Shown here: positions 1 through 64,000 of the stretch, one piece after another
Position numbering within the stretch: the stretch's first letter is position 1
Layout of the letters: each line of letters starts with the position of its first letter
NCBI RefSeq assembly: GCF_000317515.1
Contig: NC_019740.1
Coordinates: 1 to 64,000 of the forward strand
Direction of reading: 5' to 3'
Length of the DNA: 64,000 nucleotides
Source: Allocoleopsis franciscana PCC 7113
Lineage (GTDB): Bacteria; Cyanobacteriota; Cyanobacteriia; Cyanobacteriales; Coleofasciculaceae
Notes under the pieces: model-generated
The model's database searches: none
What the model was told of the DNA's origin: nothing
What the model saw: the letters and a program-made list of their open reading frames with translations, nothing else
Made by a program: the position numbers and the translations under genes

Positions 1-232
1 ACTCGGATGACTTTTTGGTATGCAGACCTAACCCACTCAAACTAACGGCTACTGTTTCATCCAACTTCTAGCCAAGGAATGAGGTTAATGTTAATTCAAC
101 CCTTAGATAGACCATTAGATAAAGTATCGCACTTCATTAGTCAGAGGAGAGGGGACTTCTCAATCTTTAGGATGGCTTTAGGGCAGAAAGCTTCAAAACA
201 CGTTTGAGTAGTCTTACATAAGGATAAGAGAA
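1..232. other. Left-edge noncoding stretch
   Basis: I see no gene here. The stretch is AT-rich and leads into a truncated dehydrogenase gene. It probably carries that gene's promoter, but I could not pick out a convincing -35/-10 pair. Confidence 0.4.
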
Positions 233-730
233 ATGGACAATTCGTTGAGCCGCCCCTTGGCTGTGGTGACGGGAGCCTCTAACGGCATCGGCTACGAACT
301 CGCCAAACAGTTTGCCCAAAACGGCTTCGATCTCCTCGTCACAGCTACTGGACCGAGTATCAATGAAGCCGCTCAAGCCTTCGAGGGGCTGGGTGCCAAG
401 GTTGAGACGGTGCAGGCAGATCTGGCTACGTATGACGGTGTTGAGACACTTTACAACCAGATTAAGGCGACTGGTCGAGCGGTGGAGGCGATCGCCATCA
501 ACGCGGGTGTTGGCGTCGGCGGTGATTTTGCTCGCGAGACTGACCTGAAGGACGAGCTTAATCTCATCAACCTGAACGTCGTGTCATCTGTGCATCTCGC
601 CAAACGGGTCGTGAAGGACATGGTCGAACGCGGCAAGGGTCGCATCCTCTTCACTTCATCCATCGCTGCCATCATGCCCGGACCGTTTGAGGCCGTCTAC
701 CTCACTGAGCCTGGGTCGGCAAACAAGTAA
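233..730 (+). pseudogene. Truncated short-chain dehydrogenase/reductase (SDR)
   Basis: The 165 residues begin like a classical SDR. The nucleotide-binding motif TGASNGIG is at about residues 14-21, the NAGVG-like motif is near residue 86, and FTSSIA is near residue 142. SDR proteins are usually 240-280 residues and carry a catalytic YxxxK. Here the reading frame departs from the family just after FEAVY and ends twelve residues later, so the Lys and the substrate-binding C-terminal third are missing. No other frame downstream resumes the SDR. I infer a broken remnant. The start at 233 is supported by the purine-rich stretch aaggataagag upstream. Substrate unknown. Confidence 0.75.
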
Positions 731-769
731 GCGGGCGAGACGAGAGCGACCTCCAGTCGTAACATTACA

Positions 770-801
770 AAAGGCAAGCCAGCTTAATCATGTTTGCCTT
801 T
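770..801 (+). terminator. Hairpin after the SDR remnant
   Basis: Inverted arms AAAGGCAA (770-777) and TTGCCTTT (794-801) can pair 40 bp after the SDR stop. There is no T-run beyond that in the second arm, so termination is only possible, not shown. Confidence 0.35.
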
Positions 802-957
802 CAGCTCCACATAGGCACAGCTTGAGCGAGTTCTAGGGCAAATAAGGGGCGATGCGATCGCTCGATTTGGTCAAAAGTTCTTTTCACGACATCAACGGGC
901 GTAGCCATAACGCCATTTACTACTCATGAAACAGTAAAACATTTAACATATAGAGGA

Positions 958-1446
958 CTAAGTTTTGATGTGTGCAACATCGTTATTCAGTTGAGGGTTA
1001 GGCACGTCGAAAATCACCTCGAACTCAGATGCTGGCATATACCGATGTAAAAACCGACGATGGTCTTCTGCATCTTGCCTGTTAAAAAAACGGGCTACTG
1101 TGTAACGTCGAGCATCGGGTAACAGCCGGACAATTGCCCAAGGTCGAGAATAATCTTCAGATTGTTGCACTCGTTGATCGGTTGTGGCTTGCCCTGGTTT
1201 GGGTGTGAGGGCATTTTGGACAATCGCCCACATTTTCTCCCGTGCTGGGCTGGAATCATTCGGTATCAAACTCCAATCGCCCACGGGGGCGGGTAGCCAG
1301 GTGAGAGTATAATCGTCCTGACCCTCTTGGGAAAGCTGCCAGGAGAGACGGCGGGATTGTTTCTTGCACTGATAACCTTGTTGGCGAAAAACGGCACAAA
1401 TCTGTTCGCCTTCTTTATTGAGGCGAAGCCAATCCGAATGTTTCAT
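958..1446 (-). CDS. Cassette protein C, first copy (unknown function)
   Basis: 162 residues that I do not recognise. It is clearly homologous to the protein at 14671-15114. Both begin MKHSDWLRL. Both share the C-terminal block RPWAIVRLLPDARRYTVA followed by FFNRQDA, an LHR(Y/F)MPA segment and EFE(V/I)(I/V)FD. The middle, around the T-rich linker, is variable. It looks like a small soluble two-part protein with no signal peptide or membrane segment. It is the last gene of an A-B-C cassette read on the minus strand, about 280 bp after gene B. The repeated gene order argues that the three proteins act together. Function unknown. Confidence 0.8.
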   Translation of the reverse strand: MKHSDWLRLNKEGEQICAVFRQQGYQCKKQSRRLSWQLSQEGQDDYTLTWLPAPVGDWSLIPNDSSPAREKMWAIVQNALTPKPGQATTDQRVQQSEDYSRPWAIVRLLPDARRYTVARFFNRQDAEDHRRFLHRYMPASEFEVIFDVPNPQLNNDVAHIKT

Positions 1447-1526
1447 TGGTCTAAAAGGGTGTAATCGGTAAATCAGGGTGAGCGCTCTTAAGATGGGATT
1501 TCAGCGCTTTTGATGTTGAGAAAAAA

Positions 1527-1563
1527 GCGACCGCTCTTGTCACGAGCTCATAAGAGCGATCGC
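1527..1563. repeat. Hairpin between cassette genes B and C
   Basis: An imperfect palindrome pairs GCGAccGCTCTT with AAGAGCgaTCGC around a short loop. A related hairpin with AAGCGCTCT/AGAGCGCTT arms sits between the same two genes in the second cassette (14538-14588). It may act as a terminator or RNA-processing site that sets the level of gene C relative to A and B. Confidence 0.5.
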
Positions 1564-1726
1564 CTGCCACAAGCTTGTAATAACATGGAAATTGATACAA
1601 AAATCACACGACTACTGTTCCATAGGCACAACACAGAATATCTAGATGGACTGTAGTTACCCTAATTTGAGAATGTGTGGCAAAAATATGGGATTTTCCT
1701 ATTGACATCCTCATGATTTTCTGTAT

Positions 1727-2023
1727 CTACCGACCGAGACAGAGACGATGCAAAAGCGTCTCTGGGATGTCTTCGTAGCATTCCAACAAGATATCCGCCA
1801 GAGCCAAATACCACTTGTGGTAATGTCTGGGGGGTTGGTAATGGCGTCCTCGCCGAAACCACTGGTTAACCGTTGTGATGTCACACCGACATAGCTGCGA
1901 CATTTGCTCGTAGGTCACATCCCATTTCTCATAAAATTGGCGAGGGGTCATTTCCAGTCGGCAGTTGGCAAAACGCGCAATGAGCCGTAGTTCTCGCTCA
2001 CCGATGGGGCGGGGATTTCTCAT
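1727..2023 (-). CDS. Cassette protein B, first copy: small helix-turn-helix protein
   Basis: 98 residues starting MRNPRPIGERELRL. Residues about 25-60 (MTPRQFYEKWDVTYEQMSQL, then TTVNQWFRRG) look like a helix-turn-helix in which the last helix reads TTVNQWF. The start codon overlaps the stop of gene A by ATGA (2020-2023), so translation is coupled. The open frame extends upstream to 2182, but that extension overlaps gene A and is Cys-rich, so I chose the internal ATG. The second copy, at 14091-14393, shares MTPRQFYxKWxVTYE. It is probably the DNA-binding member or autoregulator of the cassette; this is inferred. Confidence 0.8.
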   Translation of the reverse strand: MRNPRPIGERELRLIARFANCRLEMTPRQFYEKWDVTYEQMSQLCRCDITTVNQWFRRGRHYQPPRHYHKWYLALADILLECYEDIPETLLHRLCLGR

Positions 2024-2565
2024 GATTCCTCCCCGATTCGCGCTAAGTCCTCTTCCCAAGCAGTGGCAGCAACAACCCAAGCAGCACTTGAACTCGTGGA
2101 ATCGAGCCACAGAATGTAACGCCACATCCAACAGCAGCGGTGAGGGGCATAGTTGTAGAAGCGCCCAATCACCACTCCCCATTCGGAGCTGTTCACGGAA
2201 ACTATCGCCCCAAATTCAAACCGGGGTTTTGGTGCGTTATTAGGAAAGTCAGACGGTAAGGAAGCTGACTGGGGAAACTCTAGGGTAATGGGACGAGAAA
2301 ATACATCGGCGTTGCCGTGACGGTGAGCATTGAAATAACCACTCATGAGCTTTCCGTTGAGGCTACCCGTTAGCTGATTGATGAGTAGGGCGGCAATTGA
2401 GTCGAGTTCCTCTGGCTCTAGGTGTAGCTCTTGGGCATTGAAGTCAGCATCTTGAAAATGACTCAGCGTTTCGAGAAGTTCGGTGATACCGAAATCGTCT
2501 AGGGCTTGCTGATAAGCACAAGAACTCCCTGCCAGATACTCTGACGAGGGTTGATTGTTTGGCAT
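2020..2565 (-). CDS. Cassette protein A, first copy (unknown function)
   Basis: 181 residues with start MPNNQPSSEY, chosen because GGAGGT lies 8 bases upstream on the minus strand. Homologous to 13462-14001. Both have YQQALDDFGI near the N-terminus, a helical middle (ALLINQLTGSLN versus MLIERLTTSLN), and a Trp-rich C-terminal block WG(V/I)V(I/L)GRFY.YA.HRC...WWKY-like, ending TAWEEDL. That C-terminal block resembles a small beta-barrel such as an SH3-like fold, but this is a guess. First gene of the A-B-C cassette. No known family recognised. Confidence 0.8.
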   Translation of the reverse strand: MPNNQPSSEYLAGSSCAYQQALDDFGITELLETLSHFQDADFNAQELHLEPEELDSIAALLINQLTGSLNGKLMSGYFNAHRHGNADVFSRPITLEFPQSASLPSDFPNNAPKPRFEFGAIVSVNSSEWGVVIGRFYNYAPHRCCWMWRYILWLDSTSSSAAWVVAATAWEEDLARIGEES

Positions 2566-2752
2566 GATTAAAGAACCTCCATGAACATTTGGAGTTAGCC
2601 GCGCTTTCCGGCTTCCCAACCACTAAGCGCGGCTTTTCCATCCTGAAATAATTATGTACATAACAAATACAAGAGTCAAATTAGGGAAATGACATCAGTT
2701 ATGGCTATAATCCCCGTCGAGAGAGACAACTTCAGCTAGTCAAAGCAAACTC

Positions 2753-2995
2753 ATGTCAGTAGAAAAAGGCGGCGAATCGGGACGACCTCTTAAGTGGGGT
2801 GAGCGAAAGGCAAGAACAACTTTTTCCCTCACCCCTTGGGCGATCGATGAACTCGATAAGATAGCGAAGAGATTCAACCTGAGTAAGTCAGAGCTAATTG
2901 AGCAGCTCACTCGCGGTCGATTTGTACTCATTCCAAAGGAGGGTGAGACGGCAGAAGTAATAAAAAAGCCCTCAGGCGGCACATCGCCTCTTTAA
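2753..2995 (+). CDS. Ribbon-helix-helix protein with possible -1 frameshift extension
   Basis: 80 residues in the zero frame. RTTFSLTPWAIDELDKIAKR followed by LSKSELIEQLTRG is a ribbon-helix-helix (CopG/MetJ-like) DNA-binding fold. The zero frame stops at 2995, but A AAA AAG in the correct phase at 2962-2968 could shift ribosomes into -1. They would then add ALRRHIASLNDEEC... and a charged, probably coiled tail ending ...NSDEDES at 3096, about 114 residues in all. It may be a plasmid-type regulator that works with the partition genes just downstream. It could also simply be a frameshifted gene. Confidence 0.75.
   Translation: MSVEKGGESGRPLKWGERKARTTFSLTPWAIDELDKIAKRFNLSKSELIEQLTRGRFVLIPKEGETAEVIKKPSGGTSPL
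2962..2988 (+). promoter_or_regulatory. Candidate programmed -1 frameshift signal
   Basis: The heptamer A AAA AAG is phased as X XXY YYZ relative to the gene starting at 2753 (codons ATA AAA AAG). Five bases later AGGCG-gcacat-CGCCT forms a 5-bp stem. This is the classical slippery-site plus stimulator layout, as in bacterial dnaX. The -1 frame then stays open for 42 codons to TGA at 3094-3096, which overlaps the ATG of the next small frame. Confidence 0.5.
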
Positions 2996-3092
2996 ACGAT
3001 GAAGAATGCCAGCAGGAAATAGCTACAGAGAAAGAAGCCGCAGAAGTCTGGCTCAAACAGCTAGAGGAAGTAAATTCAGACGAAGATGAATC

Positions 3093-3218
3093 ATGACCCA
3101 AACCCGTATGCACTTACTCACCCCTATTCAGGGCTATACCAAGCGTGGTGTTCTACACGCGCCGCCCACGATTATTTTCGGCAATGTGCAAGATAAGCAA
3201 GACACAGATTTCCCCTAG
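3093..3218 (+). CDS. Small ORF coupled to the frameshifted RHH gene
   Basis: 41 residues, MTQTRMHLLTPIQGYTKRGV then LHAPPTIIFG and so on. Its ATG overlaps the stop of the -1 reading of the preceding gene (ATGA, 3093-3096), which is the usual sign of translational coupling. I do not recognise the product. It is short and could be spurious, but the overlap supports both it and the frameshift. Confidence 0.4.
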   Translation: MTQTRMHLLTPIQGYTKRGVLHAPPTIIFGNVQDKQDTDFP

Positions 3219-3238
3219 AACGAAGTGTACGCTACTCG

Positions 3239-3286
3239 ACATTTAGACATTCAAACATTTAGACATTTAAACATTTAGACATCTGA
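3239..3286. repeat. Three 16-bp iteron-like direct repeats
   Basis: ACATTTAGACATTCAA, ACATTTAGACATTTAA and ACATTTAGACATCTGA follow each other without gaps; the third overlaps the 3' end of the RHH partition gene. The core ACATYYAGACAT also occurs in the palindrome upstream of parA (4186-4225). The likely role is a centromere (parC/parS-like) or operator bound by the small RHH protein encoded next to it. Confidence 0.75.
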
Positions 3287-3544
3287 ATGTTCACTTCTCG
3301 ACTTCAACCACTGCTCGACCAACTCTTTAACGATGTCGCTCATCTCCCGCTCCTCATCCGCCGCCGCCGCTTTAAGTTGCTTGTGCAGTTGCTTGGGGAG
3401 GTAAACCGTCGTGCGTACATAATCAGGGTCGGTGCTTTTGGACTTACGCACTGGTTTGGAATCCGTTGGCTCTCTTGTCTGCTTTTTTTGTTTGGTTGCA
3501 CCAAATAGAGCATCAAACCGAGTACTGTCTTTTTTGTTAGTCAT
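3275..3544 (-). CDS. Small RHH partition protein (ParG/ParB-like)
   Basis: 89 residues. A basic, disordered N-terminus (residues 1-40) is followed by YVRTTVYLPKQLHKQLKAAA and a second helix, EMSDIVKELVEQWL. This is a ribbon-helix-helix domain like those of the small centromere-binding partners of ParA. Its ATG overlaps the parA stop by 4 bp (3541-3544), so the two are made as a pair. Direct repeats at 3239-3286 and a palindrome at 4186-4225 are its probable binding sites, for partition and for autoregulation. Confidence 0.8.
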   Translation of the reverse strand: MTNKKDSTRFDALFGATKQKKQTREPTDSKPVRKSKSTDPDYVRTTVYLPKQLHKQLKAAAADEEREMSDIVKELVEQWLKSRSEHSDV

Positions 3545-4134
3545 GGCAGAATCTCTTTTCCCACTTCAAAGTAACAACGCCAAGCTATACCCGCGTAGGA
3601 GTCGCCTTTGACTTGATTGACGGGTACACCTTCTAAGGCCGCTTTTTGAAACACAGCAAGGCGTCTAATACCTGTGCTGAACATGGGCAGTTCAACTTTA
3701 GCGATCGCATTTTTGGCCTCTTCACCGGTCTTGTTCGGGTGTGGAGGGATGAGAGTCAAAAGAATTTTGTAGTTAGTCTTGAGACAATGAAGAGCCTCTA
3801 CCATCTGAAGTGTGGCACCGAGGGCTAAAGCATCGGGGCTGGTGGGCAGTACTAATAGGTCACAACCAGAAGCAATAATTTTGAGTTCATCCGGTGATGG
3901 TCTAGCCGGGGTGTCGATGATGATGTGTTCGTACTCACGCGCAAACTTCACGGCTTGCTTTTCATCCACGACTTTAAAAGGAAGATTGCCGCGACTCGCC
4001 CAGTCTAAAGCACTGCGGTTGAGGTCGCCGTCTACTAGCAGTGTGGGAGCTTTGTCCTGAAAGTATGCGGCTAGGTGCAGCGCGGAGGTGGTTTTCCCCA
4101 CTCCCCCTTTGAAACTGGCAACTGTGACGATCAT
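3541..4134 (-). CDS. parA: ParA-family partition ATPase
   Basis: 197 residues, the short ParA/Soj/MinD type found on plasmids. Deviant Walker A KGGVGKTT is at residues 9-16 (MIVTVASFKGGVGKTT), Walker A' is LLVDGDLNRS near residues 33-42, and Walker B is HIIIDTPARP near residue 70. It should bind ATP and nucleoid DNA and move the plasmid copy bound by the RHH partner. There is no extra N-terminal DNA-binding domain, so transcription control probably falls to the RHH protein. Transcribed from the palindrome-containing gap at 4135-4300. Confidence 0.9.
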   Translation of the reverse strand: MIVTVASFKGGVGKTTSALHLAAYFQDKAPTLLVDGDLNRSALDWASRGNLPFKVVDEKQAVKFAREYEHIIIDTPARPSPDELKIIASGCDLLVLPTSPDALALGATLQMVEALHCLKTNYKILLTLIPPHPNKTGEEAKNAIAKVELPMFSTGIRRLAVFQKAALEGVPVNQVKGDSYAGIAWRCYFEVGKEILP

Positions 4135-4185
4135 TGCCTTTACCTGGTCTTGGATAGAGAGATTTTAACGCAGATCTGAACGTTT

Positions 4186-4225
4186 AAACATCCAGACATC
4201 TAGATTTTTAAATGTCTGGATGTTT
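4186..4225. promoter_or_regulatory. Palindromic operator/centromere upstream of parA
   Basis: Perfect 14-bp inverted arms AAACATCCAGACAT (4186-4199) and ATGTCTGGATGTTT (4212-4225), about 50 bp upstream of the parA start. The half-site resembles the 16-bp direct repeats at 3239-3286. I infer a site for the RHH partition protein. Confidence 0.7.
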
Positions 4226-4300
4226 GTGTAAGTGGAGATATCTAGACTCAGAGCAGACTGACCCAATGCTTTGCTTCCTCAGTTATTGCTTGCCTTTTTG

Positions 4301-7300
4301 TTAGACTCCTTGCTCCCGGAGAATTCGACTTTTTACATCTTCGGGCAACCTTTCATCATTCAAGAGCACATTCAGCAAAGGCGCGTTTTTCCCTTGAGCG
4401 TGGACGATCGCGACCGCAACGGCACACATATTCGCCACGGGGAGCACCCGATCGCCGATAACAAAATCATCTCGGACAATTTGCTCCAACAATTTATCAT
4501 TATGTTTAGCTAATTTATTCAGAAGTCCTGTAATCACTAACTTATCGATTTTGCGACTGATATCGGTTGACCGCAAAAGGGCACGCGTATGTTCAGCGAG
4601 TTGGGGCATCAACCTGACATCTTTCAGATTCGTCATTTGATTCAAACTGATGAAGGCTGAATGAGCCACCATGTCAAGAGTTTTTTGATTTTTTTCGTTG
4701 ACCAGGTTATGAGTTAAATTCAAAGCGGCTTCCGCTAACGCTAAGGAAATAGAAACATTTCCCGAAAGATGATTCCAAATTAAACAGTTCAGTAATTTAT
4801 ATAAAAGCAGCACCACCTCTGGAGCCTGCTCGTTAGCTAATGTATCGAAGACGGTGAGAATTTCTGGCTCGGTAACTTCTAAACCAGAGTCAATAGCGGC
4901 TATTAATGCCTTTAAACAGTTCTGACGCACTCCAACTATTTTAGAGCGAGCTAATACTGGAAGCAGTTGAGAAACATTTATTGATTTGTGTTGTTCGGCA
5001 AAAGCGAGAATTATCCAGGATGCATCACGGGCAACATCGATAGACTCATCTAAACAAAATTGCAGGATGTTAGAGAGAGCGAATGATGAGCCATGTTCGG
5101 CTTGACGCTGGTAAATTTTTAATAAGGCTGACCGGGATTCTTTAGATTTTGCCGTTTGCTGGAGATAGGGTTCTAGCTGTTCGGGAATGTGGCTGAGTTT
5201 TTTAAGAATTGGATTGGTTTGGTTTTGGGGTAAATTGGGGAGCAACTGTTGGAGGAGTTGTCCGAGTAGGTGTTGTACTGGGGGAGAATCAGTTGCCAGT
5301 GCATCAATGACACGAATTAATTCGATAGGATGTTGATGAACTAAAGGGACAACCCATTGAGCTAAAGCTAATCTTAATTCTGGGTCTACTTGAGATTTTC
5401 CTCGAATTGGAGCGGCAATTTCTCTCAAGAGGGTCGATAGTGATGATATCCGGTTTTGCAGAAGGGTTGTGATAGGAATTTTCAATAAAATAGAAGCCAC
5501 TTTGTTGCTGGCTCCACTATTGATAGCTTCTTGAATCGCGATGAGATTGCAGCGATTAAAATCTTTAGATTCTTGGGATTGACTATCTGTAAATAGATGT
5601 TCGATTAAGGTTTCCAATACGTCTGGAACTAAGGCAGCTTGTTGACCGACAACGCCTGCCACTACTGAAGTCCAATCTTTGTCAAGGGGAGTGTGGAGGG
5701 CTTCAACCCAGGAGGTTCCAAAGGGTGAATCGGGCGAGGAGAGCCAGTTGGGAAGTAAATACTTGAGCAGTTCTTTTACTTTTTCCTTTTCCCGGCATTG
5801 CTCGGAAGCGGGTTTTTGCACAATCGCTAGAAGCAATTCTCGTTGGATTAATTCAGGGACTCCAGGCTTTAAATAAAGGTCAACGACCAGAGAACGAACG
5901 TTGCCACCAAATATAAAATAATAGTCTGTTAAAAGGGAAAGAACATCTAAGTCAATTTGGCGTTCCCAATGTGGAAGAGCTTTATTGTAATAAGTTGCGA
6001 TTAGTTGACCATAGATATGGTATAATTCTTGTTGGCTATCGAGCGCTTTTGCTGTTCGGTTTTTGACGGCGTCTAAGGCTTGTTGAAAGCGATCGCGTTT
6101 GGCTGTGTTTAGGCGAGTTAACAGTTCACCCGCTATCTCGGTTGTCTTGTTAATCAGTTCTCGGCCGACTTTTTCTAGGAGTTTTACAATGATTTGCCAG
6201 ACCATTTCCCCGTGACGGTTGGGGGCGGAATTGGCGGCAATCAGCAGTGCTTCTTGGTAAGCGTAGTCTTTTGTGAGTGCGATCGCCAGCAAGGGGAGTA
6301 AGATTGAGGAGGACTCTGGTTCGCTGCGGGATACTGAGGCGAAGGCAACGGAGCGAAACGGGAGTAGTTGGGTTTTGTCCAACTCGTCACAAATCTGGTA
6401 AAATTCGCTCAAACTCACGAGAGTCAACAGTTGACGAAAGACTGCCCAGATATAGTATTTCGAGTAAGTGTTTTGTGAGGCTTTGAGTTCATTTTTTAAC
6501 TGTTTTCGGGCGCATTCTCCGGAATCTGTGGAGTAAAGCCAGCGAGCGATGGCGTATTCTAAAAAGGTTTGGTGGAAAAAGACTATTCGCTTCCCGCCGA
6601 TTTCTTTGATGACTCCGTCACTTTTTAGTTCGGAGTAGGCCAAAAATTCGGTTTCATCTAAGTTGAGATTGCTTTCATACAGAGAGTCTCGCAGGCGTTC
6701 GTCGGACTTTTTGTACATCGCCTCCGCAATCTCCAGGCACAGCTTTTCTTTGGCGAGGCAGACTTGCATTGAGGGCAAATTCTTCCGGACTTTGGCAATT
6801 TTCCAATCCCAATACTTGGCGTAGAGTTGGCTAACGGTTAAGTCTTCTGGGACGTTTTCTTCTTGGGCAAATAAATCGCACAGTAACGCCAAGAGTAAGG
6901 GGTTGCGGGTAATTTCTTGCAGGGATTGACTGTCGGCGGAAAGGGCAATAATTTTATCGGCAAATTCTTCACCGCTACGGGTGGCATTAGCTTTTTGTTT
7001 GATTTTGACGAATTCGCGTGCTGCTTGTTTGACTTCGTCATTGTTGAAGAGGGGAATTTTGCAGCCATCGTTAACGCTGTGGCGAAACCCGGCAAAGCTT
7101 TCGTGATAGGGTTCAAAAAAGTAACTGTAATCTTGGTCGCGGCAGGTGAAGACGAGGGTGGTGCCAGATTCCAAGAGTTCAAATAGGAGGATGCGGAGGA
7201 CGGGAACGAGGGGTTTGGTTAAAACGATGTCTAGGGTGTCTAAAAGCAGCACGCCTTTGCCGTACTGTTGGTTGAGTTGTTGGGCAATCTGTGCAATTGA

Positions 7301-7915
7301 CTCTCTAGTGCCGCTAATTTTTTCTCCTAGTTCAGTGGCAAAGGTATCAACGGATTCAATCAGGTCGTCGCATCTTGCCAATGCTATCCAACCGGAGTTG
7401 GTGTTGGCTAGTTCTTCTTCTAGTTCATCGTAGATATTGCCGAGGATGGTGCTTTTGCCATATCCCGCCGAACCGATAATGGGAATCACGTTTTGTTTTT
7501 CGGCTTGAAGGCTGTGGCGGATGGCTTTGAGGCATTTTTCTAGGAGTGCTTCGCGGCGGATACGGGGCAGAATGTAGGGGTCTAAGGCGCGTCGGGTACG
7601 GGTGGCGTTGCGTTGTACCGTTGAGATGAGTGGGTCGGAAAAACTGACTGATGGTTCTTCGGACTCAGGTTCTTCTGCTGCTGGGTTGCTGGGTGATGGG
7701 GAAACGATTTCTTCCCAGTCTAGGTTCAGTTCTTGGCAAATTTCGATGAAGATTGAACGGTCAACGGGTCTGCCATTGAAGAATTTGTTGACGGTTGACC
7801 AGGAGGCGATTCCTCTTTCGTTGGCTAGTGCTTTTTGGGTTAGGTTGTTGCGGTTTAAGGCATTTTTCGCTTTTTCGATGCCTTGAGGGGATGCCTGAAG
7901 AGATCGTCCTGCCAT
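4301..7915 (-). CDS. STAND-type NTPase with N-terminal HTH
   Basis: 1204 residues. Residues about 10-70 form a Cro-like HTH (NNLTQKALANERGIASWSTV, then NKFFNGRPVDR). An acidic linker follows. The NACHT/NB-ARC-like NTPase has Walker A GSAGYGKST at 148-156 and Walker B GVLLLDTLDIVL at about 221-232. The rest, about 750 residues, is alpha-helical and repeat-like (HEAT/TPR style), the usual sensor region of STAND proteins. STAND proteins with this plan are often signalling ATPases, and some (the Avs group) are antiphage sensors. I see no N-terminal nuclease or protease effector, so DNA binding may be the output. Its place between a partition cassette and CRISPR arrays fits a defence role, but that is inferred. 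Confidence 0.75.
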   Translation of the reverse strand: MAGRSLQASPQGIEKAKNALNRNNLTQKALANERGIASWSTVNKFFNGRPVDRSIFIEICQELNLDWEEIVSPSPSNPAAEEPESEEPSVSFSDPLISTVQRNATRTRRALDPYILPRIRREALLEKCLKAIRHSLQAEKQNVIPIIGSAGYGKSTILGNIYDELEEELANTNSGWIALARCDDLIESVDTFATELGEKISGTRESIAQIAQQLNQQYGKGVLLLDTLDIVLTKPLVPVLRILLFELLESGTTLVFTCRDQDYSYFFEPYHESFAGFRHSVNDGCKIPLFNNDEVKQAAREFVKIKQKANATRSGEEFADKIIALSADSQSLQEITRNPLLLALLCDLFAQEENVPEDLTVSQLYAKYWDWKIAKVRKNLPSMQVCLAKEKLCLEIAEAMYKKSDERLRDSLYESNLNLDETEFLAYSELKSDGVIKEIGGKRIVFFHQTFLEYAIARWLYSTDSGECARKQLKNELKASQNTYSKYYIWAVFRQLLTLVSLSEFYQICDELDKTQLLPFRSVAFASVSRSEPESSSILLPLLAIALTKDYAYQEALLIAANSAPNRHGEMVWQIIVKLLEKVGRELINKTTEIAGELLTRLNTAKRDRFQQALDAVKNRTAKALDSQQELYHIYGQLIATYYNKALPHWERQIDLDVLSLLTDYYFIFGGNVRSLVVDLYLKPGVPELIQRELLLAIVQKPASEQCREKEKVKELLKYLLPNWLSSPDSPFGTSWVEALHTPLDKDWTSVVAGVVGQQAALVPDVLETLIEHLFTDSQSQESKDFNRCNLIAIQEAINSGASNKVASILLKIPITTLLQNRISSLSTLLREIAAPIRGKSQVDPELRLALAQWVVPLVHQHPIELIRVIDALATDSPPVQHLLGQLLQQLLPNLPQNQTNPILKKLSHIPEQLEPYLQQTAKSKESRSALLKIYQRQAEHGSSFALSNILQFCLDESIDVARDASWIILAFAEQHKSINVSQLLPVLARSKIVGVRQNCLKALIAAIDSGLEVTEPEILTVFDTLANEQAPEVVLLLYKLLNCLIWNHLSGNVSISLALAEAALNLTHNLVNEKNQKTLDMVAHSAFISLNQMTNLKDVRLMPQLAEHTRALLRSTDISRKIDKLVITGLLNKLAKHNDKLLEQIVRDDFVIGDRVLPVANMCAVAVAIVHAQGKNAPLLNVLLNDERLPEDVKSRILREQGV

Positions 7916-8047
7916 AGCACCCTGGATTTGAAAGGTTTAAGAGTTTGGCTTGACTTGATGGGTCAATTTTATCAGGCAATTGATTGGAACGTTGGTAATG
8001 TTGGAATTCGTTAATATTTCCCTGTCGTCTTTCAATCCACCTGTATG

Positions 8048-8231
8048 GTTTCCGTCCCCGTGAAGGGGAAGTGAATTGAAACCGTTGAATTCACATTCAC
8101 GGATGACGGAAGTAGCAGTGTGTTTCCGTCCCCGTGAAGGGGAAGTGAATTGAAACCATGGATGACAAGCCATGAGAATTCTTGCTCTGACTGATAGTTT
8201 CCGTCCCCGTGAAGGGGAAGTGAATTGAAAC
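8048..8231 (-). CRISPR. CRISPR array A (3 repeats)
   Basis: Three identical 35-bp repeats at 8048-8082, 8122-8156 and 8197-8231. Read on the minus strand they start GTTTCAATTCACTTCC and end ACGGGGACGGAAAC. The two spacers are 39 and 40 bp. The repeat differs at a few positions from those of arrays B and C. The leader lies at higher coordinates, so transcription runs on the minus strand toward the STAND gene. The small size, the interrupted leader and the damaged promoter box suggest a decaying array. Confidence 0.95.
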
Positions 8232-8445
8232 CCTACCCTTTTGGAACCCTTACTGGTAGAGAATTTGAGATGCCCTTATATGGGGGGGGTCTAAAATCAC
8301 CCCAGATAACTGAGACAATTTCTCAATTACCCGCTTAAGCAAAAAGCTCAAACCCTTATCCAGAGCGCTATATGGGGGGGTCTACGAAAAAATCAGGATT
8401 TCAGCCCTTGCCTGACCCCCCCATAAGAAAGCTGCTGACGGAACT
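8232..8445 (-). promoter_or_regulatory. Leader of array A
   Basis: On the minus strand this stretch aligns by eye with the leaders of arrays B and C. It has the block GTTCCGTCAGC, TATGGGGGGGTC, GACCCCCCCATATAG, a third GACCCCCCCCAT, and a CTCTACCAG box next to the first repeat. The equivalent of the promoter-like box (8650-8664) reads ACCTGGAAAACTGAA instead of ACCTTGACAACTGAA. It is separated from this block by a 147-bp inserted element. Confidence 0.75.
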
Positions 8446-8461
8446 TAAGTTAAGTTAAAAT

Positions 8462-8608
8462 GAATGGCACTGACATAAGAGCCTTGAAATAAATTTCAGG
8501 CTCAAAGCTGAAGTAAGCTAAAGCTTACTGGATAAGCTTTTCAACCCGTTTCAACGGGTTTTAGCTGTTAGCGCGAACTTTAGTTCAGGGCTTAAGTCAG
8601 TGCCATTC
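8462..8608. mobile_element. MITE-like element (147 bp) in leader A
   Basis: Thirteen-bp terminal inverted repeats GAATGGCACTGAC (8462-8474) and GTCAGTGCCATTC (8596-8608) are flanked by a 10-bp direct repeat AAGTTAAAAT (8452-8461 and 8609-8618), which is a target-site duplication. Inside are nested palindromes, such as AGCTAAAGCTTACTGGATAAGCTT and AACCCGTTTCAACGGGTT, and no coding frame. It needs a transposase encoded elsewhere. Its insertion separates the array A leader from its upstream promoter region. Confidence 0.8.
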
Positions 8609-8789
8609 AAGTTAAAATACTCAACTCAAAAATCTATCACCTAAAATAATTCAGTTTTCCAGGTACAGTTATTCTTGAACACTATCCTGACGCTAACACC
8701 AACCCCATGTCAAGATAGTGAGCCTCCTATTTGACAAAAAAGCCGCTGGCTTTTACCAACGGCAGAGTCCAAGCGCTAATCAGACAACA

Positions 8790-10793
8790 TTACATCTTCC
8801 AAGTCATCGGTCGATAAATCTCCTGTTCCCCCATCAAACAGGCGATATATTCCCACACCTGCAACTCCAAACAGCGACGGTTACTCACCTTGTATCCCGT
8901 ATGAGGGTGCGTCATCTTACTTTGCAACCTCTCCTCCCAATGCTTGAGATACTTCTTCAAAGCATCCGGAAAGAGATACACCCCACCCCGCTCATCCGGT
9001 GGTGTAAAATCTTCCAAGACAAAAATCTTAGAATTCACCAAATAAGCCACCAGCGAATCCACCAACAGCGCCCGAAATTCCTCCATCAAATCACTCACCA
9101 ACGCTGGGTGATTGTTGCGGGGGACGTGCAAATTCCCAAAGTGAGGATGCAACCCCACCGTCTGCACCATCGAATACATATTCTGACTTAGCAGCGTGTA
9201 CCCCAAACTGAGTAAACTATTCACCGGGTCAGTGGGTGGACGCTTGGTGCGCTTTTCAAACACAAAGGGTTCTTTAAACAACGTCCCCAGCGCTTGAAAA
9301 TACAGATGGGAACCGTGTCCCTCATATCCCAGCAACACCTCAATCGACTCGGCATCCGGCACATCCAACATCAGCAGCGCCAAGCTATCAATCGCCTTTG
9401 CCGCCTTTTCCGACTTAACGCGACGGTTCAACCGCATCAACAGAATTCGGGAATTGTGCAACTTCCCCAACACGATACTTTTTGCCTGCCGCCTGGTAAA
9501 GTCTGGGTCGAGGGCGCACTGCACCTGACGCACCAGATACTCCACCTCCGCCTGTCCTTCAGTTTGCAATCGTCCGAAATAGCGCCCCTTCTGGGACAGG
9601 TACAGCACTGGAATCCGTCGCCGCAACGCTAAACTTACCGCCCCGTGCGATAAATTGCAGCAACCAAACAGTACAATATGGCTCACTCGATTCACGGGAA
9701 CTTTGCAGCGCAGTTCACCTTGATAAAACACCACAAACTGCTGGTGTTCTACCTTTAAATACGCCCCTTGGTCAGTAATATAAAGTGTGGTCATCGGTTC
9801 CTTCCAATAATGGTCTAAATCAGCAATGGGAAATTGGGACCGTTTAACGATGTTGCAAGTTTTGGGAGGTCGGGATTTGAGTTTGGGCGGTTGCCGAGTT
9901 TTCCGGCGAGAGGGACTTCCCGACTCGGAAAAGGCTTCGCTATCTTCGTTCACCACAGGGGGGGGTGCGGTTACAGTTCCCCCGGCAAACTGATAGCCCA
10001 AAAAGGTAAACTCCTCATCCGGAGCAAAAATCTTTGTCTTTTCCGGTTGCAGAGTTAAGTACAGTTGCGCCAAGCCAGTGGTAATTTGTTCTAAAGCGCG
10101 ATTGGCTTGTATCCAGTCGGGAGCAACCACAACAAAATCATCGCCATAACGCACTAAATTAAGGCCGTGACTCAGGCATTGTCGGTCAAATTCCGTGAGA
10201 TACAAATTGGCTAATGCACCGGAAAGTACTGCTCCTTGTAATACGCCTTTTTGAGGAAAAAGGCGTTGACCTTTAATGACAATTCCGGCTTTGAGTTGCT
10301 GTTCAATCAATTGCAGGACAATGGGTTCAAGCTGCAACTGTTCTAAATGGGTGAACAACAAGGCATGGCAGAGATTGTCAAAAAATTGGGCAATATCTGC
10401 TTTAATCACCCAAGTGGGTTGGAATTGGTAGTAAGATTCCAGATGTTGCACCGCCATCTGAATTCCTCGTCCGGGACGATAGGCGTAACTGCAATCGAGA
10501 AAGGTATCTTCTAAGGGGAGATAAAGTTCTTCGAGTAACAAGCGTTGGACAATTCTGTCGAGGACGACGGGAATGCCAATTAACCGCTTGCCTCCCCTGG
10601 TTTTGCGTAGGTAAAATCCCAGTGCGGGATGGGCAGCGTAGTGTTCCTGTTGCAGTTGGCGCTGTAAAGAATACAACTGTTCTTTAGCAACGCCGGCAAA
10701 CAAGTCTGTGGTAATTCCATCAATTCCTGCACTGCGACTCCCTCGACGTACTTGCCGCCAAGCGGCGATTAAATCTTCTAAGGGAAAGTCCAT
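8790..10793 (-). CDS. cas1: Reverse transcriptase-Cas1 fusion
   Basis: 667 residues. The N-terminal group II intron-type reverse transcriptase has KADIAQFFDN (Asp133) and the active-site YGDD at 216-219. A proline/basic linker follows (about 275-330), then a full Cas1 from about residue 334. The Cas1 catalytic positions are present: Glu491 in GYEGHGSHLYF, His562 in NNHPALVSDLMEEF, and Glu571/572. There is no fused Cas6 domain at the N-terminus. RT-Cas1 proteins of type III systems integrate spacers from RNA through cDNA. Divergent from the separate cas1 gene; array B lies between them. Both genes carry the same 19-bp box about 100 bp upstream of the start. Confidence 0.95.
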   Translation of the reverse strand: MDFPLEDLIAAWRQVRRGSRSAGIDGITTDLFAGVAKEQLYSLQRQLQQEHYAAHPALGFYLRKTRGGKRLIGIPVVLDRIVQRLLLEELYLPLEDTFLDCSYAYRPGRGIQMAVQHLESYYQFQPTWVIKADIAQFFDNLCHALLFTHLEQLQLEPIVLQLIEQQLKAGIVIKGQRLFPQKGVLQGAVLSGALANLYLTEFDRQCLSHGLNLVRYGDDFVVVAPDWIQANRALEQITTGLAQLYLTLQPEKTKIFAPDEEFTFLGYQFAGGTVTAPPPVVNEDSEAFSESGSPSRRKTRQPPKLKSRPPKTCNIVKRSQFPIADLDHYWKEPMTTLYITDQGAYLKVEHQQFVVFYQGELRCKVPVNRVSHIVLFGCCNLSHGAVSLALRRRIPVLYLSQKGRYFGRLQTEGQAEVEYLVRQVQCALDPDFTRRQAKSIVLGKLHNSRILLMRLNRRVKSEKAAKAIDSLALLMLDVPDAESIEVLLGYEGHGSHLYFQALGTLFKEPFVFEKRTKRPPTDPVNSLLSLGYTLLSQNMYSMVQTVGLHPHFGNLHVPRNNHPALVSDLMEEFRALLVDSLVAYLVNSKIFVLEDFTPPDERGGVYLFPDALKKYLKHWEERLQSKMTHPHTGYKVSNRRCLELQVWEYIACLMGEQEIYRPMTWKM

Positions 10794-10904
10794 TGGGATA
10801 AGTTAAAAGTAAAAAGTGAAAAGGCAAAAGTAAGAAAGGGAAATCTGGACAATTTCATCTTGGCAAGGAGGTATGCGAGTTCGAGTTTGAGTACGGGGTA
10901 GGGG

Positions 10905-10923
10905 TATATGAGTTTGTATATGA
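10905..10923 (-). promoter_or_regulatory. 19-bp box upstream of RT-cas1
   Basis: On the gene's own strand it reads TCATATACAAACTCATATA, two TCATATAC units 12 bp apart, 112 bp before the start codon. The identical 19 bp lies at 11869-11887 in the same orientation relative to cas1. I infer a shared operator or activator site for both adaptation genes. Confidence 0.6.
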
Positions 10924-10981
10924 GTTGACTTTTGGGCTAATTTCGGTTATTTTGTGGCAAAGCGAGTATGTGAACGTCTGT

Positions 10982-11239
10982 ACCTTGACAATTGAATGGT
11001 CGGCAAATGCTCATTGATATTTATGGAGAGAGCTAAAGAACACCTATATGGGGGAGTCGGGCGATCGCTAAAACTCTCATGATTTCGTAGACCCCCCCAT
11101 ATTGCTCTCTGGGTAAGGATTTCAGGCTTTCGATCTGGGGGATTAGTGAGAATTAGTCTCAACTATATGGGGTGATTTTAGACCCCCCCATATACAGGTA
11201 TCTTGAACTCTCTCCCAGTAAGGAGTCCAGAATGGTAGG
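10982..11239 (+). promoter_or_regulatory. Leader of array B
   Basis: It begins with ACCTTGACAATTGAA (10982-10996), whose TTGACA looks like a -35 box. It then carries the G-rich motif in variant form (TATATGGGGGAGTC near 11045), GACCCCCCCATATTG near 11090, and GACCCCCCCATATAC near 11185. A CTCTCCCAGTAAGGAGTCC box lies next to the first repeat. The layout matches leaders A and C. Confidence 0.75.
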
Positions 11240-11789
11240 GTTTCAAATCTCTTCCCCTTTACGGGGACGGAAACTGTATGCTTCAAGCGGTGTTTTACCG
11301 CTCTGGATTAGTTTCAAATCTCTTCCCCTTTACGGGGACGGAAACGCAACGTTCATAATAAGAACACTGCTACTTCCGTCATCCGGTTTCAAATCTCTTC
11401 CCCTTTACGGGGACGGAAACATTTGGCTGGGCATAGGTATATGTGCCTGATCCGATTAGTTTCAAATCTCTTCCCCTTTACGGGGACGGAAACCCTAGGG
11501 TTCTTTTCCTTTCTTTCTCACAATCATTGAGTTTCAAATCTCTTCCCCTTTACGGGGACGGAAACGTGGTGGTATTTCGGGGGATGTACCGGGGTTGGGC
11601 TGACTGGGGGTTTCAAATCTCTTCCCCTTTACGGGGACGGAAACATTGTAAAACCATAACTTTGGAAACTTTCTCCCTCGATAAAGTTTCAAATCTCTTC
11701 CCCTTTACGGGGACGGAAACCGGTTTGGGTTCGGACGGGGTTTTCTCCGCTAACGTTTCAAATCTCTTCCCCTTTACGGGGACGGAAAC
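11240..11789 (+). CRISPR. CRISPR array B (8 repeats)
   Basis: Eight identical 35-bp repeats start at 11240, 11311, 11386, 11459, 11531, 11610, 11686 and 11755. They begin GTTTCAAATCTCTTCC and end ACGGGGACGGAAAC. Spacers are 34-44 bp. The end of spacer 2 (11364-11385) is identical over 22 bases to the start of the array A spacer at 8083-8121, both read in crRNA orientation. No degenerate final repeat is seen. The neighbours RT-cas1 and cas1-cas2 are the probable adaptation machinery. Confidence 0.97.
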
Positions 11790-11868
11790 CCTTCTGTGAT
11801 AGAGTAGGGTCGGCATTGCCCACGCTACCACTCTCGCCACTCAAAAGCCAAATCAGACATTTTTGAAG

Positions 11869-11887
11869 TCATATACAAACTCATATA
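11869..11887 (+). promoter_or_regulatory. 19-bp box upstream of cas1
   Basis: TCATATACAAACTCATATA, 101 bp before the cas1 start codon, identical to the box before RT-cas1 (10905-10923, opposite strand). Weaker CTCATACTCATACTCAAATA repeats follow it, and similar degenerate copies flank the other box. Confidence 0.6.
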
Positions 11888-11987
11888 CAACAGCCAGTTA
11901 CTCATACTCATACTCAAATACCCTTCCGTAAAGATGGAACTGTGGAGAACTTAAAGCTCCCAATTCCTAAAAACTACGGTTGGGAAA

Positions 11988-12989
11988 ATGAACAACCTTT
12001 ACATCACTGGCACTGAGTCGTATCTAAAAGTCCAAGACCAACATTTACTGGTTTTTCACCCCCATAAACCCTGCTGCAAAGTAGCAATCAATCAGGTCAA
12101 CAATCTTGTTCTCATTGGCTACTGTAAGCGGTCTGATAAAGCCATATATTTCGCTTTATCCCGATGCATTCCTGTACTGTTCCTTGATGATAAAGGCAAT
12201 TATTTCGGACGCATCGAGACGGAAGAACGGCGTCGAGTGAAATACTTAGCCCACCAACTCAAACGTGCAAAAGACCTTGAATTTACAAGAGCAATAGCAG
12301 AGAGTATCGTCCGAGCCAAATTGCATAATTCCTGCACTTTGCTGCGGCACTTTTCTCATTGCCATCCGACAAAAGCGACTCAAACAACTCTTGATGCTAT
12401 GGCGCTGTTGTTGGATGATTTACCCCTTGCCGATTCAGTGGACGTGCTGCGGGAATATGGGCAAACAGCAACAAAACTCTACTTTCAATCTTTGGGTTGT
12501 TTGTTCGCTGGAGCGCTCAATTTTGACCAACCAATTCAACACCAACCGACTCACCCCATCAACAGCCTGTTGAATTTAGGTTACACCCTGTTGAATCAGA
12601 ATATTTATGCCCTGCTGCAAGCTGTAGGGTTGCACTCTCATTTTGGCAATTTGCACATTCATCGCGACCATCATCCCGCCTTAGTCGCTGATTTTATGGA
12701 AGAATTTAGCGCCTTGTTGGTGGATGCTCTGGTGGTGGATTTGGTAATTCTTCAGCTATTTACCCCAGCGGATTTTACCTTACCCGATGCGCGAGGTGGA
12801 GTGTATCTCTATCCCAATGCCATCAATAAATTCATCCAGTATTGGGAGAAGACGTTGCAGAGTGAGGTGAATCATTTGTACGCCGGAACTGTGAACTATC
12901 AGCAGTGCTTGGAATGGCAAGTGCAGGAGTATGTTGCTTGCTTGCTCGGCGAACGGGAATTTTATCGACCGTTTTTAAGTAAAAAGTAA
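11988..12989 (+). CDS. cas1: Stand-alone Cas1 lacking the catalytic Glu
   Basis: 333 residues, a full-length Cas1 closely related to the Cas1 half of the RT fusion. A gapless alignment around the first metal ligand pairs GYEGHGSHLYF of the fusion with EYGQTATKLYF here, so the catalytic Glu is Gly. The later ligands are kept (HHPALVADFMEEF). Cas1 forms the integrase with Cas2. A Cas1 missing this Glu should not integrate by itself, so it may be a structural partner of RT-Cas1 or a decaying copy. The gene is followed 39 bp later by cas2, so the pair forms an operon. Confidence 0.92.
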   Translation: MNNLYITGTESYLKVQDQHLLVFHPHKPCCKVAINQVNNLVLIGYCKRSDKAIYFALSRCIPVLFLDDKGNYFGRIETEERRRVKYLAHQLKRAKDLEFTRAIAESIVRAKLHNSCTLLRHFSHCHPTKATQTTLDAMALLLDDLPLADSVDVLREYGQTATKLYFQSLGCLFAGALNFDQPIQHQPTHPINSLLNLGYTLLNQNIYALLQAVGLHSHFGNLHIHRDHHPALVADFMEEFSALLVDALVVDLVILQLFTPADFTLPDARGGVYLYPNAINKFIQYWEKTLQSEVNHLYAGTVNYQQCLEWQVQEYVACLLGEREFYRPFLSKK

Positions 12990-13028
12990 TACTTTTTTGA
13001 ATTTTGACTTTTTACTTTTGCCTTCTTT

Positions 13029-13310
13029 ATGGCGTTTTATTTGGTTTGCTACGACATCGTCAAAGACAGTCGCCGCAATAAAGTAGCACATTTGTTGGAA
13101 GGTTACGGCTTGCGAGTCCAGAAGTCAGTGTTTGAAGTTGTACTGGATGAACAGCAGTATGAAAAGCTGCAAAAAAGGCTGCTGAAGTATCTCAATCAAC
13201 GGGAAGACCAACTTAGATTTTATCCCCTATCAGCTCGGAATCGAAGTAAGGTCTTAGTGCTGGGAGTGCAGCCAGAATTTGCAGTAGATGATGCGGCATT
13301 TATTGTTTAG
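13029..13310 (+). CDS. cas2: Cas2
   Basis: 93 residues. YLVCYDIVKDSRRNKVAHLL near the N-terminus holds the conserved Asp of the ferredoxin-like fold. GYGLRVQKSVFEV is the classical Cas2 second block. It acts as the dimeric core of the Cas1-Cas2 integrase. It is the only cas2 I find in the window, so both RT-Cas1 and the stand-alone Cas1, and perhaps the distant type I Cas1, may depend on it. Confidence 0.95.
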   Translation: MAFYLVCYDIVKDSRRNKVAHLLEGYGLRVQKSVFEVVLDEQQYEKLQKRLLKYLNQREDQLRFYPLSARNRSKVLVLGVQPEFAVDDAAFIV

Positions 13311-13372
13311 CGGTGGGGTTAATTGTTGGCGAATTAAAGACTTAATTTCTTAGTCTTCTTTAACCCCCCTAA

Positions 13373-13392
13373 CCTCCTCACTAAAGCTCCGG
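13373..13392 (+). repeat. Dispersed repeat, copy 1
   Basis: CCTCCTCACTAAAGCTCCGG recurs at 35980-35999 exactly, and its last 17 bp recur at 38963-38979. Each copy sits in a gap with nearby AACCCCC/GGGGG tracts. Non-coding dispersed element of unknown role. Confidence 0.7.
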
Positions 13393-13461
13393 CTTGGGTT
13401 CGGGGGGAAAAGAGAGAGAGAGTTGTTGAGCAATAACTAACAGCTAAGGAGAATTTACGCC

Positions 13462-14001
13462 ATGAGTCAACCTGTGAATGATATCAGAGACAATCCATCT
13501 ACAGCTTTGTCAGGTTATCAACAAGCTTTGGATGATTTCGGCATCATTCAGTTACTCCAGAAATTGATTTTACTGGCTCCAACGGAGTTCAAGGTTGAGG
13601 AACGAGAAAGCTTAGCGACGATGCTAATTGAGCGGTTAACCACGAGTCTCAATCGTTCCCTGATTGACCAATGCCTCAACCCGATTTATCCCTGCCATGA
13701 AGGTGTAATTTCTGACCTAATTACCACTGAACTCAACGCCCTTCCGTCTTCCATCAATTTGGCGGAAAACTTTTCTTACTACCTTTCTTTTGCCTACTTT
13801 GTCGTTGGCGAAAAAGTTCAGTGGAAGCCCATCTTTGAACCAACTGACTGGGGGATAGTGCTTGGTCGATTCTACGCCTATGCTCACCATCGCTGTCGTT
13901 GGGGTTGGAAGTATGTGATTTGGTTGGCTCAAGATTCACCCAGTTCAGCTTGGACTATTGTCGATACGGCTTGGGAAGAAGATTTGGTAAGGAAAAAGTA
14001 A
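13462..14001 (+). CDS. Cassette protein A, second copy (unknown function)
   Basis: 179 residues, start MSQPVNDIRD with AAGGAG 9 bases upstream. Paralogue of 2020-2565: shared YQQALDDFGI, the helical middle, WGIVLGRFYAYAHHRCRWGW, and the ending TAWEEDL. It lies 150 bp after cas2 on the same strand and may be carried on the cas1-cas2 transcript. First gene of the A-B-C cassette in its second, plus-strand copy. Function unknown. Confidence 0.8.
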   Translation: MSQPVNDIRDNPSTALSGYQQALDDFGIIQLLQKLILLAPTEFKVEERESLATMLIERLTTSLNRSLIDQCLNPIYPCHEGVISDLITTELNALPSSINLAENFSYYLSFAYFVVGEKVQWKPIFEPTDWGIVLGRFYAYAHHRCRWGWKYVIWLAQDSPSSAWTIVDTAWEEDLVRKK

Positions 14002-14090
14002 AAAGTAAGAGGGATTATTTTGCCTTTTACCTTTTACCTTCAGCTCCATTGTTACCAATCCAATATCCAAAATCTAAAATCTAAAATTCC

Positions 14091-14393
14091 ATGAGCAATC
14101 CTCGTTCTCTGACTCAACGTGAACTAGACTTAATTGAACTTTACAGCCACTGCGAACTGGGGATGACACCCAGACAATTCTATGCCAAATGGCAGGTAAC
14201 TTACGAGCTTATTGCTGCTATTTGTTCCCGTTCTCTGTCTACTGTTAGCAGTTGGTTTTCTCGTGGTGGTAACTATCGCCGTCCTACTCCAAACGACTTG
14301 CGTCATCTAGCTTTGATGGATTTCCTGTTAGAACACGAGATTTCGGACGAACTTTTCAGTTTGCTGTGCCGCCCTTGGGAAAGTCAAAAGTAA
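14091..14393 (+). CDS. Cassette protein B, second copy: small helix-turn-helix protein
   Basis: 100 residues, MSNPRSLTQRELDLIELYSH then MTPRQFYAKWQVTYELIAAI and STVSSWFSRGGNY. Same layout as 1727-2023, with a probable HTH whose recognition helix reads STVSSWFSR. Unlike the first copy it does not overlap gene A. About 90 bp of AT-rich repeat (AAAAGTAAGAGGG and CCAAAATCTAAAATC types) has been inserted between them. Function inferred only as DNA binding. Confidence 0.8.
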   Translation: MSNPRSLTQRELDLIELYSHCELGMTPRQFYAKWQVTYELIAAICSRSLSTVSSWFSRGGNYRRPTPNDLRHLALMDFLLEHEISDELFSLLCRPWESQK

Positions 14394-14537
14394 AAAGTTA
14401 AAAGGTAAAAGAGTGCCAATTCTCTTTTTATTTTTTAGGCGAATAGCATAGATTTAGTGCAATGTCTATGTTAGCCCGAAATTTCTTGAGATAGCCATTG
14501 TTTATTAGGTTTAGGTTAGGTTACGAGCACAAAAGAT

Positions 14538-14588
14538 AAGCGCTCTACAGCTTGGCTGAATAGCGGCAGCTTCCGCGTGAGAGCGCTT
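14538..14588 (+). terminator. Hairpin between cassette genes B and C, second copy
   Basis: Arms AAGCGCTCT (14538-14546) and AGAGCGCTT (14580-14588) are followed by TTCC. It sits at the same place in the cassette as the palindrome at 1527-1563. Termination or RNA processing is possible. Confidence 0.5.
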
Positions 14589-14670
14589 TTCCTCTCCAAA
14601 ACTATCTGCTTGTTCCAGGATGCAAAAACCAGCGCATCCCATCAAGTCCTTCAACTGGTGTTATTTAACC

Positions 14671-15114
14671 ATGAAACATAGCGATTGGCTGCGCCTTCAC
14701 AACGAGGGCGAGACTATTTGTGCAACTCTCCGGCAAAAAGGCTATCACTGTCAAAAACAAGCCCGCCGTTTGTCTTGGTGGGTGAGTCAGGAGGGGAGTC
14801 ATTCCTACGTCCTGACTTATTTAACCACACCCGTGAGTGAATGGAGCATCATGCCTAACGATGCCCATCCGGCAAGGGAGAAGCTCATTTCAATTGTACA
14901 GAGTGCCCTGGATAATCAAGAAGAGGGGGTTACGACTGAGCAACCCCCTGAATACGACCCCCGTCCTTGGGCCATTGTCCGTCTTTTACCCGATGCTCGT
15001 CGGTATACAGTTGCGAAGTTTTTTAATCGCCAGGACGCGCATGATCATTTGAGGATGTTGCATCGGTTTATGCCGGCAGCGGAGTTTGAAATCGTCTTTG
15101 ATGCGGTTGACTAG
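14671..15114 (+). CDS. Cassette protein C, second copy (unknown function)
   Basis: 147 residues from MKHSDWLRLH. The frame is open 17 codons further upstream, but homology to 958-1446 begins at this Met. It shares the blocks RPWAIVRLLPDARRYTVA, FFNRQDA, the LHRFMPA segment and EFEIVFD. It is shorter than the first copy at the C-terminus and in the central linker. Last gene of the second cassette; array C and its leader follow. Function unknown. Confidence 0.8.
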   Translation: MKHSDWLRLHNEGETICATLRQKGYHCQKQARRLSWWVSQEGSHSYVLTYLTTPVSEWSIMPNDAHPAREKLISIVQSALDNQEEGVTTEQPPEYDPRPWAIVRLLPDARRYTVAKFFNRQDAHDHLRMLHRFMPAAEFEIVFDAVD

Positions 15115-15224
15115 TGCAACGCGGCAAAAGTTTTCCACCATTCCCCCGCTGCCAATGTGGCTTGACATTGAGCCAGAATTTGGATACCCTAACGTTAGGT
15201 TAGGGTAATTGTACTAATAGCTGT

Positions 15225-15494
15225 ACCTTGACAACTGAAGATTAGTTAACTAAACGTTTTCCAGCAAGTAATTTGGCTTCGCTGAGTTCCGTCAGCCGCT
15301 TTTATGGGGGGGTCAGGCAAGGGCTGAAATCCTTATTTTTCGTAGACCCCCCCATATAGCGCTCTGGATAAGGGTTTGAGGCTATGGAGAGAGGTATTTA
15401 TTGATAATTAGTCTCAACTATTAGGGTCAATTTTAACCCCCCCCATATTTCGCTATCTCGAATTCTCTCCCAGTCAGGGTTCTAATATGGGAGG
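15225..15494 (+). promoter_or_regulatory. Leader of array C
   Basis: Starts with ACCTTGACAACTGAA (15225-15239), with a TTGACA -35-like box. GTTCCGTCAGC follows, then TATGGGGGGGTCAGGCAAGG, GTAGACCCCCCCATATAGCG and a third ACCCCCCCCATATT. A CTCTCCCAGTCAGGG box precedes the first repeat. TATGGGGGGGTC and GACCCCCCCATA can pair as a long hairpin. Nearly the same as leader A read on its own strand. Confidence 0.75.
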
Positions 15495-16256
15495 GTTTCA
15501 ATTAACTTCCCCTTTACGGGGACGGAAACTTTCCTAGCTCTCTCGGTTGCGTCTGTTGGAGTTAAGTGTTTCAATTAACTTCCCCTTTACGGGGACGGAA
15601 ACATTTCTGGGCTATTGGTACCGGGTGTGGGCATCGCCGGTTTCAATTAACTTCCCCTTTACGGGGACGGAAACTTCTGACCCTAGACGCAGCTTCTTCT
15701 GGACTTAAATAGTGTTTCAATTAACTTCCCCTTTACGGGGACGGAAACTCGGATGGAATTAGAGCTTTCATACACAGTTCCGTGTTTCAATTAACTTCCC
15801 CTTTACGGGGACGGAAACATAGCGGCAATGGCAACAACGATGGCGATGAAATTTTGTTTCAATTAACTTCCCCTTTACGGGGACGGAAACCCAATTTGGT
15901 AACCACTAACTAGTTCATTTTCCACTAAGTTTCAATTAACTTCCCCTTTACGGGGACGGAAACTCATACACAGTTCCGTCAACCGTGGCCAAACGCGAGC
16001 GTTTCAATTAACTTCCCCTTTACGGGGACGGAAACATTTTACGCTTTTCAAGGCATTCTTCGTGTAGAAATAATAGTTTCAATTAACTTCCCCTTTACGG
16101 GGACGGAAACATTGTTCTGATTGAGTGTTTCGCCAAGCACCCCGATTGGTTTCAATTAACTTCCCCTTTACGGGGACGGAAACGCGAGTCCTACCGATGT
16201 TGCGAAAACACTGATTGCACTTGTTTCAATTAACTTCCCCTTCACGGGGACGGAAC
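15495..16256 (+). CRISPR. CRISPR array C (11 repeats)
   Basis: Repeats of 35 bp start at 15495, 15568, 15640, 15714, 15784, 15856, 15929, 16001, 16076, 16149 and 16223. They begin GTTTCAATTAACTTCC and end ACGGGGACGGAAAC. The eleventh is degenerate (CTTCACGG inside, GGAAC at the end, 34 bp), marking the leader-distal end. Spacers are 35-40 bp. Spacers 4 (15749-15783) and 7 (15964-16000) share TCATACACAGTTCCGT as the end of one and the start of the other, so they come from overlapping protospacers on the same strand. Confidence 0.97.
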
Positions 16257-16430
16257 GAATCCAGTCCGGAAAGGGATAGGTTATCTGCGTATAGTTCAAA
16301 AAACTTTCCTTTTACTTTGTCAATAGTGGAAGTTGGTTGTTATCACTTCCCACTCCTTCTCTTCCACTGAAATCAGGGTCTTCCATAACTATCTAAAATC
16401 ACCACAACAGATTAAGTAAAGCAGAGACCC

Positions 16431-17270
16431 ATGAAGCAGAATCGGATTGTCGAGCTGATCACAGACCCTACCAAAAATTTTCTGAGTTCATTTGTCGTTG
16501 GTACACTGCTATTCACAGTGATTTCTGATGGACTCTCTGCTTTGTTTTGGGAAACCTTTGGCGATTGGTTACAAACACAACTGGGTATTGAGAAAGCCAT
16601 ACTGCAAGCTGCAATCACCACAATCCTGATTCTCCTAATTTTGGTGGTTATCTATGCAACCAACTTTCCTCAATGGCTAAAACCTTTGATTGCGAAGTTT
16701 CCCATCTTCGGCATCAAAGTTCCTGATGACACTAACGTTGTCCCTCTCACAACAACATTTCCCGGACTGATTACAGCGATGAGTCTTAGAGAGGATTCTC
16801 CCGCCCAGCGAGTGATCGAGCATCACTGGAATCAAGGTCAAAAACCCCACTTGAAGCACTGCTGGCTGATTTGCACTAATCAGTCCTTGCCCTATGCCCA
16901 AAAAATGATCAAAAAACTGACGGATACAGGAATGACACAAACCGTCGAGTTTCACTACGGCAACTATGAGTTAGAAGACCTAGAGCATCCAGGGCAAAAG
17001 CTCAATCTGCTTGTGCCAGATGACGTGGTTGATGACCCCAACTATATCCGCAGGCTCGTGAACTGCATTTATGCCGATGCCAAGCACCAGGGATTAGAAG
17101 AATCTCAGCTAATTGCCGATTATACAGGTGCCACCAAATCAATGACAGTGGGCATTGTTCTTGCCTGTACTGCCCCGGAGCGGCAATTGCAATACATCAG
17201 CCAAATTACCGACCCACAAATGATGCAAGTCAAGATTTCCTACAAACTCAAGCCGCTCGAAGCAGGCTAA
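16431..17270 (+). CDS. Membrane-anchored CARF protein (two TM helices + CARF)
   Basis: 279 residues. There are two hydrophobic helices at about 18-40 and 57-78. A soluble domain from about 110 carries a CARF-like fold with HCWLICTNQSLPYA near 143 and the ligand-loop motif DYTGATKSM at 230-238 (usually D-TGGTK-M in CARF proteins). CARF domains bind the cyclic oligoadenylate made by type III Cas10. Fused to membrane helices, they can disturb the membrane when activated, as shown for Cam1. It is convergent with cas6 of the III-D locus and sits between array C and that operon. No nuclease domain is visible. Likely a cOA-gated membrane effector; the ligand is unknown. Confidence 0.8.
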   Translation: MKQNRIVELITDPTKNFLSSFVVGTLLFTVISDGLSALFWETFGDWLQTQLGIEKAILQAAITTILILLILVVIYATNFPQWLKPLIAKFPIFGIKVPDDTNVVPLTTTFPGLITAMSLREDSPAQRVIEHHWNQGQKPHLKHCWLICTNQSLPYAQKMIKKLTDTGMTQTVEFHYGNYELEDLEHPGQKLNLLVPDDVVDDPNYIRRLVNCIYADAKHQGLEESQLIADYTGATKSMTVGIVLACTAPERQLQYISQITDPQMMQVKISYKLKPLEAG

Positions 17271-18398
17271 TTACGCCAACTCTTCAGACTTCAAGCGGTG
17301 ACGTGCTCTTTTTACATAAGTTTTTACTGTCTCATAGGGCATATCTAGGTCTTGCGCGATCGCAATCAACGATTCCCCGGCCTCTTGCCTAGCCAAAATC
17401 GTCGCTTGAGTCTGGCAAACCTTAATCGCGCGATCGCCCCCTGTGCGTTTTTGACCTTGCATCAAAACGTCCGTTAGCTCCTCAACACGCTTTGCCAGCA
17501 GCGCTTGCGCCAGCAGCGTCTCAATCGAATTTGGCTTCGACAACCACCCCAAGCGCGTTTGTCCTAAACCAAATGTAGTTTTGTGACCCGTACCGCAGTA
17601 AGGTGCGAGTTGACCTAGCGCTGTAAATAGCCGTTGAAAATGCCGTTGCTTAGTCGCCTCACTCGTCAAGCTATACTCAACTGCCCCCAAAAACCCCGTT
17701 ACCTTCCCCTGCTTCCCCGCTGCCACCTTCACCGACTCCAACTGATGGCGACTAATCAGCACCGACTCATCCACCCACGCCAGAAACGCTTCGTCATCAG
17801 AGGGCATCCCTGAAAACTCATTCCAACGGCGCAAGTAGCTGTGAAACACATTCACCGGCCAAGGCAACGGCAGATGATGACCCTTGCGGCGAAAACTGGT
17901 GGGGGTAAGAAAGCTCAGAGTTAGAGTCTTGGCGATTTCAGCCTGGTAGAGTTGAGCATAAGTTGTCGGTGGGAGGGCAAAAGCAACGGACTGAATTTGC
18001 AACGGAGCATACCGCAGTTCAATCGCTGGCGGTAAATGTTCCAACCAATGCCCCAACCACTGCACCACAGTTGGAGAGAAGGCTGTAACCGTCCAGTAAT
18101 AAGTCTGGTCAGAAAGAAGCTGTAGCTGCCCCCCGGTTGTTGTATCCATTTTTCCGTCTAACCCAGAAATGGTGAAGGGCTTTTTCGACTCATCATCGTG
18201 GAGGGAGGCGGAGAGTTGGGGGTCATGCGATCGCACCTGGTCTAAAAACCAGGCGTGGAGAGTCTTGGTATATTCGGGATAAAGCGTTGCAGCCTTTTGG
18301 GGGATGACCTCAAACACCAAACCCACCAGTTCGGTTGAGCTTGGCCAGGTGAGGTTCGGTTCTCCTGCTTGGTCTTTTTTAAGGGAACGTTGCGCCAT
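17271..18398 (-). CDS. cas6: Cas6 crRNA endonuclease with C-terminal HTH
   Basis: 375 residues. The RAMP-fold Cas6 shows LTLSFLTPTSFRRKG in the middle and the Gly-rich loop CGTGHKTTFGLGQTRLGW near residues 272-290. About 85 residues follow, ending in a helix-turn-helix (SLIAIAQDLDMPYETVKTYV, then KRARHRL) like sigma region 4. Cas6 cuts pre-crRNA inside the repeat. It is the only complete cas6 here, since the one in the type I remnant has lost its N-terminal half. The HTH tail could mean DNA binding or autoregulation, which is inferred. It is 180 bp after the last gene of the III-D operon. Confidence 0.9.
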   Translation of the reverse strand: MAQRSLKKDQAGEPNLTWPSSTELVGLVFEVIPQKAATLYPEYTKTLHAWFLDQVRSHDPQLSASLHDDESKKPFTISGLDGKMDTTTGGQLQLLSDQTYYWTVTAFSPTVVQWLGHWLEHLPPAIELRYAPLQIQSVAFALPPTTYAQLYQAEIAKTLTLSFLTPTSFRRKGHHLPLPWPVNVFHSYLRRWNEFSGMPSDDEAFLAWVDESVLISRHQLESVKVAAGKQGKVTGFLGAVEYSLTSEATKQRHFQRLFTALGQLAPYCGTGHKTTFGLGQTRLGWLSKPNSIETLLAQALLAKRVEELTDVLMQGQKRTGGDRAIKVCQTQATILARQEAGESLIAIAQDLDMPYETVKTYVKRARHRLKSEELA

Positions 18399-18578
18399 AG
18401 CCCCATTCTAAAAGAACTTTATCTCCTTTCCGTCCCCTGGTCAGGATTTATTTATCTGCAAGCCTTGATGAATTAAAGGATATTGTAGGTTAAACTTTGG
18501 TTTCTGTCCCCCAATAGGATTTCTACTCTCCACACTCCCCAAAAACCAGCAGCAATGACTCAAGAAACAAAAAGGGGA

Positions 18579-19199
18579 CTAATCCACACATTTAACGCTT
18601 TTGATACTTCCATTTTGGAGAGCTGTAATCTTGACTTGAACCGTCTGTTTTTCAACTAAAGAACTTGCCTTTTTCGGCTCTTTTTCTGTCAGTTTAATGA
18701 CTCCCAAAATCTCGTAAGTTACTTTATTTCCTTTAATTTTGAGTACCTTAGCCTCTAAGATTTGGTTGAGCGCAAACGCTTGAGATTGGGTGACTTCAGC
18801 AATTTCCGCTTGCCGCACTGACTCGATAACTGGCGCAGTAATTTCCCCAATTGACCCAGCATTAGCGTAATAACGCATCAGACGAGATGCCCAACCCAAA
18901 ATTTGCAGCATAGCCGCTACATCATCTTTGTATGCTTTGAGATATTGGCTACAAGCCTTTTCGATACTGTCGTAATAATCAGAAGTGCGCTGGCTATGGC
19001 CAATATGTCTGCCATTTTTTGCCAGCGTCTTGAGATAATCGAAAAATCTTGACCCTGCATTTTCTCGGTCAGAGTAAGCACGCAGATATGCGATCGCTTT
19101 TCCCAGTTCATTCACATCTGCGTTCTCTTTCACCAGGATTTGTGCGATCGTATGAGCCATCTGCCATTGAATTTCGGTAAGATTTTCAGTTACCAGCAT
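18579..19199 (-). CDS. Helical III-D operon protein (possible small-subunit-like)
   Basis: 206 residues that I cannot assign with certainty. The first 120 are helical (KAIAYLRAYSDRENAGSRFF, YLKTLAKNGRHIGHSQRTSD), resembling Csm2/Cmr5-type Cas11 small subunits. After about residue 135 the protein turns to beta-rich sequence (ILEAKVLKIKGNKVTYEILG). Its ATG directly abuts the stop of the preceding RAMP gene, so it is the last member of the cas10 operon. A second, shorter small-subunit candidate is at 25076-25489. Confidence 0.6.
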   Translation of the reverse strand: MLVTENLTEIQWQMAHTIAQILVKENADVNELGKAIAYLRAYSDRENAGSRFFDYLKTLAKNGRHIGHSQRTSDYYDSIEKACSQYLKAYKDDVAAMLQILGWASRLMRYYANAGSIGEITAPVIESVRQAEIAEVTQSQAFALNQILEAKVLKIKGNKVTYEILGVIKLTEKEPKKASSLVEKQTVQVKITALQNGSIKSVKCVD

Positions 19200-20306
19200 T
19201 TAGTACACTCCTTCTGGGGGTTCCCGATCTGTAGGCCACTTCAGCACTTGTTTTAGCTCTTGTAGCTGCTTATCTTGCACCAGCTTCTGAGTGTGTGCGG
19301 CTTGAATTGCAGTTTGGATGAACTGCTCTAACATTTTCCCGGTAAGGGAGTCAGGTTGGGAGTCGTAAGAGCAATAGCGATCGCGCCACTCCTGCTTATT
19401 GTTAATCCGTTTAATTTCAGTAACATCCACAACCATCGTCCCCATCCCAACTGGCTTACCCCCGCCAACCTTAAGGGCAATGGGATTTTTCGGGTCTTGC
19501 CCCAATACAATCAACAAGGTTCCCAACTCAGCAGGAGTCAAATTCATAAACCGCAGTTGAGTCGTAAATGTATACTCTTTACTTGCCTGCTGCACCGGAA
19601 TTCCTTGCTGCTGACCTTTGTCAACTGCTTTAACCGCATGGTAATAAAACTTGCGTCCCGCGACTTTCCCCTGTTGATTAAAATACGCCTTTCTTTCATC
19701 AGGTCGAGGACGATAGAGTGAGGGCATAAATCCGGTACTAAAGCCAGTTGTTTCACACTTGGCATCCGTAAAATGAACCAGTCCCTGCCAATCCATTGCC
19801 CCAAAAACTTGACAAGCTGGACAGACTGTTAACTGATTTCTTTGACGATTAATTGTGCATTCTTGATAGCCAGAGGGAATCTGGCTTTGATACTTGCGAG
19901 TGACTTTACACAAACAGCTACGAGTAATCGCCTCATAAGTTGAGCGCACGACACCCTTGAAAGAACTTCCAGGAATCAGCAGCTTTTGATTGCCTTCGAT
20001 TGAGGTTTTAATTAAAGGAATACTCCGAGTTTTGTCGGACAAATCGCTACCCATCGCCACCACCCCAGACGCGATAAAGGAGGCAGTTTTCACGGTTAAG
20101 CGCAGGGAGATTTTGCCAGATATGCGATCGCTTTTAAACCGTTCTTGTCCTGCTGGTTGAGCTTTTTCGGGTGATTGGGTGGGCAGGGAAACTAACTCGT
20201 AGGGTTTTGGAGCAACGAGTCCTGTAGGTGCATTAGCTGAGTTCGGTCGAGTGGGTCGAGTGGAAGGTGATACAGGTCGAGGGGATTGAGGTCGATTGTT
20301 CGTCAT
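19200..20306 (-). CDS. III-D RAMP protein (Cas7-like) with Cys motifs
   Basis: 368 residues. A Pro/Ser-rich, probably disordered N-terminus (1-60) is followed by a RAMP domain: the loop IPGSSFKGVVRSTYE near residue 110 and the Gly-rich loop VGGGKPVGMGTM near 285. CLCK (about 131-134) and CPACQVFG (about 161-168) supply four Cys that may bind zinc. RAMP proteins of this kind line the crRNA backbone in type III complexes. The start overlaps the csx19 stop by 4 bp. I cannot say whether it replaces Csm3, Csm5 or Cmr6. Confidence 0.8.
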   Translation of the reverse strand: MTNNRPQSPRPVSPSTRPTRPNSANAPTGLVAPKPYELVSLPTQSPEKAQPAGQERFKSDRISGKISLRLTVKTASFIASGVVAMGSDLSDKTRSIPLIKTSIEGNQKLLIPGSSFKGVVRSTYEAITRSCLCKVTRKYQSQIPSGYQECTINRQRNQLTVCPACQVFGAMDWQGLVHFTDAKCETTGFSTGFMPSLYRPRPDERKAYFNQQGKVAGRKFYYHAVKAVDKGQQQGIPVQQASKEYTFTTQLRFMNLTPAELGTLLIVLGQDPKNPIALKVGGGKPVGMGTMVVDVTEIKRINNKQEWRDRYCSYDSQPDSLTGKMLEQFIQTAIQAAHTQKLVQDKQLQELKQVLKWPTDREPPEGVY

Positions 20307-20743
20307 TGCTTTTTCGCTACAGTTAGAGCAACAAAATGTACCGTCGCAGTATCGGCATCCATAAAGTAACGCTGGGCTACATCAACATTTGTTGAGGATA
20401 GTCCTTTGGGAAAACGGGTTTCGGTAGCGGGGTAAATATGAGCGTCCCGTTGCTGGGTTTCCCATTTCTGCCCAATGGGTTTAAATCCGGGTTCAGCACC
20501 TGTGGTACTCAAAAGAAGAACGCTGAAGTGCTGCCCTTGTTGTTTCCAGCGCAATTCGCGATCATAATTAAACATCTGCCCCTCTGGAGAAGGAAACTCA
20601 TTCGGCAGTTGTCCTACAATTCCACTAACTTTATGAGGCCAACGCAGGAAATAATAGTTAGGCTGAGTTGATGACTGTTGCAATAAATTTTTCAACTCCT
20701 CTACTGTTAGAAGTTGTTCTTTAACACCGACAAACGGATTCAT
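20303..20743 (-). CDS. csx19: Csx19-like type III-D protein
   Basis: 146 residues from MNPFVGVKEQ. This start is chosen because its ATG overlaps the stop of the upstream RAMP gene (ATGA at 20740-20743). Small Csx19 proteins occur with Csx10 in type III-D loci. Features that fit are YYFLRWPHKVSGIVG, the length, and the place between RAMP genes. The match is from memory of the family, without clear catalytic motifs, so the name is tentative. The role in the complex is unknown. Confidence 0.6.
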   Translation of the reverse strand: MNPFVGVKEQLLTVEELKNLLQQSSTQPNYYFLRWPHKVSGIVGQLPNEFPSPEGQMFNYDRELRWKQQGQHFSVLLLSTTGAEPGFKPIGQKWETQQRDAHIYPATETRFPKGLSSTNVDVAQRYFMDADTATVHFVALTVAKKQ

Positions 20744-21693
20744 GCCGCTGCTCCTTCCAATATTCGACACCAAGAGCGAACTGCCTTGATAAACAAATCC
20801 TGTACTTGGTTATCTCCCTGCCAGTTCAACTGTACCCCAAAACCGAGAGGCATTGATTCAGCAGCAATAGGAGTTTCTTGTATATCAGCAGCAGGAAAAC
20901 CGTAGCGTTCTCGTTCCTGATTTTCCAGAAATACTCCAGCCCCTAGCAGCGAGGTGTGAGACCATTGTTGTTGTCCTCCCAGACTGCGAATTTGTTGATT
21001 TTCTAAGATGCAGCCGGGATATTGAACAACTGCTGAGTTAAGTTTCACCTCAACCATCCCTAAACCGCGAGACTTGGCAAAGCCTAAACCAAACCAACCC
21101 TCATTTAAGTCTCGCAATACTAAACCAATTAACCCCAACTGAGCCAAAGAGAAGTTTTTCAGGTGAATTTTAGTGCGGAATTCACCAGATGTGCAAACTT
21201 GGTAATTAAACGGCCCCACAGCGACAGAACCAAACACCCGGTCAATCGCCACCCCATTACGTTCTTCAACCTTTAATTGCTTGGGGTCAACTGGATAGGC
21301 ATCTTCAATTCTGACCCGACTGGCAATTGAAGTATTACCAAACATTTGGTCGGTGAAGGAAGAGAGTCGATAAATATCTTTTGGGTCTGAAAGAGCGTCA
21401 AGATATTTTAATTCATCTAGATTGAGAGGATTACTTGCCCATAGAGCATTTCCATTGGTAGGGCGTTTATCTCTACCCACTGTCCTTACAATCCTCTCAG
21501 CATGGGCGCGAATGGCTCCTTTAAGAGAACTTCCCGGCAAATAAATGGAGCGTCCCCCTGCATGATATGTTTCCACAAATTCCATATCCGGTTTAGTGGG
21601 GTCAGCACCCTCTTTGCCAGATTTAATTAGAATTGGGCCGCAGGGTACTAGGGTTAAATCAATTGTGCATTGATTTACAAATCGTTTGTGCAT
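20740..21693 (-). CDS. III-D RAMP protein (Csm3/Csm5-like)
   Basis: 317 residues with one RAMP domain. YLPGSSLKGAIRAHAERIVR is near residue 55, NGVAIDRVFGSVAVGPFNYQ near 145, and the Gly-rich loop LGFAKSRGLGMVEVK near 200. The VAIDR segment is the usual crRNA-guided target-cleavage neighbourhood in Csm3-type proteins, with an Asp available. The operon order and the 4-bp overlap with csx19 fit a backbone subunit of the III-D effector. Confidence 0.85.
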   Translation of the reverse strand: MHKRFVNQCTIDLTLVPCGPILIKSGKEGADPTKPDMEFVETYHAGGRSIYLPGSSLKGAIRAHAERIVRTVGRDKRPTNGNALWASNPLNLDELKYLDALSDPKDIYRLSSFTDQMFGNTSIASRVRIEDAYPVDPKQLKVEERNGVAIDRVFGSVAVGPFNYQVCTSGEFRTKIHLKNFSLAQLGLIGLVLRDLNEGWFGLGFAKSRGLGMVEVKLNSAVVQYPGCILENQQIRSLGGQQQWSHTSLLGAGVFLENQERERYGFPAADIQETPIAAESMPLGFGVQLNWQGDNQVQDLFIKAVRSWCRILEGAAA

Positions 21694-21722
21694 GGCTAAG
21701 TCATTTAAGAGATAATTAAAAA

Positions 21723-22343
21723 TTAAATGCCTACTAACTCATTAAGCTGAATTTCGCATTGTTGAAATACATAGTTAACAGCAGCAAAAAGTTTATCGAG
21801 TTCATAAATTGTGTAAGGAGTAACATTTTGAGTAAAAATCTGCCCTTCTAGCTTGCCAAATTGCCATGTTGCTCCATTAGAGACAATTGCAAATATAGTA
21901 ATCTTTACTTCGTCATTTAATCTTTGTGCTGCAACCATTTCAGCTAAACACTGCGCCCACCCTTCGTCGAATTTGTCTTGCTTTGCCTCAACTAATAGAA
22001 AATAAGGCTTGCCAAACACAAATTTCCCTAAAGGAGAACGTTTAGCCAAAATATATTCAGGAAAACCTGAAAGATTCTCATCGTAGGTAAGTGACTTATG
22101 GCTCCAGAGAACAAACTTACTATAATAAAGTTTCCAGACTTCTTTGATAACTGGATATATCAAGTTTTCACAAATAGCAAACTCGGAATTGTCTACAACA
22201 GCTTCTCGTATCATAAATTCCAAGTCTTCCCGAAAATAATCAGGGATACTAAAGTTAGCTGCTCCCATGAAATTAGCTGTGGTGTAAGTGACTTGAAATT
22301 CTTGAAGAACTTCACCGATGTCTTTATAACTGCTGAACCCCAT
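21723..22343 (-). CDS. PD-(D/E)XK-type nuclease-like protein, copy 1
   Basis: 206 residues. The core FLLVEAKQDKFDEGWAQCLAE near residue 117 has the E-x-K of a restriction-endonuclease fold. An acidic YDENLSGFPEYILAKR lies about 25 residues earlier. It is one of three paralogues here (also 22371-22991 and 43729-44349). Two of them stand in tandem inside the III-D operon, between RAMP genes. Many cyanobacteria carry this family, and I know no established function. An accessory nuclease role is inferred from context only. Confidence 0.7.
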   Translation of the reverse strand: MGFSSYKDIGEVLQEFQVTYTTANFMGAANFSIPDYFREDLEFMIREAVVDNSEFAICENLIYPVIKEVWKLYYSKFVLWSHKSLTYDENLSGFPEYILAKRSPLGKFVFGKPYFLLVEAKQDKFDEGWAQCLAEMVAAQRLNDEVKITIFAIVSNGATWQFGKLEGQIFTQNVTPYTIYELDKLFAAVNYVFQQCEIQLNELVGI

Positions 22344-22370
22344 ATTAACCTCCCTAAGTGTTATTGAGCA

Positions 22371-22991
22371 TTAAGTTACTACTAATTGACTGAATTGCAA
22401 TTCACACTGTTGAAAAACATAGTTGACCGCAGCAAATAACTTATCTAGCTCCTGAATCGTGTAGAAAGTTTTATTCAGGGTAAAAATATTAGTTTTGAGT
22501 TTGCCAAATTGCCAGCGATCGCCATTGGAAACAATACCAAAGATGAGAATTCGTAGTTCATCATTAAGTCGCTGTGCCGCCACCATTTCAGCTAGACACT
22601 GCGCCCACCCTTCGTCGAATTTATCTTGCTTTGCCTCAACTAATAAGAAATAAGGTTTGTCAAACACGACTTTCCCCAAAGGAGAACGTCGAGCTAAAAT
22701 ATATTCAGGAAATCCGGAAAGATTCTCATCGTAAGTCAGTGACTTATGACCCCATAAAACGAAGTTGCTACGATAGTATTTCCAAACTTCTTTAAGAATT
22801 GGATAAATTAGATTTTCGCAAATTGAAAATTCTGAAGCACTAGGTACTCCATCTTGCATAACGGTTTCTAGGTCTTCTCTAAAGTAGTCAGATATACTAA
22901 ATTCAACTTTATGAATGAAGTTGGCTTCGGTGTAGGTAATTTGAAATTCCTTGAGAACTGTAGCGATATCTTTATAATTACTGAAAGCCAT
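22371..22991 (-). CDS. PD-(D/E)XK-type nuclease-like protein, copy 2
   Basis: 206 residues, same length and layout as the next gene downstream (21723-22343). It shares SYKDI near the start, ENLIYPxxKEVWK, SLTYDENLSGFPEYILA, and FLLVEAKQDKFDEGWAQCLA. The divergence lies mainly in the first 50 residues and in the C-terminal third, so the tandem is not a very recent duplication. The ATG overlaps the end of the upstream RAMP gene by 14 bp, and a GGAGG-like site precedes it, so it is translated with the effector operon. Confidence 0.7.
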   Translation of the reverse strand: MAFSNYKDIATVLKEFQITYTEANFIHKVEFSISDYFREDLETVMQDGVPSASEFSICENLIYPILKEVWKYYRSNFVLWGHKSLTYDENLSGFPEYILARRSPLGKVVFDKPYFLLVEAKQDKFDEGWAQCLAEMVAAQRLNDELRILIFGIVSNGDRWQFGKLKTNIFTLNKTFYTIQELDKLFAAVNYVFQQCELQFSQLVVT

Positions 22992-23871
22992 CTTGACCTC
23001 CTGAAGACGTTGATAAGGTAGATTGCTGAGAAAGAGTTTGCCTTAAATAATGGATGAGAGCCTCTGTCCAATCATGCTTATGTGCTTCTAACTGTTCTGA
23101 AGTAAACAGATAATGGTTTTTATCTCCTTGAACTAGCCTTTTCAAGTAGTCCAATAATTCTTGCGGTTTATCCTCTGGATAGTCAAACCACCACATCTGG
23201 TTAATATCTAGTTTGACAACGCCTAAGCCACGAGAACGTCCTCCTCCTAACGGAATTTGCTCGGTTTCAAACTGGTGCAAACCAATCATCAACAAGCCCA
23301 GTTCCCACTCTTGGGCATTTTCTACAACAGCTTTAAACTCAAATTGTGTCCCAGCAGGTACAACTTGGTAGTCATAAAGTTTGCCATCCGCCGCTGTTTC
23401 TGTGTCTCTATCAATAGCAACCCCATCTCGTTCTTGATACTGTCCAAACCAATTTTCAGGTAATACGGTTAAGTCTCGGACTTGGAATTTACTAGCAATC
23501 CAGGGAGAGCCAAAAAGGTGAGAAACAAGGTCGGTGTTTTGCACAATTGCTGCTGTCAGAGCTGCATCAGTGGTGTTCTGCTCCTTCAATGACTTCATCT
23601 CTGTGGAGGTAATTGACCACTCCTCTTCTATGGCAGGATTGGCGACTAAAGAGCGATCGCTCCCGACAATGCCACGCAGGAAGCTTTCGAGACGCGATCG
23701 CAACGCCCCCTTAAAACTCGCTCCCGGAATCAACGGACGACCAAACGCATCTTTAATTACAGGTAAATCCGAACCAATGGGTTCAGTGGAACGCCCTGCA
23801 CTAATTCTTAATGCTGTAACTGTTGTCAGGGTTCCAATTATTTCTAATCGATTTTTGAAAATTTCAAACAT
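22978..23871 (-). CDS. III-D RAMP protein (Csm3-like)
   Basis: 297 residues. IPGASFKGALRSRLESFLRG is near residue 50, RDGVAIDRDTETAADGKLYD near 148, and the Gly-rich loop LGGGRSRGLGVVKLDI near 210. The C-terminal tail after about 265 is Ser/Thr-rich and probably loose. It is an effector backbone RAMP. The VAIDR and GGGRSRG motifs match the other Csm3-like proteins of this operon, so the locus has at least three Csm3-like subunits besides Csx10. Confidence 0.85.
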   Translation of the reverse strand: MFEIFKNRLEIIGTLTTVTALRISAGRSTEPIGSDLPVIKDAFGRPLIPGASFKGALRSRLESFLRGIVGSDRSLVANPAIEEEWSITSTEMKSLKEQNTTDAALTAAIVQNTDLVSHLFGSPWIASKFQVRDLTVLPENWFGQYQERDGVAIDRDTETAADGKLYDYQVVPAGTQFEFKAVVENAQEWELGLLMIGLHQFETEQIPLGGGRSRGLGVVKLDINQMWWFDYPEDKPQELLDYLKRLVQGDKNHYLFTSEQLEAHKHDWTEALIHYLRQTLSQQSTLSTSSGGQDGFQ

Positions 23872-23908
23872 GAGTTCACCTATATATTAATGCTAATTCA
23901 GCCTTAGG

Positions 23909-25030
23909 TTAATCCACGAAATCCATTCGCATGAAAGGGGAATACGTTCGTCGTTCAGTATCAGGATTAACCTTAACTGTACTTGCATAGTTTGAGCCTT
24001 CCTGGTCTTCACGGATTGCTCTCCACACCAACATACGCCAACCTTCCACAGATACTAAATAGCGATCAGTCGTTCTACCAGGTTTGAGCCAGCGCAATCC
24101 ATTACCAACATTAATATGTTCTGATAGCTGAAAAGCATCTTTGGAAGTAGCAACTCGTAACAGAAAGCGAAATGGGTCACAGTCATCTAGTTTTGCCAGA
24201 TTATCGAAACAATCTCTGATAGCCTTTTGAGAAAGAAAGGGAACTAAAGCTGAAGGACTACGCATCTCCTCAAGGAACAAGAAACCTACAGCAGAGAGAG
24301 TCACCTGTCCGTTGGAAAACTCAACTAGCGATTCAAACCATGATCTTTCAGCATAAGGAACGCTATTTTCCCATTCTGCTTGAGTAATTGCTGTCTCGCG
24401 CTCAATTGTTTCAAATAAACTTCTATAGGCTTCAAATTGTGAGCGCTTAAACTCTACAGGAAGTGGAGGTAATTCGAGCAATGTAGTTGACTGCTCAAAA
24501 ATATAGTCGCACTTGACTCCTTTTAACATTCCCAATAGAACCGTGTAAGGAACCAGTGCTTTATATCCTCCAGTAGGGTTCAAAATAATATTACTTGCCC
24601 CATAGTTATTCACTTCCCTAATAATATGTCGTACAAATTCAATAACGCCTGTTGTACGGAAAATATCAGCATCTAAAACTTGCAACCCTTTAACTTTTTC
24701 TACTTTAACATCTACACCCTTCCAGTACTGCTCTAGATATTTTTTAACTGCAATAGCGCAACAATATCCATCCTCGGTACTGGAAGCCAACAAAATTATT
24801 TTATCCCGTTCAGTAATGCCAATCCGAACAAGAGAATGAATTTCTGCTGATAAATTATTTTTCAAACTTTCTCCTTCTGGACTGAATTCGCGGAAGGTAG
24901 AAAATAAAGTTTCAGCAGCATCTTCAACACTCGGTTTCTGTTTAACCCAATTAGTTAGATCAGAGGGTCTAACTCCTGAAACTTTTCTTGCCGCGCTGAT
25001 ACCTACAGAACATATAACTGTCTTAGTCAC
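23909..25030 (-). CDS. CARF-domain protein (TIGR02619/APE2256-like)
   Basis: 373 residues. The N-terminal CARF domain has VICSVG at 5-10, LASSTEDGY at 81-89, and the ligand-loop motif NPTGGYK at 151-157. The C-terminal half is mixed helical/beta with no HEPN RxxxxH that I can see. CARF proteins of this group bind cyclic oligoadenylates. Some are effectors and others are ring nucleases or regulators. Being embedded in the cas10 operon makes cOA sensing very likely; the output is unknown. Confidence 0.8.
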   Translation of the reverse strand: MTKTVICSVGISAARKVSGVRPSDLTNWVKQKPSVEDAAETLFSTFREFSPEGESLKNNLSAEIHSLVRIGITERDKIILLASSTEDGYCCAIAVKKYLEQYWKGVDVKVEKVKGLQVLDADIFRTTGVIEFVRHIIREVNNYGASNIILNPTGGYKALVPYTVLLGMLKGVKCDYIFEQSTTLLELPPLPVEFKRSQFEAYRSLFETIERETAITQAEWENSVPYAERSWFESLVEFSNGQVTLSAVGFLFLEEMRSPSALVPFLSQKAIRDCFDNLAKLDDCDPFRFLLRVATSKDAFQLSEHINVGNGLRWLKPGRTTDRYLVSVEGWRMLVWRAIREDQEGSNYASTVKVNPDTERRTYSPFMRMDFVD

Positions 25031-25075
25031 CTAAAAACCTCCTATTAAATTTATGTAGTACTACGGCAATGATAA

Positions 25076-25489
25076 TCAGAGGCTTTTACCATCTTTCAAA
25101 TACTTGAGGTAACGAGAGCCATAACCTAAATAACGTCGAATTAGTTCTAACCAAATGGGTTTGAAGTCACCTTGAGAAGACTCAGCAATGGATTGAGCAG
25201 TTTTCTTGATGTTTCCATCAATATCTTGAACAATTTTCTCTGCTAGAGAGTCTTTACCTCTGCCCCATTTTTTATCTCGCCCTACTTGGTAGCGAAGAAA
25301 GTTTTTAATGACTTCTGTGCTATCAGTGGTATCAGAGACACGGAGTAGGTTGCGAAATTGAGATTCTTCTAAGTCACCATATTTAGTATTATCCAGAGCA
25401 GCTTGAATCCATATCACCAAATTGTCTTCAGCTTGACGAATGCCTTTTTGCACCTGCAACTCTATTTTGTTTTCTGTTGGTAAACTCAT
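25076..25489 (-). CDS. Type III small subunit (Csm2/Cas11-like)
   Basis: 137 residues, all-helical by composition (LRVSDTTDSTEVIKNFLRYQ, then VGRDKKWG, and a C-terminal YLGYGSRYLKYL). The size and the position between csx10 and the CARF gene fit a Cas11-type small subunit. Its ATG overlaps the csx10 stop by 4 bp (25486-25489). Such proteins form the belly filament facing the target RNA. The name rests on context and composition, not on a unique motif. Confidence 0.65.
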   Translation of the reverse strand: MSLPTENKIELQVQKGIRQAEDNLVIWIQAALDNTKYGDLEESQFRNLLRVSDTTDSTEVIKNFLRYQVGRDKKWGRGKDSLAEKIVQDIDGNIKKTAQSIAESSQGDFKPIWLELIRRYLGYGSRYLKYLKDGKSL

Positions 25490-26811
25490 ACAGGGTACTC
25501 TCGAAATACAGTGTGAAACTCATTACAAACTTGAATTTGACCGAAGCCTTCGCAGGTGCGATCGCCTACTCCTTCCCTCTCCAATTTTTTCAAAGCTTCA
25601 ACCCAGTCATTCTCCTTATCTTTAGTTGTACTGAATAAATAAACAGCACCTTTATTCGTCACTAACTCTACATCTTTCATCAACCCCCAGGCTGCATTCC
25701 AGCCGGAGCGATAGTCATGGCTGCTGTAGGCAACATGAAGCTTAAGAAATTTATCAGTTTCTGCCTCATAGCGCTTTAAGAACTCATGACTAACGAACTC
25801 ACAAAGCATTGCTGGTGAAATGACAGTAGTGCGCCGCCATTGCTCTGTAAAAATTGCATCGGATTGTAAATCTATAGTGAAGTAGGCGCGACTATCTAGT
25901 AAATCCTCTTTTGGATTCCCAAAAACTGACCACAAGTTCCATCGTTCTTTTAGTTGGTTCTGGAAGCTGTCAAATCGAGATTGAACTTCGCTTGAATTTC
26001 CTGTTTTTTTTGCCTCAATCTTGACCTTACCTAAACCTCGTGAAGCCGAGCCACCTAAGCTAAAAGCACCAGAATTGTCGTTGATGAATTGTAATAATTT
26101 GGATGATAAGTCATCATTAGCAATAACTACACTGCGATAAACAACAGGCTCCCAATCTTTAGTTTTTGCTTGGGTATTTTTTAGGAATGATTCGTTGAGA
26201 ACTTCAATACTGTAAAGAATTTCTTCTTCAGCTGTAGCTCTGCGTCGGTTAATTCCTACTCGCGTGAGAAAGCGTGTACTGACAGAGTGGCTGCGATATT
26301 TGTTATCGCTGGTTTTGCTGTAAAAGCCAGTATAAGGTTCTACTCGTCCTTTATCTTTAGGACAACTGGGGTCATAGGGATGATTGTAAGCATCTGCACA
26401 GAAGCGGTCAATTAGGGTGTCAAAAACACCGCCTCTCTTTTTATCCTCTGGCTTATCATCATCCTCAGATTTAAATCCAGGATTCGCTTTAGAACTAACG
26501 GCTGTTGCGGGTAAAACTTGAACTTCGTCAGGCACAGCTTCATGCTGATCTTTCCCTATTTTTGCGATCGCAGGATAGGCATTTTGAAAAATGGCTGGAT
26601 TTTCGCCTAAGAAGAGAGATTGGAAGTCACCGCCGTTTTGTGATAGATCTGAATTTCTTTGATTGGCTCGTTGTAAGATTTGAGATGCGATCGCACCTCG
26701 AATCACAGAACCCGGAATGTAGCTTTCTGCCTCACTAATCGAACCACCAGGTTTCTGCCGCCCGAGCGCTAGCGGTGATAAAGCTGTTATCGTTAATTCA
26801 ATTCGTCTCAT
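25486..26811 (-). CDS. csx10: Csx10 RAMP protein (type III-D marker)
   Basis: 441 residues from MRRIELTITALSPLALGR. The start is fixed by the ATGA overlap with the upstream RAMP gene (26808-26811). YIPGSVIRGAIASQIL near residue 30 is the family's RAMP loop. The region SLGGSASRGLGKVKIE near 255 is the Gly-rich loop. Csx10 is a Cas5-like/fused RAMP protein and, together with Cas10 and Csx19, defines subtype III-D. It probably holds the 5' tag of the crRNA. The length agrees with the family as I remember it. Confidence 0.88.
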   Translation of the reverse strand: MRRIELTITALSPLALGRQKPGGSISEAESYIPGSVIRGAIASQILQRANQRNSDLSQNGGDFQSLFLGENPAIFQNAYPAIAKIGKDQHEAVPDEVQVLPATAVSSKANPGFKSEDDDKPEDKKRGGVFDTLIDRFCADAYNHPYDPSCPKDKGRVEPYTGFYSKTSDNKYRSHSVSTRFLTRVGINRRRATAEEEILYSIEVLNESFLKNTQAKTKDWEPVVYRSVVIANDDLSSKLLQFINDNSGAFSLGGSASRGLGKVKIEAKKTGNSSEVQSRFDSFQNQLKERWNLWSVFGNPKEDLLDSRAYFTIDLQSDAIFTEQWRRTTVISPAMLCEFVSHEFLKRYEAETDKFLKLHVAYSSHDYRSGWNAAWGLMKDVELVTNKGAVYLFSTTKDKENDWVEALKKLEREGVGDRTCEGFGQIQVCNEFHTVFREYPV

Positions 26812-27524
26812 GGCGTTTTTTCGGGGATAAGGCTTGACCAAACGGTGTCATTTTGTTCGATGTTGGGGAGTTCTTGCCAATGCAACCAACCAAGTCCAGC
26901 CGATTTACTGCCACCTAAAGCATGGATGTGATGCAAACCCGCAACAATCAAAGCTTTAGCGTAGCCAGGACAGTCAGGGTAAAGCAGGTGAATTGCACCC
27001 TCAAACTCTAGTTGAGCATGGGCGGGAGACGTTTCTAGGAAGTAAAGCTTTTTGTCTTCGGCTGTGCGACGGGAACGGTTGATGGTGACACCCGGACGCA
27101 GGACTTCTGGTAAATCTTCTGGTTCTTGTAGGCAAACCAAGTCATCCACAATAATTCGAGAAGGCAGGATAGGATTGCCGAAGATTTGGGAAACAAGGCA
27201 GTGGTAACCTCTGTAGCCAGGAACTCGATAAATCTCTCTAAATTGTTGCTCCACTTGCTCTTCTGTCGGACAGAGGGATGTAGCACCGGGAGATTCAAAG
27301 ATTTGCCAACCTAACCCTCTTGCTAGCTTTTCGCACTCGTGGCGCAGTCTGCCTTTGAGTTGGGAAGCGGGAATCAAAAGTTGTCCTTTGGCATTGCGGA
27401 TAATTGGTTTATCTGCAAGGGAACCAGAAGAACCCCCAGCACCGACGCACAAAGCCGTATCAATCACAGCAGTTAGACGAATTGTTTGGACTTGATTTCG
27501 GGGTAAATTGAGTAGGTCAACCAT
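26808..27524 (-). CDS. III-D RAMP protein (Csm3-like)
   Basis: 238 residues. TAVIDTALCVGAGG opens the RAMP fold, LIPASQLKGRLRHECEKLAR is near residue 50, PGVTINRSRRTAEDKKLYF near 145, and the loop ALGGSKSAGLGWL is near 205. The Asp expected before R in the VAIDR-like segment is Asn here (VTINR), which may mean it does not cut. It starts 4 bp after the cas10 stop. It is a backbone subunit of the effector complex. Confidence 0.85.
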   Translation of the reverse strand: MVDLLNLPRNQVQTIRLTAVIDTALCVGAGGSSGSLADKPIIRNAKGQLLIPASQLKGRLRHECEKLARGLGWQIFESPGATSLCPTEEQVEQQFREIYRVPGYRGYHCLVSQIFGNPILPSRIIVDDLVCLQEPEDLPEVLRPGVTINRSRRTAEDKKLYFLETSPAHAQLEFEGAIHLLYPDCPGYAKALIVAGLHHIHALGGSKSAGLGWLHWQELPNIEQNDTVWSSLIPEKTP

Positions 27525-27528
27525 AAAT

Positions 27529-29865
27529 CTACTTGCTCCCGATTACGGCTTGTTGCACAGTTGATGGAGTTTTTGGCTCTTCAGTGAAAGGATAAAGGTC
27601 TACCAGTTCTCGCCAAATGGTTTCATAGGTAGTTGTGTCAGCTTCCTCTTTCAACGTCATCCAGGGTGCTAAGTTGCCATTATTTGTTTTGGCTGCACAC
27701 CAGGCTTCTTCAAACTGTTCTTTGAGTTGGTGTTGGTGTTTCTTGTCTTGCAACCGGGTTCGGAAATAGCGGTAGTTGAGAATGGCGGTATTTTTGCCTT
27801 GTTCTAGGAAGCTGCGGATTTGGTAAAGTTGCGATCGCGGAAAGTTCACTTCTTTCAAAACCTTCGCTGTTTCTAGCAGTCCTCCCAGTTCGTGAAGGGT
27901 GTAAGGAGCTGCATAAAGCTTGAGTTTCTGTTGTCCTGTCCCTGCTTTCATCAAGCCTTGACTACGAAATTCTCCAATGTTAGAAGAAATCATGGTTACT
28001 GATTTCATCACTAGAAAGTCAACTGTACCCCCACAGTACCCCTCTTTTTTTAGCTCTTTAGCTCGCTTTTTAGCCGATTTAAGTAATTGAGTCGTAAGCT
28101 TTTCCGCATAGTAAATTGGGGTATCTTCGGCTGTAATTAAAACCCCTGTAGACATACTCAGCTTGCATTGATTTGAGCCTGAAACCTGTTGTGCTTGATA
28201 TCGGTGTACCAATTTGGGCTTGTAATCCTTGTCAGCAGCATAACGGCATTGCTTCTCTGGTTTGAGTAATTGTTTTTCAAATTCTTCCCCAATCGTCTTG
28301 GCAATTGCTAGCGCTTTATCAGCCGGAACAATCAGCAGTACGTCATCCCCGCCAATGGTAATAATTTCAAAGGGATGAATCCAAGTCTCATTTCGATGTT
28401 GGTTATCTGCATCATTTAGATTATTCAGCTTGTGGGGTTTGAGATGTTGGGCTAAGGCTTCATAAACCGAGTTTTCTGTTGCCTCGAAAATATCTTCGCT
28501 AAATTGCTGGTAATCTTCTGGGGTTTTAATTTCTTTTTGGATGTAGCCCCCCATATTATTGCCATCTGCATAGATGTAGCCTACAAATCCTTTGGGTGTA
28601 CTAGCATTAGCTATCTCTCTGAGCGATCGCGCTTCTTTTACTGTCTGATCGGGTTTCTGTTCTGAGACATTTCGGTAGTATCTATTATGTAAGTTTGTTT
28701 CTTTCAAAAAGTCCTTAAATTTAACGACCCAACTTTTGAGCTTTCCTGAGTTCCATATTTGTTTGATTTGACCAATTTGCCACCGCCAAGCCGAATTTTT
28801 ATCAGTCCACCATTTTTGTCCTTGCTCGCTTTCCCCCTTACTTCTTTGTCCGACAATCCGCTTGCGGGCTAAAGCATCAGAAAACCAAGGTTCACCTGGA
28901 AGACGTTTAGCGGGAGCAATTGCGGCGCGGCGATCGCTTTCATCTCTTCTTAAGTAAGGGTGTGTCTCAAACATGGGCGGGTAACGGCGAGTCGGACGCC
29001 CATCTTGAACATCATTGCCATTACGCCGTTGATTGAATAAAGCGGCTAATTTACCTGCCAATTCATTGAAGCTTTTGCGATTTTGAAAAGCTTTTGATAA
29101 ATCATCAACATCAGGCTGATCGAAGTAAGCTTTTACGAGTGGATTTTGGTGGTTTTGATGATACCACTCTAGCCAAGGCGTATCTTCAATTGAGTCTTTC
29201 AGCAGTCCATAGCGTAGTTCTAATAGCTTAAAGGTAGAGCCAACTGCACAGGAATTGGCGGTTAGAGTTTCTTGTGTATAGCGCTTTTCGATCGCGTTGG
29301 CTAAATCATCGACAAAGGCAGCGGGACAAAACGCCAGGATGTTGCCACCTTTGTAGTAAATGAGTAGTTCTTTAATTAAGGCGGCTTCTAGATGGGGAAA
29401 ATTTTTATTCAGCCACCTGGAGATTCGAGGCGATTTTTGAGGTTCTCCAAAGAATGCTGGAATATCAACTAAGTTAATCCGATCGAGTATGGCTGAAGCG
29501 CCGCGAATATCTGGAAGTTTGGCAGCTTCAAATACGTATTGCTTAATTTTTGTAGCACCGCCATAGACTAGACCAATCCGGGTAGTTTGTTGCCATAAAT
29601 CTGGGTACTTCTCCTTAAGTCCAGTTATCTGTTCAGGGAAGTCATTTTTAGGAATGGCTTGCAACTGCTGGACTTGCTCAACGAGGTATCGCACTGCCTC
29701 TGGAACTTCTTTCCCTTCTTGCATCGCCTGTTGCATTTGCTGCAATACAGGTAGTTCAAACTGGGGTTGGCGCTGTTCGCCCCAAGCTAGACACCAAGCA
29801 ATCGCGATCGTGATGGATTTGCCAGAATTGGTCATGTCACAGTTAATGGGGTGGTTTGATTTCAT
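27529..29865 (-). CDS. cas10: Cas10, cyclic-oligoadenylate synthase subunit of type III-D
   Basis: 778 residues. The palm domain carries the catalytic GGDD at 505-508 (IITIGGDDVLLIVP). Near residue 110, TKIKQYVFEAAKLPDIRGAS is the usual first palm-region block of Cas10. I see no His-Asp pair of an HD nuclease at the N-terminus, so target-triggered ssDNA cutting is doubtful. The main output is probably cOA synthesis. A second possible start (MTNSGKSI, 29835) is ten codons downstream. It heads the operon; the leader of array D lies divergently upstream. Confidence 0.93.
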   Translation of the reverse strand: MKSNHPINCDMTNSGKSITIAIAWCLAWGEQRQPQFELPVLQQMQQAMQEGKEVPEAVRYLVEQVQQLQAIPKNDFPEQITGLKEKYPDLWQQTTRIGLVYGGATKIKQYVFEAAKLPDIRGASAILDRINLVDIPAFFGEPQKSPRISRWLNKNFPHLEAALIKELLIYYKGGNILAFCPAAFVDDLANAIEKRYTQETLTANSCAVGSTFKLLELRYGLLKDSIEDTPWLEWYHQNHQNPLVKAYFDQPDVDDLSKAFQNRKSFNELAGKLAALFNQRRNGNDVQDGRPTRRYPPMFETHPYLRRDESDRRAAIAPAKRLPGEPWFSDALARKRIVGQRSKGESEQGQKWWTDKNSAWRWQIGQIKQIWNSGKLKSWVVKFKDFLKETNLHNRYYRNVSEQKPDQTVKEARSLREIANASTPKGFVGYIYADGNNMGGYIQKEIKTPEDYQQFSEDIFEATENSVYEALAQHLKPHKLNNLNDADNQHRNETWIHPFEIITIGGDDVLLIVPADKALAIAKTIGEEFEKQLLKPEKQCRYAADKDYKPKLVHRYQAQQVSGSNQCKLSMSTGVLITAEDTPIYYAEKLTTQLLKSAKKRAKELKKEGYCGGTVDFLVMKSVTMISSNIGEFRSQGLMKAGTGQQKLKLYAAPYTLHELGGLLETAKVLKEVNFPRSQLYQIRSFLEQGKNTAILNYRYFRTRLQDKKHQHQLKEQFEEAWCAAKTNNGNLAPWMTLKEEADTTTYETIWRELVDLYPFTEEPKTPSTVQQAVIGSK

Positions 29866-30327
29866 CAGCCGTGGGGTAGCGAGGGATTATGCTGCCAAGC
29901 GCTTAATTTTCTACCTACATGAGGTTTGGCTACCTAGAAATTACTTGAATTTTCTCCTTTCTGGCTGAGTGCTGTTGTAGTTCTTACAATTTACACCCTG
30001 CCTGGAAGAAGCCTATTCCAGTAGAGCTAATGCTGTTTTTGTCTGGATTGACATAAGTAAGATTAGCTACTAGGCTACTAGCAGCTCCAAAATTTTGGGC
30101 TGTCGAACCTTGAAAACTTCATAAGAAAAATCGTTCAAGGAAGTAATCGACACCACTCGTTAAATCGCTCAAACCCTATGTTTTCCGTTGAGTGGTGTCG
30201 ATGCTTTACAGGGAAAGGGTTTGAAGTATGTATTTTGCTCAATTTTTGGGAAGATACGTTGTAGTTTCCTGGCTGGTGTCGATTTGTCGTCTGAAACCCT
30301 TTCTCCATAAGGGTTCCTCAGCGAAGA
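29866..30327. promoter_or_regulatory. Gap between cas10 and array D, with leader D
   Basis: No gene is visible. The cas10 promoter should be on the left. The right part is the leader of array D. It holds a perfect 13-bp inverted repeat, ATCGACACCACTC (30146-30158) and GAGTGGTGTCGAT (30190-30202), plus a third GGTGTCGAT at 30275-30283, 45 bp before the first repeat. These differ completely from the G7 motifs of leaders A-C. Confidence 0.6.
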
Positions 30328-30611
30328 GTTTACGCAAGCACTTCCCCGCAAGGGGATGGAAACTGTTGGTTGAATAACAGGCGCAGGAGCCTGTTGTGGT
30401 TTACGCAAGCACTTCCCCGCAAGGGGATGGAAACGTTTGTACCAGGAGTAGAGGTAGGGGGTGTGGTAGTAGTTTACGCAAGCACTTCCCCGCAAGGGGA
30501 TGGAAACGAGAGTCGGAGGAAGTTGGAGGGTTTTCCTCCAAATCGTTTACGCAAGCACTTCCCCGCAAGGGGATGGAAACGAAAAGTTCAGGATAGCCTG
30601 AACGCTCCTTC
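30328..30611 (+). CRISPR. CRISPR array D, leader-proximal part (4 repeats)
   Basis: Repeats of 36 bp at 30328, 30399, 30472 and 30545 begin GTTTACGCAAGCACTTCC and end AAGGGGATGGAAAC. The fourth spacer is cut after 31 bp (30581-30611) by a Tn7-like element and resumes at 35720. That spacer contains the palindrome GTTCAGG-atag-CCTGAAC. The last 5 bp before the element, CCTTC, are repeated on its far side. Confidence 0.97.
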
Positions 30612-30765
30612 TGTCACTTGAACCATATCCTGTCCAAAGTGGAAGCATAAGCTGTCCAGCGACAGGGGCAAAAACCCTGATGCTGTCGTAGGAAGAACAG
30701 TGGCTTTGGTAGCCAAGTAGAACTATAAATTGTCCCTAAGTTGAAATTGGAAGGATAAGATGTCC
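30612..30765 (+). repeat. Left end of Tn copy 1 with TnsB-type sites
   Basis: After the terminal repeat come three copies of the motif ATAARNTGTCC: 30647-30657 (ATAAGCTGTCC), 30725-30735 (ATAAATTGTCC) and 30755-30765 (ATAAGATGTCC). Spaced copies like these are typical transposase-binding sites of Tn7-like ends. The tnsAB gene starts 52 bp later, so its promoter overlaps them and self-repression is plausible. Confidence 0.7.
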
Positions 30766-30816
30766 TGGAGTTGATAAACTGACAATATCCTCCCATTGCT
30801 GCCAGAGAAAAAATAA

Positions 30817-33204
30817 ATGCTGGACGGCGAACAGTTTGTGCGGTGGTGTCAGCAGTTAGCCTTGGCAGAACCGACAAGGAAATACATCGAACTGTTACGC
30901 AGTTCGCCACCTGCGCGTGTGGTACGCAGTAGGGCAGGCAACGTGAGTGGTCGTTACCCCAGTCGAAAAATGGGCGTGACGATTCAATTTGAGAGCCACC
31001 ACAACGAATTGGCAGGCATCTATGAAATGGAATATGACCCAGATGTGCTGGAATATTACGATCAACCCAGTGGGCTTAAACTTAGCTATCAAGCTCTGTG
31101 TGGTCGGAAAGTAGGAGTCCTGCATACCCCAGATTTCTTCGTGTTGCGCCAAACATCTGCTGGCTGGGAAGAGTGGAAAACACTTGATGAATTAGTGCGA
31201 TTATCAGCTAAGATGCCTGCTCGCTACGTGAAAGAAATTGAAGGTCAATGGCACTGTCCCCCAGGAGAAGAAGTAGCACAAAGCTTGGGATTATATTATC
31301 GCATCCGCTGCAACGCTGAAATTGACTGGGTTTTCCAAAATAATCTTCATTTTCTCGAAGACTACTTGCAGCCGTCCCATTTGGATCTAGAAGAGAACGT
31401 TCGTGCCAACATCACATTACTGGTAGAACTTCATCCAGGAATTACCTTAGGTGAATTGCTACAACAGGGGTACAACTGTGACGAGGTTTATACCCTAATT
31501 GCCCAAAATCATTTAAAGGTGAATTGGCGAGGTGTCAACATAGCGCAACTTGGTTCACAGCGTCAAATCTTTCCGGCTAGTCAGAAAGTTTGTCAAACCG
31601 AAACAACCAAGTGGAGAAGAGCATCAACCTTAGAATTAGCCCCTAACTTAGTTGACCTAAAACCTGGTTCTCCTGTGGTGTGGAATGGAAAAAGCTTATC
31701 GATTCTCAATCGGGGAGAAACCCATACAGCCCTACTCAATGAAGAGGAAAAAGTCATCCAACTGCCCAACGTTGCCCTATTGGAATTAGTCAAACAGGGT
31801 GAGTTAACAGGTGTTGTCACCCACTCCTTACCATCTGCAAAAGAAGTCAATGACCTTTTAGCCAAGGCTAGCGTCGATGATTGTGCACAAGCCAACCGCC
31901 GCTATTCCATCATTGCTCCCTACCTAACGGGTGAACTCCAAACCTCAAATCAGGTCGTCAGTACACGTACAATTCGCCGTTGGTTGCATTCGTGGCAAAA
32001 AGCCCAAGAGCAATATGGATGTGGTTATGTAGGTTTATTGCCTCGCGTCAGCTCTAAAGGTAATCGCCAATCCAAATTACCGGAAGCGACACAAAAAATC
32101 GTAGACGAATTCATTGCTAACAACTATCTAAATCTCAAACAGCAAGGAAAATTCGCCGTTTACAGTTCACTGGTACGAGCCTGTGAACAGCAAGGGATTA
32201 CTCCTTGTAGCTACAAAACATTTGTCCGAAACATTCATCAAAAATCTAACTATGAACAGGCTTTGAAAAGGCAGGGGCGTAGGGCGGCTTACAAGCACGA
32301 ACCTTTTTATTGGGAGCTAGAGGTAAACACCCCTAGGCACGGACAACGACCCTTTGAAATCTGCCATATTGACCATACACAATTAGATATTGAGCTAGTT
32401 AGCTCCCACACATCAGTAAATCTGGGTCGCCCTTGGGCTACCTTCCTAACAGACGCTTACTCACGACGAATACTAGCCGTTTATCTGTGTTTTGACCCAC
32501 CGTCCTACCGTAGTTGCATGATGGTAATGCGCGAGTGTGTCCGTCGTCACGGACGCTTGCCCCACACGATAGTGGTGGATGGAGCCAAAGAATTCATGAG
32601 TGTTTACTTCGAGCGGCTACTAGCCGCTTACTCTTGCACGAAGAAAACCCGACCAGCGGCTAAACCCCGATTTGGTTCAGTATGCGAACGCTTGTTCGGG
32701 ACAGCCAACACCATGTTGATTCACAATCTCCAGGGAAATACGCAAATTAACAAGAATTCTAGGGCTGTGACGAAAAGCGTTAATCCCCGTAATTTAGCTA
32801 TTTGGACGCTGGGGAGTTTGTATCAGAATCTATGCGATTGGGCTTATGAATTTTACGACAACAAGGAGCATCCGGCACTCTTGAAAAGCCCAAGAGCAGC
32901 TTTTTCAGATGGCTTGTTGCAAACCGGATTGCGCCCACATAAACTGATTCCTTACGATGAAACCTTTCGGATTTTGACCCTACCAACAACATCCAAAGGA
33001 ACTGCCAAAGTCATTCCTAATCAAGGAGTCAAAATTAACCACATCTACTATTGGCATAATAGTTTTCGGAATCCGGAAATTGAAAAGACTCAAGTTCTCG
33101 TGCGCTATGACCCAAATGATGTTGGGATTGCCTATGCCTACATAAAAGGTCAGTGGGTAAATTGCATCTCGCAGCACTATAGCAGCTTAGCGGGTCACTC
33201 TTAG
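30817..33204 (+). CDS. tnsAB: TnsAB fusion transposase, copy 1
   Basis: 795 residues. The N-terminal part is TnsA-like: Glu64 (HHNELAG), PD at 105-106 (HTPDFFV) and E119-x-K121 (WEEWK) give an E-PD-ExK endonuclease site. The C-terminal part is a TnsB/IS3-like RNase H transposase with Asp519 (HIDHTQLD), Asp588 (VDGAKEF) and Glu624 (VCERLFG), a D-35-E spacing. Having both strand-cutting activities predicts cut-and-paste transposition, unlike TnsA-less elements. TnsAB fusions are known from cyanobacterial Tn7-like elements, including type I-B CASTs. Position 139 is Lys (codon AAA at 31231); copy 2 has Gln. Confidence 0.92.
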   Translation: MLDGEQFVRWCQQLALAEPTRKYIELLRSSPPARVVRSRAGNVSGRYPSRKMGVTIQFESHHNELAGIYEMEYDPDVLEYYDQPSGLKLSYQALCGRKVGVLHTPDFFVLRQTSAGWEEWKTLDELVRLSAKMPARYVKEIEGQWHCPPGEEVAQSLGLYYRIRCNAEIDWVFQNNLHFLEDYLQPSHLDLEENVRANITLLVELHPGITLGELLQQGYNCDEVYTLIAQNHLKVNWRGVNIAQLGSQRQIFPASQKVCQTETTKWRRASTLELAPNLVDLKPGSPVVWNGKSLSILNRGETHTALLNEEEKVIQLPNVALLELVKQGELTGVVTHSLPSAKEVNDLLAKASVDDCAQANRRYSIIAPYLTGELQTSNQVVSTRTIRRWLHSWQKAQEQYGCGYVGLLPRVSSKGNRQSKLPEATQKIVDEFIANNYLNLKQQGKFAVYSSLVRACEQQGITPCSYKTFVRNIHQKSNYEQALKRQGRRAAYKHEPFYWELEVNTPRHGQRPFEICHIDHTQLDIELVSSHTSVNLGRPWATFLTDAYSRRILAVYLCFDPPSYRSCMMVMRECVRRHGRLPHTIVVDGAKEFMSVYFERLLAAYSCTKKTRPAAKPRFGSVCERLFGTANTMLIHNLQGNTQINKNSRAVTKSVNPRNLAIWTLGSLYQNLCDWAYEFYDNKEHPALLKSPRAAFSDGLLQTGLRPHKLIPYDETFRILTLPTTSKGTAKVIPNQGVKINHIYYWHNSFRNPEIEKTQVLVRYDPNDVGIAYAYIKGQWVNCISQHYSSLAGHS

Positions 33205-33224
33205 CTGCAACTCCAGCGGAGAAA

Positions 33225-34355
33225 CTGGCTTACTTTGAAAGTTGTACGGTAGTACACAGGCAATTAAAAATTGCTTATGAAGCTGTAATAGATGCCGTCA
33301 ATAATCCTGGAGGAGCTTCATTAATCTTTTTGTTTGGTCCTACCGGGGTGGGGAAAACAACCTTACTCCATCAAGTTGTGAAAGTGCTAATAGAGCAGAA
33401 CTCCAGAGCTATGCAACTTGATTGTGGGCATATTCCTGTTGCTTATGTAGAAGCTCGCGCTCCCGAATCCGGGTCTTTCGACTGGAAAGATTATTATAAA
33501 AGCGTCTTGATAGCTTTAGCTGACCCCTTCGTTGATTATAAACTCAGAACTGGCAGTAGCCGAATTGAGGGCAGGGGTTCGGCTCAACGTCTAGTTAAAT
33601 CAAGAGCCAACCTTTCAGATTTACGAGAGGATGTAGCCGCAATTATCCAACAACGTCGGTTAATTGTATTTCTAGTTGATGAAGCCCAACGCTTCACTAA
33701 AATGGCATCGGGACGAAGACAACAAGACCAAATGGATGCCATTCAGTCAATGGCAAGTTTCACGTCCACCCGACACGGACTTTTTGGCACTTATGAACTG
33801 CTACAGTTAAGAAATTTAAGCGGTCAATTGAGCCGCCGCAGTTTAGATATTCACTTTCCTCGTTATCAAGCGGATTGCTCACAGGACGTTAAAGATTTCA
33901 AACGGGTACTCAAAAGCTTTGCCTGCCAAATGCCCTTGTTAGAAGTCCCTGATTTAGAGCAGCATTGGGAATACTTTTACGAACGCAGTATCGGTTGTGT
34001 CGGGATAGTGAAAGATTGGCTGACACAAGCTTTGAGAAAAGCGTTGGGAGAATCAGCCTCTACCCTGAGCTTGGCACATCTTACACCTTATGCTCCCAGT
34101 GTTTCTAAATGTATGCAAATGGCAACTGAGGCGATAGAAGGTGAGAAAGCGCTGCTCCAATCGGAGAGCGAACTGAGCCGATTGCGTCAAAAATTGGGAT
34201 TAACTGTTAAGGAGCCACCAACAGCAACAGAAGCCTTGCTCAATAGCCCGACCCGTTCTACGGCTAATAAAAAAGACAAGAAAACAAAGAAACGTCGTCC
34301 GGGAGAGCGTAATCCTCAACGGGATGTCATCGGAGGCGCTCCCAGTGTCAGTTGA
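33225..34355 (+). CDS. tnsC: TnsC AAA+ regulator, copy 1 (unusual start)
   Basis: About 376 residues if read from CTG at 33225. Walker A GPTGVGKTT and Walker B LIVFLVDEAQR are clear, and the C-terminus is a basic tail (KKDKKTKKRRPGERN). The codons before the Walker A read like a real TnsC N-terminus (LAYFESCTVVHRQLKIAYEA, then VIDAVNNPGG), yet contain no ATG, GTG or TTG until TTG at 33330, which starts right at the P-loop. A GGAG 4 bases before the CTG favours CTG. A -1 shift from tnsAB, whose frame overlaps, is the alternative. TnsC bridges TniQ-marked target DNA and the transposase. Confidence 0.85.
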   Translation: MAYFESCTVVHRQLKIAYEAVIDAVNNPGGASLIFLFGPTGVGKTTLLHQVVKVLIEQNSRAMQLDCGHIPVAYVEARAPESGSFDWKDYYKSVLIALADPFVDYKLRTGSSRIEGRGSAQRLVKSRANLSDLREDVAAIIQQRRLIVFLVDEAQRFTKMASGRRQQDQMDAIQSMASFTSTRHGLFGTYELLQLRNLSGQLSRRSLDIHFPRYQADCSQDVKDFKRVLKSFACQMPLLEVPDLEQHWEYFYERSIGCVGIVKDWLTQALRKALGESASTLSLAHLTPYAPSVSKCMQMATEAIEGEKALLQSESELSRLRQKLGLTVKEPPTATEALLNSPTRSTANKKDKKTKKRRPGERNPQRDVIGGAPSVS

Positions 34356-35568
34356 AAGCTGGAGTAATCATCAACTGTGGTATTCAAAAACCACAACAAT
34401 TCCAGAGCGTAGCCGCCTGCATCCTCTTGAACCCATCGGTGTAGGAACGCCGACAGTAGAGAGTTTAACCAGTTATGTGGCTCGGTTGGCAGCAGCTCAT
34501 CGAGTACCTACGGGTATTTTGCTAGCTCAAGAAGTCGCTCAACAAGTCAGTAGATATCAGGGCAATCAGCATCAAGGGTTATCCAGATGGTTTTTCCGTG
34601 TCTTTTTCAACGATACGGGGGCCTGGAATGGCATGGGAATTATGGCATCTGAGCCAGTTCATGTGTTAGAAGCACGAACCAAGCAGCATCAGTTACGGTT
34701 TCTCACTTTGTTACGTTGGGCTAACGTTTTACCGTCACGAGGTTTACTTCGTACCAACAAGGCTTGGTGTCCCGTGTGCTATGACGATTGGGAGCGTTGT
34801 GGCAAACCCATCTACGAGCCTTTATTATGGTCGCTCCAGGTAGTGACAACTTGTCCTGTTCATCAACAAGTTTTATGGCATCAATGTCCCAATTGTCGGC
34901 GGTCGCTCTACCCTCTAGAGTGGAATTCCCGACCGGGTTTCTGCTCTAGATGCCAACAGTGGTTGGGTGTGAGTTCATTTTTGAGTACAGGCGAGACCTC
35001 TTTTGATGCTTCCCCAGTAGAGCCACCTGATTGGGAATGGCAGATTTTTGTTGTGTACTCCGTGGGAAAAATTCTAGAGCAAGCACCTTTTCTTGAGTCT
35101 GTGCCAGCTAGAGAAAATCTGGCATTTTGTATTGACTTATGTATTCAAAAAGCTACCAACGGTAATGCTAAAGCTTTTGCTGAGTTAATGTACCTGAGTG
35201 CTTCCGTACCAGGAGAATGGCGATGTGGTCAAGCACTGGCACAATTAGGTTTGCTCTTACGAGTTTGTTGGTGTCTTTCTATTCCTTTAGTTGATTTCCT
35301 CACTGGCCGGGTAGTGATTGAGCAACCGCTATCGTTGAAGGTTTTGCCTATCACTCAACAAAGGAGAAAAACTAATCGGCGCTTTGATGCGCTGAAAGTA
35401 CAAATGTTTTTAGAGGCAGCTTTGTCTTTTGAACCACCCCAGTCTCTCAAGCAAGTGGCTGCTACTATTGGATACGACCCTGGCGATATCTCCCGATTTT
35501 TCCCAGACTTGTGCCACCAAATTTCCGCTCGTTACAGATTATACCGACAAGCAATCAGAAAGTCCTAG
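34324..35568 (+). CDS. tniQ: TniQ target-selection protein, copy 1
   Basis: 414 residues, overlapping the end of tnsC by 32 bp. The N-terminal TniQ domain (PTVESLTSYVARLAAAHRVP) is followed by zinc-ribbon Cys/His clusters (WCPVCYDDW, TCPVHQQV, HQCPNCRRS, FCSRCQQW, roughly 148-215). The C-terminal region is helical, ending in a possible HTH (SLKQVAATIGYDPGDISRFF). TniQ/TnsD proteins recognise the attachment site and recruit TnsC. The length lies between short CAST TniQ and full TnsD. It is the prime candidate for reading CRISPR-repeat DNA. Confidence 0.88.
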   Translation: MSSEALPVSVESWSNHQLWYSKTTTIPERSRLHPLEPIGVGTPTVESLTSYVARLAAAHRVPTGILLAQEVAQQVSRYQGNQHQGLSRWFFRVFFNDTGAWNGMGIMASEPVHVLEARTKQHQLRFLTLLRWANVLPSRGLLRTNKAWCPVCYDDWERCGKPIYEPLLWSLQVVTTCPVHQQVLWHQCPNCRRSLYPLEWNSRPGFCSRCQQWLGVSSFLSTGETSFDASPVEPPDWEWQIFVVYSVGKILEQAPFLESVPARENLAFCIDLCIQKATNGNAKAFAELMYLSASVPGEWRCGQALAQLGLLLRVCWCLSIPLVDFLTGRVVIEQPLSLKVLPITQQRRKTNRRFDALKVQMFLEAALSFEPPQSLKQVAATIGYDPGDISRFFPDLCHQISARYRLYRQAIRKS

Positions 35569-35719
35569 CTATAATAATGCCATTCCCCAAGTCTATCTCC
35601 AGGTACTCGCAAGCGGTTCAAGTCTAGTTACCTCGTCCCACCACGTCGAAGTATAAAGTGACCACAGTTTTTTGGACAACTTATGCTTCCACTTTGGACA
35701 GGATATGGTTCAAGTGACA
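35569..35719 (-). repeat. Right end of Tn copy 1
   Basis: 150 bp of non-coding transposon. The site GGACAACTTAT (35674-35684) is the complement of the ATAARNTGTCC motif of the left end, and a weaker ATAAAGTGACC lies at about 35653. The terminal repeat runs to TTCAAGTGACA at 35719. No cargo gene fits here. Confidence 0.7.
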
Positions 35720-35912
35720 CCTTCCAAGTCAAGTTTACGCAAGCACTTCCCCGCAAGGGGATGGAAACCTTTTCATACCTAACATTAGGTATGGGTCACT
35801 TTTGGGTTTACACAAGCACTTCCCCGCAAGGGGATGGAAACCTATTGGTGGTTGGGGTGATTGTGATGCAGTTGTTCTTTCCGAAACCTCTTCCCCGCAA
35901 GGGGACGGAAAC
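35720..35912 (+). CRISPR. CRISPR array D, distal part (3 repeats)
   Basis: It starts with the duplicated CCTTC and the last 8 bp of the split spacer (CAAGTCAA). Repeats follow at 35733, 35806 (one change, ACACAAGC) and 35877. The last is strongly degenerate (CTTTCCGAAACCTCTTCC, ending GGGGACGGAAAC) and marks the end of the array. Cut off from the leader by 5.1 kb, this part can only be expressed by read-through across the transposon. Confidence 0.92.
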
Positions 35913-35979
35913 TTTTCACAAACTGAGAAGGATATATAGCGATTCAGTCGAGCAAGGTACAGTTAGACCTAACCCCCAA

Positions 35980-35999
35980 CCTCCTCACTAAAGCTCCGG
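35980..35999 (+). repeat. Dispersed repeat, copy 2
   Basis: Exact copy of the 20 bp at 13373-13392, again next to a C-run and followed by GGTTCCCTGCTAGGGAAGGG, which can fold back on itself. Part of a 200-bp gap with no gene between array D and the WYL-like gene. Confidence 0.65.
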
Positions 36000-36113
36000 T
36001 TCCCTGCTAGGGAAGGGGGTTAATTTCAAAGCCTCTCTCCTTGTAGGAGAGAGGTTTGGAGAGAGGTCAAAACTGTGCCATACACGAGCGAGAACTGCTA
36101 TAAACCCTAACCT

Positions 36114-37478
36114 TCAAGAATCTTCAGACCTATGATAAAGCCCCCACTCCTTCTCCACATCAGCAGCAACCCTCTGCCGTAACGCCCAAGGCAAGAGAAC
36201 CTCCACAAAAGGACGCCAAGCTTGCAGGCGCTGCAATACATTCGGGTCGCCCTCACGGTAAGTCGCACTATAGTAAGCATCCTGAGGACAACGAGCCAAA
36301 ATCCCTAGCAGTGTCTCTCGCTCCGGTAGATGAGTTAGCTTTTTAATCAAACGTTTCGCCTCTGCATAACTCACCGACTCAAACGTCTCGTGGCGCACCG
36401 TCCCCTGAATGTATCGCCGGTCATGAATGCGGTCAAACCGCAGCAACAAAAGGGAAGCCCTTTGATAATAATCAAACCCCCACACTTGAGCCATTTGCTC
36501 TTGGATATAATCCGGTGTCGGCAGCGTCTTATCCCGATATTGCTGTACCAAAGACGGCGCAATTCGCTCATCTGCCCAATTTAAAGAAATCAAAGACTCA
36601 AGTCGGTCAAGGCGATAATTCCACCAGTTGATTTCCCCATCAGGATTTTGCCCCAAAGCACACAGATACGTTGCCCGTTGCACATAGTAAATGCAAACCG
36701 GGTAAACAACACATTCTACATTTCGGTCAAGCTTGGCACTTCTGTAAACCAGCAACACGGGAGGGACACAAGTCTGCGCCCAAAGATTTCTCAATTGCTC
36801 CTGAAAATCGTCCACCTTATCCAACATTTCAGGCGGAACCACATAATCAACGTGGATAAAAAAACGCTGGATGCCATCAATTTGTTGGGAATAGTTCTGG
36901 GCAATTAACGCTAAATCGGGAGGTAAAAAATTGAGGTCGTAAGTCGCCAGTTGCCGCTCTTTAGGAACGTCGCCACTCGTCATCGGTCGCACAGGAAGCG
37001 ACTGCACCCGATGGTATTTCCGCTTGTCATATTTGAGCCATTGCAGTTGGCTTAGGGTTTGCAAGTCCCCCGCAAGCATTCGCCTGGTTATAGCAAATAG
37101 CGGTGTTTGCAACCAACTCCCCAGCGTCTTTTCATCAATCCCCCCATGATGTCCAATGAAGTGCCGCCAGTCCGCTTCTAAAATTCCCGTTCCTGAACCA
37201 AACAGCCAGTGACGCGCACTTTTATTGCAAGGACAACGAGAATCACGATGCTGGGGAACTTCTTCCCCTTTAGGATGGGTGGGACTAAAAAACGCATCCC
37301 GCCATTGAGAGTAACTAAAGGAATCCGGGAGGTCGAGGCGTTCCGATTCATCCCCATACAGCAGGCGCAACCACACCCACAAGCGCACCGCTCTGGAAAG
37401 GTTCTGCTTGAGAGAACCTCGTGCTAGCCATTGCAATAGCTCTACACTGGGCGAATCACGGAAAATCGGGCGGGACAT
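36114..37478 (-). CDS. WYL-like CRISPR-associated regulator (TIGR03985-like)
   Basis: 454 residues beginning MSRPIFRDSPSVELLQWLAR. This N-terminus and the length recall the cyanobacterial family TIGR03985, found with CRISPR loci. The middle and C-terminal parts (YVQRATYLCALGQNPDGEIN, then WWNYRLDRLESL) look like a WYL sensor domain, which often binds nucleotides or ssDNA and controls transcription of defence genes. It is divergent from csx3 with only 74 bp between starts, so it may control csx3 and csx3-AAA. The family call is from memory. Confidence 0.7.
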   Translation of the reverse strand: MSRPIFRDSPSVELLQWLARGSLKQNLSRAVRLWVWLRLLYGDESERLDLPDSFSYSQWRDAFFSPTHPKGEEVPQHRDSRCPCNKSARHWLFGSGTGILEADWRHFIGHHGGIDEKTLGSWLQTPLFAITRRMLAGDLQTLSQLQWLKYDKRKYHRVQSLPVRPMTSGDVPKERQLATYDLNFLPPDLALIAQNYSQQIDGIQRFFIHVDYVVPPEMLDKVDDFQEQLRNLWAQTCVPPVLLVYRSAKLDRNVECVVYPVCIYYVQRATYLCALGQNPDGEINWWNYRLDRLESLISLNWADERIAPSLVQQYRDKTLPTPDYIQEQMAQVWGFDYYQRASLLLLRFDRIHDRRYIQGTVRHETFESVSYAEAKRLIKKLTHLPERETLLGILARCPQDAYYSATYREGDPNVLQRLQAWRPFVEVLLPWALRQRVAADVEKEWGLYHRSEDS

Positions 37479-37552
37479 GGGTGAGGAAATTTGGAAAAGG
37501 CAATTTCCAGCTATTTGCTAGAGTACCAGTATTCGTATCACTGAGTCTACTG

Positions 37553-37882
37553 ATGAGTGCCATTCAACTTGAACTCATTCCCCACCAAACCGCAGACGGA
37601 CTAGCCTATCAGCACCTGCGAATTCACCTGACTAGTCCAGATGGCATCATCGAACCCGAAGATTTAAAAGGGTTGAAGCTGCCTGAAGGGATAGCCTCCA
37701 GTCAAGGGGTTGTGATGGAAGGCAGAGGCCCCATTTGGCTCTATGGCTACCTCGTCCACGAATGTCATGCTACCCCTTGGGTGGCGTGCTACGACCCACG
37801 CTTGGAAGGGGCGGTCGTGGTAGAAGCTCATACTCGCGGTGTTTCTGTGGGTTCGGTTTTAAAGTTAAGCCTGCCGAAGTAG
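37553..37882 (+). CDS. csx3: Csx3 ring nuclease (Crn3)
   Basis: 109 residues from MSAIQLELIP. The open frame extends 44 codons upstream, but that part overlaps the divergent gene's start and does not look like Csx3. The block LVHECHATPWVACYDPR then ends AVVVEAH, supplying His72, Asp81, Arg83 and His93. As I recall, these correspond to the His-Asp-Arg-His site of the characterised Csx3. Csx3 degrades cyclic tetra-adenylate, so it should switch off the Cas10 signal. First gene of a pair with csx3-AAA. Confidence 0.88.
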   Translation: MSAIQLELIPHQTADGLAYQHLRIHLTSPDGIIEPEDLKGLKLPEGIASSQGVVMEGRGPIWLYGYLVHECHATPWVACYDPRLEGAVVVEAHTRGVSVGSVLKLSLPK

Positions 37883-37884
37883 CT

Positions 37885-37955
37885 ATGAAAGTAAAAAGTA
37901 AAAAGTAAAAAGACATTTCTTTTGCCTTTTAACTTTTGCCTTTTAACTTAAAAAA
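37885..37955. repeat. AAAAGT/ACTTTT dispersed repeat between csx3 genes
   Basis: Tandem GTAAAAA units followed by complementary CTTTTAACTTTTGCC units can fold as a hairpin. The same kind of filler occurs after the RT-cas1 start (10802-10840), after cas1 (12983-13025), after cassette gene A (13997-14040) and after gene B (14389-14410). Confidence 0.6.
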
Positions 37956-37957
37956 AG

Positions 37958-38860
37958 ATGATTGCCACTTCCAAAAAACCGTTACAACTCACAGTCACTC
38001 AAGTTACTGCCCGAAATGGGAATTGTTACCAATGTCTGGAGATAGATATTACCGTACCCGAACTGAAACCTGCCACCTTGGCTAAGCTAGAGTTGCCAGC
38101 AGATTTAGACTTAAACCAAGGGGTTGTGTTGTGGGGTTCGGCACCGATTTGGCTTTACAGCAACTTGGTGAAGCGCTGCACTTCAGCCCCTTGGATAGGG
38201 TGCTATAACGTGCCTTTGGGGTCGTTTGTTGTAGTCGCCAGTCGCTGCCCACAGATGAGAGTCGGTGATGCTGTTGAGTTGGTTAATAAATCCCAATGTT
38301 CTGCCATCCTAATTGGTGGCCCTCCAGATAGTGGTAAGAGCGTTCTCTGCTATGCTTTATCTTGCAATCTTAAACAAGAGGCATCCGATAAGAAGATTTT
38401 CTTGCAGCGGGCGCAGTGGGATGGGGAAGGAAACTGGTTTGCTCAGATGAAGAATCGACCCCTGGCTGAGGAATTGAGTACCCGTTCTCGCGCCAAAGGT
38501 TCGGAACAGTTCTTTCTCTACCATGCTGATGCAGTCAGTAATGTACGGGAAGTGATGGAACTGGTGTTGGTGGATTTTGGGGGAATGCCCCAGCCAAGGG
38601 ATGTGATTTTGTTGCACCGCTGCACCCACTACATCATTATTAGTAGCAAGCCAGAGGAGATTTCCAAATGGCATGATTTCTGCGGCAAGCGGGGGGGACT
38701 CAAACCTCTAGCAGTGATTCACAGTGTGCGGGAGAAGCGGTTAGAGGTATTGCCGAATCAGAAGTTTTTGGAAATGATTGCTGGCCCTTGGGAACGGGGT
38801 GAGACACTTTCAGTACCGGATGAGTTACTGCAAGGGGTGCTGAATTTAGCAAGGCGCTAA
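37958..38860 (+). CDS. csx3: Csx3-AAA fusion with degenerate ring-nuclease site
   Basis: 300 residues. Residues 1-110 are a Csx3 domain (GVVLWGSAPIWLYSNLVKRC is the match), then P-loop GGPPDSGKS at 120-128 and an ATPase-like domain to the end. In the Csx3 domain the catalytic positions seen in the upstream gene are replaced: Thr75 for His, Asn84 for Asp, Pro86 for Arg, Arg96 for His. So this copy probably binds but does not cut cyclic oligoadenylate, and may use the ATPase part for another step. Csx3-AAA fusions are known next to type III systems. The function is not settled. Confidence 0.82.
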   Translation: MIATSKKPLQLTVTQVTARNGNCYQCLEIDITVPELKPATLAKLELPADLDLNQGVVLWGSAPIWLYSNLVKRCTSAPWIGCYNVPLGSFVVVASRCPQMRVGDAVELVNKSQCSAILIGGPPDSGKSVLCYALSCNLKQEASDKKIFLQRAQWDGEGNWFAQMKNRPLAEELSTRSRAKGSEQFFLYHADAVSNVREVMELVLVDFGGMPQPRDVILLHRCTHYIIISSKPEEISKWHDFCGKRGGLKPLAVIHSVREKRLEVLPNQKFLEMIAGPWERGETLSVPDELLQGVLNLARR

Positions 38861-39173
38861 GGTTGATGGAATTAATACTGAGGCAGACAGTCGAAGATAT
38901 AAGCTGGGTTGAACGTGAGTTCAATATACCTCTTGTAACAATACCAAGCACGCCACCCCAATCCTCACTAAAGCTCCGGTCCCCTTATTAAAGGGAGGGA
39001 GTTAGTTTCCCCTCTTGATAAGGGGGGACTAAGGGGGGTAAATTCGACTTTTGCAAGAGTTTAATGAACCTCTCCCTAGCCCCCTCTTAAGAGTAGAAGA
39101 GGAATTGTCGAACTCACACTGATTTCATGAGCAGGGATGCATCAGTCGTGGATTTTATCAGGAGAACGGCTGT
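38861..39173. other. Repeat-rich gap
   Basis: No gene. It contains the third copy of the dispersed repeat (CCTCACTAAAGCTCCGG, 38963-38979) and several G-rich/C-rich tracts (AAGGGGGGACTAAGGGGGG near 39018) that can pair with nearby TTTCCCCTCTT. The promoter of the HD gene should be near 39130; the AGGAGA before its ATG is a good ribosome site. Confidence 0.5.
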
Positions 39174-39761
39174 ATGTTACAACAAGCCACAGTTAAACTA
39201 ACGGAACGATTTGAAAACGCGCTCGTGTACGCGACTCGCCTTCATGCTGAACAGATTCGCAAGGCGACGGGTGTTCCTTATATTTCTCACCTGTTGAGTG
39301 TTACAGCCTTGGTGCTGGAAGATGGGGGGGATGAAGATGAAGCCATTGCGGCGTTACTCCATGATGCCGTGGAAGACCAAGGCGGGAAAGCGACCAGGGC
39401 GGAAATTTACCGCTTGTTTGGAGAACGAGTGGGGGCAATTGTCGATGGTTGCACGGAGTTTGATAGTGAGATTAAGCCTCCTTGGTATGAGCGCAAACAG
39501 CACTATATCGAACAATTGCGTCAGGGTTCACCCGCAGTGCGTCGGGTAGCGTTAGCGGATAAGCTGCACAATGCTCGTACTATTGTGCAAGATTACCGCC
39601 AGCAAGGGGAGGCGATTTGGTCGGTGTTTAGTACGGGGAAAGAGGGGATGTTGTGGTTTTACCATTCTTTACTTAAGATGTATCGCGAGATTGCTCCGAC
39701 GCCGATGGTGGAGGAATTAGCACGGGTAGTTGGAGAGTTGGAGCAATTGGGAGAGTCATAA
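39174..39761 (+). CDS. HD-domain hydrolase (MESH1/SpoT hydrolase-like)
   Basis: 195 residues. Metal site: His24 (RLHAEQIRK), His39 (VPYISHLL), His63-Asp64 (LLHDAVEDQGG), with ADKLHNA near residue 128. This matches the (p)ppGpp-hydrolase HD fold, and no synthetase domain is attached. In this family the reaction is removal of 3'-pyrophosphate from alarmones or related nucleotides. It follows the csx3 pair, so a role in nucleotide-signal clearance next to a cOA system is thinkable, but such genes are also common alone. Confidence 0.75.
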   Translation: MLQQATVKLTERFENALVYATRLHAEQIRKATGVPYISHLLSVTALVLEDGGDEDEAIAALLHDAVEDQGGKATRAEIYRLFGERVGAIVDGCTEFDSEIKPPWYERKQHYIEQLRQGSPAVRRVALADKLHNARTIVQDYRQQGEAIWSVFSTGKEGMLWFYHSLLKMYREIAPTPMVEELARVVGELEQLGES

Positions 39762-39919
39762 CTTTTCCTAGCGCTAACTCCTGGCTAACTCTCCTCAAAT
39801 CCTGATGGAAATAGTAGCAGAACTCTTGAGATTTTTGGAAAAGGCTTTTTCCAACCCCATGCCACAATAATGTTGTGTCTTTTGAATAAGAGCTTGCTCT
39901 CCAGAGGAAGGAGTTAATT

Positions 39920-40135
39920 ATGCCCCCTGATGCCTCCACGTTAACGGCTATTGACGAGCTTTTTGAGCGCTGCAAAACGACCTTGCTACAAACTTGGAAA
40001 GAAACAGGATTCGGACATATTGAGATTGACAGTGAACGAGTTAACCCAAATAAAATCCGAGTGATTTTACGCGGTTCTACACACTACCGCTATGTCTTTA
40101 CTGACGCAGACGTTGAAGAGTGGAACTCACGCTAG
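39920..40135 (+). CDS. Small protein of unknown function
   Basis: 71 residues (MPPDASTLTAIDELFERCKT, and so on), with a strong ribosome site GGAAGGAG 8 bases before the ATG. Helical start, then beta-like segments (NKIRVILRGSTHYRYVFTDA). No family recognised. Confidence 0.6.
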   Translation: MPPDASTLTAIDELFERCKTTLLQTWKETGFGHIEIDSERVNPNKIRVILRGSTHYRYVFTDADVEEWNSR

Positions 40136-40537
40136 TTCCAAATAGCAGCCAAACAAGTTTTTTCAGGAATAGCCCAAGGGAGTACAGCACAGTTGAAAGG
40201 ACTGGCTACACCTTGAGGCAATAGGAAAACCAAATAAATAGCGAACGCAAATATCTAGCCCCTGATGGGTGTGAGTCTCACGAGGCTGGTGAAGTGGATG
40301 AAAGTTATCCGCTTCTCCAGCCTTTTGTTTTTAGAAAGGAGAATCTCAAATGTTGAATACAAAGTATTTTATTCAAGGACTGAAGTACTACTAATCCAGG
40401 GTGATTTGCCATAACTACCGCTCAATTATTACTCCTAATCTCTGCCTTTCCAGCTCCTGAATACTCAACTGAATTTGTCTAAGAATAGGCAAATTAATCG
40501 AACAAACATTTCACACTAAAGCATTTACCTCAAGACA
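40136..40537 (+). promoter_or_regulatory. Long leader of the S8/CHAP gene with terminator-like hairpin
   Basis: A strong hairpin at about 40288-40326 pairs GGCTGG, GAAG and GGAT with ATCC, CTTC and CCAGCC, followed by TTTTGTTTTT. Just upstream, CTAGCC (near 40255) could pair with the same GGCTGG, and GTGAG/CTCAC forms a small stem. Such competing pairings are what a riboswitch or attenuator uses. It may instead end the 71-residue gene's transcript. I could not match it to a known riboswitch class. Confidence 0.45.
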
Positions 40538-43498
40538 ATGATTGACGACTCTTTGGTAACAAATTCTCAAGACCTTCTGAATCCGTCTGTAACTTTCTCC
40601 ACCAGCGATTTCGGTAGCTCGGTAGAATCATCAGATTTGATTACTCCTCAATCAGCTCTGAATATTTCTCCAAATGTAGGCTTCTCTCAAGATGCAATCA
40701 ACCTTGAAATTCAGGCAGTAAGCATCACTGACAATCTCGTTCCACCTGACTCGTTGTTTCTCTCGTCAAGCGCTGATTCCTTGACCCTAGAAACTGTTAG
40801 CAGTGTAACTGAACCGATTGCCTTATCTCCCGATTTATTAACGGGTCAAACTATTTTTAATTCTGGAGTCTTTACCGTCGGAAATACTGGGGAAGTTGGA
40901 ATTGATTTTCTCTTTGATGGTGGTGACTATCAGGGAGAATTAGCCATCTTCAATTTGGAGGGAATGGATAAATACGAACCAGGGTCAGAAGGCTTTATTG
41001 CCGAAGCGGCCCGACGGGCACTGAGTAATTCTTCACTCGGTTATGTGGTCATTTCTGACGCTGTAGAAGGGGCGCGGTTTAGTGGTGCACTGCCTCATGA
41101 AGCCAATTTTAATTCTGGACAATACCAAGGCGTTCAAACCTTTTCACTAAATCCAGGGGAGCAATTTGGGGTCATGCTTGTACCCAATGGCACCGTGCAG
41201 CAGGTAGTTGACAATCCCGAACTTTGCAGTAATGTACGTCCTTTGTTCTCTTTGGGAACTGCTAACCCTAACGATGCTTTCCACGTTGGTCAAATTGCCG
41301 ATGTCACTGGAGAAGGCAATACGTTTGTGTTTGAAGATTTGCGGGTCGATACAGGGTCAGACCGTGACTACAATGACATTGTTTTTCAGGTACGGGGTGC
41401 CACCGGACAAGCAACTCGACTTGATGATGTAATTGCCTCGGATAAAGATTGGCGCACCACTAACATGGGTCAGGCGCTGCTGTCCTATATTCAACCCTAT
41501 ATTGCACCCACTGACTCTGGAGTTATCCCGGAAAATTTACCCGTCATTCCTACGACTCCCGTCAATCCCATACAGTTTGAGTTTCCTCAATCAGCTCAAC
41601 CGCTAGTAGGCATTATCGACACGGGTTTTGCTGTCAATAATCCCGACATTGACTACAGCCGAATTAGTTTGGGACAAGACCGAGTGGAGGGTGATGCCGA
41701 CCCATTATTGCAATCGGGTGAGGGGAATGAGCATGGTACTCATGTTCTAGGCATTATTGCCGCGACTCAAAACAATAACATTGGAATTGATGGCGTGAAT
41801 GATAATGCACCCATTTGGCTAGGTCGAGCCGTTGGTTCGGGTCAATGGGCGGAGTCACTCGTTGAGTTTGTGGACACAGCCAAAACCTCCGAACAACCCA
41901 ATGCCGTAGTCAACCTTAGCTTTGACCTAACCCAGGTAAATCCTGATGGCAGCGTGACAACCCGCGATGAGTTCACTCCCCAAGAATGGGCAGCTTTGGA
42001 ATACGCCCACCAAAATGGAGTCATCGTTGTCGCCGCTGCTGGGAATGAGGGTGGTGCGATGTCGGCTTTAGGTCAAGCTTCCCAAACTTTTGACAATATT
42101 ATCACTGTGGGGGCTGCCGAAAACTTCGATCGCTTCGTGTCGGTGGCTCAAGGGGTTGACCGGACGGGGTATTCGAGCTACGGTGCTGGTTTAGATATTT
42201 TGGCTGATGGTGGTACGCCGGACAATCCAACGCTCTCCACGGTAGGAGACGGCTTGGGAACAATGGCGGGAACGTCTATTGCTGCTGCCAAAGTAACGGG
42301 AACGCTGTCTCAAGTTTGGGCAGCGAATCCCGAATTAAGCTATCGCCAAGTGATTGAGATTCTTAAATCGACTGCCACAGACCTGAACGTACCGAATGCG
42401 GATACAGAAACGGGTGCTGGGTTGCTCAATCCCGTAGCTGCGGTGTATCTGGCACAAGCAACAACTCCCCTAGCGTCTGACCCGTTACCAGTTGCTCCCC
42501 TTCCTGAATTTTGGAGCGAGCCAAGTACGGCTTCAGAACGACCGACTGCTGCCCTGTTTCGAGGCAAATACTATGACTGGGTGCCTTACACAGTTCAGTC
42601 GGGAGATACCTTGAGTGAGATTGCCCAAACAACAATGGGCAACGGTTCTGCACCTTATTACAGTTTTATTGCCGAACACAACGGCATCGCCAATCCCCAT
42701 TTACTCCAAGCCGGTCAGCAAATCCTAATTCCCACTGGAATATCAGCCCCAACTGAGTTCATGGGCAAATACTACAACTGGGTACCCTACACCATTCAGT
42801 CTGGAGATACCTTGAGTGAGATTGCCCAAACGACAATGGGAAATAGCTCTGCCCCCTACTACAACTTTATTGCCCAGAAAAATGGCATTGCCGATCCCAA
42901 TGTCATTGATGCAGGTCAGCAAATTCTGGTTCCGGCGGAGGTAGCAACCCCAACTAACCCCAATCCTCAGCCTACTCCGACCCCTCAACCGCTTCCTAGC
43001 CCAGGAGGAAGCGGCCCTGGCAACCTCCTCAACTTGCCTGTAAATCAGCAAAGACAAAACTTAGGAGTGAATCCGCAATCTAGCTTTTACCAAAGCGGTG
43101 GAAATAAATTTGCCGCCGCTAACGGGACGGGAGGAACTTATCTGTGGTGTACTGACTATGCCTTTGGTCGCGCCTTGGAGAAAGGCTTGATTCAGGGGAG
43201 TAGTGGCATTGGGGGTGCCATTCGCGGTAATGCGGGGGATTGGGACAATAATGCCAGGAGTGCTGGCTATGCAGACCGCGTGCAATTTCAACCCAGAGCT
43301 AATAGCTTTATTATTTGGGAGGCTTATACTGCTGATGCTGGGAGTGTCGGTCACGTCGGATTTGTGGAAGCTGTTTACTCCGATGGTTCGTTCCTGGTTT
43401 CCGAATCGAATTGGGGTAATCCTGCAATGTCATTTCATCTGCGCCATGTCAGGCCCGGTACTCCTGCCTATAGCAACGCTAAGTTCATTTACCTGTAG
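40538..43498 (+). CDS. Subtilisin-like protease with DUF4114, two LysM and CHAP domains
   Basis: 986 residues. A low-complexity N-terminus is followed by a DUF4114-like domain (about 105-285) ending SDRDYNDIVFQV. Peptidase S8 follows (about 350-640), with Asp in VGIIDTGFAV, His in GNEHGTHVLG and Ser in MAGTSIAAAKV. Then come two LysM domains (YTVQSGDTLSEIA and YTIQSGDTLSEIA), a Pro-rich linker, and a CHAP amidase domain with Cys in YLWCTDYA and His in VGHVGFVEA. It probably acts outside the cell, binding and cutting peptidoglycan and protein. There is no classical signal peptide; many cyanobacterial proteins of this kind use other export routes. Confidence 0.85.
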   Translation: MIDDSLVTNSQDLLNPSVTFSTSDFGSSVESSDLITPQSALNISPNVGFSQDAINLEIQAVSITDNLVPPDSLFLSSSADSLTLETVSSVTEPIALSPDLLTGQTIFNSGVFTVGNTGEVGIDFLFDGGDYQGELAIFNLEGMDKYEPGSEGFIAEAARRALSNSSLGYVVISDAVEGARFSGALPHEANFNSGQYQGVQTFSLNPGEQFGVMLVPNGTVQQVVDNPELCSNVRPLFSLGTANPNDAFHVGQIADVTGEGNTFVFEDLRVDTGSDRDYNDIVFQVRGATGQATRLDDVIASDKDWRTTNMGQALLSYIQPYIAPTDSGVIPENLPVIPTTPVNPIQFEFPQSAQPLVGIIDTGFAVNNPDIDYSRISLGQDRVEGDADPLLQSGEGNEHGTHVLGIIAATQNNNIGIDGVNDNAPIWLGRAVGSGQWAESLVEFVDTAKTSEQPNAVVNLSFDLTQVNPDGSVTTRDEFTPQEWAALEYAHQNGVIVVAAAGNEGGAMSALGQASQTFDNIITVGAAENFDRFVSVAQGVDRTGYSSYGAGLDILADGGTPDNPTLSTVGDGLGTMAGTSIAAAKVTGTLSQVWAANPELSYRQVIEILKSTATDLNVPNADTETGAGLLNPVAAVYLAQATTPLASDPLPVAPLPEFWSEPSTASERPTAALFRGKYYDWVPYTVQSGDTLSEIAQTTMGNGSAPYYSFIAEHNGIANPHLLQAGQQILIPTGISAPTEFMGKYYNWVPYTIQSGDTLSEIAQTTMGNSSAPYYNFIAQKNGIADPNVIDAGQQILVPAEVATPTNPNPQPTPTPQPLPSPGGSGPGNLLNLPVNQQRQNLGVNPQSSFYQSGGNKFAAANGTGGTYLWCTDYAFGRALEKGLIQGSSGIGGAIRGNAGDWDNNARSAGYADRVQFQPRANSFIIWEAYTADAGSVGHVGFVEAVYSDGSFLVSESNWGNPAMSFHLRHVRPGTPAYSNAKFIYL

Positions 43499-43532
43499 CT
43501 TTGATTAATTGATAGTTGTTGATTAAGGGTTG

Positions 43533-43569
43533 AGCGCTCATTCTTCTTTCTCAACGGAGTGTGAGCGCT
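43533..43569. terminator. Palindrome after the S8/CHAP gene
   Basis: AGCGCTCA (43533-43540) and TGAGCGCT (43562-43569) can pair 35 bp after the stop. The T-content downstream is weak. Likely transcript end. Confidence 0.4.
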
Positions 43570-43728
43570 GTTGTTGCCCGTTACGTGGAGGAGGAAGTAT
43601 TAGTATGGCCTGGGAAAGAGGCAATACATTCTCAAATCACCAGTAAATTTGTTCACTACAGTTATAGAAGCAGATGATAGGCTAACCCTGACCGGAACAA
43701 GTCTTGAATGCTTAATCGCGAGGTCAAT

Positions 43729-44349
43729 ATGGCTTTCAGTAGTTACAAGAGCATCAGTGCAGTTGTCAAAGAATTTCAGGTTAAATACACCGAAGCAGAG
43801 TTCATCAATGAAATAGAATTCAACATCCCCGACTACTTCAGAGAAGACTTACAAACCGTCATGCGGGAAGGAGTCGTTGATAACTCAGAATTTGCCATTT
43901 GTGAAAATTTAATTTATCCCGTCTTGAAAGAAGTCTGGAAGTGCTATCGCAGCAAGTTCCTGTTGTGGAGTCACGAGTCACTCACCTATGATGAAAATCT
44001 TTCAGGCTTTCCCGAATATATCTTGGCGAAACGCTCACCGTTGGGAAAAGTTGTCTTTGACAAACCGTACTTACTTTTAGTCGAAGCCAAACAAGATAAG
44101 TTTGAAGAAGGGTGGGGTCAGTGTCTCGCTGAAATGATTGCCGCGCAACGACTGAATGAAGACCCGCAAATGACAGTTTTCGGGATTGTTTCTAACGGAG
44201 CAATCTGGCAATTCGGTAAGCTGAAAGCCGATATCTTTACCAGAAATATTACCCTTTACAGCATTCAGGAGCTAGATAAGCTCTTTGCCGCTGTTAACTA
44301 TATTTTCCGCCAGTGTGAATTGCAACTTGACGAGAAAGTAGCGGCTTAA
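43729..44349 (+). CDS. PD-(D/E)XK-type nuclease-like protein, copy 3
   Basis: 206 residues from MAFSSYKSIS. The frame opens 7 codons earlier, but the homologues start here and GAGG precedes this ATG. Same family as 21723-22343 and 22371-22991: ENLIYPVLKEVWK, SLTYDENLSGFPEYILAKRS, LLLVEAKQDKFEEGW. This copy stands alone, 20 kb from the other two, just before a 9-bp repeat tract. It shows that the family is not strictly tied to the CRISPR operon. Confidence 0.7.
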   Translation: MAFSSYKSISAVVKEFQVKYTEAEFINEIEFNIPDYFREDLQTVMREGVVDNSEFAICENLIYPVLKEVWKCYRSKFLLWSHESLTYDENLSGFPEYILAKRSPLGKVVFDKPYLLLVEAKQDKFEEGWGQCLAEMIAAQRLNEDPQMTVFGIVSNGAIWQFGKLKADIFTRNITLYSIQELDKLFAAVNYIFRQCELQLDEKVAA

Positions 44350-44384
44350 TTTTAAATCTTGAGGACATACATATTACGCCAAAT

Positions 44385-44489
44385 CCTCCTTGTCCCCCTT
44401 GTCCCCCTTGTCCCCCTTGTCCTCCTTGTCCTCCTTGTCTCCCTTGTCTCCCTTGTCCTCCCTGTCCTCCTTGTCTCCCTTGTCCCCCT
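44385..44489. repeat. 9-bp tandem repeat tract (TTGTCCCCC)
   Basis: About eleven units of TTGTCCCCC with C/T changes (TTGTCCTCC, TTGTCTCCC). Related tracts are at 50335-50472 and 52602-52660, and a short one lies inside cas3 at 46543-46571. The 9-bp unit keeps any reading frame it enters (Gly-Asp-Lys on one strand). Confidence 0.9.
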
Positions 44490-45108
44490 ATTCTCTCGCC
44501 CACTCCCTCACCGCTCGGCGGATTGCTCGTCTCCCTTGAGGACGGTATTGTTCGATAATTGCAGGCAGTTCTTGAACTCGAAGTGTAGGAAATACCGAGC
44601 TGGTTTCTACTTCTATGTATCCCTCATTCTGTAGCTGGTAAATTTTCAATTCACCGGAGTCATAACACCAAATTTCCGGTACACCTAAACGAGCATAGAT
44701 GGAAAAGCGACTCAGAGACTTGCTCGTCACATCAATTTCTAGCGCTAAGTCTGGAGGAGGGTCTTGATTGAGATCGTATTCTAACTTGCCCCGAATTCTT
44801 GGCTCATTTTGGAAATAAAAACAGTTATCCGGTTCTACCCCAGCTTTCTTGATTTCCCGTTTCCAAGTTGTTGAACCTAAACTTTCGTAGTCTTGGTCTA
44901 AAACTTCTGCAATTTCTTTGATAGAATCCCCAATCACTTCTTTGTAATATTCATGTTCGGGTAAAGGGGTCATAATTTCTAACGTTCCATCATCATAGGC
45001 AACTCTAGCAGCACGGCTTTCGCCCAAATCAACTAATAAATTTTCAAATTGTTGCCAACTAATGTTATGTAAAACAACTCGGTCAGCGCGACGTTGAGTA
45101 AGCAACAT
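44488..45108 (-). CDS. Uma2-family (DUF820) putative nuclease
   Basis: 206 residues from MLLTQRRADRVVLHNISWQQ. The open frame runs further upstream, but this Met matches the usual family start. ALEIDVTSKSL near residue 122 and the PEIWCYD segment are the restriction-endonuclease-like core of Uma2 proteins. These are very numerous in cyanobacteria and have no settled function. The stop lies right beside the 9-bp repeat tract, so the extreme C-terminus may have been altered by it. Confidence 0.75.
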   Translation of the reverse strand: MLLTQRRADRVVLHNISWQQFENLLVDLGESRAARVAYDDGTLEIMTPLPEHEYYKEVIGDSIKEIAEVLDQDYESLGSTTWKREIKKAGVEPDNCFYFQNEPRIRGKLEYDLNQDPPPDLALEIDVTSKSLSRFSIYARLGVPEIWCYDSGELKIYQLQNEGYIEVETSSVFPTLRVQELPAIIEQYRPQGRRAIRRAVREWARE

Positions 45109-45430
45109 AATTTTTCTAGAACAGGAAAGATAGCTAATTTTATTGTATCTATGACCATTGCCCAATTCTTTCAAACCCTAACTGGATTCCCCCCACGCCA
45201 ATTCCAACGAGAAGCGATCGCACATCTCCTCAACCGCCAAGATGTCATCCTCCGCGCCCCCACTGGTTCCGGCAAAACCGAAACCGCGATCGCACCTTTC
45301 CTGTTCGCCAAAACCCTACAGTGCGACTTCCCCAACAAGCTAATTTACGTCGTCCCCTTGAGAACCCTGGCCAACAGTTTACGCCAGCGGGCAGAAACGT
45401 TAGCGAGAACTTGGGAAACCTTTATTGAAG

Positions 45431-45517
45431 AGAGACGCGGAGAGGGGGAGACGCGGCGACGCGGAGAGTTTTATACAGACATCCCCGCGTCCCCTTGTCC
45501 CCGTGTCCCCGTGTCTC
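45431..45517. repeat. In-frame palindromic repeat inserted in cas3
   Basis: GAGACGCGGAGAGGGGGAG units pair with CCCCGCGTCCCCTTGTCCCC and GTGTCCCCGTGTCTC units. Within the cas3 frame it encodes an Arg/Gly/Glu-rich then Pro-rich stretch (RRGEGETRRRGE...PASPCPRVPVSH) unlike helicases, which indicates an insertion that preserved the frame. Confidence 0.7.
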
Positions 45518-45861
45518 ATCAACAACCCTCTCGCCCTTTGGTAGTAACACTGCAAACGGGAGAGAACCCAGAAGACCCTAGATTTGAGGGTGATATCGTG
45601 TTCTGTACGATCGACCAGATGTTAAGCAGCTTCCTCAATATCCCCTACTCAGTCGGTCGCGGTTCTGCCAACGTCAACGCCGGGGCGATTTTTGCCTCCT
45701 ATCTGGTCTTTGACGAACTGCACTTACTCGACCCAGACCGTTCTTTTGCTACCGTCCTCAAAGTGTTGGAACAAGTCAAAGGTATTTCACCATTTCTGTT
45801 GATGACCGCGACGTTAACCGATGAACTTGCCACCCAGATTAAACGATTAATTGATGGTTCA

Positions 45862-45960
45862 TAGTTCATGGTTCATGGTTGGTGGCAATGAGCAATGAAC
45901 AAAACGCAATGAGCAATGAACAATCAACAATTAACAATTAACAATCAATACTTAAAAAAT
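45862..45960. repeat. AT-rich repeat insertion that breaks cas3
   Basis: TTCATGG repeats, two AATGAGCAATGAAC units and AACAATTAACAATTAACAAT units add three in-frame stops but keep the frame on the far side. This composition matches low-complexity filler common between cyanobacterial genes. Confidence 0.75.
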
Positions 45961-48205
45961 ATGGAAATTATTAGAGTAGAAGATGCTGATTTACAGGAGA
46001 TTGAAGGAAACCGCTGTCGGACGTTTCGAGGGATATCTGAACCCCTGACGGCTGAATTTATCCTCAATGATATCAAACACTATCAACGCCAGCGAGTTAT
46101 TATTATCTGCAATACAGTCTCTCAAGCTCAGGGATTGTTTAGAGATTTAGACGAGCTCAATCAAGACAGGGAGTTAACAATTACCCTGCTTCACTCCCGC
46201 TTTTTACCTGAAGATAGAGCTAAAAAAGAAGCTTACCTGAAAGAAACGTTTGCTCAAAACTGGCAACAGGATAAGGATAACACCTGCCACGTTCTGATTT
46301 CTACTCAGGTGATTGAAGCAGGATTGAATATTACTTGCGAAGTAATGCACACGCATTTATGCCCGATGAATTCTCTGCTGCAACGGGCGGGACGTTGTGC
46401 TAGATTTCGGGGCGAACGGGGTGAAGTTTACGTTTATCGGTCGTTTCAAGTTAACTCAGTTAATGCTGAATTGGCTGAAGCTGATTTGGAGGATGAATTG
46501 GAAACCTCAACTGATACCGAGTTGTGTTCAAACTTAGTAGATAGGAGAGACAAGGGGGACAAGGGAGAGAAAATACTATGTATGAATGCAACTTATTCTG
46601 AAAAGAAGCAAAGTTTCTTGCCTTATACCAATGAGATTTGCGAATTAACTTGGGCGGTTTTACAAGAGCATACGGCATCCGAGCGCATCAATGAAAATGT
46701 TGGCTTTCGGATAGAAGAACAGTGGATTAACAAGGTTCACACTCCTGAAACGCTGCTGCAACAAGAGCGTAGGGCAAATAATCAGATGAATTTTGAGCAG
46801 CAGTTTAATGCGGCTTGTTTTCGAGGAGATGAATCGACGGCTAATGAGTTAATTCGGTTTGTGGATGCCCGGAGTGTGTTTGTCTGGGAAGAACCTATCT
46901 TTCTGGATGAGGAACCAATTGACCCGAAGCAGTTGTTGGCGTTTTCTGTCCCGATTTCTACGCTATGTAAAGTTTGGCAAGATGTGAAGAATTTAGGATA
47001 TGAAATTGACTGGATGTTTAAACGGATTGAACATCCCAAAGGGAGAGCGACAGAAACTTATAGTCAGCCTGTTTGTATTCCAATTACCTCTCGCGAATCT
47101 CTGGTTAATAGTGTCAGGATTCTAGTTAATCCCCGCTATGTCTATTACGATGACCAAATTGGTTTATTGATTGGTCCTGATGTCTTTAGCAATCGCTTTT
47201 CCTCACCCGATAAGCCAAAGCGGAAACTTCAGAGTGAGTACTGTTATCGCATGGATACTTATGTGGGACATTTGGTGTTGATGTGGAAGTGCTGGCGGGA
47301 AGCGTTCCCTACAACGCTGAAGCGAAATGGGGAATTAGTGGAGACTCAAATTAGCAGTGTGCGGGATGAACTGTTGCAGGCGGGTGGGCAGTTTATTCAA
47401 GCTAAAATTTTTCCCGATGCCAGTGAAAATGAGGCAAAGGCTCTATTTGAATATCTGGTCTTTTTTGCGGTTTTGACTCACGATTTGGGTAAGCTTCAGG
47501 TGAAGTGGCAAGAGGTGATGCGGGGGTGGCAGGCGATCGCACATTCCTCATTCAACGGCACAAATCCCCGTTCCCACCTGTTGGCTCATACTGATTATGA
47601 CCCAGAAGATAAGGCACAACGCGACCAACTCAAAACCTATGAAAAGAAACACAAGCGTCCCAACCATGCGGTAGAGAGTGCGTTCCTGTCGCGGGAGATT
47701 CTGAAAAACTCTCTGTTCCCCTTGCTGCGCGATCGCTTTGGGGCGGATAGCGAACAGATTCCATATATTTGTCACGCTATCATGATGGCGTCGGGGCGTC
47801 ACCACTCGGCTTGGGCGGGTGGATGGAAAATGGGGGATGTGGCGAAGGTGGGGAAGATTTTATTGCATCCAGAGGCTCGATATGCGATCGCTTCGAGTTG
47901 GCGCAGTATGGCTCGGTTTTTGCCTGAAACTTTACCGCTGCAACCTGCTAATCTGAGTCGGGAAGTGTACGCTGTTACTAAGGAATTTGACTTGAATCGA
48001 TTTGATACAGCTCAAATTGAGTACCTACAATTGTACTCGCTGGTGGTTAGAGCGTTGCGACTATGCGATCAGCGATCGGTTCAATTGCTTCCAGTTAAAA
48101 GAGCCATCGAAGCAAAGTCTTAATCGCTGACCTGACGACTTGAGTTTTTCAAGTTACTGGCTTAGAGTTGGGAAGCTAAACTTTTGCAATACAAGACCAA
48201 GCCTG

Positions 48206-48925
48206 ATGAACAAGCACCCAATCTTACTGTATTTCGGTGATGGGAAGGGTAGAGCCGAGCTTGTTCGTCTCATCTTCATCTATGGCGGTGTCCCATTTGA
48301 AGATAGAAGAATTTCTTTCCAGGAATATGTGCAGATGCGGGACAATGGAGAACTGCCCTTCGGTCAGCTCCCTATTCTCGAAGTTGGTGGAACCCTGATC
48401 AGCCAGTCATGCGCGATCACTCGGTATGCGGCAAAAGAAGCCGGATTGTACCCTTGCGACAGCGTACAGGCAGCTTTATCAGATATGGTGGTTGATGCAT
48501 GGAGAGATCTGCTAGACCTTCTGTACGGGTGTTATGTTGACCGGGTGGTGGAGAAGGGTCAGCTTATCATGAAAATGAGGGATGCAGCGGTGAGGCTGGA
48601 GCGATTGGATGAGTACTTTGCCGTGATTGTACCCATGCACTTGAGAAGGTTTGAGCTTCTAATTACACAAAATCAAGACTCGACCTTCCTTGTGGGACAA
48701 GAGCTGACGTGGGCAGATCTTGCGGTGTTTGACATTCTTTCTACATTAGATGAAGCGGCTTCCCTCTGGACAACCCCATCTACATTCTTCTACATTCCGG
48801 AGCCAGCAGGGCCTTATCGGCTCCCCAAAGAACTGCTCAAGTCATATCCAAAGCTTGAGGCGTTGAAAAAGACAGTGAGCGAGACACCAAATATTGCAGC
48901 TTGGCTCCAGGCTCATCCCTATTAA
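48206..48925 (+). CDS. Glutathione S-transferase-like protein
   Basis: 239 residues from MNKHPILLYFGDGKGRAELV. The frame opens earlier at a TTG (48140), but GST homology starts at this ATG. The N-terminal thioredoxin-like half ends with the cis-Pro motif QLPILEVGG and the following SxAI stretch (SQSCAITRYAA). The C-terminal helical half has the conserved ELTWADLAVFDIL. It conjugates or reduces with glutathione. It does not belong to the surrounding CRISPR locus and probably arrived by rearrangement. Many such proteins resemble sigma-class GSTs. Confidence 0.85.
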   Translation: MNKHPILLYFGDGKGRAELVRLIFIYGGVPFEDRRISFQEYVQMRDNGELPFGQLPILEVGGTLISQSCAITRYAAKEAGLYPCDSVQAALSDMVVDAWRDLLDLLYGCYVDRVVEKGQLIMKMRDAAVRLERLDEYFAVIVPMHLRRFELLITQNQDSTFLVGQELTWADLAVFDILSTLDEAASLWTTPSTFFYIPEPAGPYRLPKELLKSYPKLEALKKTVSETPNIAAWLQAHPY

Positions 48926-48977
48926 TTAAGCGGGAAGTATCGCTAGTTCTGCTGTTTGTTGCTGAATACTGGTAAAA

Positions 48978-49090
48978 GTTTCAGTCCCCTTACGGGGATT
49001 AAGTTCGTGAAAAGAGGGGTTAATGAAGATTTAGAGGAGGTAAGTGGTGGGGTGTTTCAGTCCCCTTGCGGGGATTAAGTTCGTGGAAAG
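48978..49090 (-). CRISPR. CRISPR array F (2 repeats)
   Basis: Two 37-bp repeats at 48978-49014 and 49054-49090, with one 39-bp spacer. Read on the minus strand they match the array E repeat (CTTTCC-CGAACTTAATCCCC, ending GGGACTGAAAC) with 1-3 changes each (CTTTTCACGAAC and CTTTCCACGAAC). The leader copy on the right confirms minus-strand orientation. It is a small remnant related to array E. Confidence 0.9.
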
Positions 49091-49330
49091 TCCGCCATCT
49101 GAAACCTTGACGGACAGAGGGTTCTACAAAAGATTTTCGTGGGACTCTTTTTCACCCTCATTTCAGCCCCACTAATTGAAACATAATCTCATTAACTGAG
49201 CAACTGAAAATGCTCAAACTCTTTAATTGTCAAGGTTCTGGCGTTTTTCGTGGGACTCTCCGGTTTTTCACCCTCGCTTTGACCCACGAAAATTATTGCT
49301 GTCCTCAGGATAAGCCAACTTCCTAATCTT
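49091..49330 (-). promoter_or_regulatory. Leader of array F, inverted copy of leader E
   Basis: On the minus strand this stretch reads like 54278-54489, including CGTGGGTCAAAGCG, CACGAAAAACGCCAGAACC, TTGACAATTAAA (49222-49236 complement), and CAGATGGCGGA next to the first repeat. The two copies face each other across about 5 kb, flanking the cas6 remnant, cas4 and cas1. Confidence 0.8.
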
Positions 49331-49495
49331 GTCGAGATGACAAAGCTTAATTTACTCGAATCTCGCCCAAAAAATCTTCTTCATATATATAGACTATCCG
49401 AAAGCCTCCCCAATCCCCAACTTGGAAGACCCCTCTTCCAGAGGGGAGTAGAATACTGTTCAAGATAAATCTCCAGCAATGGAGCAGCATTACAG

Positions 49496-50335
49496 ATGAT
49501 AAAAAGCCTGTTAGTGGGCAAAAAATTCGGCACCTATGCCGATACCTTTCTCATGCTAGGTTTAGCACTTCTTGCAGAATATGCCCTCAAGAAAACTCAA
49601 CAAAACCCATCCATCCAACTGATTGACGAAGGAACACATTATCGCATCCAATTCAAAAAACCTGTTAACTTAGAATCCATTGCCCTCCTTGCCTACACTA
49701 ATCCATTTCCACCTGTCTGCGGCAAGAAAACCGACCGCAGCCAACTCCCTCCTGAAACCCCTATTTTTGATGTTGTCGAATGGGGAGAAGTTCGCAAGCT
49801 TTACCGAGAGTATTTATATCAAAACCACGGTCGAAGAGAAACCGGAGAAGACACTCCAAAACCACCCCATCCCAGCACACAGAATAGTGCCATTCTCACC
49901 TCCATGCGCCATGACAAAAACCACAATAAACTCTGGCTAATCGGATGGGAATTGCGAGACCATTATGGCATCTTACTTACCTCTATTTTCCAAGCCTTTA
50001 GCCAGAGCGATCGCTCGACACTGAAAACCGCAACTGAACGAGTCGCTGAGCTATTTTTTGCCGCCACGGGATGTAAACTCTCCCTGCAAGCCAGTGCAGT
50101 AAAAGTTTATTTACCCACTTCCATTCAGGGCGTCGTTTCTGCTTACAACCTAAAAACTCGCACTCTAACCCTTAATGGTACGGCGGAAATTGGAACAACG
50201 GGGTGGGCGAGATATCGGTTCAACGACCCCGAACAGGCCAAGGTAGCGACTATCCTAGCTCATTTTGCCGAGTTTGCTGGAGTTGGACGCAAGACGGCGA
50301 TGGGAATGGGGTACGTCGCTTTGCGAAGTCATTAG
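49496..50335 (+). pseudogene. Chimeric ORF: unknown N-terminus + Cas6 C-terminus
   Basis: 279 residues. From about residue 213 (VVSAYNLKTRTLTLNGTAEI, GWARYRF, FAGVGRKTAMGMGYV) it is the C-terminal third of a cyanobacterial type I-D-like Cas6, with the Gly-rich loop. The first 210 residues (MIKSLLVGKKFGTYADTFLM and so on) are not Cas6. They may be the start of a large effector subunit such as Cas10d/Csc3 or Cas8. The simplest explanation is a deletion that joined the start of the first effector gene to the end of cas6, removing the genes between. I cannot prove the identity of the N-terminal half. Confidence 0.6.
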
Positions 50336-50472
50336 GGGACGAGGGGGACAAGGAGGACAAGGGGGACAAGGGGGACAAGGGGGACAAGGGGGACAAGGGG
50401 GACAAGGGAGATAAGGGGGACAAGGGGGACAAGGAGGACAAGGAGGACAAGGAGGACAAGGAGGACAGGGGG
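50335..50472. repeat. 9-bp tandem repeat tract (GGGGGACAA)
   Basis: About fifteen units of GGGGGACAA or GGAGGACAA, the complement of the tract at 44385-44489. It starts at the stop codon of the cas6 chimera. On the plus strand it would encode (Gly-Asp-Lys)n, but I do not regard it as a gene. Confidence 0.9.
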
Positions 50473-50688
50473 GCAGATTGTTGATATCTCATAACAAACC
50501 TCTCTCTTGTCTCTAGTCCTCACCGATAACCCATTTATTTGGATTGTTAATCATGTTTACTAAACCGCTCAGAATCTGATTGTAAGTTCCGTAGAGTTGC
50601 CTTCCTTGTTCTATGTCTAAATAGGAGCATTTGACAGCAAACTTTATCCAAACTTGAGTTTCAGCCGCTTCTGCTTCGCAATCACTTA

Positions 50689-52373
50689 CTGGAGATTAGA
50701 CTACGACAAACTAACTCAGCGATAACAAAAGCTGAGAAAGAAGAACAGCCAGAGAAAAAATAGAGATTAAGCAGCTTTTTTTGTCCGTTTTTTGTGTGGT
50801 GTTTTTCCTTTTTTCACTACTGGGTAACGAGTTTTTTTAGTACGTTTGTTCCCGGCTTGCCAACCCGGAGACTTTCCACGGGGTTTGGGAGAGACAGCCG
50901 GTGTGCCAATCTCCGGTAAAAGTAATGCGAACGACTCAGCCACCCGCCCAGGAGTTAAATTTGACAGGGGTTTTTGCCAAGGAAGGTGGTGTTGTGCCAC
51001 CAAGTCTCTAGCTAACCATAATTCCCAAGTCAATATGGGCATTAAATCACTCCACCTTTCACATTGGCATGGAGTACTCAGTTGAGGAACTGTCCAATGT
51101 AATCGTTGTTTAAGAAAACGATACCAGTGGTCAACAGCAAAGCGACGTAAATATTGTCGCCAAATCTCAGGCAGGGGCAGCATTTCCTGACCTACCCACA
51201 CCAACCATAACGGTTGAGACTTTGAGTGTGATTGCTCCGGCAGGATACGTTCGACTAAAATTAATTGCATAGCAATTGAAGCACTACCAGAAAAATGCAG
51301 GTCTTGCCACATCCGGACTCGAAGTTGCCCAAACCTTGAGTCCTCAACTTCAACCATTTCAGTAGCTTCCCACCAAGTTGATGAGTCGTTGAGCTTAAAT
51401 TTTTGACCATGTTTTCTGGGTCGTCCCTTACCTGTATAGGCAGGAGGTGCTGAGTATAAACAACGATTAGAACGAATCCTCATCAAAAAGTCGGCTTCTA
51501 TCTGGGCTGTTTGATTGAGCAAGGAAGCATTGCCATATTCACTATCGAGTAAAATCATCGGACGTAGTGGCAAATACTTACAAGCTTGTTTGATTTGCCA
51601 AGCAGCTTTGCTAATCGGATTCTCCCAACTGGTAATCCGCTCATGTCTCAAAGGTAATGCCCAACTGCCCTTATGTTCGGGTATCCAAGCTATGGTACTG
51701 TATCCTTGACCGATACTAATCGGTTTGTTGGAAGCGATCGCACTTGGCTGATGGCAGTAAGTACGGTCTTGCAATGTTGGTGAATGAACTCTTGCCCAAG
51801 CCGTATGATCTACGGCTAAAACGGGGCGCTCCTGCACTAGTATCTGTTTGATATACAGGCGCATTAACTTGTTGCGATTCGGTCTACAGTCTTGTAGAGC
51901 TTCATATATGCTCGGCCACTTCCGTCGAAAAAAGGGACTTAAAGAAAATTCAGCTAGGCTATAGACATTGCGAGTTGTGAGTACAGCATCAGTCAACTCA
52001 AAAGTAGCATCCTGCGCGAAGTTAATTAAGTCGTAAACTTGTTGGCGAAATTCTTGAAGTTGTTTATAGTTCATGCAGGGGAGAAATGATCGATTTTGGT
52101 TAATTATCATTTTCTCCCCTTTCCCATGACTTATACATGTCAGGTTGGATGCTCTTGATTAGGGTAGACACGGAAACACAGAACCGGAGAGACACACGCG
52201 AGAGTTTTTGTTCTGGGCAATCATCCCGGCTTGAGCTTAAGTCTGTATCATTTCATGTCAGTTTCATTGCGCTGAGTTTATTCGCGATTGGCACTCGCGA
52301 ACTTGACTAATTTTTTTGCCGTAATTACTGCTTCTCTACTCGGCACTCCTTGCCATCGTAGTCTAAACTCCAG
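50689..52373 (-). mobile_element. IS701-like insertion sequence (1,685 bp)
   Basis: 18-bp terminal inverted repeats with one mismatch: CTGGAGATTAGACTACGA at 50689 and the complement of CTGGAGTTTAGACTACGA ending at 52373. A 7-bp target duplication TCACTTA lies at 50682-50688 and 52374-52380. One transposase gene inside. The noncoding 260 bp on its right side (52111-52373) hold nothing else that I can see. The host gene reassembles exactly when the element is removed. Confidence 0.9.
50767..52110 (-). CDS. DDE transposase, IS701-like
   Basis: 447 residues. Catalytic candidates are Asp in LAVDHTAWARV and Asp in MILLDSEYGNASLL, with the Glu in the C-terminal half (AVDHWYRFLKQR region, then CERWSDLMPILTWELWLA). 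The C-terminus is a long basic tail (KPRGKSPGWQAGNKRTKKTR). The N-terminus could also begin at MNYKQLQEF, twelve codons downstream, which is the more usual family start. It moves the surrounding 1,685-bp element and looks intact. Confidence 0.85.
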   Translation of the reverse strand: MIINQNRSFLPCMNYKQLQEFRQQVYDLINFAQDATFELTDAVLTTRNVYSLAEFSLSPFFRRKWPSIYEALQDCRPNRNKLMRLYIKQILVQERPVLAVDHTAWARVHSPTLQDRTYCHQPSAIASNKPISIGQGYSTIAWIPEHKGSWALPLRHERITSWENPISKAAWQIKQACKYLPLRPMILLDSEYGNASLLNQTAQIEADFLMRIRSNRCLYSAPPAYTGKGRPRKHGQKFKLNDSSTWWEATEMVEVEDSRFGQLRVRMWQDLHFSGSASIAMQLILVERILPEQSHSKSQPLWLVWVGQEMLPLPEIWRQYLRRFAVDHWYRFLKQRLHWTVPQLSTPCQCERWSDLMPILTWELWLARDLVAQHHLPWQKPLSNLTPGRVAESFALLLPEIGTPAVSPKPRGKSPGWQAGNKRTKKTRYPVVKKGKTPHKKRTKKAA

Positions 52374-52601
52374 TCACTTAGTTTGGCAATAAAAGCCGCT
52401 TTGTATCTGCGCTTTCTCCAAGCTTCTGCCAAGTTAGCGCACACAGAACGTGATGAACGACGAATTTGATCGGTTAATGAATATTTTTCTTCTACAGGAA
52501 ACTTTTTAGAGAGTTCAAAGATTGTCATCGCTGTATCGAATGCCAACTGAAATATCGCCAAATCTTCATGACTCTTAAACGACTCTTTTGCCACTACAAA
52601 A

Positions 52602-52660
52602 TCCCCCTTGTCCCCCTTATCTTCCTTGTCCCCCTTGTCCCCCTTGTCCCCCTTGTCCCA
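52602..52660. repeat. 9-bp tandem repeat tract before cas4
   Basis: Six to seven units of CCCCCTTGT, ending 18 bp before the cas4 start. The spacing between tract and ATG suggests it may lie in the cas4 promoter or 5' leader. Confidence 0.85.
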
Positions 52661-52678
52661 TTATTTTCTGACTAAACC

Positions 52679-53263
52679 ATGACTGAAAACTACTTACCGC
52701 TTGCGTACCTCAATGCTTGGGAATATTGTCCGCGTCGATTTTATCTGGAATACCAATTAGGAGAAATGGAGGATAACGAGCATATTCTCTTGGGACGCCA
52801 TCTCCACCGCAATATTAATGAGGAGGAAATTAACGTTGAGGGCGACACCTTAATTTATCAGCAGCAATGGGTGTGGAGCGATCGCCTTTTTGTCAGCGGC
52901 ATCATTGACGCGGTTGAAGCACGAGACGGTGAATTAGTCCCGGTGGAATACAAAAAGGGCAAGATGGCGCAGCACCTTAACGACCATTTTCAACTGTGTG
53001 CTGCTGCTTTGTGTTTGGAAGAACGTTTGGGATGTTGCATTACTTATGGAGAAATTTTCTACCACGGCAATCGACGGCGGCAGAGGGTGAATTTTACGCC
53101 CCAACTGCGGGAAGCAACCGAAAATGCGATCGCATCAGCACGACTCACCGCAACAGGAAAAATGCCGCCGCCCATCGACCAGGCGAAGAAATGTCAGGCG
53201 TGTAGCTTGATTGGAATTTGCCTGCCGTTTGAAGTCAAACAACTACTTCGGGAGAACGTTTAA
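52679..53263 (+). CDS. cas4: Cas4 nuclease of the type I locus
   Basis: 194 residues. Cys17 (EYCPRRFYLEY) plus three C-terminal Cys (KCQACSLIGIC) form the iron-sulfur site. The nuclease core has GIIDAVEA and LVPVEYKKGK (D...ExK), then FQLCAAALCLEE. Cas4 trims prespacers and selects their PAM end for Cas1-Cas2. It looks intact and lies one base before the cas1 start region, so the two are cotranscribed. Confidence 0.93.
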   Translation: MTENYLPLAYLNAWEYCPRRFYLEYQLGEMEDNEHILLGRHLHRNINEEEINVEGDTLIYQQQWVWSDRLFVSGIIDAVEARDGELVPVEYKKGKMAQHLNDHFQLCAAALCLEERLGCCITYGEIFYHGNRRRQRVNFTPQLREATENAIASARLTATGKMPPPIDQAKKCQACSLIGICLPFEVKQLLRENV

Positions 53264-53264
53264 G

Positions 53265-54272
53265 ATGTCTGTACTCTATGTTACTCAGCCGGAAGCTGTT
53301 TTAAGTAAGAAATACGAAGCCTTTACTGTAGCGCTGAAGCAGGAGGATGGTTCCTGGCAAAAAAAATCTGTCCCGGCGCAAACGGTCGAACAGGTGGTAT
53401 TAATGGGTAATCCCCAGGTTACGGGTGATGCTTTAGTCTATGCGCTGGAATTGGGGATGCCAATTCATTATCTTTCCGAGTTTGGTAAGTATCTCGGTAG
53501 CGCTTTACCCGGATATTCTCGCAATGGGCCGCTGCGGTTGGCTCAGTATGCCCTTTATCACGATACCAAAGGGCGGCTGGAGTTGGTAAAAGCGATCGTT
53601 TCTGCCAAAATCCACAACCAGCATCTAGTTTTGTATCGTTACAAACTGATGGGCAATCCTCTCAAGTCCCACAAAAAACTGGTTGCGGAGCAAACCACGC
53701 TTGACCAGGTGCGGGGTGTGGAAGGATTGGCAGCGAAGGATTATTTTGGCTGTTGGGATGCTTTGTTGAAAGAACCTTGGTCGTTCCCTCGACGCAATCG
53801 TCGTCCTCCTACTGACCCGGTTAACTCACTGTTGAGTTTTGCCTACGGATTGCTACGGGTGCAGGTGACGGCAGCAGTACACTTGGCGGGATTAGATCCG
53901 TATATCGGCTATCTACATGAGGTGCATCATGGACAGCCCTCAATGGTGCTCGATCTGATGGAAGAGTTCCGTCCGCTGGTGGCGGATAGCTTGGTGCTGT
54001 CGGTGTTGAGTCATCGAGAACTCCAGCCAGATGATTTTACAGAAAGTTTGGGGGCTTACCGCTTGTCGGAGGATGGACGAAAGACGTTTCTCCAAGCCTT
54101 TGAGCGCTTTTTGACAGGAATGCAGTGGGCTTCGCTGCAAATCTCTATGGAGAAGTTGATTAAGCCCTCTGAGGATTCGGTACGAGTTTACGTGTTGGAT
54201 GCGGGGGCCTTGAAGCGTACCCTGACCTACGGTTCCCAACAGCCTCGCCAAGACACAACGATCATTCTATAA
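53265..54272 (+). CDS. cas1: Cas1 of the type I locus
   Basis: 335 residues from MSVLYVTQPEAVLSKKYEAF. The frame opens 18 codons upstream inside cas4, but the Cas1 start is here, one base after the cas4 stop. The metal ligands are present: Glu in RGVEGLAAKDYF, His in EVHHGQPSMVLDLMEEF, and the following Glu pair. It therefore looks active, unlike the stand-alone Cas1 at 11988. It is distinct in sequence from the two Cas1 proteins at 8.8-13 kb. The expected cas2 does not follow; the leader of array E begins at once. Confidence 0.93.
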   Translation: MSVLYVTQPEAVLSKKYEAFTVALKQEDGSWQKKSVPAQTVEQVVLMGNPQVTGDALVYALELGMPIHYLSEFGKYLGSALPGYSRNGPLRLAQYALYHDTKGRLELVKAIVSAKIHNQHLVLYRYKLMGNPLKSHKKLVAEQTTLDQVRGVEGLAAKDYFGCWDALLKEPWSFPRRNRRPPTDPVNSLLSFAYGLLRVQVTAAVHLAGLDPYIGYLHEVHHGQPSMVLDLMEEFRPLVADSLVLSVLSHRELQPDDFTESLGAYRLSEDGRKTFLQAFERFLTGMQWASLQISMEKLIKPSEDSVRVYVLDAGALKRTLTYGSQQPRQDTTIIL

Positions 54273-54277
54273 TTGGG

Positions 54278-54489
54278 CTAGTCAAATTTTTCGTGGGTCA
54301 AAGCGGGGGCGAAAAACCGAGGAGTGCCACGAAAAACGCCAGAACCTTGACAATTAAATAGTTTGAGCATTTTCAGTTGCTCAGTAAATGAGAATGGGTT
54401 TCAACAAGTGGGACTGAAATGAGGGTGAAAAAGAGTCCCACGAAAATCATGGGTAGAACCCTCTGTCCGTCGATGTTTCAGATGGCGGA
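54278..54489 (+). promoter_or_regulatory. Leader of array E
   Basis: Follows the cas1 stop directly. It has CGTGGGTCAAAGCG, CCACGAAAAACGCC, ACCTTGACAATTAAA (54344-54358, -35-like), a CACGAAAATC repeat, and GTTTCAGATGGCGGA just before the first repeat. The ACCTTGACAA box also stands in leaders B and C, despite different repeats and different Cas1 proteins. An inverted copy is at 49091-49330. Confidence 0.75.
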
Positions 54490-55227
54490 CTTTCCGCGAA
54501 CTTAATCCCCGCAAGGGGACTGAAACCTTCATCGCCATCACGGGAGGGGCGGGGAGGAACTTTCCGCGAACTTAATCCCCGCAAGGGGACTGAAACATAC
54601 GAGGAATACCATCAATTCCACCTAAATTCTCAAGTGCGCTTTCCGCGAACTTAATCCCCGCAAGGGGACTGAAACAACAGGTAACATGTTTGAAGCTACA
54701 TTACCAAAACTTTCCGCGAACTTAATCCCCGCAAGGGGACTGAAACAGTTATTTAAACTCCTGTCATTTATTGCACTAGTCTTTCCGCGAACTTAATCCC
54801 CGCAAGGGGACTGAAACAACTGTATAACCTTAAGTATTTAGCTTAAGTAACCTTGCTTTCCGCGAACTTAATCCCCGCAAGGGGACTGAAACATTGGACG
54901 CTGTGCCAATTTCTCAGCCATTGAACAAGCGACTTTCCGCGAACTTAATCCCCGCAAGGGGACTGAAACATTGGACGCTGTGCCAATTTCTCAGCCATTG
55001 AACAAGCGACTTTCCGCGAACTTAATCCCCGCAAGGGGACTGAAACGTTGAAATATACATTGTTCTAACCTCGTATTAAATCAAAACTTTCCGCGAACTT
55101 AATCCCCGCAAGGGGACTGAAACGAGGTGATCGAAGAAAGTTCAAATTCAGGTGAAGACACTTTCCGCGAACTTAATCCCCGCAAGGGGACTGAAACACA
55201 AAGACCAACAATCAACCTATTTATAAA
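54490..55227 (+). CRISPR. CRISPR array E, leader-proximal part (10 repeats)
   Basis: Repeats of 37 bp start at 54490, 54560, 54639, 54710, 54781, 54856, 54933, 55010, 55087 and 55161. They begin CTTTCCGCGAACTTAATCCC and end AAGGGGACTGAAAC. Spacers 6 (54893-54932) and 7 (54970-55009) are identical over 40 bp, so one repeat-spacer unit was duplicated. The tenth spacer is cut after 30 bp by the second Tn7-like element, with the 5-bp duplication ATAAA. Confidence 0.97.
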
Positions 55228-55432
55228 TGTCACTTGAACCATATCCTGTCCAAAGTGGAAGCATAAGCTGTCCAGCGACAGGGGCAAAAACCCTGATGCT
55301 GTCGTAGGAAGAACAGTGGCTTTGGTAGCCAAGTAGAACTATAAATTGTCCCTAAGTTGAAATTGGAAGGATAAGATGTCCTGGAGTTGATAAACTGACA
55401 ATATCCTCCCATTGCTGCCAGAGAAAAAATAA

Positions 55433-57820
55433 ATGCTGGACGGCGAACAGTTTGTGCGGTGGTGTCAGCAGTTAGCCTTGGCAGAACCGACAAGGAAATA
55501 CATCGAACTGTTACGCAGTTCGCCACCTGCGCGTGTGGTACGCAGTAGGGCAGGCAACGTGAGTGGTCGTTACCCCAGTCGAAAAATGGGCGTGACGATT
55601 CAATTTGAGAGCCACCACAACGAATTGGCAGGCATCTATGAAATGGAATATGACCCAGATGTGCTGGAATATTACGATCAACCCAGTGGGCTTAAACTTA
55701 GCTATCAAGCTCTGTGTGGTCGGAAAGTAGGAGTCCTGCATACCCCAGATTTCTTCGTGTTGCGCCAAACATCTGCTGGCTGGGAAGAGTGGAAAACACT
55801 TGATGAATTAGTGCGATTATCAGCTAAGATGCCTGCTCGCTACGTGCAAGAAATTGAAGGTCAATGGCACTGTCCCCCAGGAGAAGAAGTAGCACAAAGC
55901 TTGGGATTATATTATCGCATCCGCTGCAACGCTGAAATTGACTGGGTTTTCCAAAATAATCTTCATTTTCTCGAAGACTACTTGCAGCCGTCCCATTTGG
56001 ATCTAGAAGAGAACGTTCGTGCCAACATCACATTACTGGTAGAACTTCATCCAGGAATTACCTTAGGTGAATTGCTACAACAGGGGTACAACTGTGACGA
56101 GGTTTATACCCTAATTGCCCAAAATCATTTAAAGGTGAATTGGCGAGGTGTCAACATAGCGCAACTTGGTTCACAGCGTCAAATCTTTCCGGCTAGTCAG
56201 AAAGTTTGTCAAACCGAAACAACCAAGTGGAGAAGAGCATCAACCTTAGAATTAGCCCCTAACTTAGTTGACCTAAAACCTGGTTCTCCTGTGGTGTGGA
56301 ATGGAAAAAGCTTATCGATTCTCAATCGGGGAGAAACCCATACAGCCCTACTCAATGAAGAGGAAAAAGTCATCCAACTGCCCAACGTTGCCCTATTGGA
56401 ATTAGTCAAACAGGGTGAGTTAACAGGTGTTGTCACCCACTCCTTACCATCTGCAAAAGAAGTCAATGACCTTTTAGCCAAGGCTAGCGTCGATGATTGT
56501 GCACAAGCCAACCGCCGCTATTCCATCATTGCTCCCTACCTAACGGGTGAACTCCAAACCTCAAATCAGGTCGTCAGTACACGTACAATTCGCCGTTGGT
56601 TGCATTCGTGGCAAAAAGCCCAAGAGCAATATGGATGTGGTTATGTAGGTTTATTGCCTCGCGTCAGCTCTAAAGGTAATCGCCAATCCAAATTACCGGA
56701 AGCGACACAAAAAATCGTAGACGAATTCATTGCTAACAACTATCTAAATCTCAAACAGCAAGGAAAATTCGCCGTTTACAGTTCACTGGTACGAGCCTGT
56801 GAACAGCAAGGGATTACTCCTTGTAGCTACAAAACATTTGTCCGAAACATTCATCAAAAATCTAACTATGAACAGGCTTTGAAAAGGCAGGGGCGTAGGG
56901 CGGCTTACAAGCACGAACCTTTTTATTGGGAGCTAGAGGTAAACACCCCTAGGCACGGACAACGACCCTTTGAAATCTGCCATATTGACCATACACAATT
57001 AGATATTGAGCTAGTTAGCTCCCACACATCAGTAAATCTGGGTCGCCCTTGGGCTACCTTCCTAACAGACGCTTACTCACGACGAATACTAGCCGTTTAT
57101 CTGTGTTTTGACCCACCGTCCTACCGTAGTTGCATGATGGTAATGCGCGAGTGTGTCCGTCGTCACGGACGCTTGCCCCACACGATAGTGGTGGATGGAG
57201 CCAAAGAATTCATGAGTGTTTACTTCGAGCGGCTACTAGCCGCTTACTCTTGCACGAAGAAAACCCGACCAGCGGCTAAACCCCGATTTGGTTCAGTATG
57301 CGAACGCTTGTTCGGGACAGCCAACACCATGTTGATTCACAATCTCCAGGGAAATACGCAAATTAACAAGAATTCTAGGGCTGTGACGAAAAGCGTTAAT
57401 CCCCGTAATTTAGCTATTTGGACGCTGGGGAGTTTGTATCAGAATCTATGCGATTGGGCTTATGAATTTTACGACAACAAGGAGCATCCGGCACTCTTGA
57501 AAAGCCCAAGAGCAGCTTTTTCAGATGGCTTGTTGCAAACCGGATTGCGCCCACATAAACTGATTCCTTACGATGAAACCTTTCGGATTTTGACCCTACC
57601 AACAACATCCAAAGGAACTGCCAAAGTCATTCCTAATCAAGGAGTCAAAATTAACCACATCTACTATTGGCATAATAGTTTTCGGAATCCGGAAATTGAA
57701 AAGACTCAAGTTCTCGTGCGCTATGACCCAAATGATGTTGGGATTGCCTATGCCTACATAAAAGGTCAGTGGGTAAATTGCATCTCGCAGCACTATAGCA
57801 GCTTAGCGGGTCACTCTTAG
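55433..57820 (+). CDS. tnsAB: TnsAB fusion transposase, copy 2
   Basis: 795 residues, same TnsA-like (E64, PD 105-106, E119-x-K121) and TnsB-like (D519, D588, E624) sites as copy 1. The only residue difference is Gln139 here (codon CAA at 55847) instead of Lys139. That position follows the TnsA-like core, outside the catalytic residues, so both are expected to be active. The pre-crRNA promoter of array E reads into this gene. Confidence 0.92.
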   Translation: MLDGEQFVRWCQQLALAEPTRKYIELLRSSPPARVVRSRAGNVSGRYPSRKMGVTIQFESHHNELAGIYEMEYDPDVLEYYDQPSGLKLSYQALCGRKVGVLHTPDFFVLRQTSAGWEEWKTLDELVRLSAKMPARYVQEIEGQWHCPPGEEVAQSLGLYYRIRCNAEIDWVFQNNLHFLEDYLQPSHLDLEENVRANITLLVELHPGITLGELLQQGYNCDEVYTLIAQNHLKVNWRGVNIAQLGSQRQIFPASQKVCQTETTKWRRASTLELAPNLVDLKPGSPVVWNGKSLSILNRGETHTALLNEEEKVIQLPNVALLELVKQGELTGVVTHSLPSAKEVNDLLAKASVDDCAQANRRYSIIAPYLTGELQTSNQVVSTRTIRRWLHSWQKAQEQYGCGYVGLLPRVSSKGNRQSKLPEATQKIVDEFIANNYLNLKQQGKFAVYSSLVRACEQQGITPCSYKTFVRNIHQKSNYEQALKRQGRRAAYKHEPFYWELEVNTPRHGQRPFEICHIDHTQLDIELVSSHTSVNLGRPWATFLTDAYSRRILAVYLCFDPPSYRSCMMVMRECVRRHGRLPHTIVVDGAKEFMSVYFERLLAAYSCTKKTRPAAKPRFGSVCERLFGTANTMLIHNLQGNTQINKNSRAVTKSVNPRNLAIWTLGSLYQNLCDWAYEFYDNKEHPALLKSPRAAFSDGLLQTGLRPHKLIPYDETFRILTLPTTSKGTAKVIPNQGVKINHIYYWHNSFRNPEIEKTQVLVRYDPNDVGIAYAYIKGQWVNCISQHYSSLAGHS

Positions 57821-57840
57821 CTGCAACTCCAGCGGAGAAA

Positions 57841-58971
57841 CTGGCTTACTTTGAAAGTTGTACGGTAGTACACAGGCAATTAAAAATTGCTTATGAAGCT
57901 GTAATAGATGCCGTCAATAATCCTGGAGGAGCTTCATTAATCTTTTTGTTTGGTCCTACCGGGGTGGGGAAAACAACCTTACTCCATCAAGTTGTGAAAG
58001 TGCTAATAGAGCAGAACTCCAGAGCTATGCAACTTGATTGTGGGCATATTCCTGTTGCTTATGTAGAAGCTCGCGCTCCCGAATCCGGGTCTTTCGACTG
58101 GAAAGATTATTATAAAAGCGTCTTGATAGCTTTAGCTGACCCCTTCGTTGATTATAAACTCAGAACTGGCAGTAGCCGAATTGAGGGCAGGGGTTCGGCT
58201 CAACGTCTAGTTAAATCAAGAGCCAACCTTTCAGATTTACGAGAGGATGTAGCCGCAATTATCCAACAACGTCGGTTAATTGTATTTCTAGTTGATGAAG
58301 CCCAACGCTTCACTAAAATGGCATCGGGACGAAGACAACAAGACCAAATGGATGCCATTCAGTCAATGGCAAGTTTCACGTCCACCCGACACGGACTTTT
58401 TGGCACTTATGAACTGCTACAGTTAAGAAATTTAAGCGGTCAATTGAGCCGCCGCAGTTTAGATATTCACTTTCCTCGTTATCAAGCGGATTGCTCACAG
58501 GACGTTAAAGATTTCAAACGGGTACTCAAAAGCTTTGCCTGCCAAATGCCCTTGTTAGAAGTCCCTGATTTAGAGCAGCATTGGGAATACTTTTACGAAC
58601 GCAGTATCGGTTGTGTCGGGATAGTGAAAGATTGGCTGACACAAGCTTTGAGAAAAGCGTTGGGAGAATCAGCCTCTACCCTGAGCTTGGCACATCTTAC
58701 ACCTTATGCTCCCAGTGTTTCTAAATGTATGCAAATGGCAACTGAGGCGATAGAAGGTGAGAAAGCGCTGCTCCAATCGGAGAGCGAACTGAGCCGATTG
58801 CGTCAAAAATTGGGATTAACTGTTAAGGAGCCACCAACAGCAACAGAAGCCTTGCTCAATAGCCCGACCCGTTCTACGGCTAATAAAAAAGACAAGAAAA
58901 CAAAGAAACGTCGTCCGGGAGAGCGTAATCCTCAACGGGATGTCATCGGAGGCGCTCCCAGTGTCAGTTGA
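57841..58971 (+). CDS. tnsC: TnsC AAA+ regulator, copy 2 (unusual start)
   Basis: Same sequence as copy 1, including the lack of ATG, GTG or TTG between the tnsAB stop and the TTG at the P-loop (57946). CTG at 57841 with GGAG upstream is my preferred start. Because both copies share the feature, it is not a chance mutation in one of them. Confidence 0.85.
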   Translation: MAYFESCTVVHRQLKIAYEAVIDAVNNPGGASLIFLFGPTGVGKTTLLHQVVKVLIEQNSRAMQLDCGHIPVAYVEARAPESGSFDWKDYYKSVLIALADPFVDYKLRTGSSRIEGRGSAQRLVKSRANLSDLREDVAAIIQQRRLIVFLVDEAQRFTKMASGRRQQDQMDAIQSMASFTSTRHGLFGTYELLQLRNLSGQLSRRSLDIHFPRYQADCSQDVKDFKRVLKSFACQMPLLEVPDLEQHWEYFYERSIGCVGIVKDWLTQALRKALGESASTLSLAHLTPYAPSVSKCMQMATEAIEGEKALLQSESELSRLRQKLGLTVKEPPTATEALLNSPTRSTANKKDKKTKKRRPGERNPQRDVIGGAPSVS

Positions 58972-60184
58972 AAGCTGGAGTAATCATCAACTGTGGTATT
59001 CAAAAACCACAACAATTCCAGAGCGTAGCCGCCTGCATCCTCTTGAACCCATCGGTGTAGGAACGCCGACAGTAGAGAGTTTAACCAGTTATGTGGCTCG
59101 GTTGGCAGCAGCTCATCGAGTACCTACGGGTATTTTGCTAGCTCAAGAAGTCGCTCAACAAGTCAGTAGATATCAGGGCAATCAGCATCAAGGGTTATCC
59201 AGATGGTTTTTCCGTGTCTTTTTCAACGATACGGGGGCCTGGAATGGCATGGGAATTATGGCATCTGAGCCAGTTCATGTGTTAGAAGCACGAACCAAGC
59301 AGCATCAGTTACGGTTTCTCACTTTGTTACGTTGGGCTAACGTTTTACCGTCACGAGGTTTACTTCGTACCAACAAGGCTTGGTGTCCCGTGTGCTATGA
59401 CGATTGGGAGCGTTGTGGCAAACCCATCTACGAGCCTTTATTATGGTCGCTCCAGGTAGTGACAACTTGTCCTGTTCATCAACAAGTTTTATGGCATCAA
59501 TGTCCCAATTGTCGGCGGTCGCTCTACCCTCTAGAGTGGAATTCCCGACCGGGTTTCTGCTCTAGATGCCAACAGTGGTTGGGTGTGAGTTCATTTTTGA
59601 GTACAGGCGAGACCTCTTTTGATGCTTCCCCAGTAGAGCCACCTGATTGGGAATGGCAGATTTTTGTTGTGTACTCCGTGGGAAAAATTCTAGAGCAAGC
59701 ACCTTTTCTTGAGTCTGTGCCAGCTAGAGAAAATCTGGCATTTTGTATTGACTTATGTATTCAAAAAGCTACCAACGGTAATGCTAAAGCTTTTGCTGAG
59801 TTAATGTACCTGAGTGCTTCCGTACCAGGAGAATGGCGATGTGGTCAAGCACTGGCACAATTAGGTTTGCTCTTACGAGTTTGTTGGTGTCTTTCTATTC
59901 CTTTAGTTGATTTCCTCACTGGCCGGGTAGTGATTGAGCAACCGCTATCGTTGAAGGTTTTGCCTATCACTCAACAAAGGAGAAAAACTAATCGGCGCTT
60001 TGATGCGCTGAAAGTACAAATGTTTTTAGAGGCAGCTTTGTCTTTTGAACCACCCCAGTCTCTCAAGCAAGTGGCTGCTACTATTGGATACGACCCTGGC
60101 GATATCTCCCGATTTTTCCCAGACTTGTGCCACCAAATTTCCGCTCGTTACAGATTATACCGACAAGCAATCAGAAAGTCCTAG
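58940..60184 (+). CDS. tniQ: TniQ target-selection protein, copy 2
   Basis: 414 residues, identical to copy 1: TniQ domain, Cys-rich zinc clusters, possible C-terminal HTH. It ends 151 bp before the right end of the transposon. As the only target-selection protein in the element, it should account for the choice of CRISPR arrays. Confidence 0.88.
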   Translation: MSSEALPVSVESWSNHQLWYSKTTTIPERSRLHPLEPIGVGTPTVESLTSYVARLAAAHRVPTGILLAQEVAQQVSRYQGNQHQGLSRWFFRVFFNDTGAWNGMGIMASEPVHVLEARTKQHQLRFLTLLRWANVLPSRGLLRTNKAWCPVCYDDWERCGKPIYEPLLWSLQVVTTCPVHQQVLWHQCPNCRRSLYPLEWNSRPGFCSRCQQWLGVSSFLSTGETSFDASPVEPPDWEWQIFVVYSVGKILEQAPFLESVPARENLAFCIDLCIQKATNGNAKAFAELMYLSASVPGEWRCGQALAQLGLLLRVCWCLSIPLVDFLTGRVVIEQPLSLKVLPITQQRRKTNRRFDALKVQMFLEAALSFEPPQSLKQVAATIGYDPGDISRFFPDLCHQISARYRLYRQAIRKS

Positions 60185-60335
60185 CTATAATAATGCCATT
60201 CCCCAAGTCTATCTCCAGGTACTCGCAAGCGGTTCAAGTCTAGTTACCTCGTCCCACCACGTCGAAGTATAAAGTGACCACAGTTTTTTGGACAACTTAT
60301 GCTTCCACTTTGGACAGGATATGGTTCAAGTGACA

Positions 60336-60607
60336 ATAAATTTGAGAGCTTTCCGCGAACTTAATCCCCGCAAGGGGACTGAAACTAGCCTTAGAATGGG
60401 GGAACCTCTTCAGATTTCTCCTTTCCGCGAACTTAATCCCCGCAAGGGGACTGAAACCGGTTGACATCCTCCCACCGCTAATTCGGAGTACCGAACTTTC
60501 CGCGAACTTAATCCCCGCAAGGGGACTGAAACGGACGGCTGATCACAATTTGGCTAATGCGACCTTTGAACTTTCCGCGAACTTAATCCCCGCAATGAAA
60601 CTGAAGC
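60336..60607 (+). CRISPR. CRISPR array E, distal part (4 repeats)
   Basis: Duplicated ATAAA, the last 8 bp of the split spacer (TTTGAGAG), then repeats at 60349, 60421, 60496 and 60571. The last is degenerate in its second half (CCCCGCAATGAAACTGAAGC) and marks the array end. Without the transposon, array E would have 14 repeats. Nothing visible lies between it and the end of recD2 (60663). Confidence 0.95.
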
Positions 60608-60662
60608 TCTTGAGAGTGCGTTTCCAGTTAAAGCCATGATGTTCTGTTACCAGCACAAAGTC

Positions 60663-62873
60663 CTACCGCAACACCTTCCCACTCAACCGCCACGCCAGCC
60701 CCGTATACCGCTTCTGGTCTTTAACCTGATTCACCGCCATCGCCACCGCCTTTTTTGGCCCCACGATCACAGCCAACCGCTTAGCTCTCGTCAACCCCGT
60801 ATACAGCAGATTACGCGACAGCATCAGATAATGTTGAGGAAACAGCGGCAGCACCACCACCGGATACTCACTCCCCTGCGACTTGTGAATCGTCACCGCC
60901 CAAGCCAAATCCACCTCTAACAAATCCGCATAATCATACGTCACCTGGCGTTGGTCAAACTGAACCCTGATTTCCTGCTCCTCATTGTCTATGGCTACAA
61001 TCACCCCCAAATCACCATTGAACACCTCCCTTTGATAATCATTCACTCGTTGAATCAAGCGATCGCCCACGCGCAAAATCGTTCCTCCCCGCACCACCTC
61101 CGCTTTACTCGCACTGGGTGGATTGAGCAGATTCTGAAGCACTTGGTTAAGGTTCCGGGTTCCCACCACCCCCCGTGTCGAGGGAGACAGCACCTGCACA
61201 TCAGTCGTTGGATTAAACCCCAACTGAGGAATAACATCAGTCAGCAACTCCATAATCCCCTGCACCCCATAATCCGGTTCCGGTGCTCCTAACCACAAAC
61301 AGTCAGAACGAGGGGTAAGGGAAACAGATTCCAACTGGGGATATTTCCCAAGATTTATTTGGTGAGCATTGGTCACAATTTGGCTAGCTTGCGCTTGGCG
61401 GAATACCTGCGTCAGTCGGGCAACGGGGACGCACTGTGACACAATTAAGTCCCGCAGCACATTCCCCGGTCCTACGCTAGGCAACTGGTCGATGTCTCCC
61501 ACCAACAACAGTTGAGCCTCTGGTTTGACAGCTTTCATCAGAGAGTAAGCCAAAAACAAATCCAGCATGGAAGCTTCATCCACCACAATCGCATCGGCTT
61601 CCATTGGATTGGACTCATCGTGCTTAAAGCCAAACGTCTTAGGGTCAAACTCCAACAGCCGATGTAAGGTAGAAGCAGGTTGCCCCGTCATTTCACTCAA
61701 CCGCTGAGCCGCCCTCCCTGTTGGTGCCGCCAAAGCGATCGAGAAGCCCATCGCTTTCCACAAGGCAACAATCGTGCGAGTGGTAAACGTCTTACCGCAT
61801 CCAGGGCCACCCGTCAATACCAACACGCGCTCACTGGCGGCTATCTCCACCGCCTGCTGTTGTTGCTCGCTCAGTTCTATCCCGGTTTTCTCCCGGAAGC
61901 GCAAGAGCCAACGGCGGACTCTGGGCAAGTCAACCGTAACGGGACTCGTGAGCTGTTGTCGTAATCGCTGGGCTAGGTTCTGTTCGGTTTGGAAAAAGGA
62001 GGGTTTGTAGCAAAGTAGCTGGTCGGGCGAGCTTTCCAGGACTAACTCATTAAGCTGACCCATCTGTTGGATTAGACGAGCGATCGCATTCTTTTGGGGT
62101 TGATGGTCATCAATCGCCAATCGTTTCACCGTCTGCTCTACCAGTTCCTCAAAAGGCAAAAAGCAGTGTCCATCTTCTGCCGCTTCTCCCAAAACGTGAA
62201 CAATTCCCGCCCGGTAGCGAAATTCTGAACCGGGTTCGATGCCCAAATTCCGAGCTAGAGTATCGGCCGTGACAAAGCCAATGCCGTAGATATCGGCAGC
62301 CAGTTGATAGGGGTTCTCAGTGACTTTGGCTATCGCCGCGTCTCCATACTGCTTAAAAATCTTAACCGCATAAGTGGTGGACACCCCATGCCCTTGCAAA
62401 AAGACCATCACCTCTTTAATGGCTTTCTGCTTTTCCCAAGCACTTTGAATCATTTTCACCCGCTTATGGGCGATTCCTGGCACTTCCAGCAGGCGTTCAA
62501 TTTGGTTTTCGATGACATCGAGGGTTTCCAGGCCAAAGTGAGCGACAATTCGCTTGGCAGTTACGGGGCCAACGCCTTTGATTAAACCGCTACCCAAGTA
62601 CTTTTCCATTCCCGTGAGGGTAGCGGGTTTGGTTTCCCGGTATTGAGTCACTTGGAACTGTTGTCCAAATTTAGGATGGTCGCGCCAAATGCCAGAAAGC
62701 TTGAGGGTTTGCCCTGCTTCAATCTGAGCAAAGTTGCCGATGATGGTGACTAAATCCGGAGTCCGGGGGACTTTGAAGCGGGCAACGGTGTAACCGGATT
62801 CATCGGAATGAAAGGTTATCCGTTCCACGATTCCTTCCAGGGATTCTAGTTGAGGAGTGCTATTTGTTGACAT
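60663..62873 (-). CDS. recD2: RecD2-like ATP-dependent DNA helicase
   Basis: 736 residues, usual RecD2 length. The N-terminal OB-like region (ESLEGIVERITFHSDESGYT, VARFKVPR) is followed by helix-hairpin-helix stretches (GLIKGVGPVTAKRIVAHFG, then LLEVPGIAHKRV). The SF1 helicase has Walker A VLTGGPGCGKTFTTRTI, motif II VVDEASMLD, and the C-terminal AVTIHKSQGSEYPVVVLPL and YTGLTRAKR. It is a 5'-3' helicase of DNA repair and recombination, not part of RecBCD. It probably belongs to the backbone next to the CRISPR region. It is convergent with array E. Confidence 0.92.
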   Translation of the reverse strand: MSTNSTPQLESLEGIVERITFHSDESGYTVARFKVPRTPDLVTIIGNFAQIEAGQTLKLSGIWRDHPKFGQQFQVTQYRETKPATLTGMEKYLGSGLIKGVGPVTAKRIVAHFGLETLDVIENQIERLLEVPGIAHKRVKMIQSAWEKQKAIKEVMVFLQGHGVSTTYAVKIFKQYGDAAIAKVTENPYQLAADIYGIGFVTADTLARNLGIEPGSEFRYRAGIVHVLGEAAEDGHCFLPFEELVEQTVKRLAIDDHQPQKNAIARLIQQMGQLNELVLESSPDQLLCYKPSFFQTEQNLAQRLRQQLTSPVTVDLPRVRRWLLRFREKTGIELSEQQQQAVEIAASERVLVLTGGPGCGKTFTTRTIVALWKAMGFSIALAAPTGRAAQRLSEMTGQPASTLHRLLEFDPKTFGFKHDESNPMEADAIVVDEASMLDLFLAYSLMKAVKPEAQLLLVGDIDQLPSVGPGNVLRDLIVSQCVPVARLTQVFRQAQASQIVTNAHQINLGKYPQLESVSLTPRSDCLWLGAPEPDYGVQGIMELLTDVIPQLGFNPTTDVQVLSPSTRGVVGTRNLNQVLQNLLNPPSASKAEVVRGGTILRVGDRLIQRVNDYQREVFNGDLGVIVAIDNEEQEIRVQFDQRQVTYDYADLLEVDLAWAVTIHKSQGSEYPVVVLPLFPQHYLMLSRNLLYTGLTRAKRLAVIVGPKKAVAMAVNQVKDQKRYTGLAWRLSGKVLR

Positions 62874-63280
62874 GATTTAATCACTTCGTCTCAAAAGCTG
62901 TGTAGAGGGATGGCACCATTCGCTTTAAACAATGGCTCTGTTGGCTTGCTTATACCGAGTTGCATTCACGCGATAGTTTCCCCAGCATTTCGGGAGATAA
63001 GGAGATGGGGAAAAGAGATACTACTATGAGCCGTAGCAAGATATTAATTTCTCCCCCACCCGAAAAGCACCGTTCATCGGTCAACACTGATAGACCCACT
63101 ACTGGGTAAGCGCGGCCAGGAACTGCTCTCGCATTTCAGGGCTTAACTGCTTGTTGCAGCCAACTTTCCCACTCATGCCTCACTTCCACATGAGGCGTTT
63201 GCGCTGGCTCAGGCAGGGCGGAGTCGGCTCCCGGCAGAACAGGAGCCAATTCGCCGCTATCGATCACACTAAACTTTCTC
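62874..63280. other. Gap between recD2 and the edge gene
   Basis: I see no convincing gene. It should hold the recD2 promoter. A 62-codon minus-strand frame (63136-63324) starts inside the neighbouring gene, is Pro-rich and resembles nothing I know, so I leave it uncalled. Confidence 0.4.
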
Positions 63281-64000
63281 CTAACTTCTGATAAACGATA
63301 AAATTTTCTCCACAGGCCAATCACGAGCGATCGCCAAGTTGACTGCCTGCACCTTGTCTCTGGGCAAACTCACCGCACGAGTGACATAGCCATTATCGCT
63401 TTTGGCATTCTCTCGCTTCTCCTCCCATCGATAAGCCCAATACCAGTGAGCTGGATTATCCGGGTCGCGCTCTCCTTCAACACGAGGATAGGTGGCGATG
63501 ATGCCAGACTTGAGTTTTTTGCTCTTCGTGTAATGCTCTAACCAACCGCTGGCTCTGCGTTTGGTTGTTTCCCCTAGAACTGATTCTTGAAGCGGCATCC
63601 AACCGCAGACCGCGCAGCCCTCCTTAAGTGTCAGCAGAGGTTCGGCGCAACTGGGACAGGTGACAAGGGCAGAAGCTGATGGCTTTTCACTTAGTTCTAG
63701 GGGATTTAGTTTTAGGGGACTTGCTTCCTCATCTACTAGAGATCGCTTTTCATTTAGTTCTAGGGGATTGGGTGAGGCGGTTGAGGTATAAGACTCGACG
63801 GAGGGCGATTTCTGCCACTCTGGGGTCGAGGGCGTTGCCGAGCGCTTCTCGTCGCCTTCTAATAACTCTGTCGCCGTTCTTAACTCCAACGGGGACGAGT
63901 ACCCCCTCGACAGTCCGTTCTTCAACTCCAGCCAGTCCGGGTTGTAAACCTCGCCCTTCCCAAGAATCCCTTTCGCACGAGAGCTGCTCTCTGACTTGCT
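63281..64000 (-). CDS. Zinc-ribbon protein of unknown function, 5' end outside window
   Basis: The frame is open from 63281 to the window edge (at least 239 residues). The apparent TTG start at 63925 is only internal, because coding-like sequence (SKSESSSRAKGILGKGEVYN) continues to 64000. A low-complexity, Ser/Pro/Glu-rich stretch with repeated NPLEL motifs is followed by a zinc ribbon (CPSCAEPL then CAVCGW) and a basic C-terminal domain (HWYWAYRWEEK, VSLPRDKVQAVNLAI). No family recognised. The C-terminal pattern may bind nucleic acid. Confidence 0.65.
   Translation of the reverse strand, partial: SKSESSSRAKGILGKGEVYNPDWLELKNGLSRGYSSPLELRTATELLEGDEKRSATPSTPEWQKSPSVESYTSTASPNPLELNEKRSLVDEEASPLKLNPLELSEKPSASALVTCPSCAEPLLTLKEGCAVCGWMPLQESVLGETTKRRASGWLEHYTKSKKLKSGIIATYPRVEGERDPDNPAHWYWAYRWEEKRENAKSDNGYVTRAVSLPRDKVQAVNLAIARDWPVEKILSFIRS

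What the first reader, a model, noticed from the sequence alone, without database searches (positions are those of the whole stretch)
958..2565. Unknown three-gene cassette (A-B-C), first copy
Seen: three small genes on the minus strand, A and B overlapping by ATGA, with a hairpin before C. All three have homologues in the same order at 13462-15114. B has a probable HTH. A ends in a Trp-rich block. C has a strongly conserved C-terminal block. Conserved order in two diverged copies implies a functional unit. None of the proteins belongs to a family I recognise.
Basis: partly seen in the sequence, partly recalled or inferred. Interest (0 to 1): 0.72.

Follow-up and report, generated by a model that had tools for sequence, protein, structure and literature searches.

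The report
CRISPR-linked regulatory gene cassette in cyanobacteria
A small, undescribed set of cyanobacterial genes (two copies here) sits right behind one kind of CRISPR memory-making genes, often with a relative of known bacterial toxins, and looks like a portable control or guard switch for immunity genes.

Summary
A-B-C occurs twice in the window, and the copies are diverged (43/46/65% identity), intact and unmatched by Pfam, NCBIfam or PADLOC. B is an Xre-like helix-turn-helix protein. The end of A is an SH3-like barrel. C has an alpha-beta4-alpha domain and a separate small domain that also occurs alone and fused to the start of A.

Relatives show two architectures. (1) Free-standing: a divergent ribbon-helix-helix gene, then a hairpin 24-36 nt before the start codon, then A-B-C; this is copy 1. 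(2) CRISPR-linked: cas1-cas2-[Rel]-[A]-B-C; this is copy 2, which lacks Rel. Rel is an 89-aa relative of RelE toxins.

In 386 cyanobacterial genomes, 17 of the 21 cas2 genes closest to the window's carry a cassette gene downstream (B in 15). None of 14 more distant cas2 loci does. All 13 strong Rel places lie right after cas2. B joined cas2 in several lineages.

Most likely this is a mobile, self-controlled transcription-regulator cassette taken up by RT-Cas1 adaptation loci, with Rel adding a guard. Function is inferred, not shown. I found no description in the open literature searched. It counts as a new variant of a known kind.

The parts
2020..2565 (-). A, copy 1 (181 aa): N-terminal helical domain (nA) + C-terminal SH3-like barrel (cA); stop overlaps start of B (ATGA)
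   Evidence: AlphaFold model (residues 101-180 pLDDT about 76-91, N-terminal part under 57)
1727..2023 (-). B, copy 1 (98 aa): Xre-like helix-turn-helix protein
   Evidence: profile comparison with Xre proteins 86% probability, controls 0.1% or less
958..1446 (-). C, copy 1 (162 aa): nC alpha-beta4-alpha domain + cC beta-beta-alpha-beta domain
   Evidence: AlphaFold model (mean pLDDT 78)
1527..1563 (-). terminator-like hairpin between B and C, copy 1
2597..2634 (-). conserved hairpin 31 nt upstream of A (10-bp perfect stem, 18-nt loop)
   Evidence: controls
2753..2995 (+). divergent ribbon-helix-helix (CopG-type) gene, probable regulator of copy 1
   Evidence: Pfam RHH_1 22.8 bits over its cut-off of 20.5; divergent RHH gene conserved in relatives
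13462..14001 (+). A, copy 2 (179 aa), directly after cas2
14091..14393 (+). B, copy 2 (100 aa)
14535..14591 (+). inverted repeat between B and C, copy 2 (12 nt arms, 33 nt apart)
   Evidence: fold not significant (z -0.7)
14671..15114 (+). C, copy 2 (147 aa from the conserved MKHSDW start; open frame begins 14620)
11988..12989 (+). second cas1, upstream of copy 2 (context)
13029..13310 (+). cas2, directly upstream of copy 2 (context)
8790..10793 (-). RT-Cas1 fusion (context)
15338..16259 (+). CRISPR leader and 11-repeat array directly downstream of copy 2 (context; the leader is 80% identical to 11083-11275)

Best explanation
A-B-C is a portable, self-controlled regulatory cassette. B, an Xre-type DNA-binding protein, forms a repressor or antitoxin-like complex with A (SH3-like barrel) and C. 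The cassette has attached itself several times to the spacer-acquisition genes of one clade of cyanobacterial CRISPR systems (the clade of the window's cas2, which goes with RT-Cas1 and type III-B). There it replaces its own control elements (divergent RHH gene plus 5' hairpin) by the cas1-cas2 context and usually gains Rel, a RelE-superfamily protein. In that place it probably controls expression of the adaptation genes. Where Rel is present it makes loss or shut-down of the locus costly (a guard). Shown: conserved order, cas2 linkage, HTH, purifying selection, the two alternative architectures. Inferred: complex formation, DNA targets, regulation of cas1-cas2, toxicity of Rel.
For: B is Xre-like, A and B are translationally coupled in copy 1, and the genes are under purifying selection. 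Unbiased sample of 386 genomes: of 21 cas2 places at E<=7e-27 to the window's cas2, 15 have B and 17 any cassette gene downstream; 0 of 14 fetched more distant cas2 loci do (Fisher P 2e-6). From the other side, 14 of 30 strong B places have cas2 within 1.8 kb upstream; 0.04 expected. All 13 strong Rel places (12 whole, 1 split) lie right after cas2. The link is old and repeated: the B tree needs 6 changes of the cas label, at least 3 forced by well-supported branches. On five annotated plasmids the cassette lies behind cas1-cas2, four of them just before cas10/cmr of type III-B. Free-standing copies carry a divergent RHH gene and a hairpin at a fixed distance. Precedent: divergent RHH_5 (Arc-like) and MerR repressors beside cyanobacterial CRISPR transposons (PMC9938897, passages).
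Against: No function was measured. The cassette is not exclusive to CRISPR: 16 of 30 strong B places have no cas2 within 1.8 kb, several lie beside type I restriction genes, and in one own-genome copy A is split by an insertion and C is broken. The window's copies lack Rel. Rel is intact without adjacent B in two loci, L253 and L256. 4 of 21 clade cas2 loci lack the cassette. One cas2 place outside the clade, not among the 14 controls, has B 4.4 kb away (L155). The A model is poor at its N-terminus.
Confidence: 0.42

Rival explanations
1. A true toxin-antitoxin guard: Rel is an mRNA-cleaving toxin, B (with A/C) its antitoxin. The CRISPR adaptation locus, or the plasmid, is kept because its loss frees the toxin. 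Copies without Rel are leftover antitoxins or pair with another toxin.
For: Gene order toxin then Xre-HTH as in ssl7039-ssl7038 of Synechocystis pSYSA (PMC4963859, passages). Rel's weak matches in other genomes are RelE-type genes beside antitoxin genes. NCBIfam RelE_StbE 0.0055 and Pfam ParE_toxin 0.011, each in 2 of 13 members. A profile comparison with ParE covers the whole length (11%, controls under 0.2%). In one locus Rel is split while B is intact. A VapB/VapC-like pair fills the same slot behind cas2 in L257.
Against: Rel is intact without adjacent B in L253 and L256. Most cassettes, including both window copies, have no Rel. All RelE scores are below curated cut-offs.
Confidence: 0.25
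2. A hitchhiking mobile cassette of the defence/plasmid gene pool: it collects beside cas genes, restriction genes and transposons because these regions exchange DNA, with no role in adaptation.
For: Many paralogues (9 A, 11 B and at least 9 C places in this genome at the limits used); found on plasmids, beside HsdM/HsdS and Tn7-like genes; one IS-broken copy.
Against: Position and strand behind cas2 are fixed and limited to one cas2 clade (17 of 21 versus 0 of 14). Rel is found nowhere else in strong form.
Confidence: 0.2
3. A direct accessory of the Cas1-Cas2 integrase: B/A bind the leader next door and help spacer integration, as IHF or Csn2/Cas4 do elsewhere (analogy recalled).
For: Copy 2 lies directly between cas2 and the leader of an array; B binds DNA by fold; strict linkage to one cas2 clade.
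Against: 4 of 21 clade loci lack it; the same cassette exists far from any cas gene; the C gene sits behind a terminator-like hairpin in copy 1.
Confidence: 0.1

Closest known systems
RelE/HigB-type (toxin first) type II toxin-antitoxin modules with Xre antitoxins
   Same: Rel resembles RelE-superfamily toxins in length and pattern and precedes an Xre-like HTH gene
   Different: window copies have no Rel; two or three extra proteins (A, C); B is kept without Rel and Rel sometimes without B; no activity known
CvkR / Arc_1 / Arc_2 regulators of cyanobacterial type V-K CRISPR transposons
   Same: small DNA-binding repressors, including RHH_5 proteins, encoded divergently beside CRISPR-linked genes in cyanobacteria (PMC9938897)
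   Different: here RHH is lost in the cas-linked form, the controlled genes are A-B-C, and the CRISPR partner is RT-Cas1 adaptation rather than cas12k
CreTA guards of CRISPR-Cas
   Same: a toxin-based guard inside a CRISPR locus is one reading
   Different: CreTA uses an RNA toxin and a crRNA-like antitoxin guiding Cascade (PMC9458426 abstract); here all parts are proteins next to the adaptation genes
RT-CRISPR-3 clade of cyanobacteria (Toro 2017, PMC5541045)
   Same: RT-Cas1 plus a second, more distant cas1, as in this window
   Different: the passages I read do not mention an associated A-B-C or RelE-like gene; clade membership was not tested by a tree here
SH3-like barrels (nitrile hydratase beta, CarD/CdnL, chromo-barrel, UvrD/Mfd RNA-polymerase-binding domains)
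   Same: predicted fold of the end of A (Z 6-7.6)
   Different: no sequence similarity; Z this low may be only a common arrangement

Membership tests
Type II toxin-antitoxin module (RelE/HigBA type) | RelE-superfamily toxin gene in the unit | tested here: not met
   no Rel beside either window copy (own genome has no Rel at E<=0.001)
Type II toxin-antitoxin module (RelE/HigBA type) | RelE-superfamily toxin gene in the cas-linked relatives | tested here: inconclusive
   weak RelE/ParE scores under cut-offs, profile transitivity to RelE-type genes, hhalign 11%
Type II toxin-antitoxin module (RelE/HigBA type) | neighbouring DNA-binding antitoxin (Xre or RHH) | tested here: met
   B is Xre-like; RHH gene divergent in free-standing copies
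Type II toxin-antitoxin module (RelE/HigBA type) | toxicity neutralised by partner | not testable with these tools
   needs growth assay
cas genes (CRISPR-associated families) | conserved adjacency to cas1-cas2 | tested here: met
   17 of 21 clade cas2 loci with a cassette gene, 0 of 14 distant ones
cas genes (CRISPR-associated families) | confined to CRISPR loci | tested here: not met
   16 of 30 strong B places without cas2 within 1.8 kb; Rel alone is confined (13 of 13 strong places)
CRISPR-transposon regulators (CvkR/Arc_1/Arc_2) | divergent RHH or MerR gene upstream of cas12k | tested here: inconclusive
   divergent RHH present at copy 1 (RHH_1; RHH_5 in several relatives); no cas12k search was made
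CreTA | CRISPR-repeat-like antitoxin RNA repressing the toxin through Cascade | not tested
   -
SH3-like RNA-polymerase-binding domains (CarD, UvrD, Mfd) | fold of cA | tested here: inconclusive
   Foldseek best E 3.4e-3 (nitrile hydratase beta), CarD 0.07; VIA Z 7.6 or less

The most novel reading that the evidence does not exclude
Rel-A-B-C are new CRISPR adaptation-associated gene families: a RelE-like effector held by an Xre/SH3/beta-beta-alpha-beta complex that senses or controls RT-Cas1 spacer acquisition in cyanobacterial type III-B systems. It is drawn from a large cyanobacterial family of self-controlled cassettes marked by a new 5' hairpin and a divergent RHH repressor.
Probability: 0.35. 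Interest if true: 0.8.

Novelty: new variant of a known kind. Interest (0 to 1): 0.62.

Why it matters
How RT-Cas1 systems, which can take spacers from RNA, keep acquisition in check is not known to me. A protein cassette fixed behind cas2 in one cas2 clade, with a RelE-like companion found in strong form nowhere else, is a concrete candidate for that control or for a protein guard of CRISPR memory. The free-standing form gives a second, separate lead: a recurring 5' hairpin before genes of an undescribed small-protein family, with a divergent RHH gene.

Tried and rejected
Families: Pfam, NCBIfam and PADLOC gave nothing over a cut-off for A, B or C. PDB sequence search gave nothing meaningful for A, B, C or Rel. 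Viral contigs gave no relative of A, B or C (these scans need exact peptide patterns, so they are weak negatives), and phage records none of C. HicA-like reading of the start of C (my first guess): not supported; the model is alpha-beta4-alpha, nearest KA1/METTL16-like folds at Z 8.3 or less, which may be only a common arrangement; RnlA repeats appear far down the list. The cC domain was barely tested by the fold searches. No known RNA family matches the hairpin.

Pairing of the hairpin loop with the ribosome-binding site: rejected, 4 of 37 hairpins at p<=0.1. The loop occurs in both orientations in different lineages, which argues for a DNA operator as much as for an RNA element; not resolved. 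A first control for the hairpin wrongly included family genes; one search replaces it. A recent tandem duplication as source of the two copies: not supported, since their B proteins fall in different parts of the tree. Strict A-B-C as one fixed operon: rejected for C (orphan C genes). parA as partner: not general.

Not in print: searches of the open-access library returned no listing that describes the cassette. I read passages of PMC5513706, PMC5541045, PMC4963859, PMC12737573, PMC6452270, PMC12669027 and PMC9938897, and of PMC9458426 only the start of its abstract in the listing. Supplements could not be read, and subscription papers are not held.

Full report
What is there. Two copies of a three-gene set, A-B-C, lie at 958-2565 (-) and 13462-15114 (+), 43, 46 and 65% identical in protein. 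The window is the first 64 kb of a 92-kb contig of an 8-Mb cyanobacterial genome. No library names A, B or C. Relatives are under purifying selection: dN/dS 0.06-0.46 in the 12 of 13 A, B, C and Rel pairs with finite dS. Copy 2 follows cas1 (11988-12989) and cas2 (13029-13310) on the same strand. It ends 224 bases before a repeated leader segment that opens an 11-repeat CRISPR array; a second array with an 80% identical leader lies on the other side of cas1. RT-Cas1 lies at 8790-10793 (-).

The proteins. B compares with Xre helix-turn-helix proteins from the same genome at 86% probability (65-row profile; 53% with the smaller one), while A, C, Rel and ParE profiles give 0.1% or less. The end of A is modelled as an SH3-like barrel (residues 101-180 pLDDT about 76-91; the rest is poor, overall 63). 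Its nearest structures are nitrile hydratase beta, chromo-barrels, R67 DHFR and CarD-like domains, Z 7.6 or less. C is modelled at pLDDT 78 as an alpha-beta4-alpha domain (nC; nearest KA1-like, Z 8.3 or less) plus a beta-beta-alpha-beta domain, cC. The cC domain is the widespread part: the C profile finds 62 of 386 cyanobacterial genomes, and the listed matches outside this genome are nearly all confined to that domain. In Microcoleus-type genomes the first domain of A is fused or adjacent to cC without B (9 of the 33 loci found with A).

Conserved order. Of the 33 loci found with A in 84,980 species genomes, 23 have B behind it, 9 have the cC form and 1 ends at the contig edge. Independently, B occurs in 29 of 386 genomes. 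At its 30 strong places outside this genome (E<=2.4e-26), cC follows in 18, an A domain precedes in 9, and cas2 lies within 1.8 kb upstream on the same strand in 14. In the 22 genomes used for the estimate, 52 cas2 places in about 148 Mb predict 0.04 such coincidences.

The CRISPR link, tested from the other side. I searched cas2 of the window in the 386 genomes: 61 places at E<=1e-18. The 21 closest (E<=7e-27, identity 57% or more) form a clear block. 15 have B downstream. G278 has Rel and cC, and G129 has Rel in a locus where cas1 is cut by an insertion. G101, G255, G296 and G213 have none. Of the other 40 places I fetched 14 as controls; none has any cassette gene, though for one (L260) only 0.5 kb downstream is held. 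One of the 26 not fetched as controls, G185:C116, has a B 4.4 kb away (L155). Annotated plasmids agree: cas1-cas2-(Rel)-(A)-B-(C) stands before cas10 and cmr3 of type III-B on Gloeothece Cy782201 and Cy782202, Anabaena cylindrica pANACY.01 and Nostoc TCL26-01, and before parA/parB on Nostoc UHCC 0870. Oscillatoria plasmids and Brasilonema pBOCT2 carry A-B(-C) without cas genes nearby.

Rel. Between cas2 and B (or A) most linked loci have one more gene of about 89 codons. Its 13 strong places in 386 genomes (12 whole, 1 split by a frame change) are all directly behind cas2. Its 9 weak places include RelE-type genes with antitoxin-like genes upstream (my reading). Curated models touch it only below cut-off, and a profile comparison with ParE toxins covers its whole length at 11% against under 0.2% for A, B and C. 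I call it RelE-superfamily by inference. Invariant basic residues and a final histidine would fit a ribonuclease; the comparison with YafQ is recalled.

The free-standing form. Where cas2 is absent, a small RHH gene usually lies divergent to A: RHH_5, RHH_1 or ParG-like by Pfam in the cases scanned, Xre instead in L046, L090 and L166. Between them, 24-36 nt before the start codon, stands a hairpin with an 8-14 bp stem and a loop of about 20 nt. Over 79 upstream regions of first genes with nA, nC or cC, 42 reach score 20, and 35 of these lie 24-36 nt from the start; 347 non-family genes from the same loci give 25 and 3. Many of the 79 are near relatives; the 42 contain 25 distinct stems, with sequences as different as AAGCCAGCG, GCGATCGCTC, GGCGTTAGT and, in window copy 1, AGCCGCGCTT. 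A divergent RHH gene was found for 25 of 42 hairpin genes and 6 of 37 others. A genome-wide search of the commonest stem pattern in 10 genomes gives 17 places; 8 stand just before a cC or nA-cC gene. The cas-linked A genes, window copy 2 included, have neither RHH nor hairpin. So window copy 1 (RHH at 2753-2995, hairpin at 2597-2634) is the free-standing form and copy 2 the CRISPR form, 11 kb apart on one contig.

History. In a tree of 65 B proteins the cas-linked label changes 6 times, at least 3 forced by well-supported branches, against 16.8 in shuffles. The two window copies fall in different parts. The alignment is short (91 columns), so deeper forks are unsure.

How it works. Best reading, with steps marked: B binds DNA (fold shown by profile, target inferred). 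A and C are partners or ligands of B (inferred from order, coupling and fusion). The RHH gene and hairpin control the free-standing form (inferred from position). Behind cas2 the cassette controls adaptation genes, and Rel adds a cost to losing them (inferred). The strongest facts against a strict toxin-antitoxin reading are Rel genes without B (L253, L256) and cassettes without Rel.

Novelty. The parts are of known kinds (Xre, RHH, SH3-like, RelE-like), and regulators or toxins near CRISPR are known in principle (PMC9938897, PMC4963859, PMC9458426). The cassette, its fixed place behind one cas2 clade, Rel, and the hairpin were not described in anything I could search.

Noticed in passing
window 30817-35568 and 55433-60184: Two nearly identical copies of a three-gene Tn7-like transposon set (795, 341 and 414 aa; TnsB/TnsC/TniQ-like by my reading) flank 20 kb that holds Cas3-, Cas4- and Cas1-like genes.
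   Followed up: no
window 21723-22343, 22371-22991, 43708-44349: Three paralogues of a protein of about 206 aa, two in tandem inside the type III gene block.
   Followed up: no
window 4301-7915 (-) and L063 7012-7572: A 1204-aa protein with an HTH-like start and a P-loop motif; the same start occurs as a fragment just before cas2 in another RT-Cas1 locus, so it may also belong to these systems.
   Followed up: no
L257 6043-6659 (-): An RHH plus PIN-like (VapB/VapC-type, by eye) pair fills the slot directly behind cas2 in a clade locus that lacks the cassette.
   Followed up: partly
L280, L281, L282, L283, L286, L292, L295: Single small genes of the cC domain (about 60-80 aa), each 17-35 nt (L283: the hairpin overlaps the longest start) behind the hairpin, some with a divergent RHH gene; a multi-copy cyanobacterial family without a name.
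   Followed up: partly
L080, L082, L083, L280: A further companion gene (119-165 aa, weak HTH_17 score in L280) follows C or cC genes of this genome.
   Followed up: no
L080, L081, L083, L084, L086: Orphan C genes of this genome have Xre-type HTH genes divergent and close by, instead of RHH.
   Followed up: partly
L098 and L101, between cas1 and cas2: A four-helix-bundle protein gene is inserted between cas1 and cas2 on the opposite strand.
   Followed up: no
hairpin loops: The loop core AACTTTC(C) occurs as its reverse complement in Microcoleus-type loci, as if the loop had been inverted between equal arms.
   Followed up: no
window 15185-15207: A perfect 9-nt inverted repeat (TACCCTAAC/GTTAGGGTA) between C copy 2 and the CRISPR leader; possible operator.
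   Followed up: no

Follow-up and report, generated by a model that had tools for sequence, protein, structure and literature searches.

Attachment sites named for Tn7-like transposons in the available portions of three accounts (PMC11406308, PMC10293859, PMC8649781) are glmS, tRNA genes, comM, parE, res sites, and guide-RNA sites, and CRISPR arrays do not appear among them in these portions. In Tn7 itself, TnsD protects the region from +23 to +58 relative to the insertion center (PMC2918618). The group with fused TnsA and TnsB (TnsAB) is described in PMC11406308 as having many unstudied targeting systems, and its tRNA-directed cyanobacterial members include, according to PMC11406308 and PMC10293859, the I-B2 CAST Tn7744/PmcCAST and the I-D CASTs Tn7575/Tn7745. 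Literature searches covering papers other than the main survey of cyanobacterial elements (Hsieh and Peters, NAR 2023) gave no earlier report of array targeting by Tn7-like elements. Here, we describe a small cyanobacterial element of this kind, present in two copies in the window, the whole 64,000-nucleotide stretch of DNA that was analyzed. The element appears to insert in the manner of TnsD-guided Tn7 and belongs to the TnsAB-fused group, being neither a CAST nor tRNA-directed. The CRISPR-repeat motif beside which it lies appears to be a novel attachment site for Tn7-like transposons guided by TnsD.

Results

Two copies of the element in two CRISPR arrays

Both copies (Table 1) have Tn7-type ends, with TGT...ACA termini, multiple TnsB-like sites, and 5-bp duplications; ends and target-site duplications (TSDs) show that they were inserted by a Tn7-type transposase. 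At the left end of copy 1, more TnsB-site-like motifs are found at element positions 114, 144, and 163. Copy 1 interrupts spacer 4 of array D (repeat GTTTACGCAAGCACTTCCCCGCAAGGGGATGGAAAC), with its left end 31 bp after repeat 4 and its right end 13 bp before repeat 5, and its excision in silico restores a spacer of 39 bp, the neighboring ones measuring 35 to 37 bp. The original prediction had given the spacer, both distances, and the restored 39-bp length, together with the 5,108-bp length and the CCTTC duplication, and these were confirmed; its Tn7-like assignment likewise holds, given tnsAB, tnsC, tniQ, and the TSDs. The 13-bp ends that it claimed were too short, as the terminal inverted repeats of copy 1 actually match over ~46 to 47 bp.

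Copy 2, in the same orientation, interrupts a second array whose repeat is not that of array D, its left end 30 bp after and its right end 13 bp before a repeat, and its excision leaves a 38-bp spacer. The different TSDs (CCTTC versus ATAAA) rule out that copy 2 is a recombination duplicate of copy 1. The copies start at 30612 and 55228, 24.6 kb apart in the same orientation, and thus any Tn7-type target immunity did not stop the second insertion. As read from the sequence, the element split the arrays and is transcribed in the array direction. Arrays of the same window with GGGGACGGAAAC repeats contain no insertion. Random placement would put two of the three copies of this genome in arrays with P~5e-7 when counting the window arrays only (~0.04% of the genome), the true value being somewhat higher.

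A type III-D-like CRISPR-Cas locus lies by array D (17271-29865 and 36114-38860), encoding Cas10, Csx10/Cas5, several Csm3-like proteins, Cas6, CARF-RelE, a WYL regulator, and Csx3-AAA, and a reverse transcriptase-Cas1 fusion adjoins an array (8790-10793). I-D-like genes (Cas6d- and Cas1d-like) are found beside array E (45094-54272), and in this region the Cas3-like helicase is apparently split in two ORFs (45094-45864 and 45916-48123). Array E also contains an exact 77-bp duplication of one of its repeat-spacer units (54856-55009), and the nonamer CCCCTTGTC / GGGGACAAG forms tandem runs at 44354-44520, 50308-50496, and 52581-52675.

Table 1. Features of the two element copies and their flanking repeats (window positions; RE+n, n bp outside the right end)
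Feature	Position	Strand	Remarks
Array D repeat 4, upstream of copy 1	30545..30580	+	
Copy 1 left duplication	30607..30611		CCTTC
Tn7-like element, copy 1	30612..35719	+	5,108 bp; from sequence, TSD, and second copy
Copy 1 left terminal inverted repeat	30612..30658	+	
tnsAB fusion, copy 1	30817..33204	+	795 aa; Pfam TnsA-N, rve, and Mu-transpos_C in one ORF
tnsC frame (AAA ATPase), copy 1	33198..34355	+	Original start lost
348-bp deletion junction (tnsAB end and tnsC start), copy 1	33200..33201		Based on chromosomal copy L013
tniQ (TnsD-type target selector), copy 1	34324..35568	+	414 aa; Pfam TniQ 1.8e-20
Copy 1 right terminal inverted repeat	35673..35719	-	Two clear TnsB-site-like motifs
Copy 1 right duplication	35720..35724		CCTTC
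Array D repeat 5, downstream of copy 1	35733..35768	+	3' end is the putative recognition site
Predicted TniQ recognition motif, copy 1	35756..35768	+	AGGGGATGGAAAC; ends RE+49
Array E repeat upstream of copy 2	55161..55197	+	
Copy 2 left duplication	55223..55227		ATAAA
Tn7-like element, copy 2	55228..60335	+	5,108 bp; one mismatch with copy 1
tnsAB, copy 2	55433..57820	+	
tnsC, copy 2	57946..58971	+	341 aa from first remaining start
tniQ, copy 2	58940..60184	+	
Copy 2 right duplication	60336..60340		ATAAA
Array E repeat downstream of copy 2	60349..60385	+	
Predicted TniQ recognition motif, copy 2	60373..60385	+	AGGGGACTGAAAC; ends RE+50

A three-gene element with a shared deletion

The Tn7-like gene set (TnsB-type DDE transposase, TnsC AAA ATPase, and TniQ/TnsD) forms one operon, truncated in the window copies and intact in Coleofasciculus sp. 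LEGE 07092 (L012; 898, 397, and 414 aa for tnsAB, tnsC, and tniQ). These three genes are the only ones, and no cas effector gene, guide, or cargo was found within the 5.1- to 5.5-kb elements. A third copy in the same genome (L013; chromosome contig C1, 4445292-4450741) lies outside arrays with the TSD TCTGC; relative to it, both window copies are without 348 bp after base 33200 (copy 1 numbering). Through this deletion, tnsAB of copy 1 lost its C-terminal ~103 residues compared with the intact 898-aa homologue in L012, and the first common start remaining in frame for its tnsC is a TTG at 33330. Although L013 keeps its full length, its tnsAB and tnsC are frameshifted by two one-base indels in homopolymers, which may be genuine or may stem from sequencing. 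Since the deletion is common to both window copies and their TSDs are different, the deleted form was probably mobilized in trans.

Insertions in other genomes

Genome and contig searches found the close family only in this genome, in LEGE 07092 (G505), in the MAG UBA8803 (G544), and, by ends only, in G529, with 52 to 55% relatives in G481 and G470. Eight sites were resolved in five genomes, two of them being near-identical copies on one replicon. Five lie in arrays, namely the two of the window and three in two other genomes, and three lie elsewhere: L013, L012 (TSD CTATC, closely preceding a short-chain dehydrogenase gene), and L079, belonging to the 55%-identical relative in G481. In UBA8803, the right end of copy L011 is located 12 bp before a repeat of a third type, CTTCCCACTCGCTGGGAAACCAACTTGAATGGAAAC. 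On the left, 12 bp separate the copy from a repeat, and it has no TSD, so that its left flank was probably rearranged. The second UBA8803 site (L081), whose end was identified by a 73-bp match, has its left end 29 bp after a repeat in a nine-repeat array. The L084 contig of G529 breaks off within the element, whose end stands 13 bp ahead of a repeat in an array of four or more; just 22 bp of this end are visible, and it was taken as the right end by fit.

Beyond these genomes, IMG/VR gave no match by exact right-end sequence or TniQ profile, the plasmid collection held full-length relatives only at ≤36%, and a class-wide search yielded no additional member of the array-targeting TniQ clade. 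A loose element-end pattern run on five genomes returned known ends and chance matches only.

A shared motif 48 to 50 bp from the right end

Each of the seven sites whose right flank can be read has GRAYKGAAAC-like DNA that ends 48 to 50 bp beyond the right end of the element, which is the tniQ side, the decamers (end offset) being GGATGGAAAC (49), GGACTGAAAC (50, twice), GAATGGAAAC (48), GAATGGAATC (48), GGAAGGAAAC (49), and CAATGGAAAA (50). In array sites, this motif forms the 3' terminus of the repeat that follows the element, and the right end stands at a fixed distance and in a fixed orientation relative to it. A PWM was trained on repeats alone, the three out-of-array flanks, absent from training, serving as test sites. 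Its best match there fell at RE+48 (L013), 49 (L012), and 50 (L079), with a chance of an equal match of 0.0024, <1e-5, and 0.012, respectively, over an eight-position window set after the 48-50 offset had been noticed; the L079 match is weak. The motif was looked for on the left side of L013 and L012 and was absent, and two further ends outside the eight resolved sites (L082 and L083) are without it if taken as right ends.

Because all seven readable right flanks, in and out of arrays, carry the motif, TniQ most likely reads a stretch of ~10 bp that CRISPR repeats supply in bulk, and not arrays as such. The sequence GGGGANNGAAAC occurs 73 times in the genome versus 21 for the reversed control, and 45 of the 73 occurrences are on the CRISPR-rich contig C3, nearly all inside arrays; motif specificity alone would thus make arrays the commonest target. 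In this refined reading, the element also inserts outside arrays, at chance motif matches.

The original prediction held that the element recognizes CRISPR-repeat DNA at a fixed distance. The constant offset stands, as does the 13-bp gap to repeat 5, but recognition appears to concern a short motif, which out-of-array sites share together with its distance, and the landmark would lie at the 3' terminus of the repeat beyond the right end rather than in the repeat that precedes the left end by 31 bp. Close homologues were found neither mostly outside arrays nor at random offsets: five of eight are in arrays at the fixed offset, and the other three all share motif and distance. The remoter relatives (34 to 44% TniQ identity) are not in arrays.

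TniQ nests among tRNA-directed TnsDs

TniQ aligns end to end with TnsD of PDB 8v32, a TnsD-TnsC-DNA complex (E 8e-90, 38% identity), and shares its fold (Z 34.1, 380 residues, rmsd 8.3); the aligned span is 15-412 with this TnsD and only 19-216 with the CAST TniQ of 8fcu. The AlphaFold model reached a pLDDT of 46.5 with 5 sequences and 82 with 21. TniQ relatives at 34 to 44% identity lie outside arrays, most beside tRNA genes, and many are full-length TnsD-like. These tRNA-directed relatives have an antisense tRNA gene (Val, Ala, Leu, or Thr) beyond the right end, at 29 to 32 bp in most, whose T-arm GGAYTYGAAC (GAAC end) stops at RE+51-53; L019 and L054, which have no called tRNA, apparently adjoin intron-containing tRNA-Leu genes, read by eye. 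Six of them (L016, L049, L050, L052, L053, and L089) have a tandem pair of TnsD-like genes. At L066 (G547), which has no tRNA neighbor, CTGCTTGAAC ends at RE+52 and resembles a T-arm even though no tRNA gene is called there. No tRNA gene was found near the members of the array-targeting clade with a readable flank, where the defining feature of tRNA-directed elements is absent.

In the TniQ tree, the array-targeting clade (five rows, support 100) is nested among tRNA-directed TnsDs and adjoins a tRNA-Leu neighbor (support 86). All five members, and they alone, have 14 to 17 residues after the FPDLC helix versus 71 to 80 in tRNA-directed TnsDs, the clade having lost the C-terminal ~58 residues; their helix-turn-helix is also changed, and YDPGD replaces the common YDRRT at the start of the FPDLC helix. 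The near-same register in tRNA relatives and the nesting of TniQ argue that the geometry was inherited and the sequence read was changed. The recognition of repeat DNA put forward originally would be derived from the TnsD mode already known to be directed at tRNA genes. We hypothesize that the loss of the C-terminal domain caused a relaxed, shorter recognition. The likeness between repeat motif and tRNA T-arm (p 0.002 for the E repeat, 0.03 for D, others not significant) only faintly suggests that the one imitates the other.

Discussion

We propose a model, which we consider very likely from these sequence comparisons, in which a motif-reading TnsD-type TniQ of a cargo-free Tn7-like element guides insertion beside repeats with a specificity derived from a tRNA-reading TnsD. 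By homology, TniQ would bind double-stranded DNA with ~GRAYKGAAAC and, as in Tn7, would recruit TnsC and the transposase, which would join the right end ~48 to 50 bp from the far edge of the motif with a 5-bp duplication and a fixed orientation. Each motif-bearing repeat would thereby direct the element into the spacer that immediately precedes it, and arrays would be the richest target, as several CRISPR repeats carry the motif at their 3' ends. The switch from a tRNA-reading TnsD may have come with the loss of the C-terminal ~58 residues and the change in the preceding helix-turn-helix.

Four other explanations were weighed against this model. The element could instead take the upstream repeat as its landmark and measure ~30 bp from it to the left end, in agreement with the left-end distances of 31, 30, and 29 at three sites. 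We regard this as quite improbable: spacer length by itself yields such a distance when the downstream repeat is the one measured, at L011 the left distance, like the right one, is 12 bp, the out-of-array copies have no motif on the left, and the target of tRNA relatives is on the right. Marginally less credible still is the recognition of a DNA structure (a palindrome or cruciform, or a feature of array replication or transcription) instead of a sequence; repeats do hold CCCCGCAAGGGG-type palindromes and the L079 site adjoins one, but such palindromes are absent from L012 and L013, which carry the motif at an equal distance. RNA-guided insertion, with a crRNA leading the element to a spacer or array as in a CAST, is highly improbable, even though PMC11406308 places I-B2 and I-D CASTs among the relatives of this TnsAB/TniQ group: the 5.1- to 5.5-kb element has no cas gene or guide, the targeted spacers differ, the alignments to 8v32 versus 8fcu make TniQ a TnsD type, and the out-of-array sites have only the ~10-bp motif in common. 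Arrays tolerate insertions and might be harmless landing places kept by selection without recognition, an equally implausible idea that the constant offset largely refutes in the close family, as selection could not hold the offset to within 1 to 2 bp, set the orientation, or account for the motif at out-of-array sites.

Following from the motif-reading model, we tentatively raise a broader proposal, to which we lean slightly less than to its contrary: a Tn7-like lineage may have the CRISPR-repeat 3' end as its dedicated attachment site, homing into immune memory across CRISPR types, and may show the origins of CASTs. If true, array-homing elements nested in the subfamily behind I-B2 and I-D CASTs could show how transposons captured repeats and cas genes. 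The motif-reading model itself would add CRISPR repeats to glmS, tRNA, comM, parE, and the other Tn7-like attachment sites, with a specificity switch associated with the loss of a C-terminal domain, in an element that breaks immune memory at a predictable place. It would give a concrete route for the physical linkage of transposons to arrays before domestication as CASTs, and would make available an integrase that a protein directs to a ~10-bp site.

Among known systems, Tn7 (TnsD/attTn7, glmS) shares with the element a TnsD-type selector and a fixed distance from the bound sequence, its +23 to +58 footprint covering the motif register found here; unlike the element, it has separate TnsA and TnsB and a single conserved chromosomal gene target, and the element is without TnsE. 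Tn5469 of Fremyella diplosiphon is likewise small, with one TniQ and no cargo, according to PMC11406308, but it is described there as apparently untargeted. Regions of Tolypothrix 7601 and 7712 considered as Tn5469 proved to be degenerate or a different element, one relative there having 33% TniQ identity; a Tolypothrix PCC 7712 plasmid (L140) carries a TnsAB-fused element followed by a tandem of more element ends with 24/25 identical termini. The Tn5053 family of res-site hunters (PMC11406308) also aims a single TniQ at a repeated class of site, but uses a resolvase, targets res sites, and is without TnsA. With the TnsAB-fused tRNA-directed group, the element has in common fused TnsA-TnsB, TnsC, a TnsD-type TniQ, a 5-bp TSD, and a target beside the right end at an almost equal distance. 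It differs from this group and its CASTs in having no Cascade, second TniQ, or cargo, and from the tRNA-directed members in that its TniQ is without the C-terminal ~58 residues and its target is a CRISPR-repeat-like motif in place of a tRNA gene.
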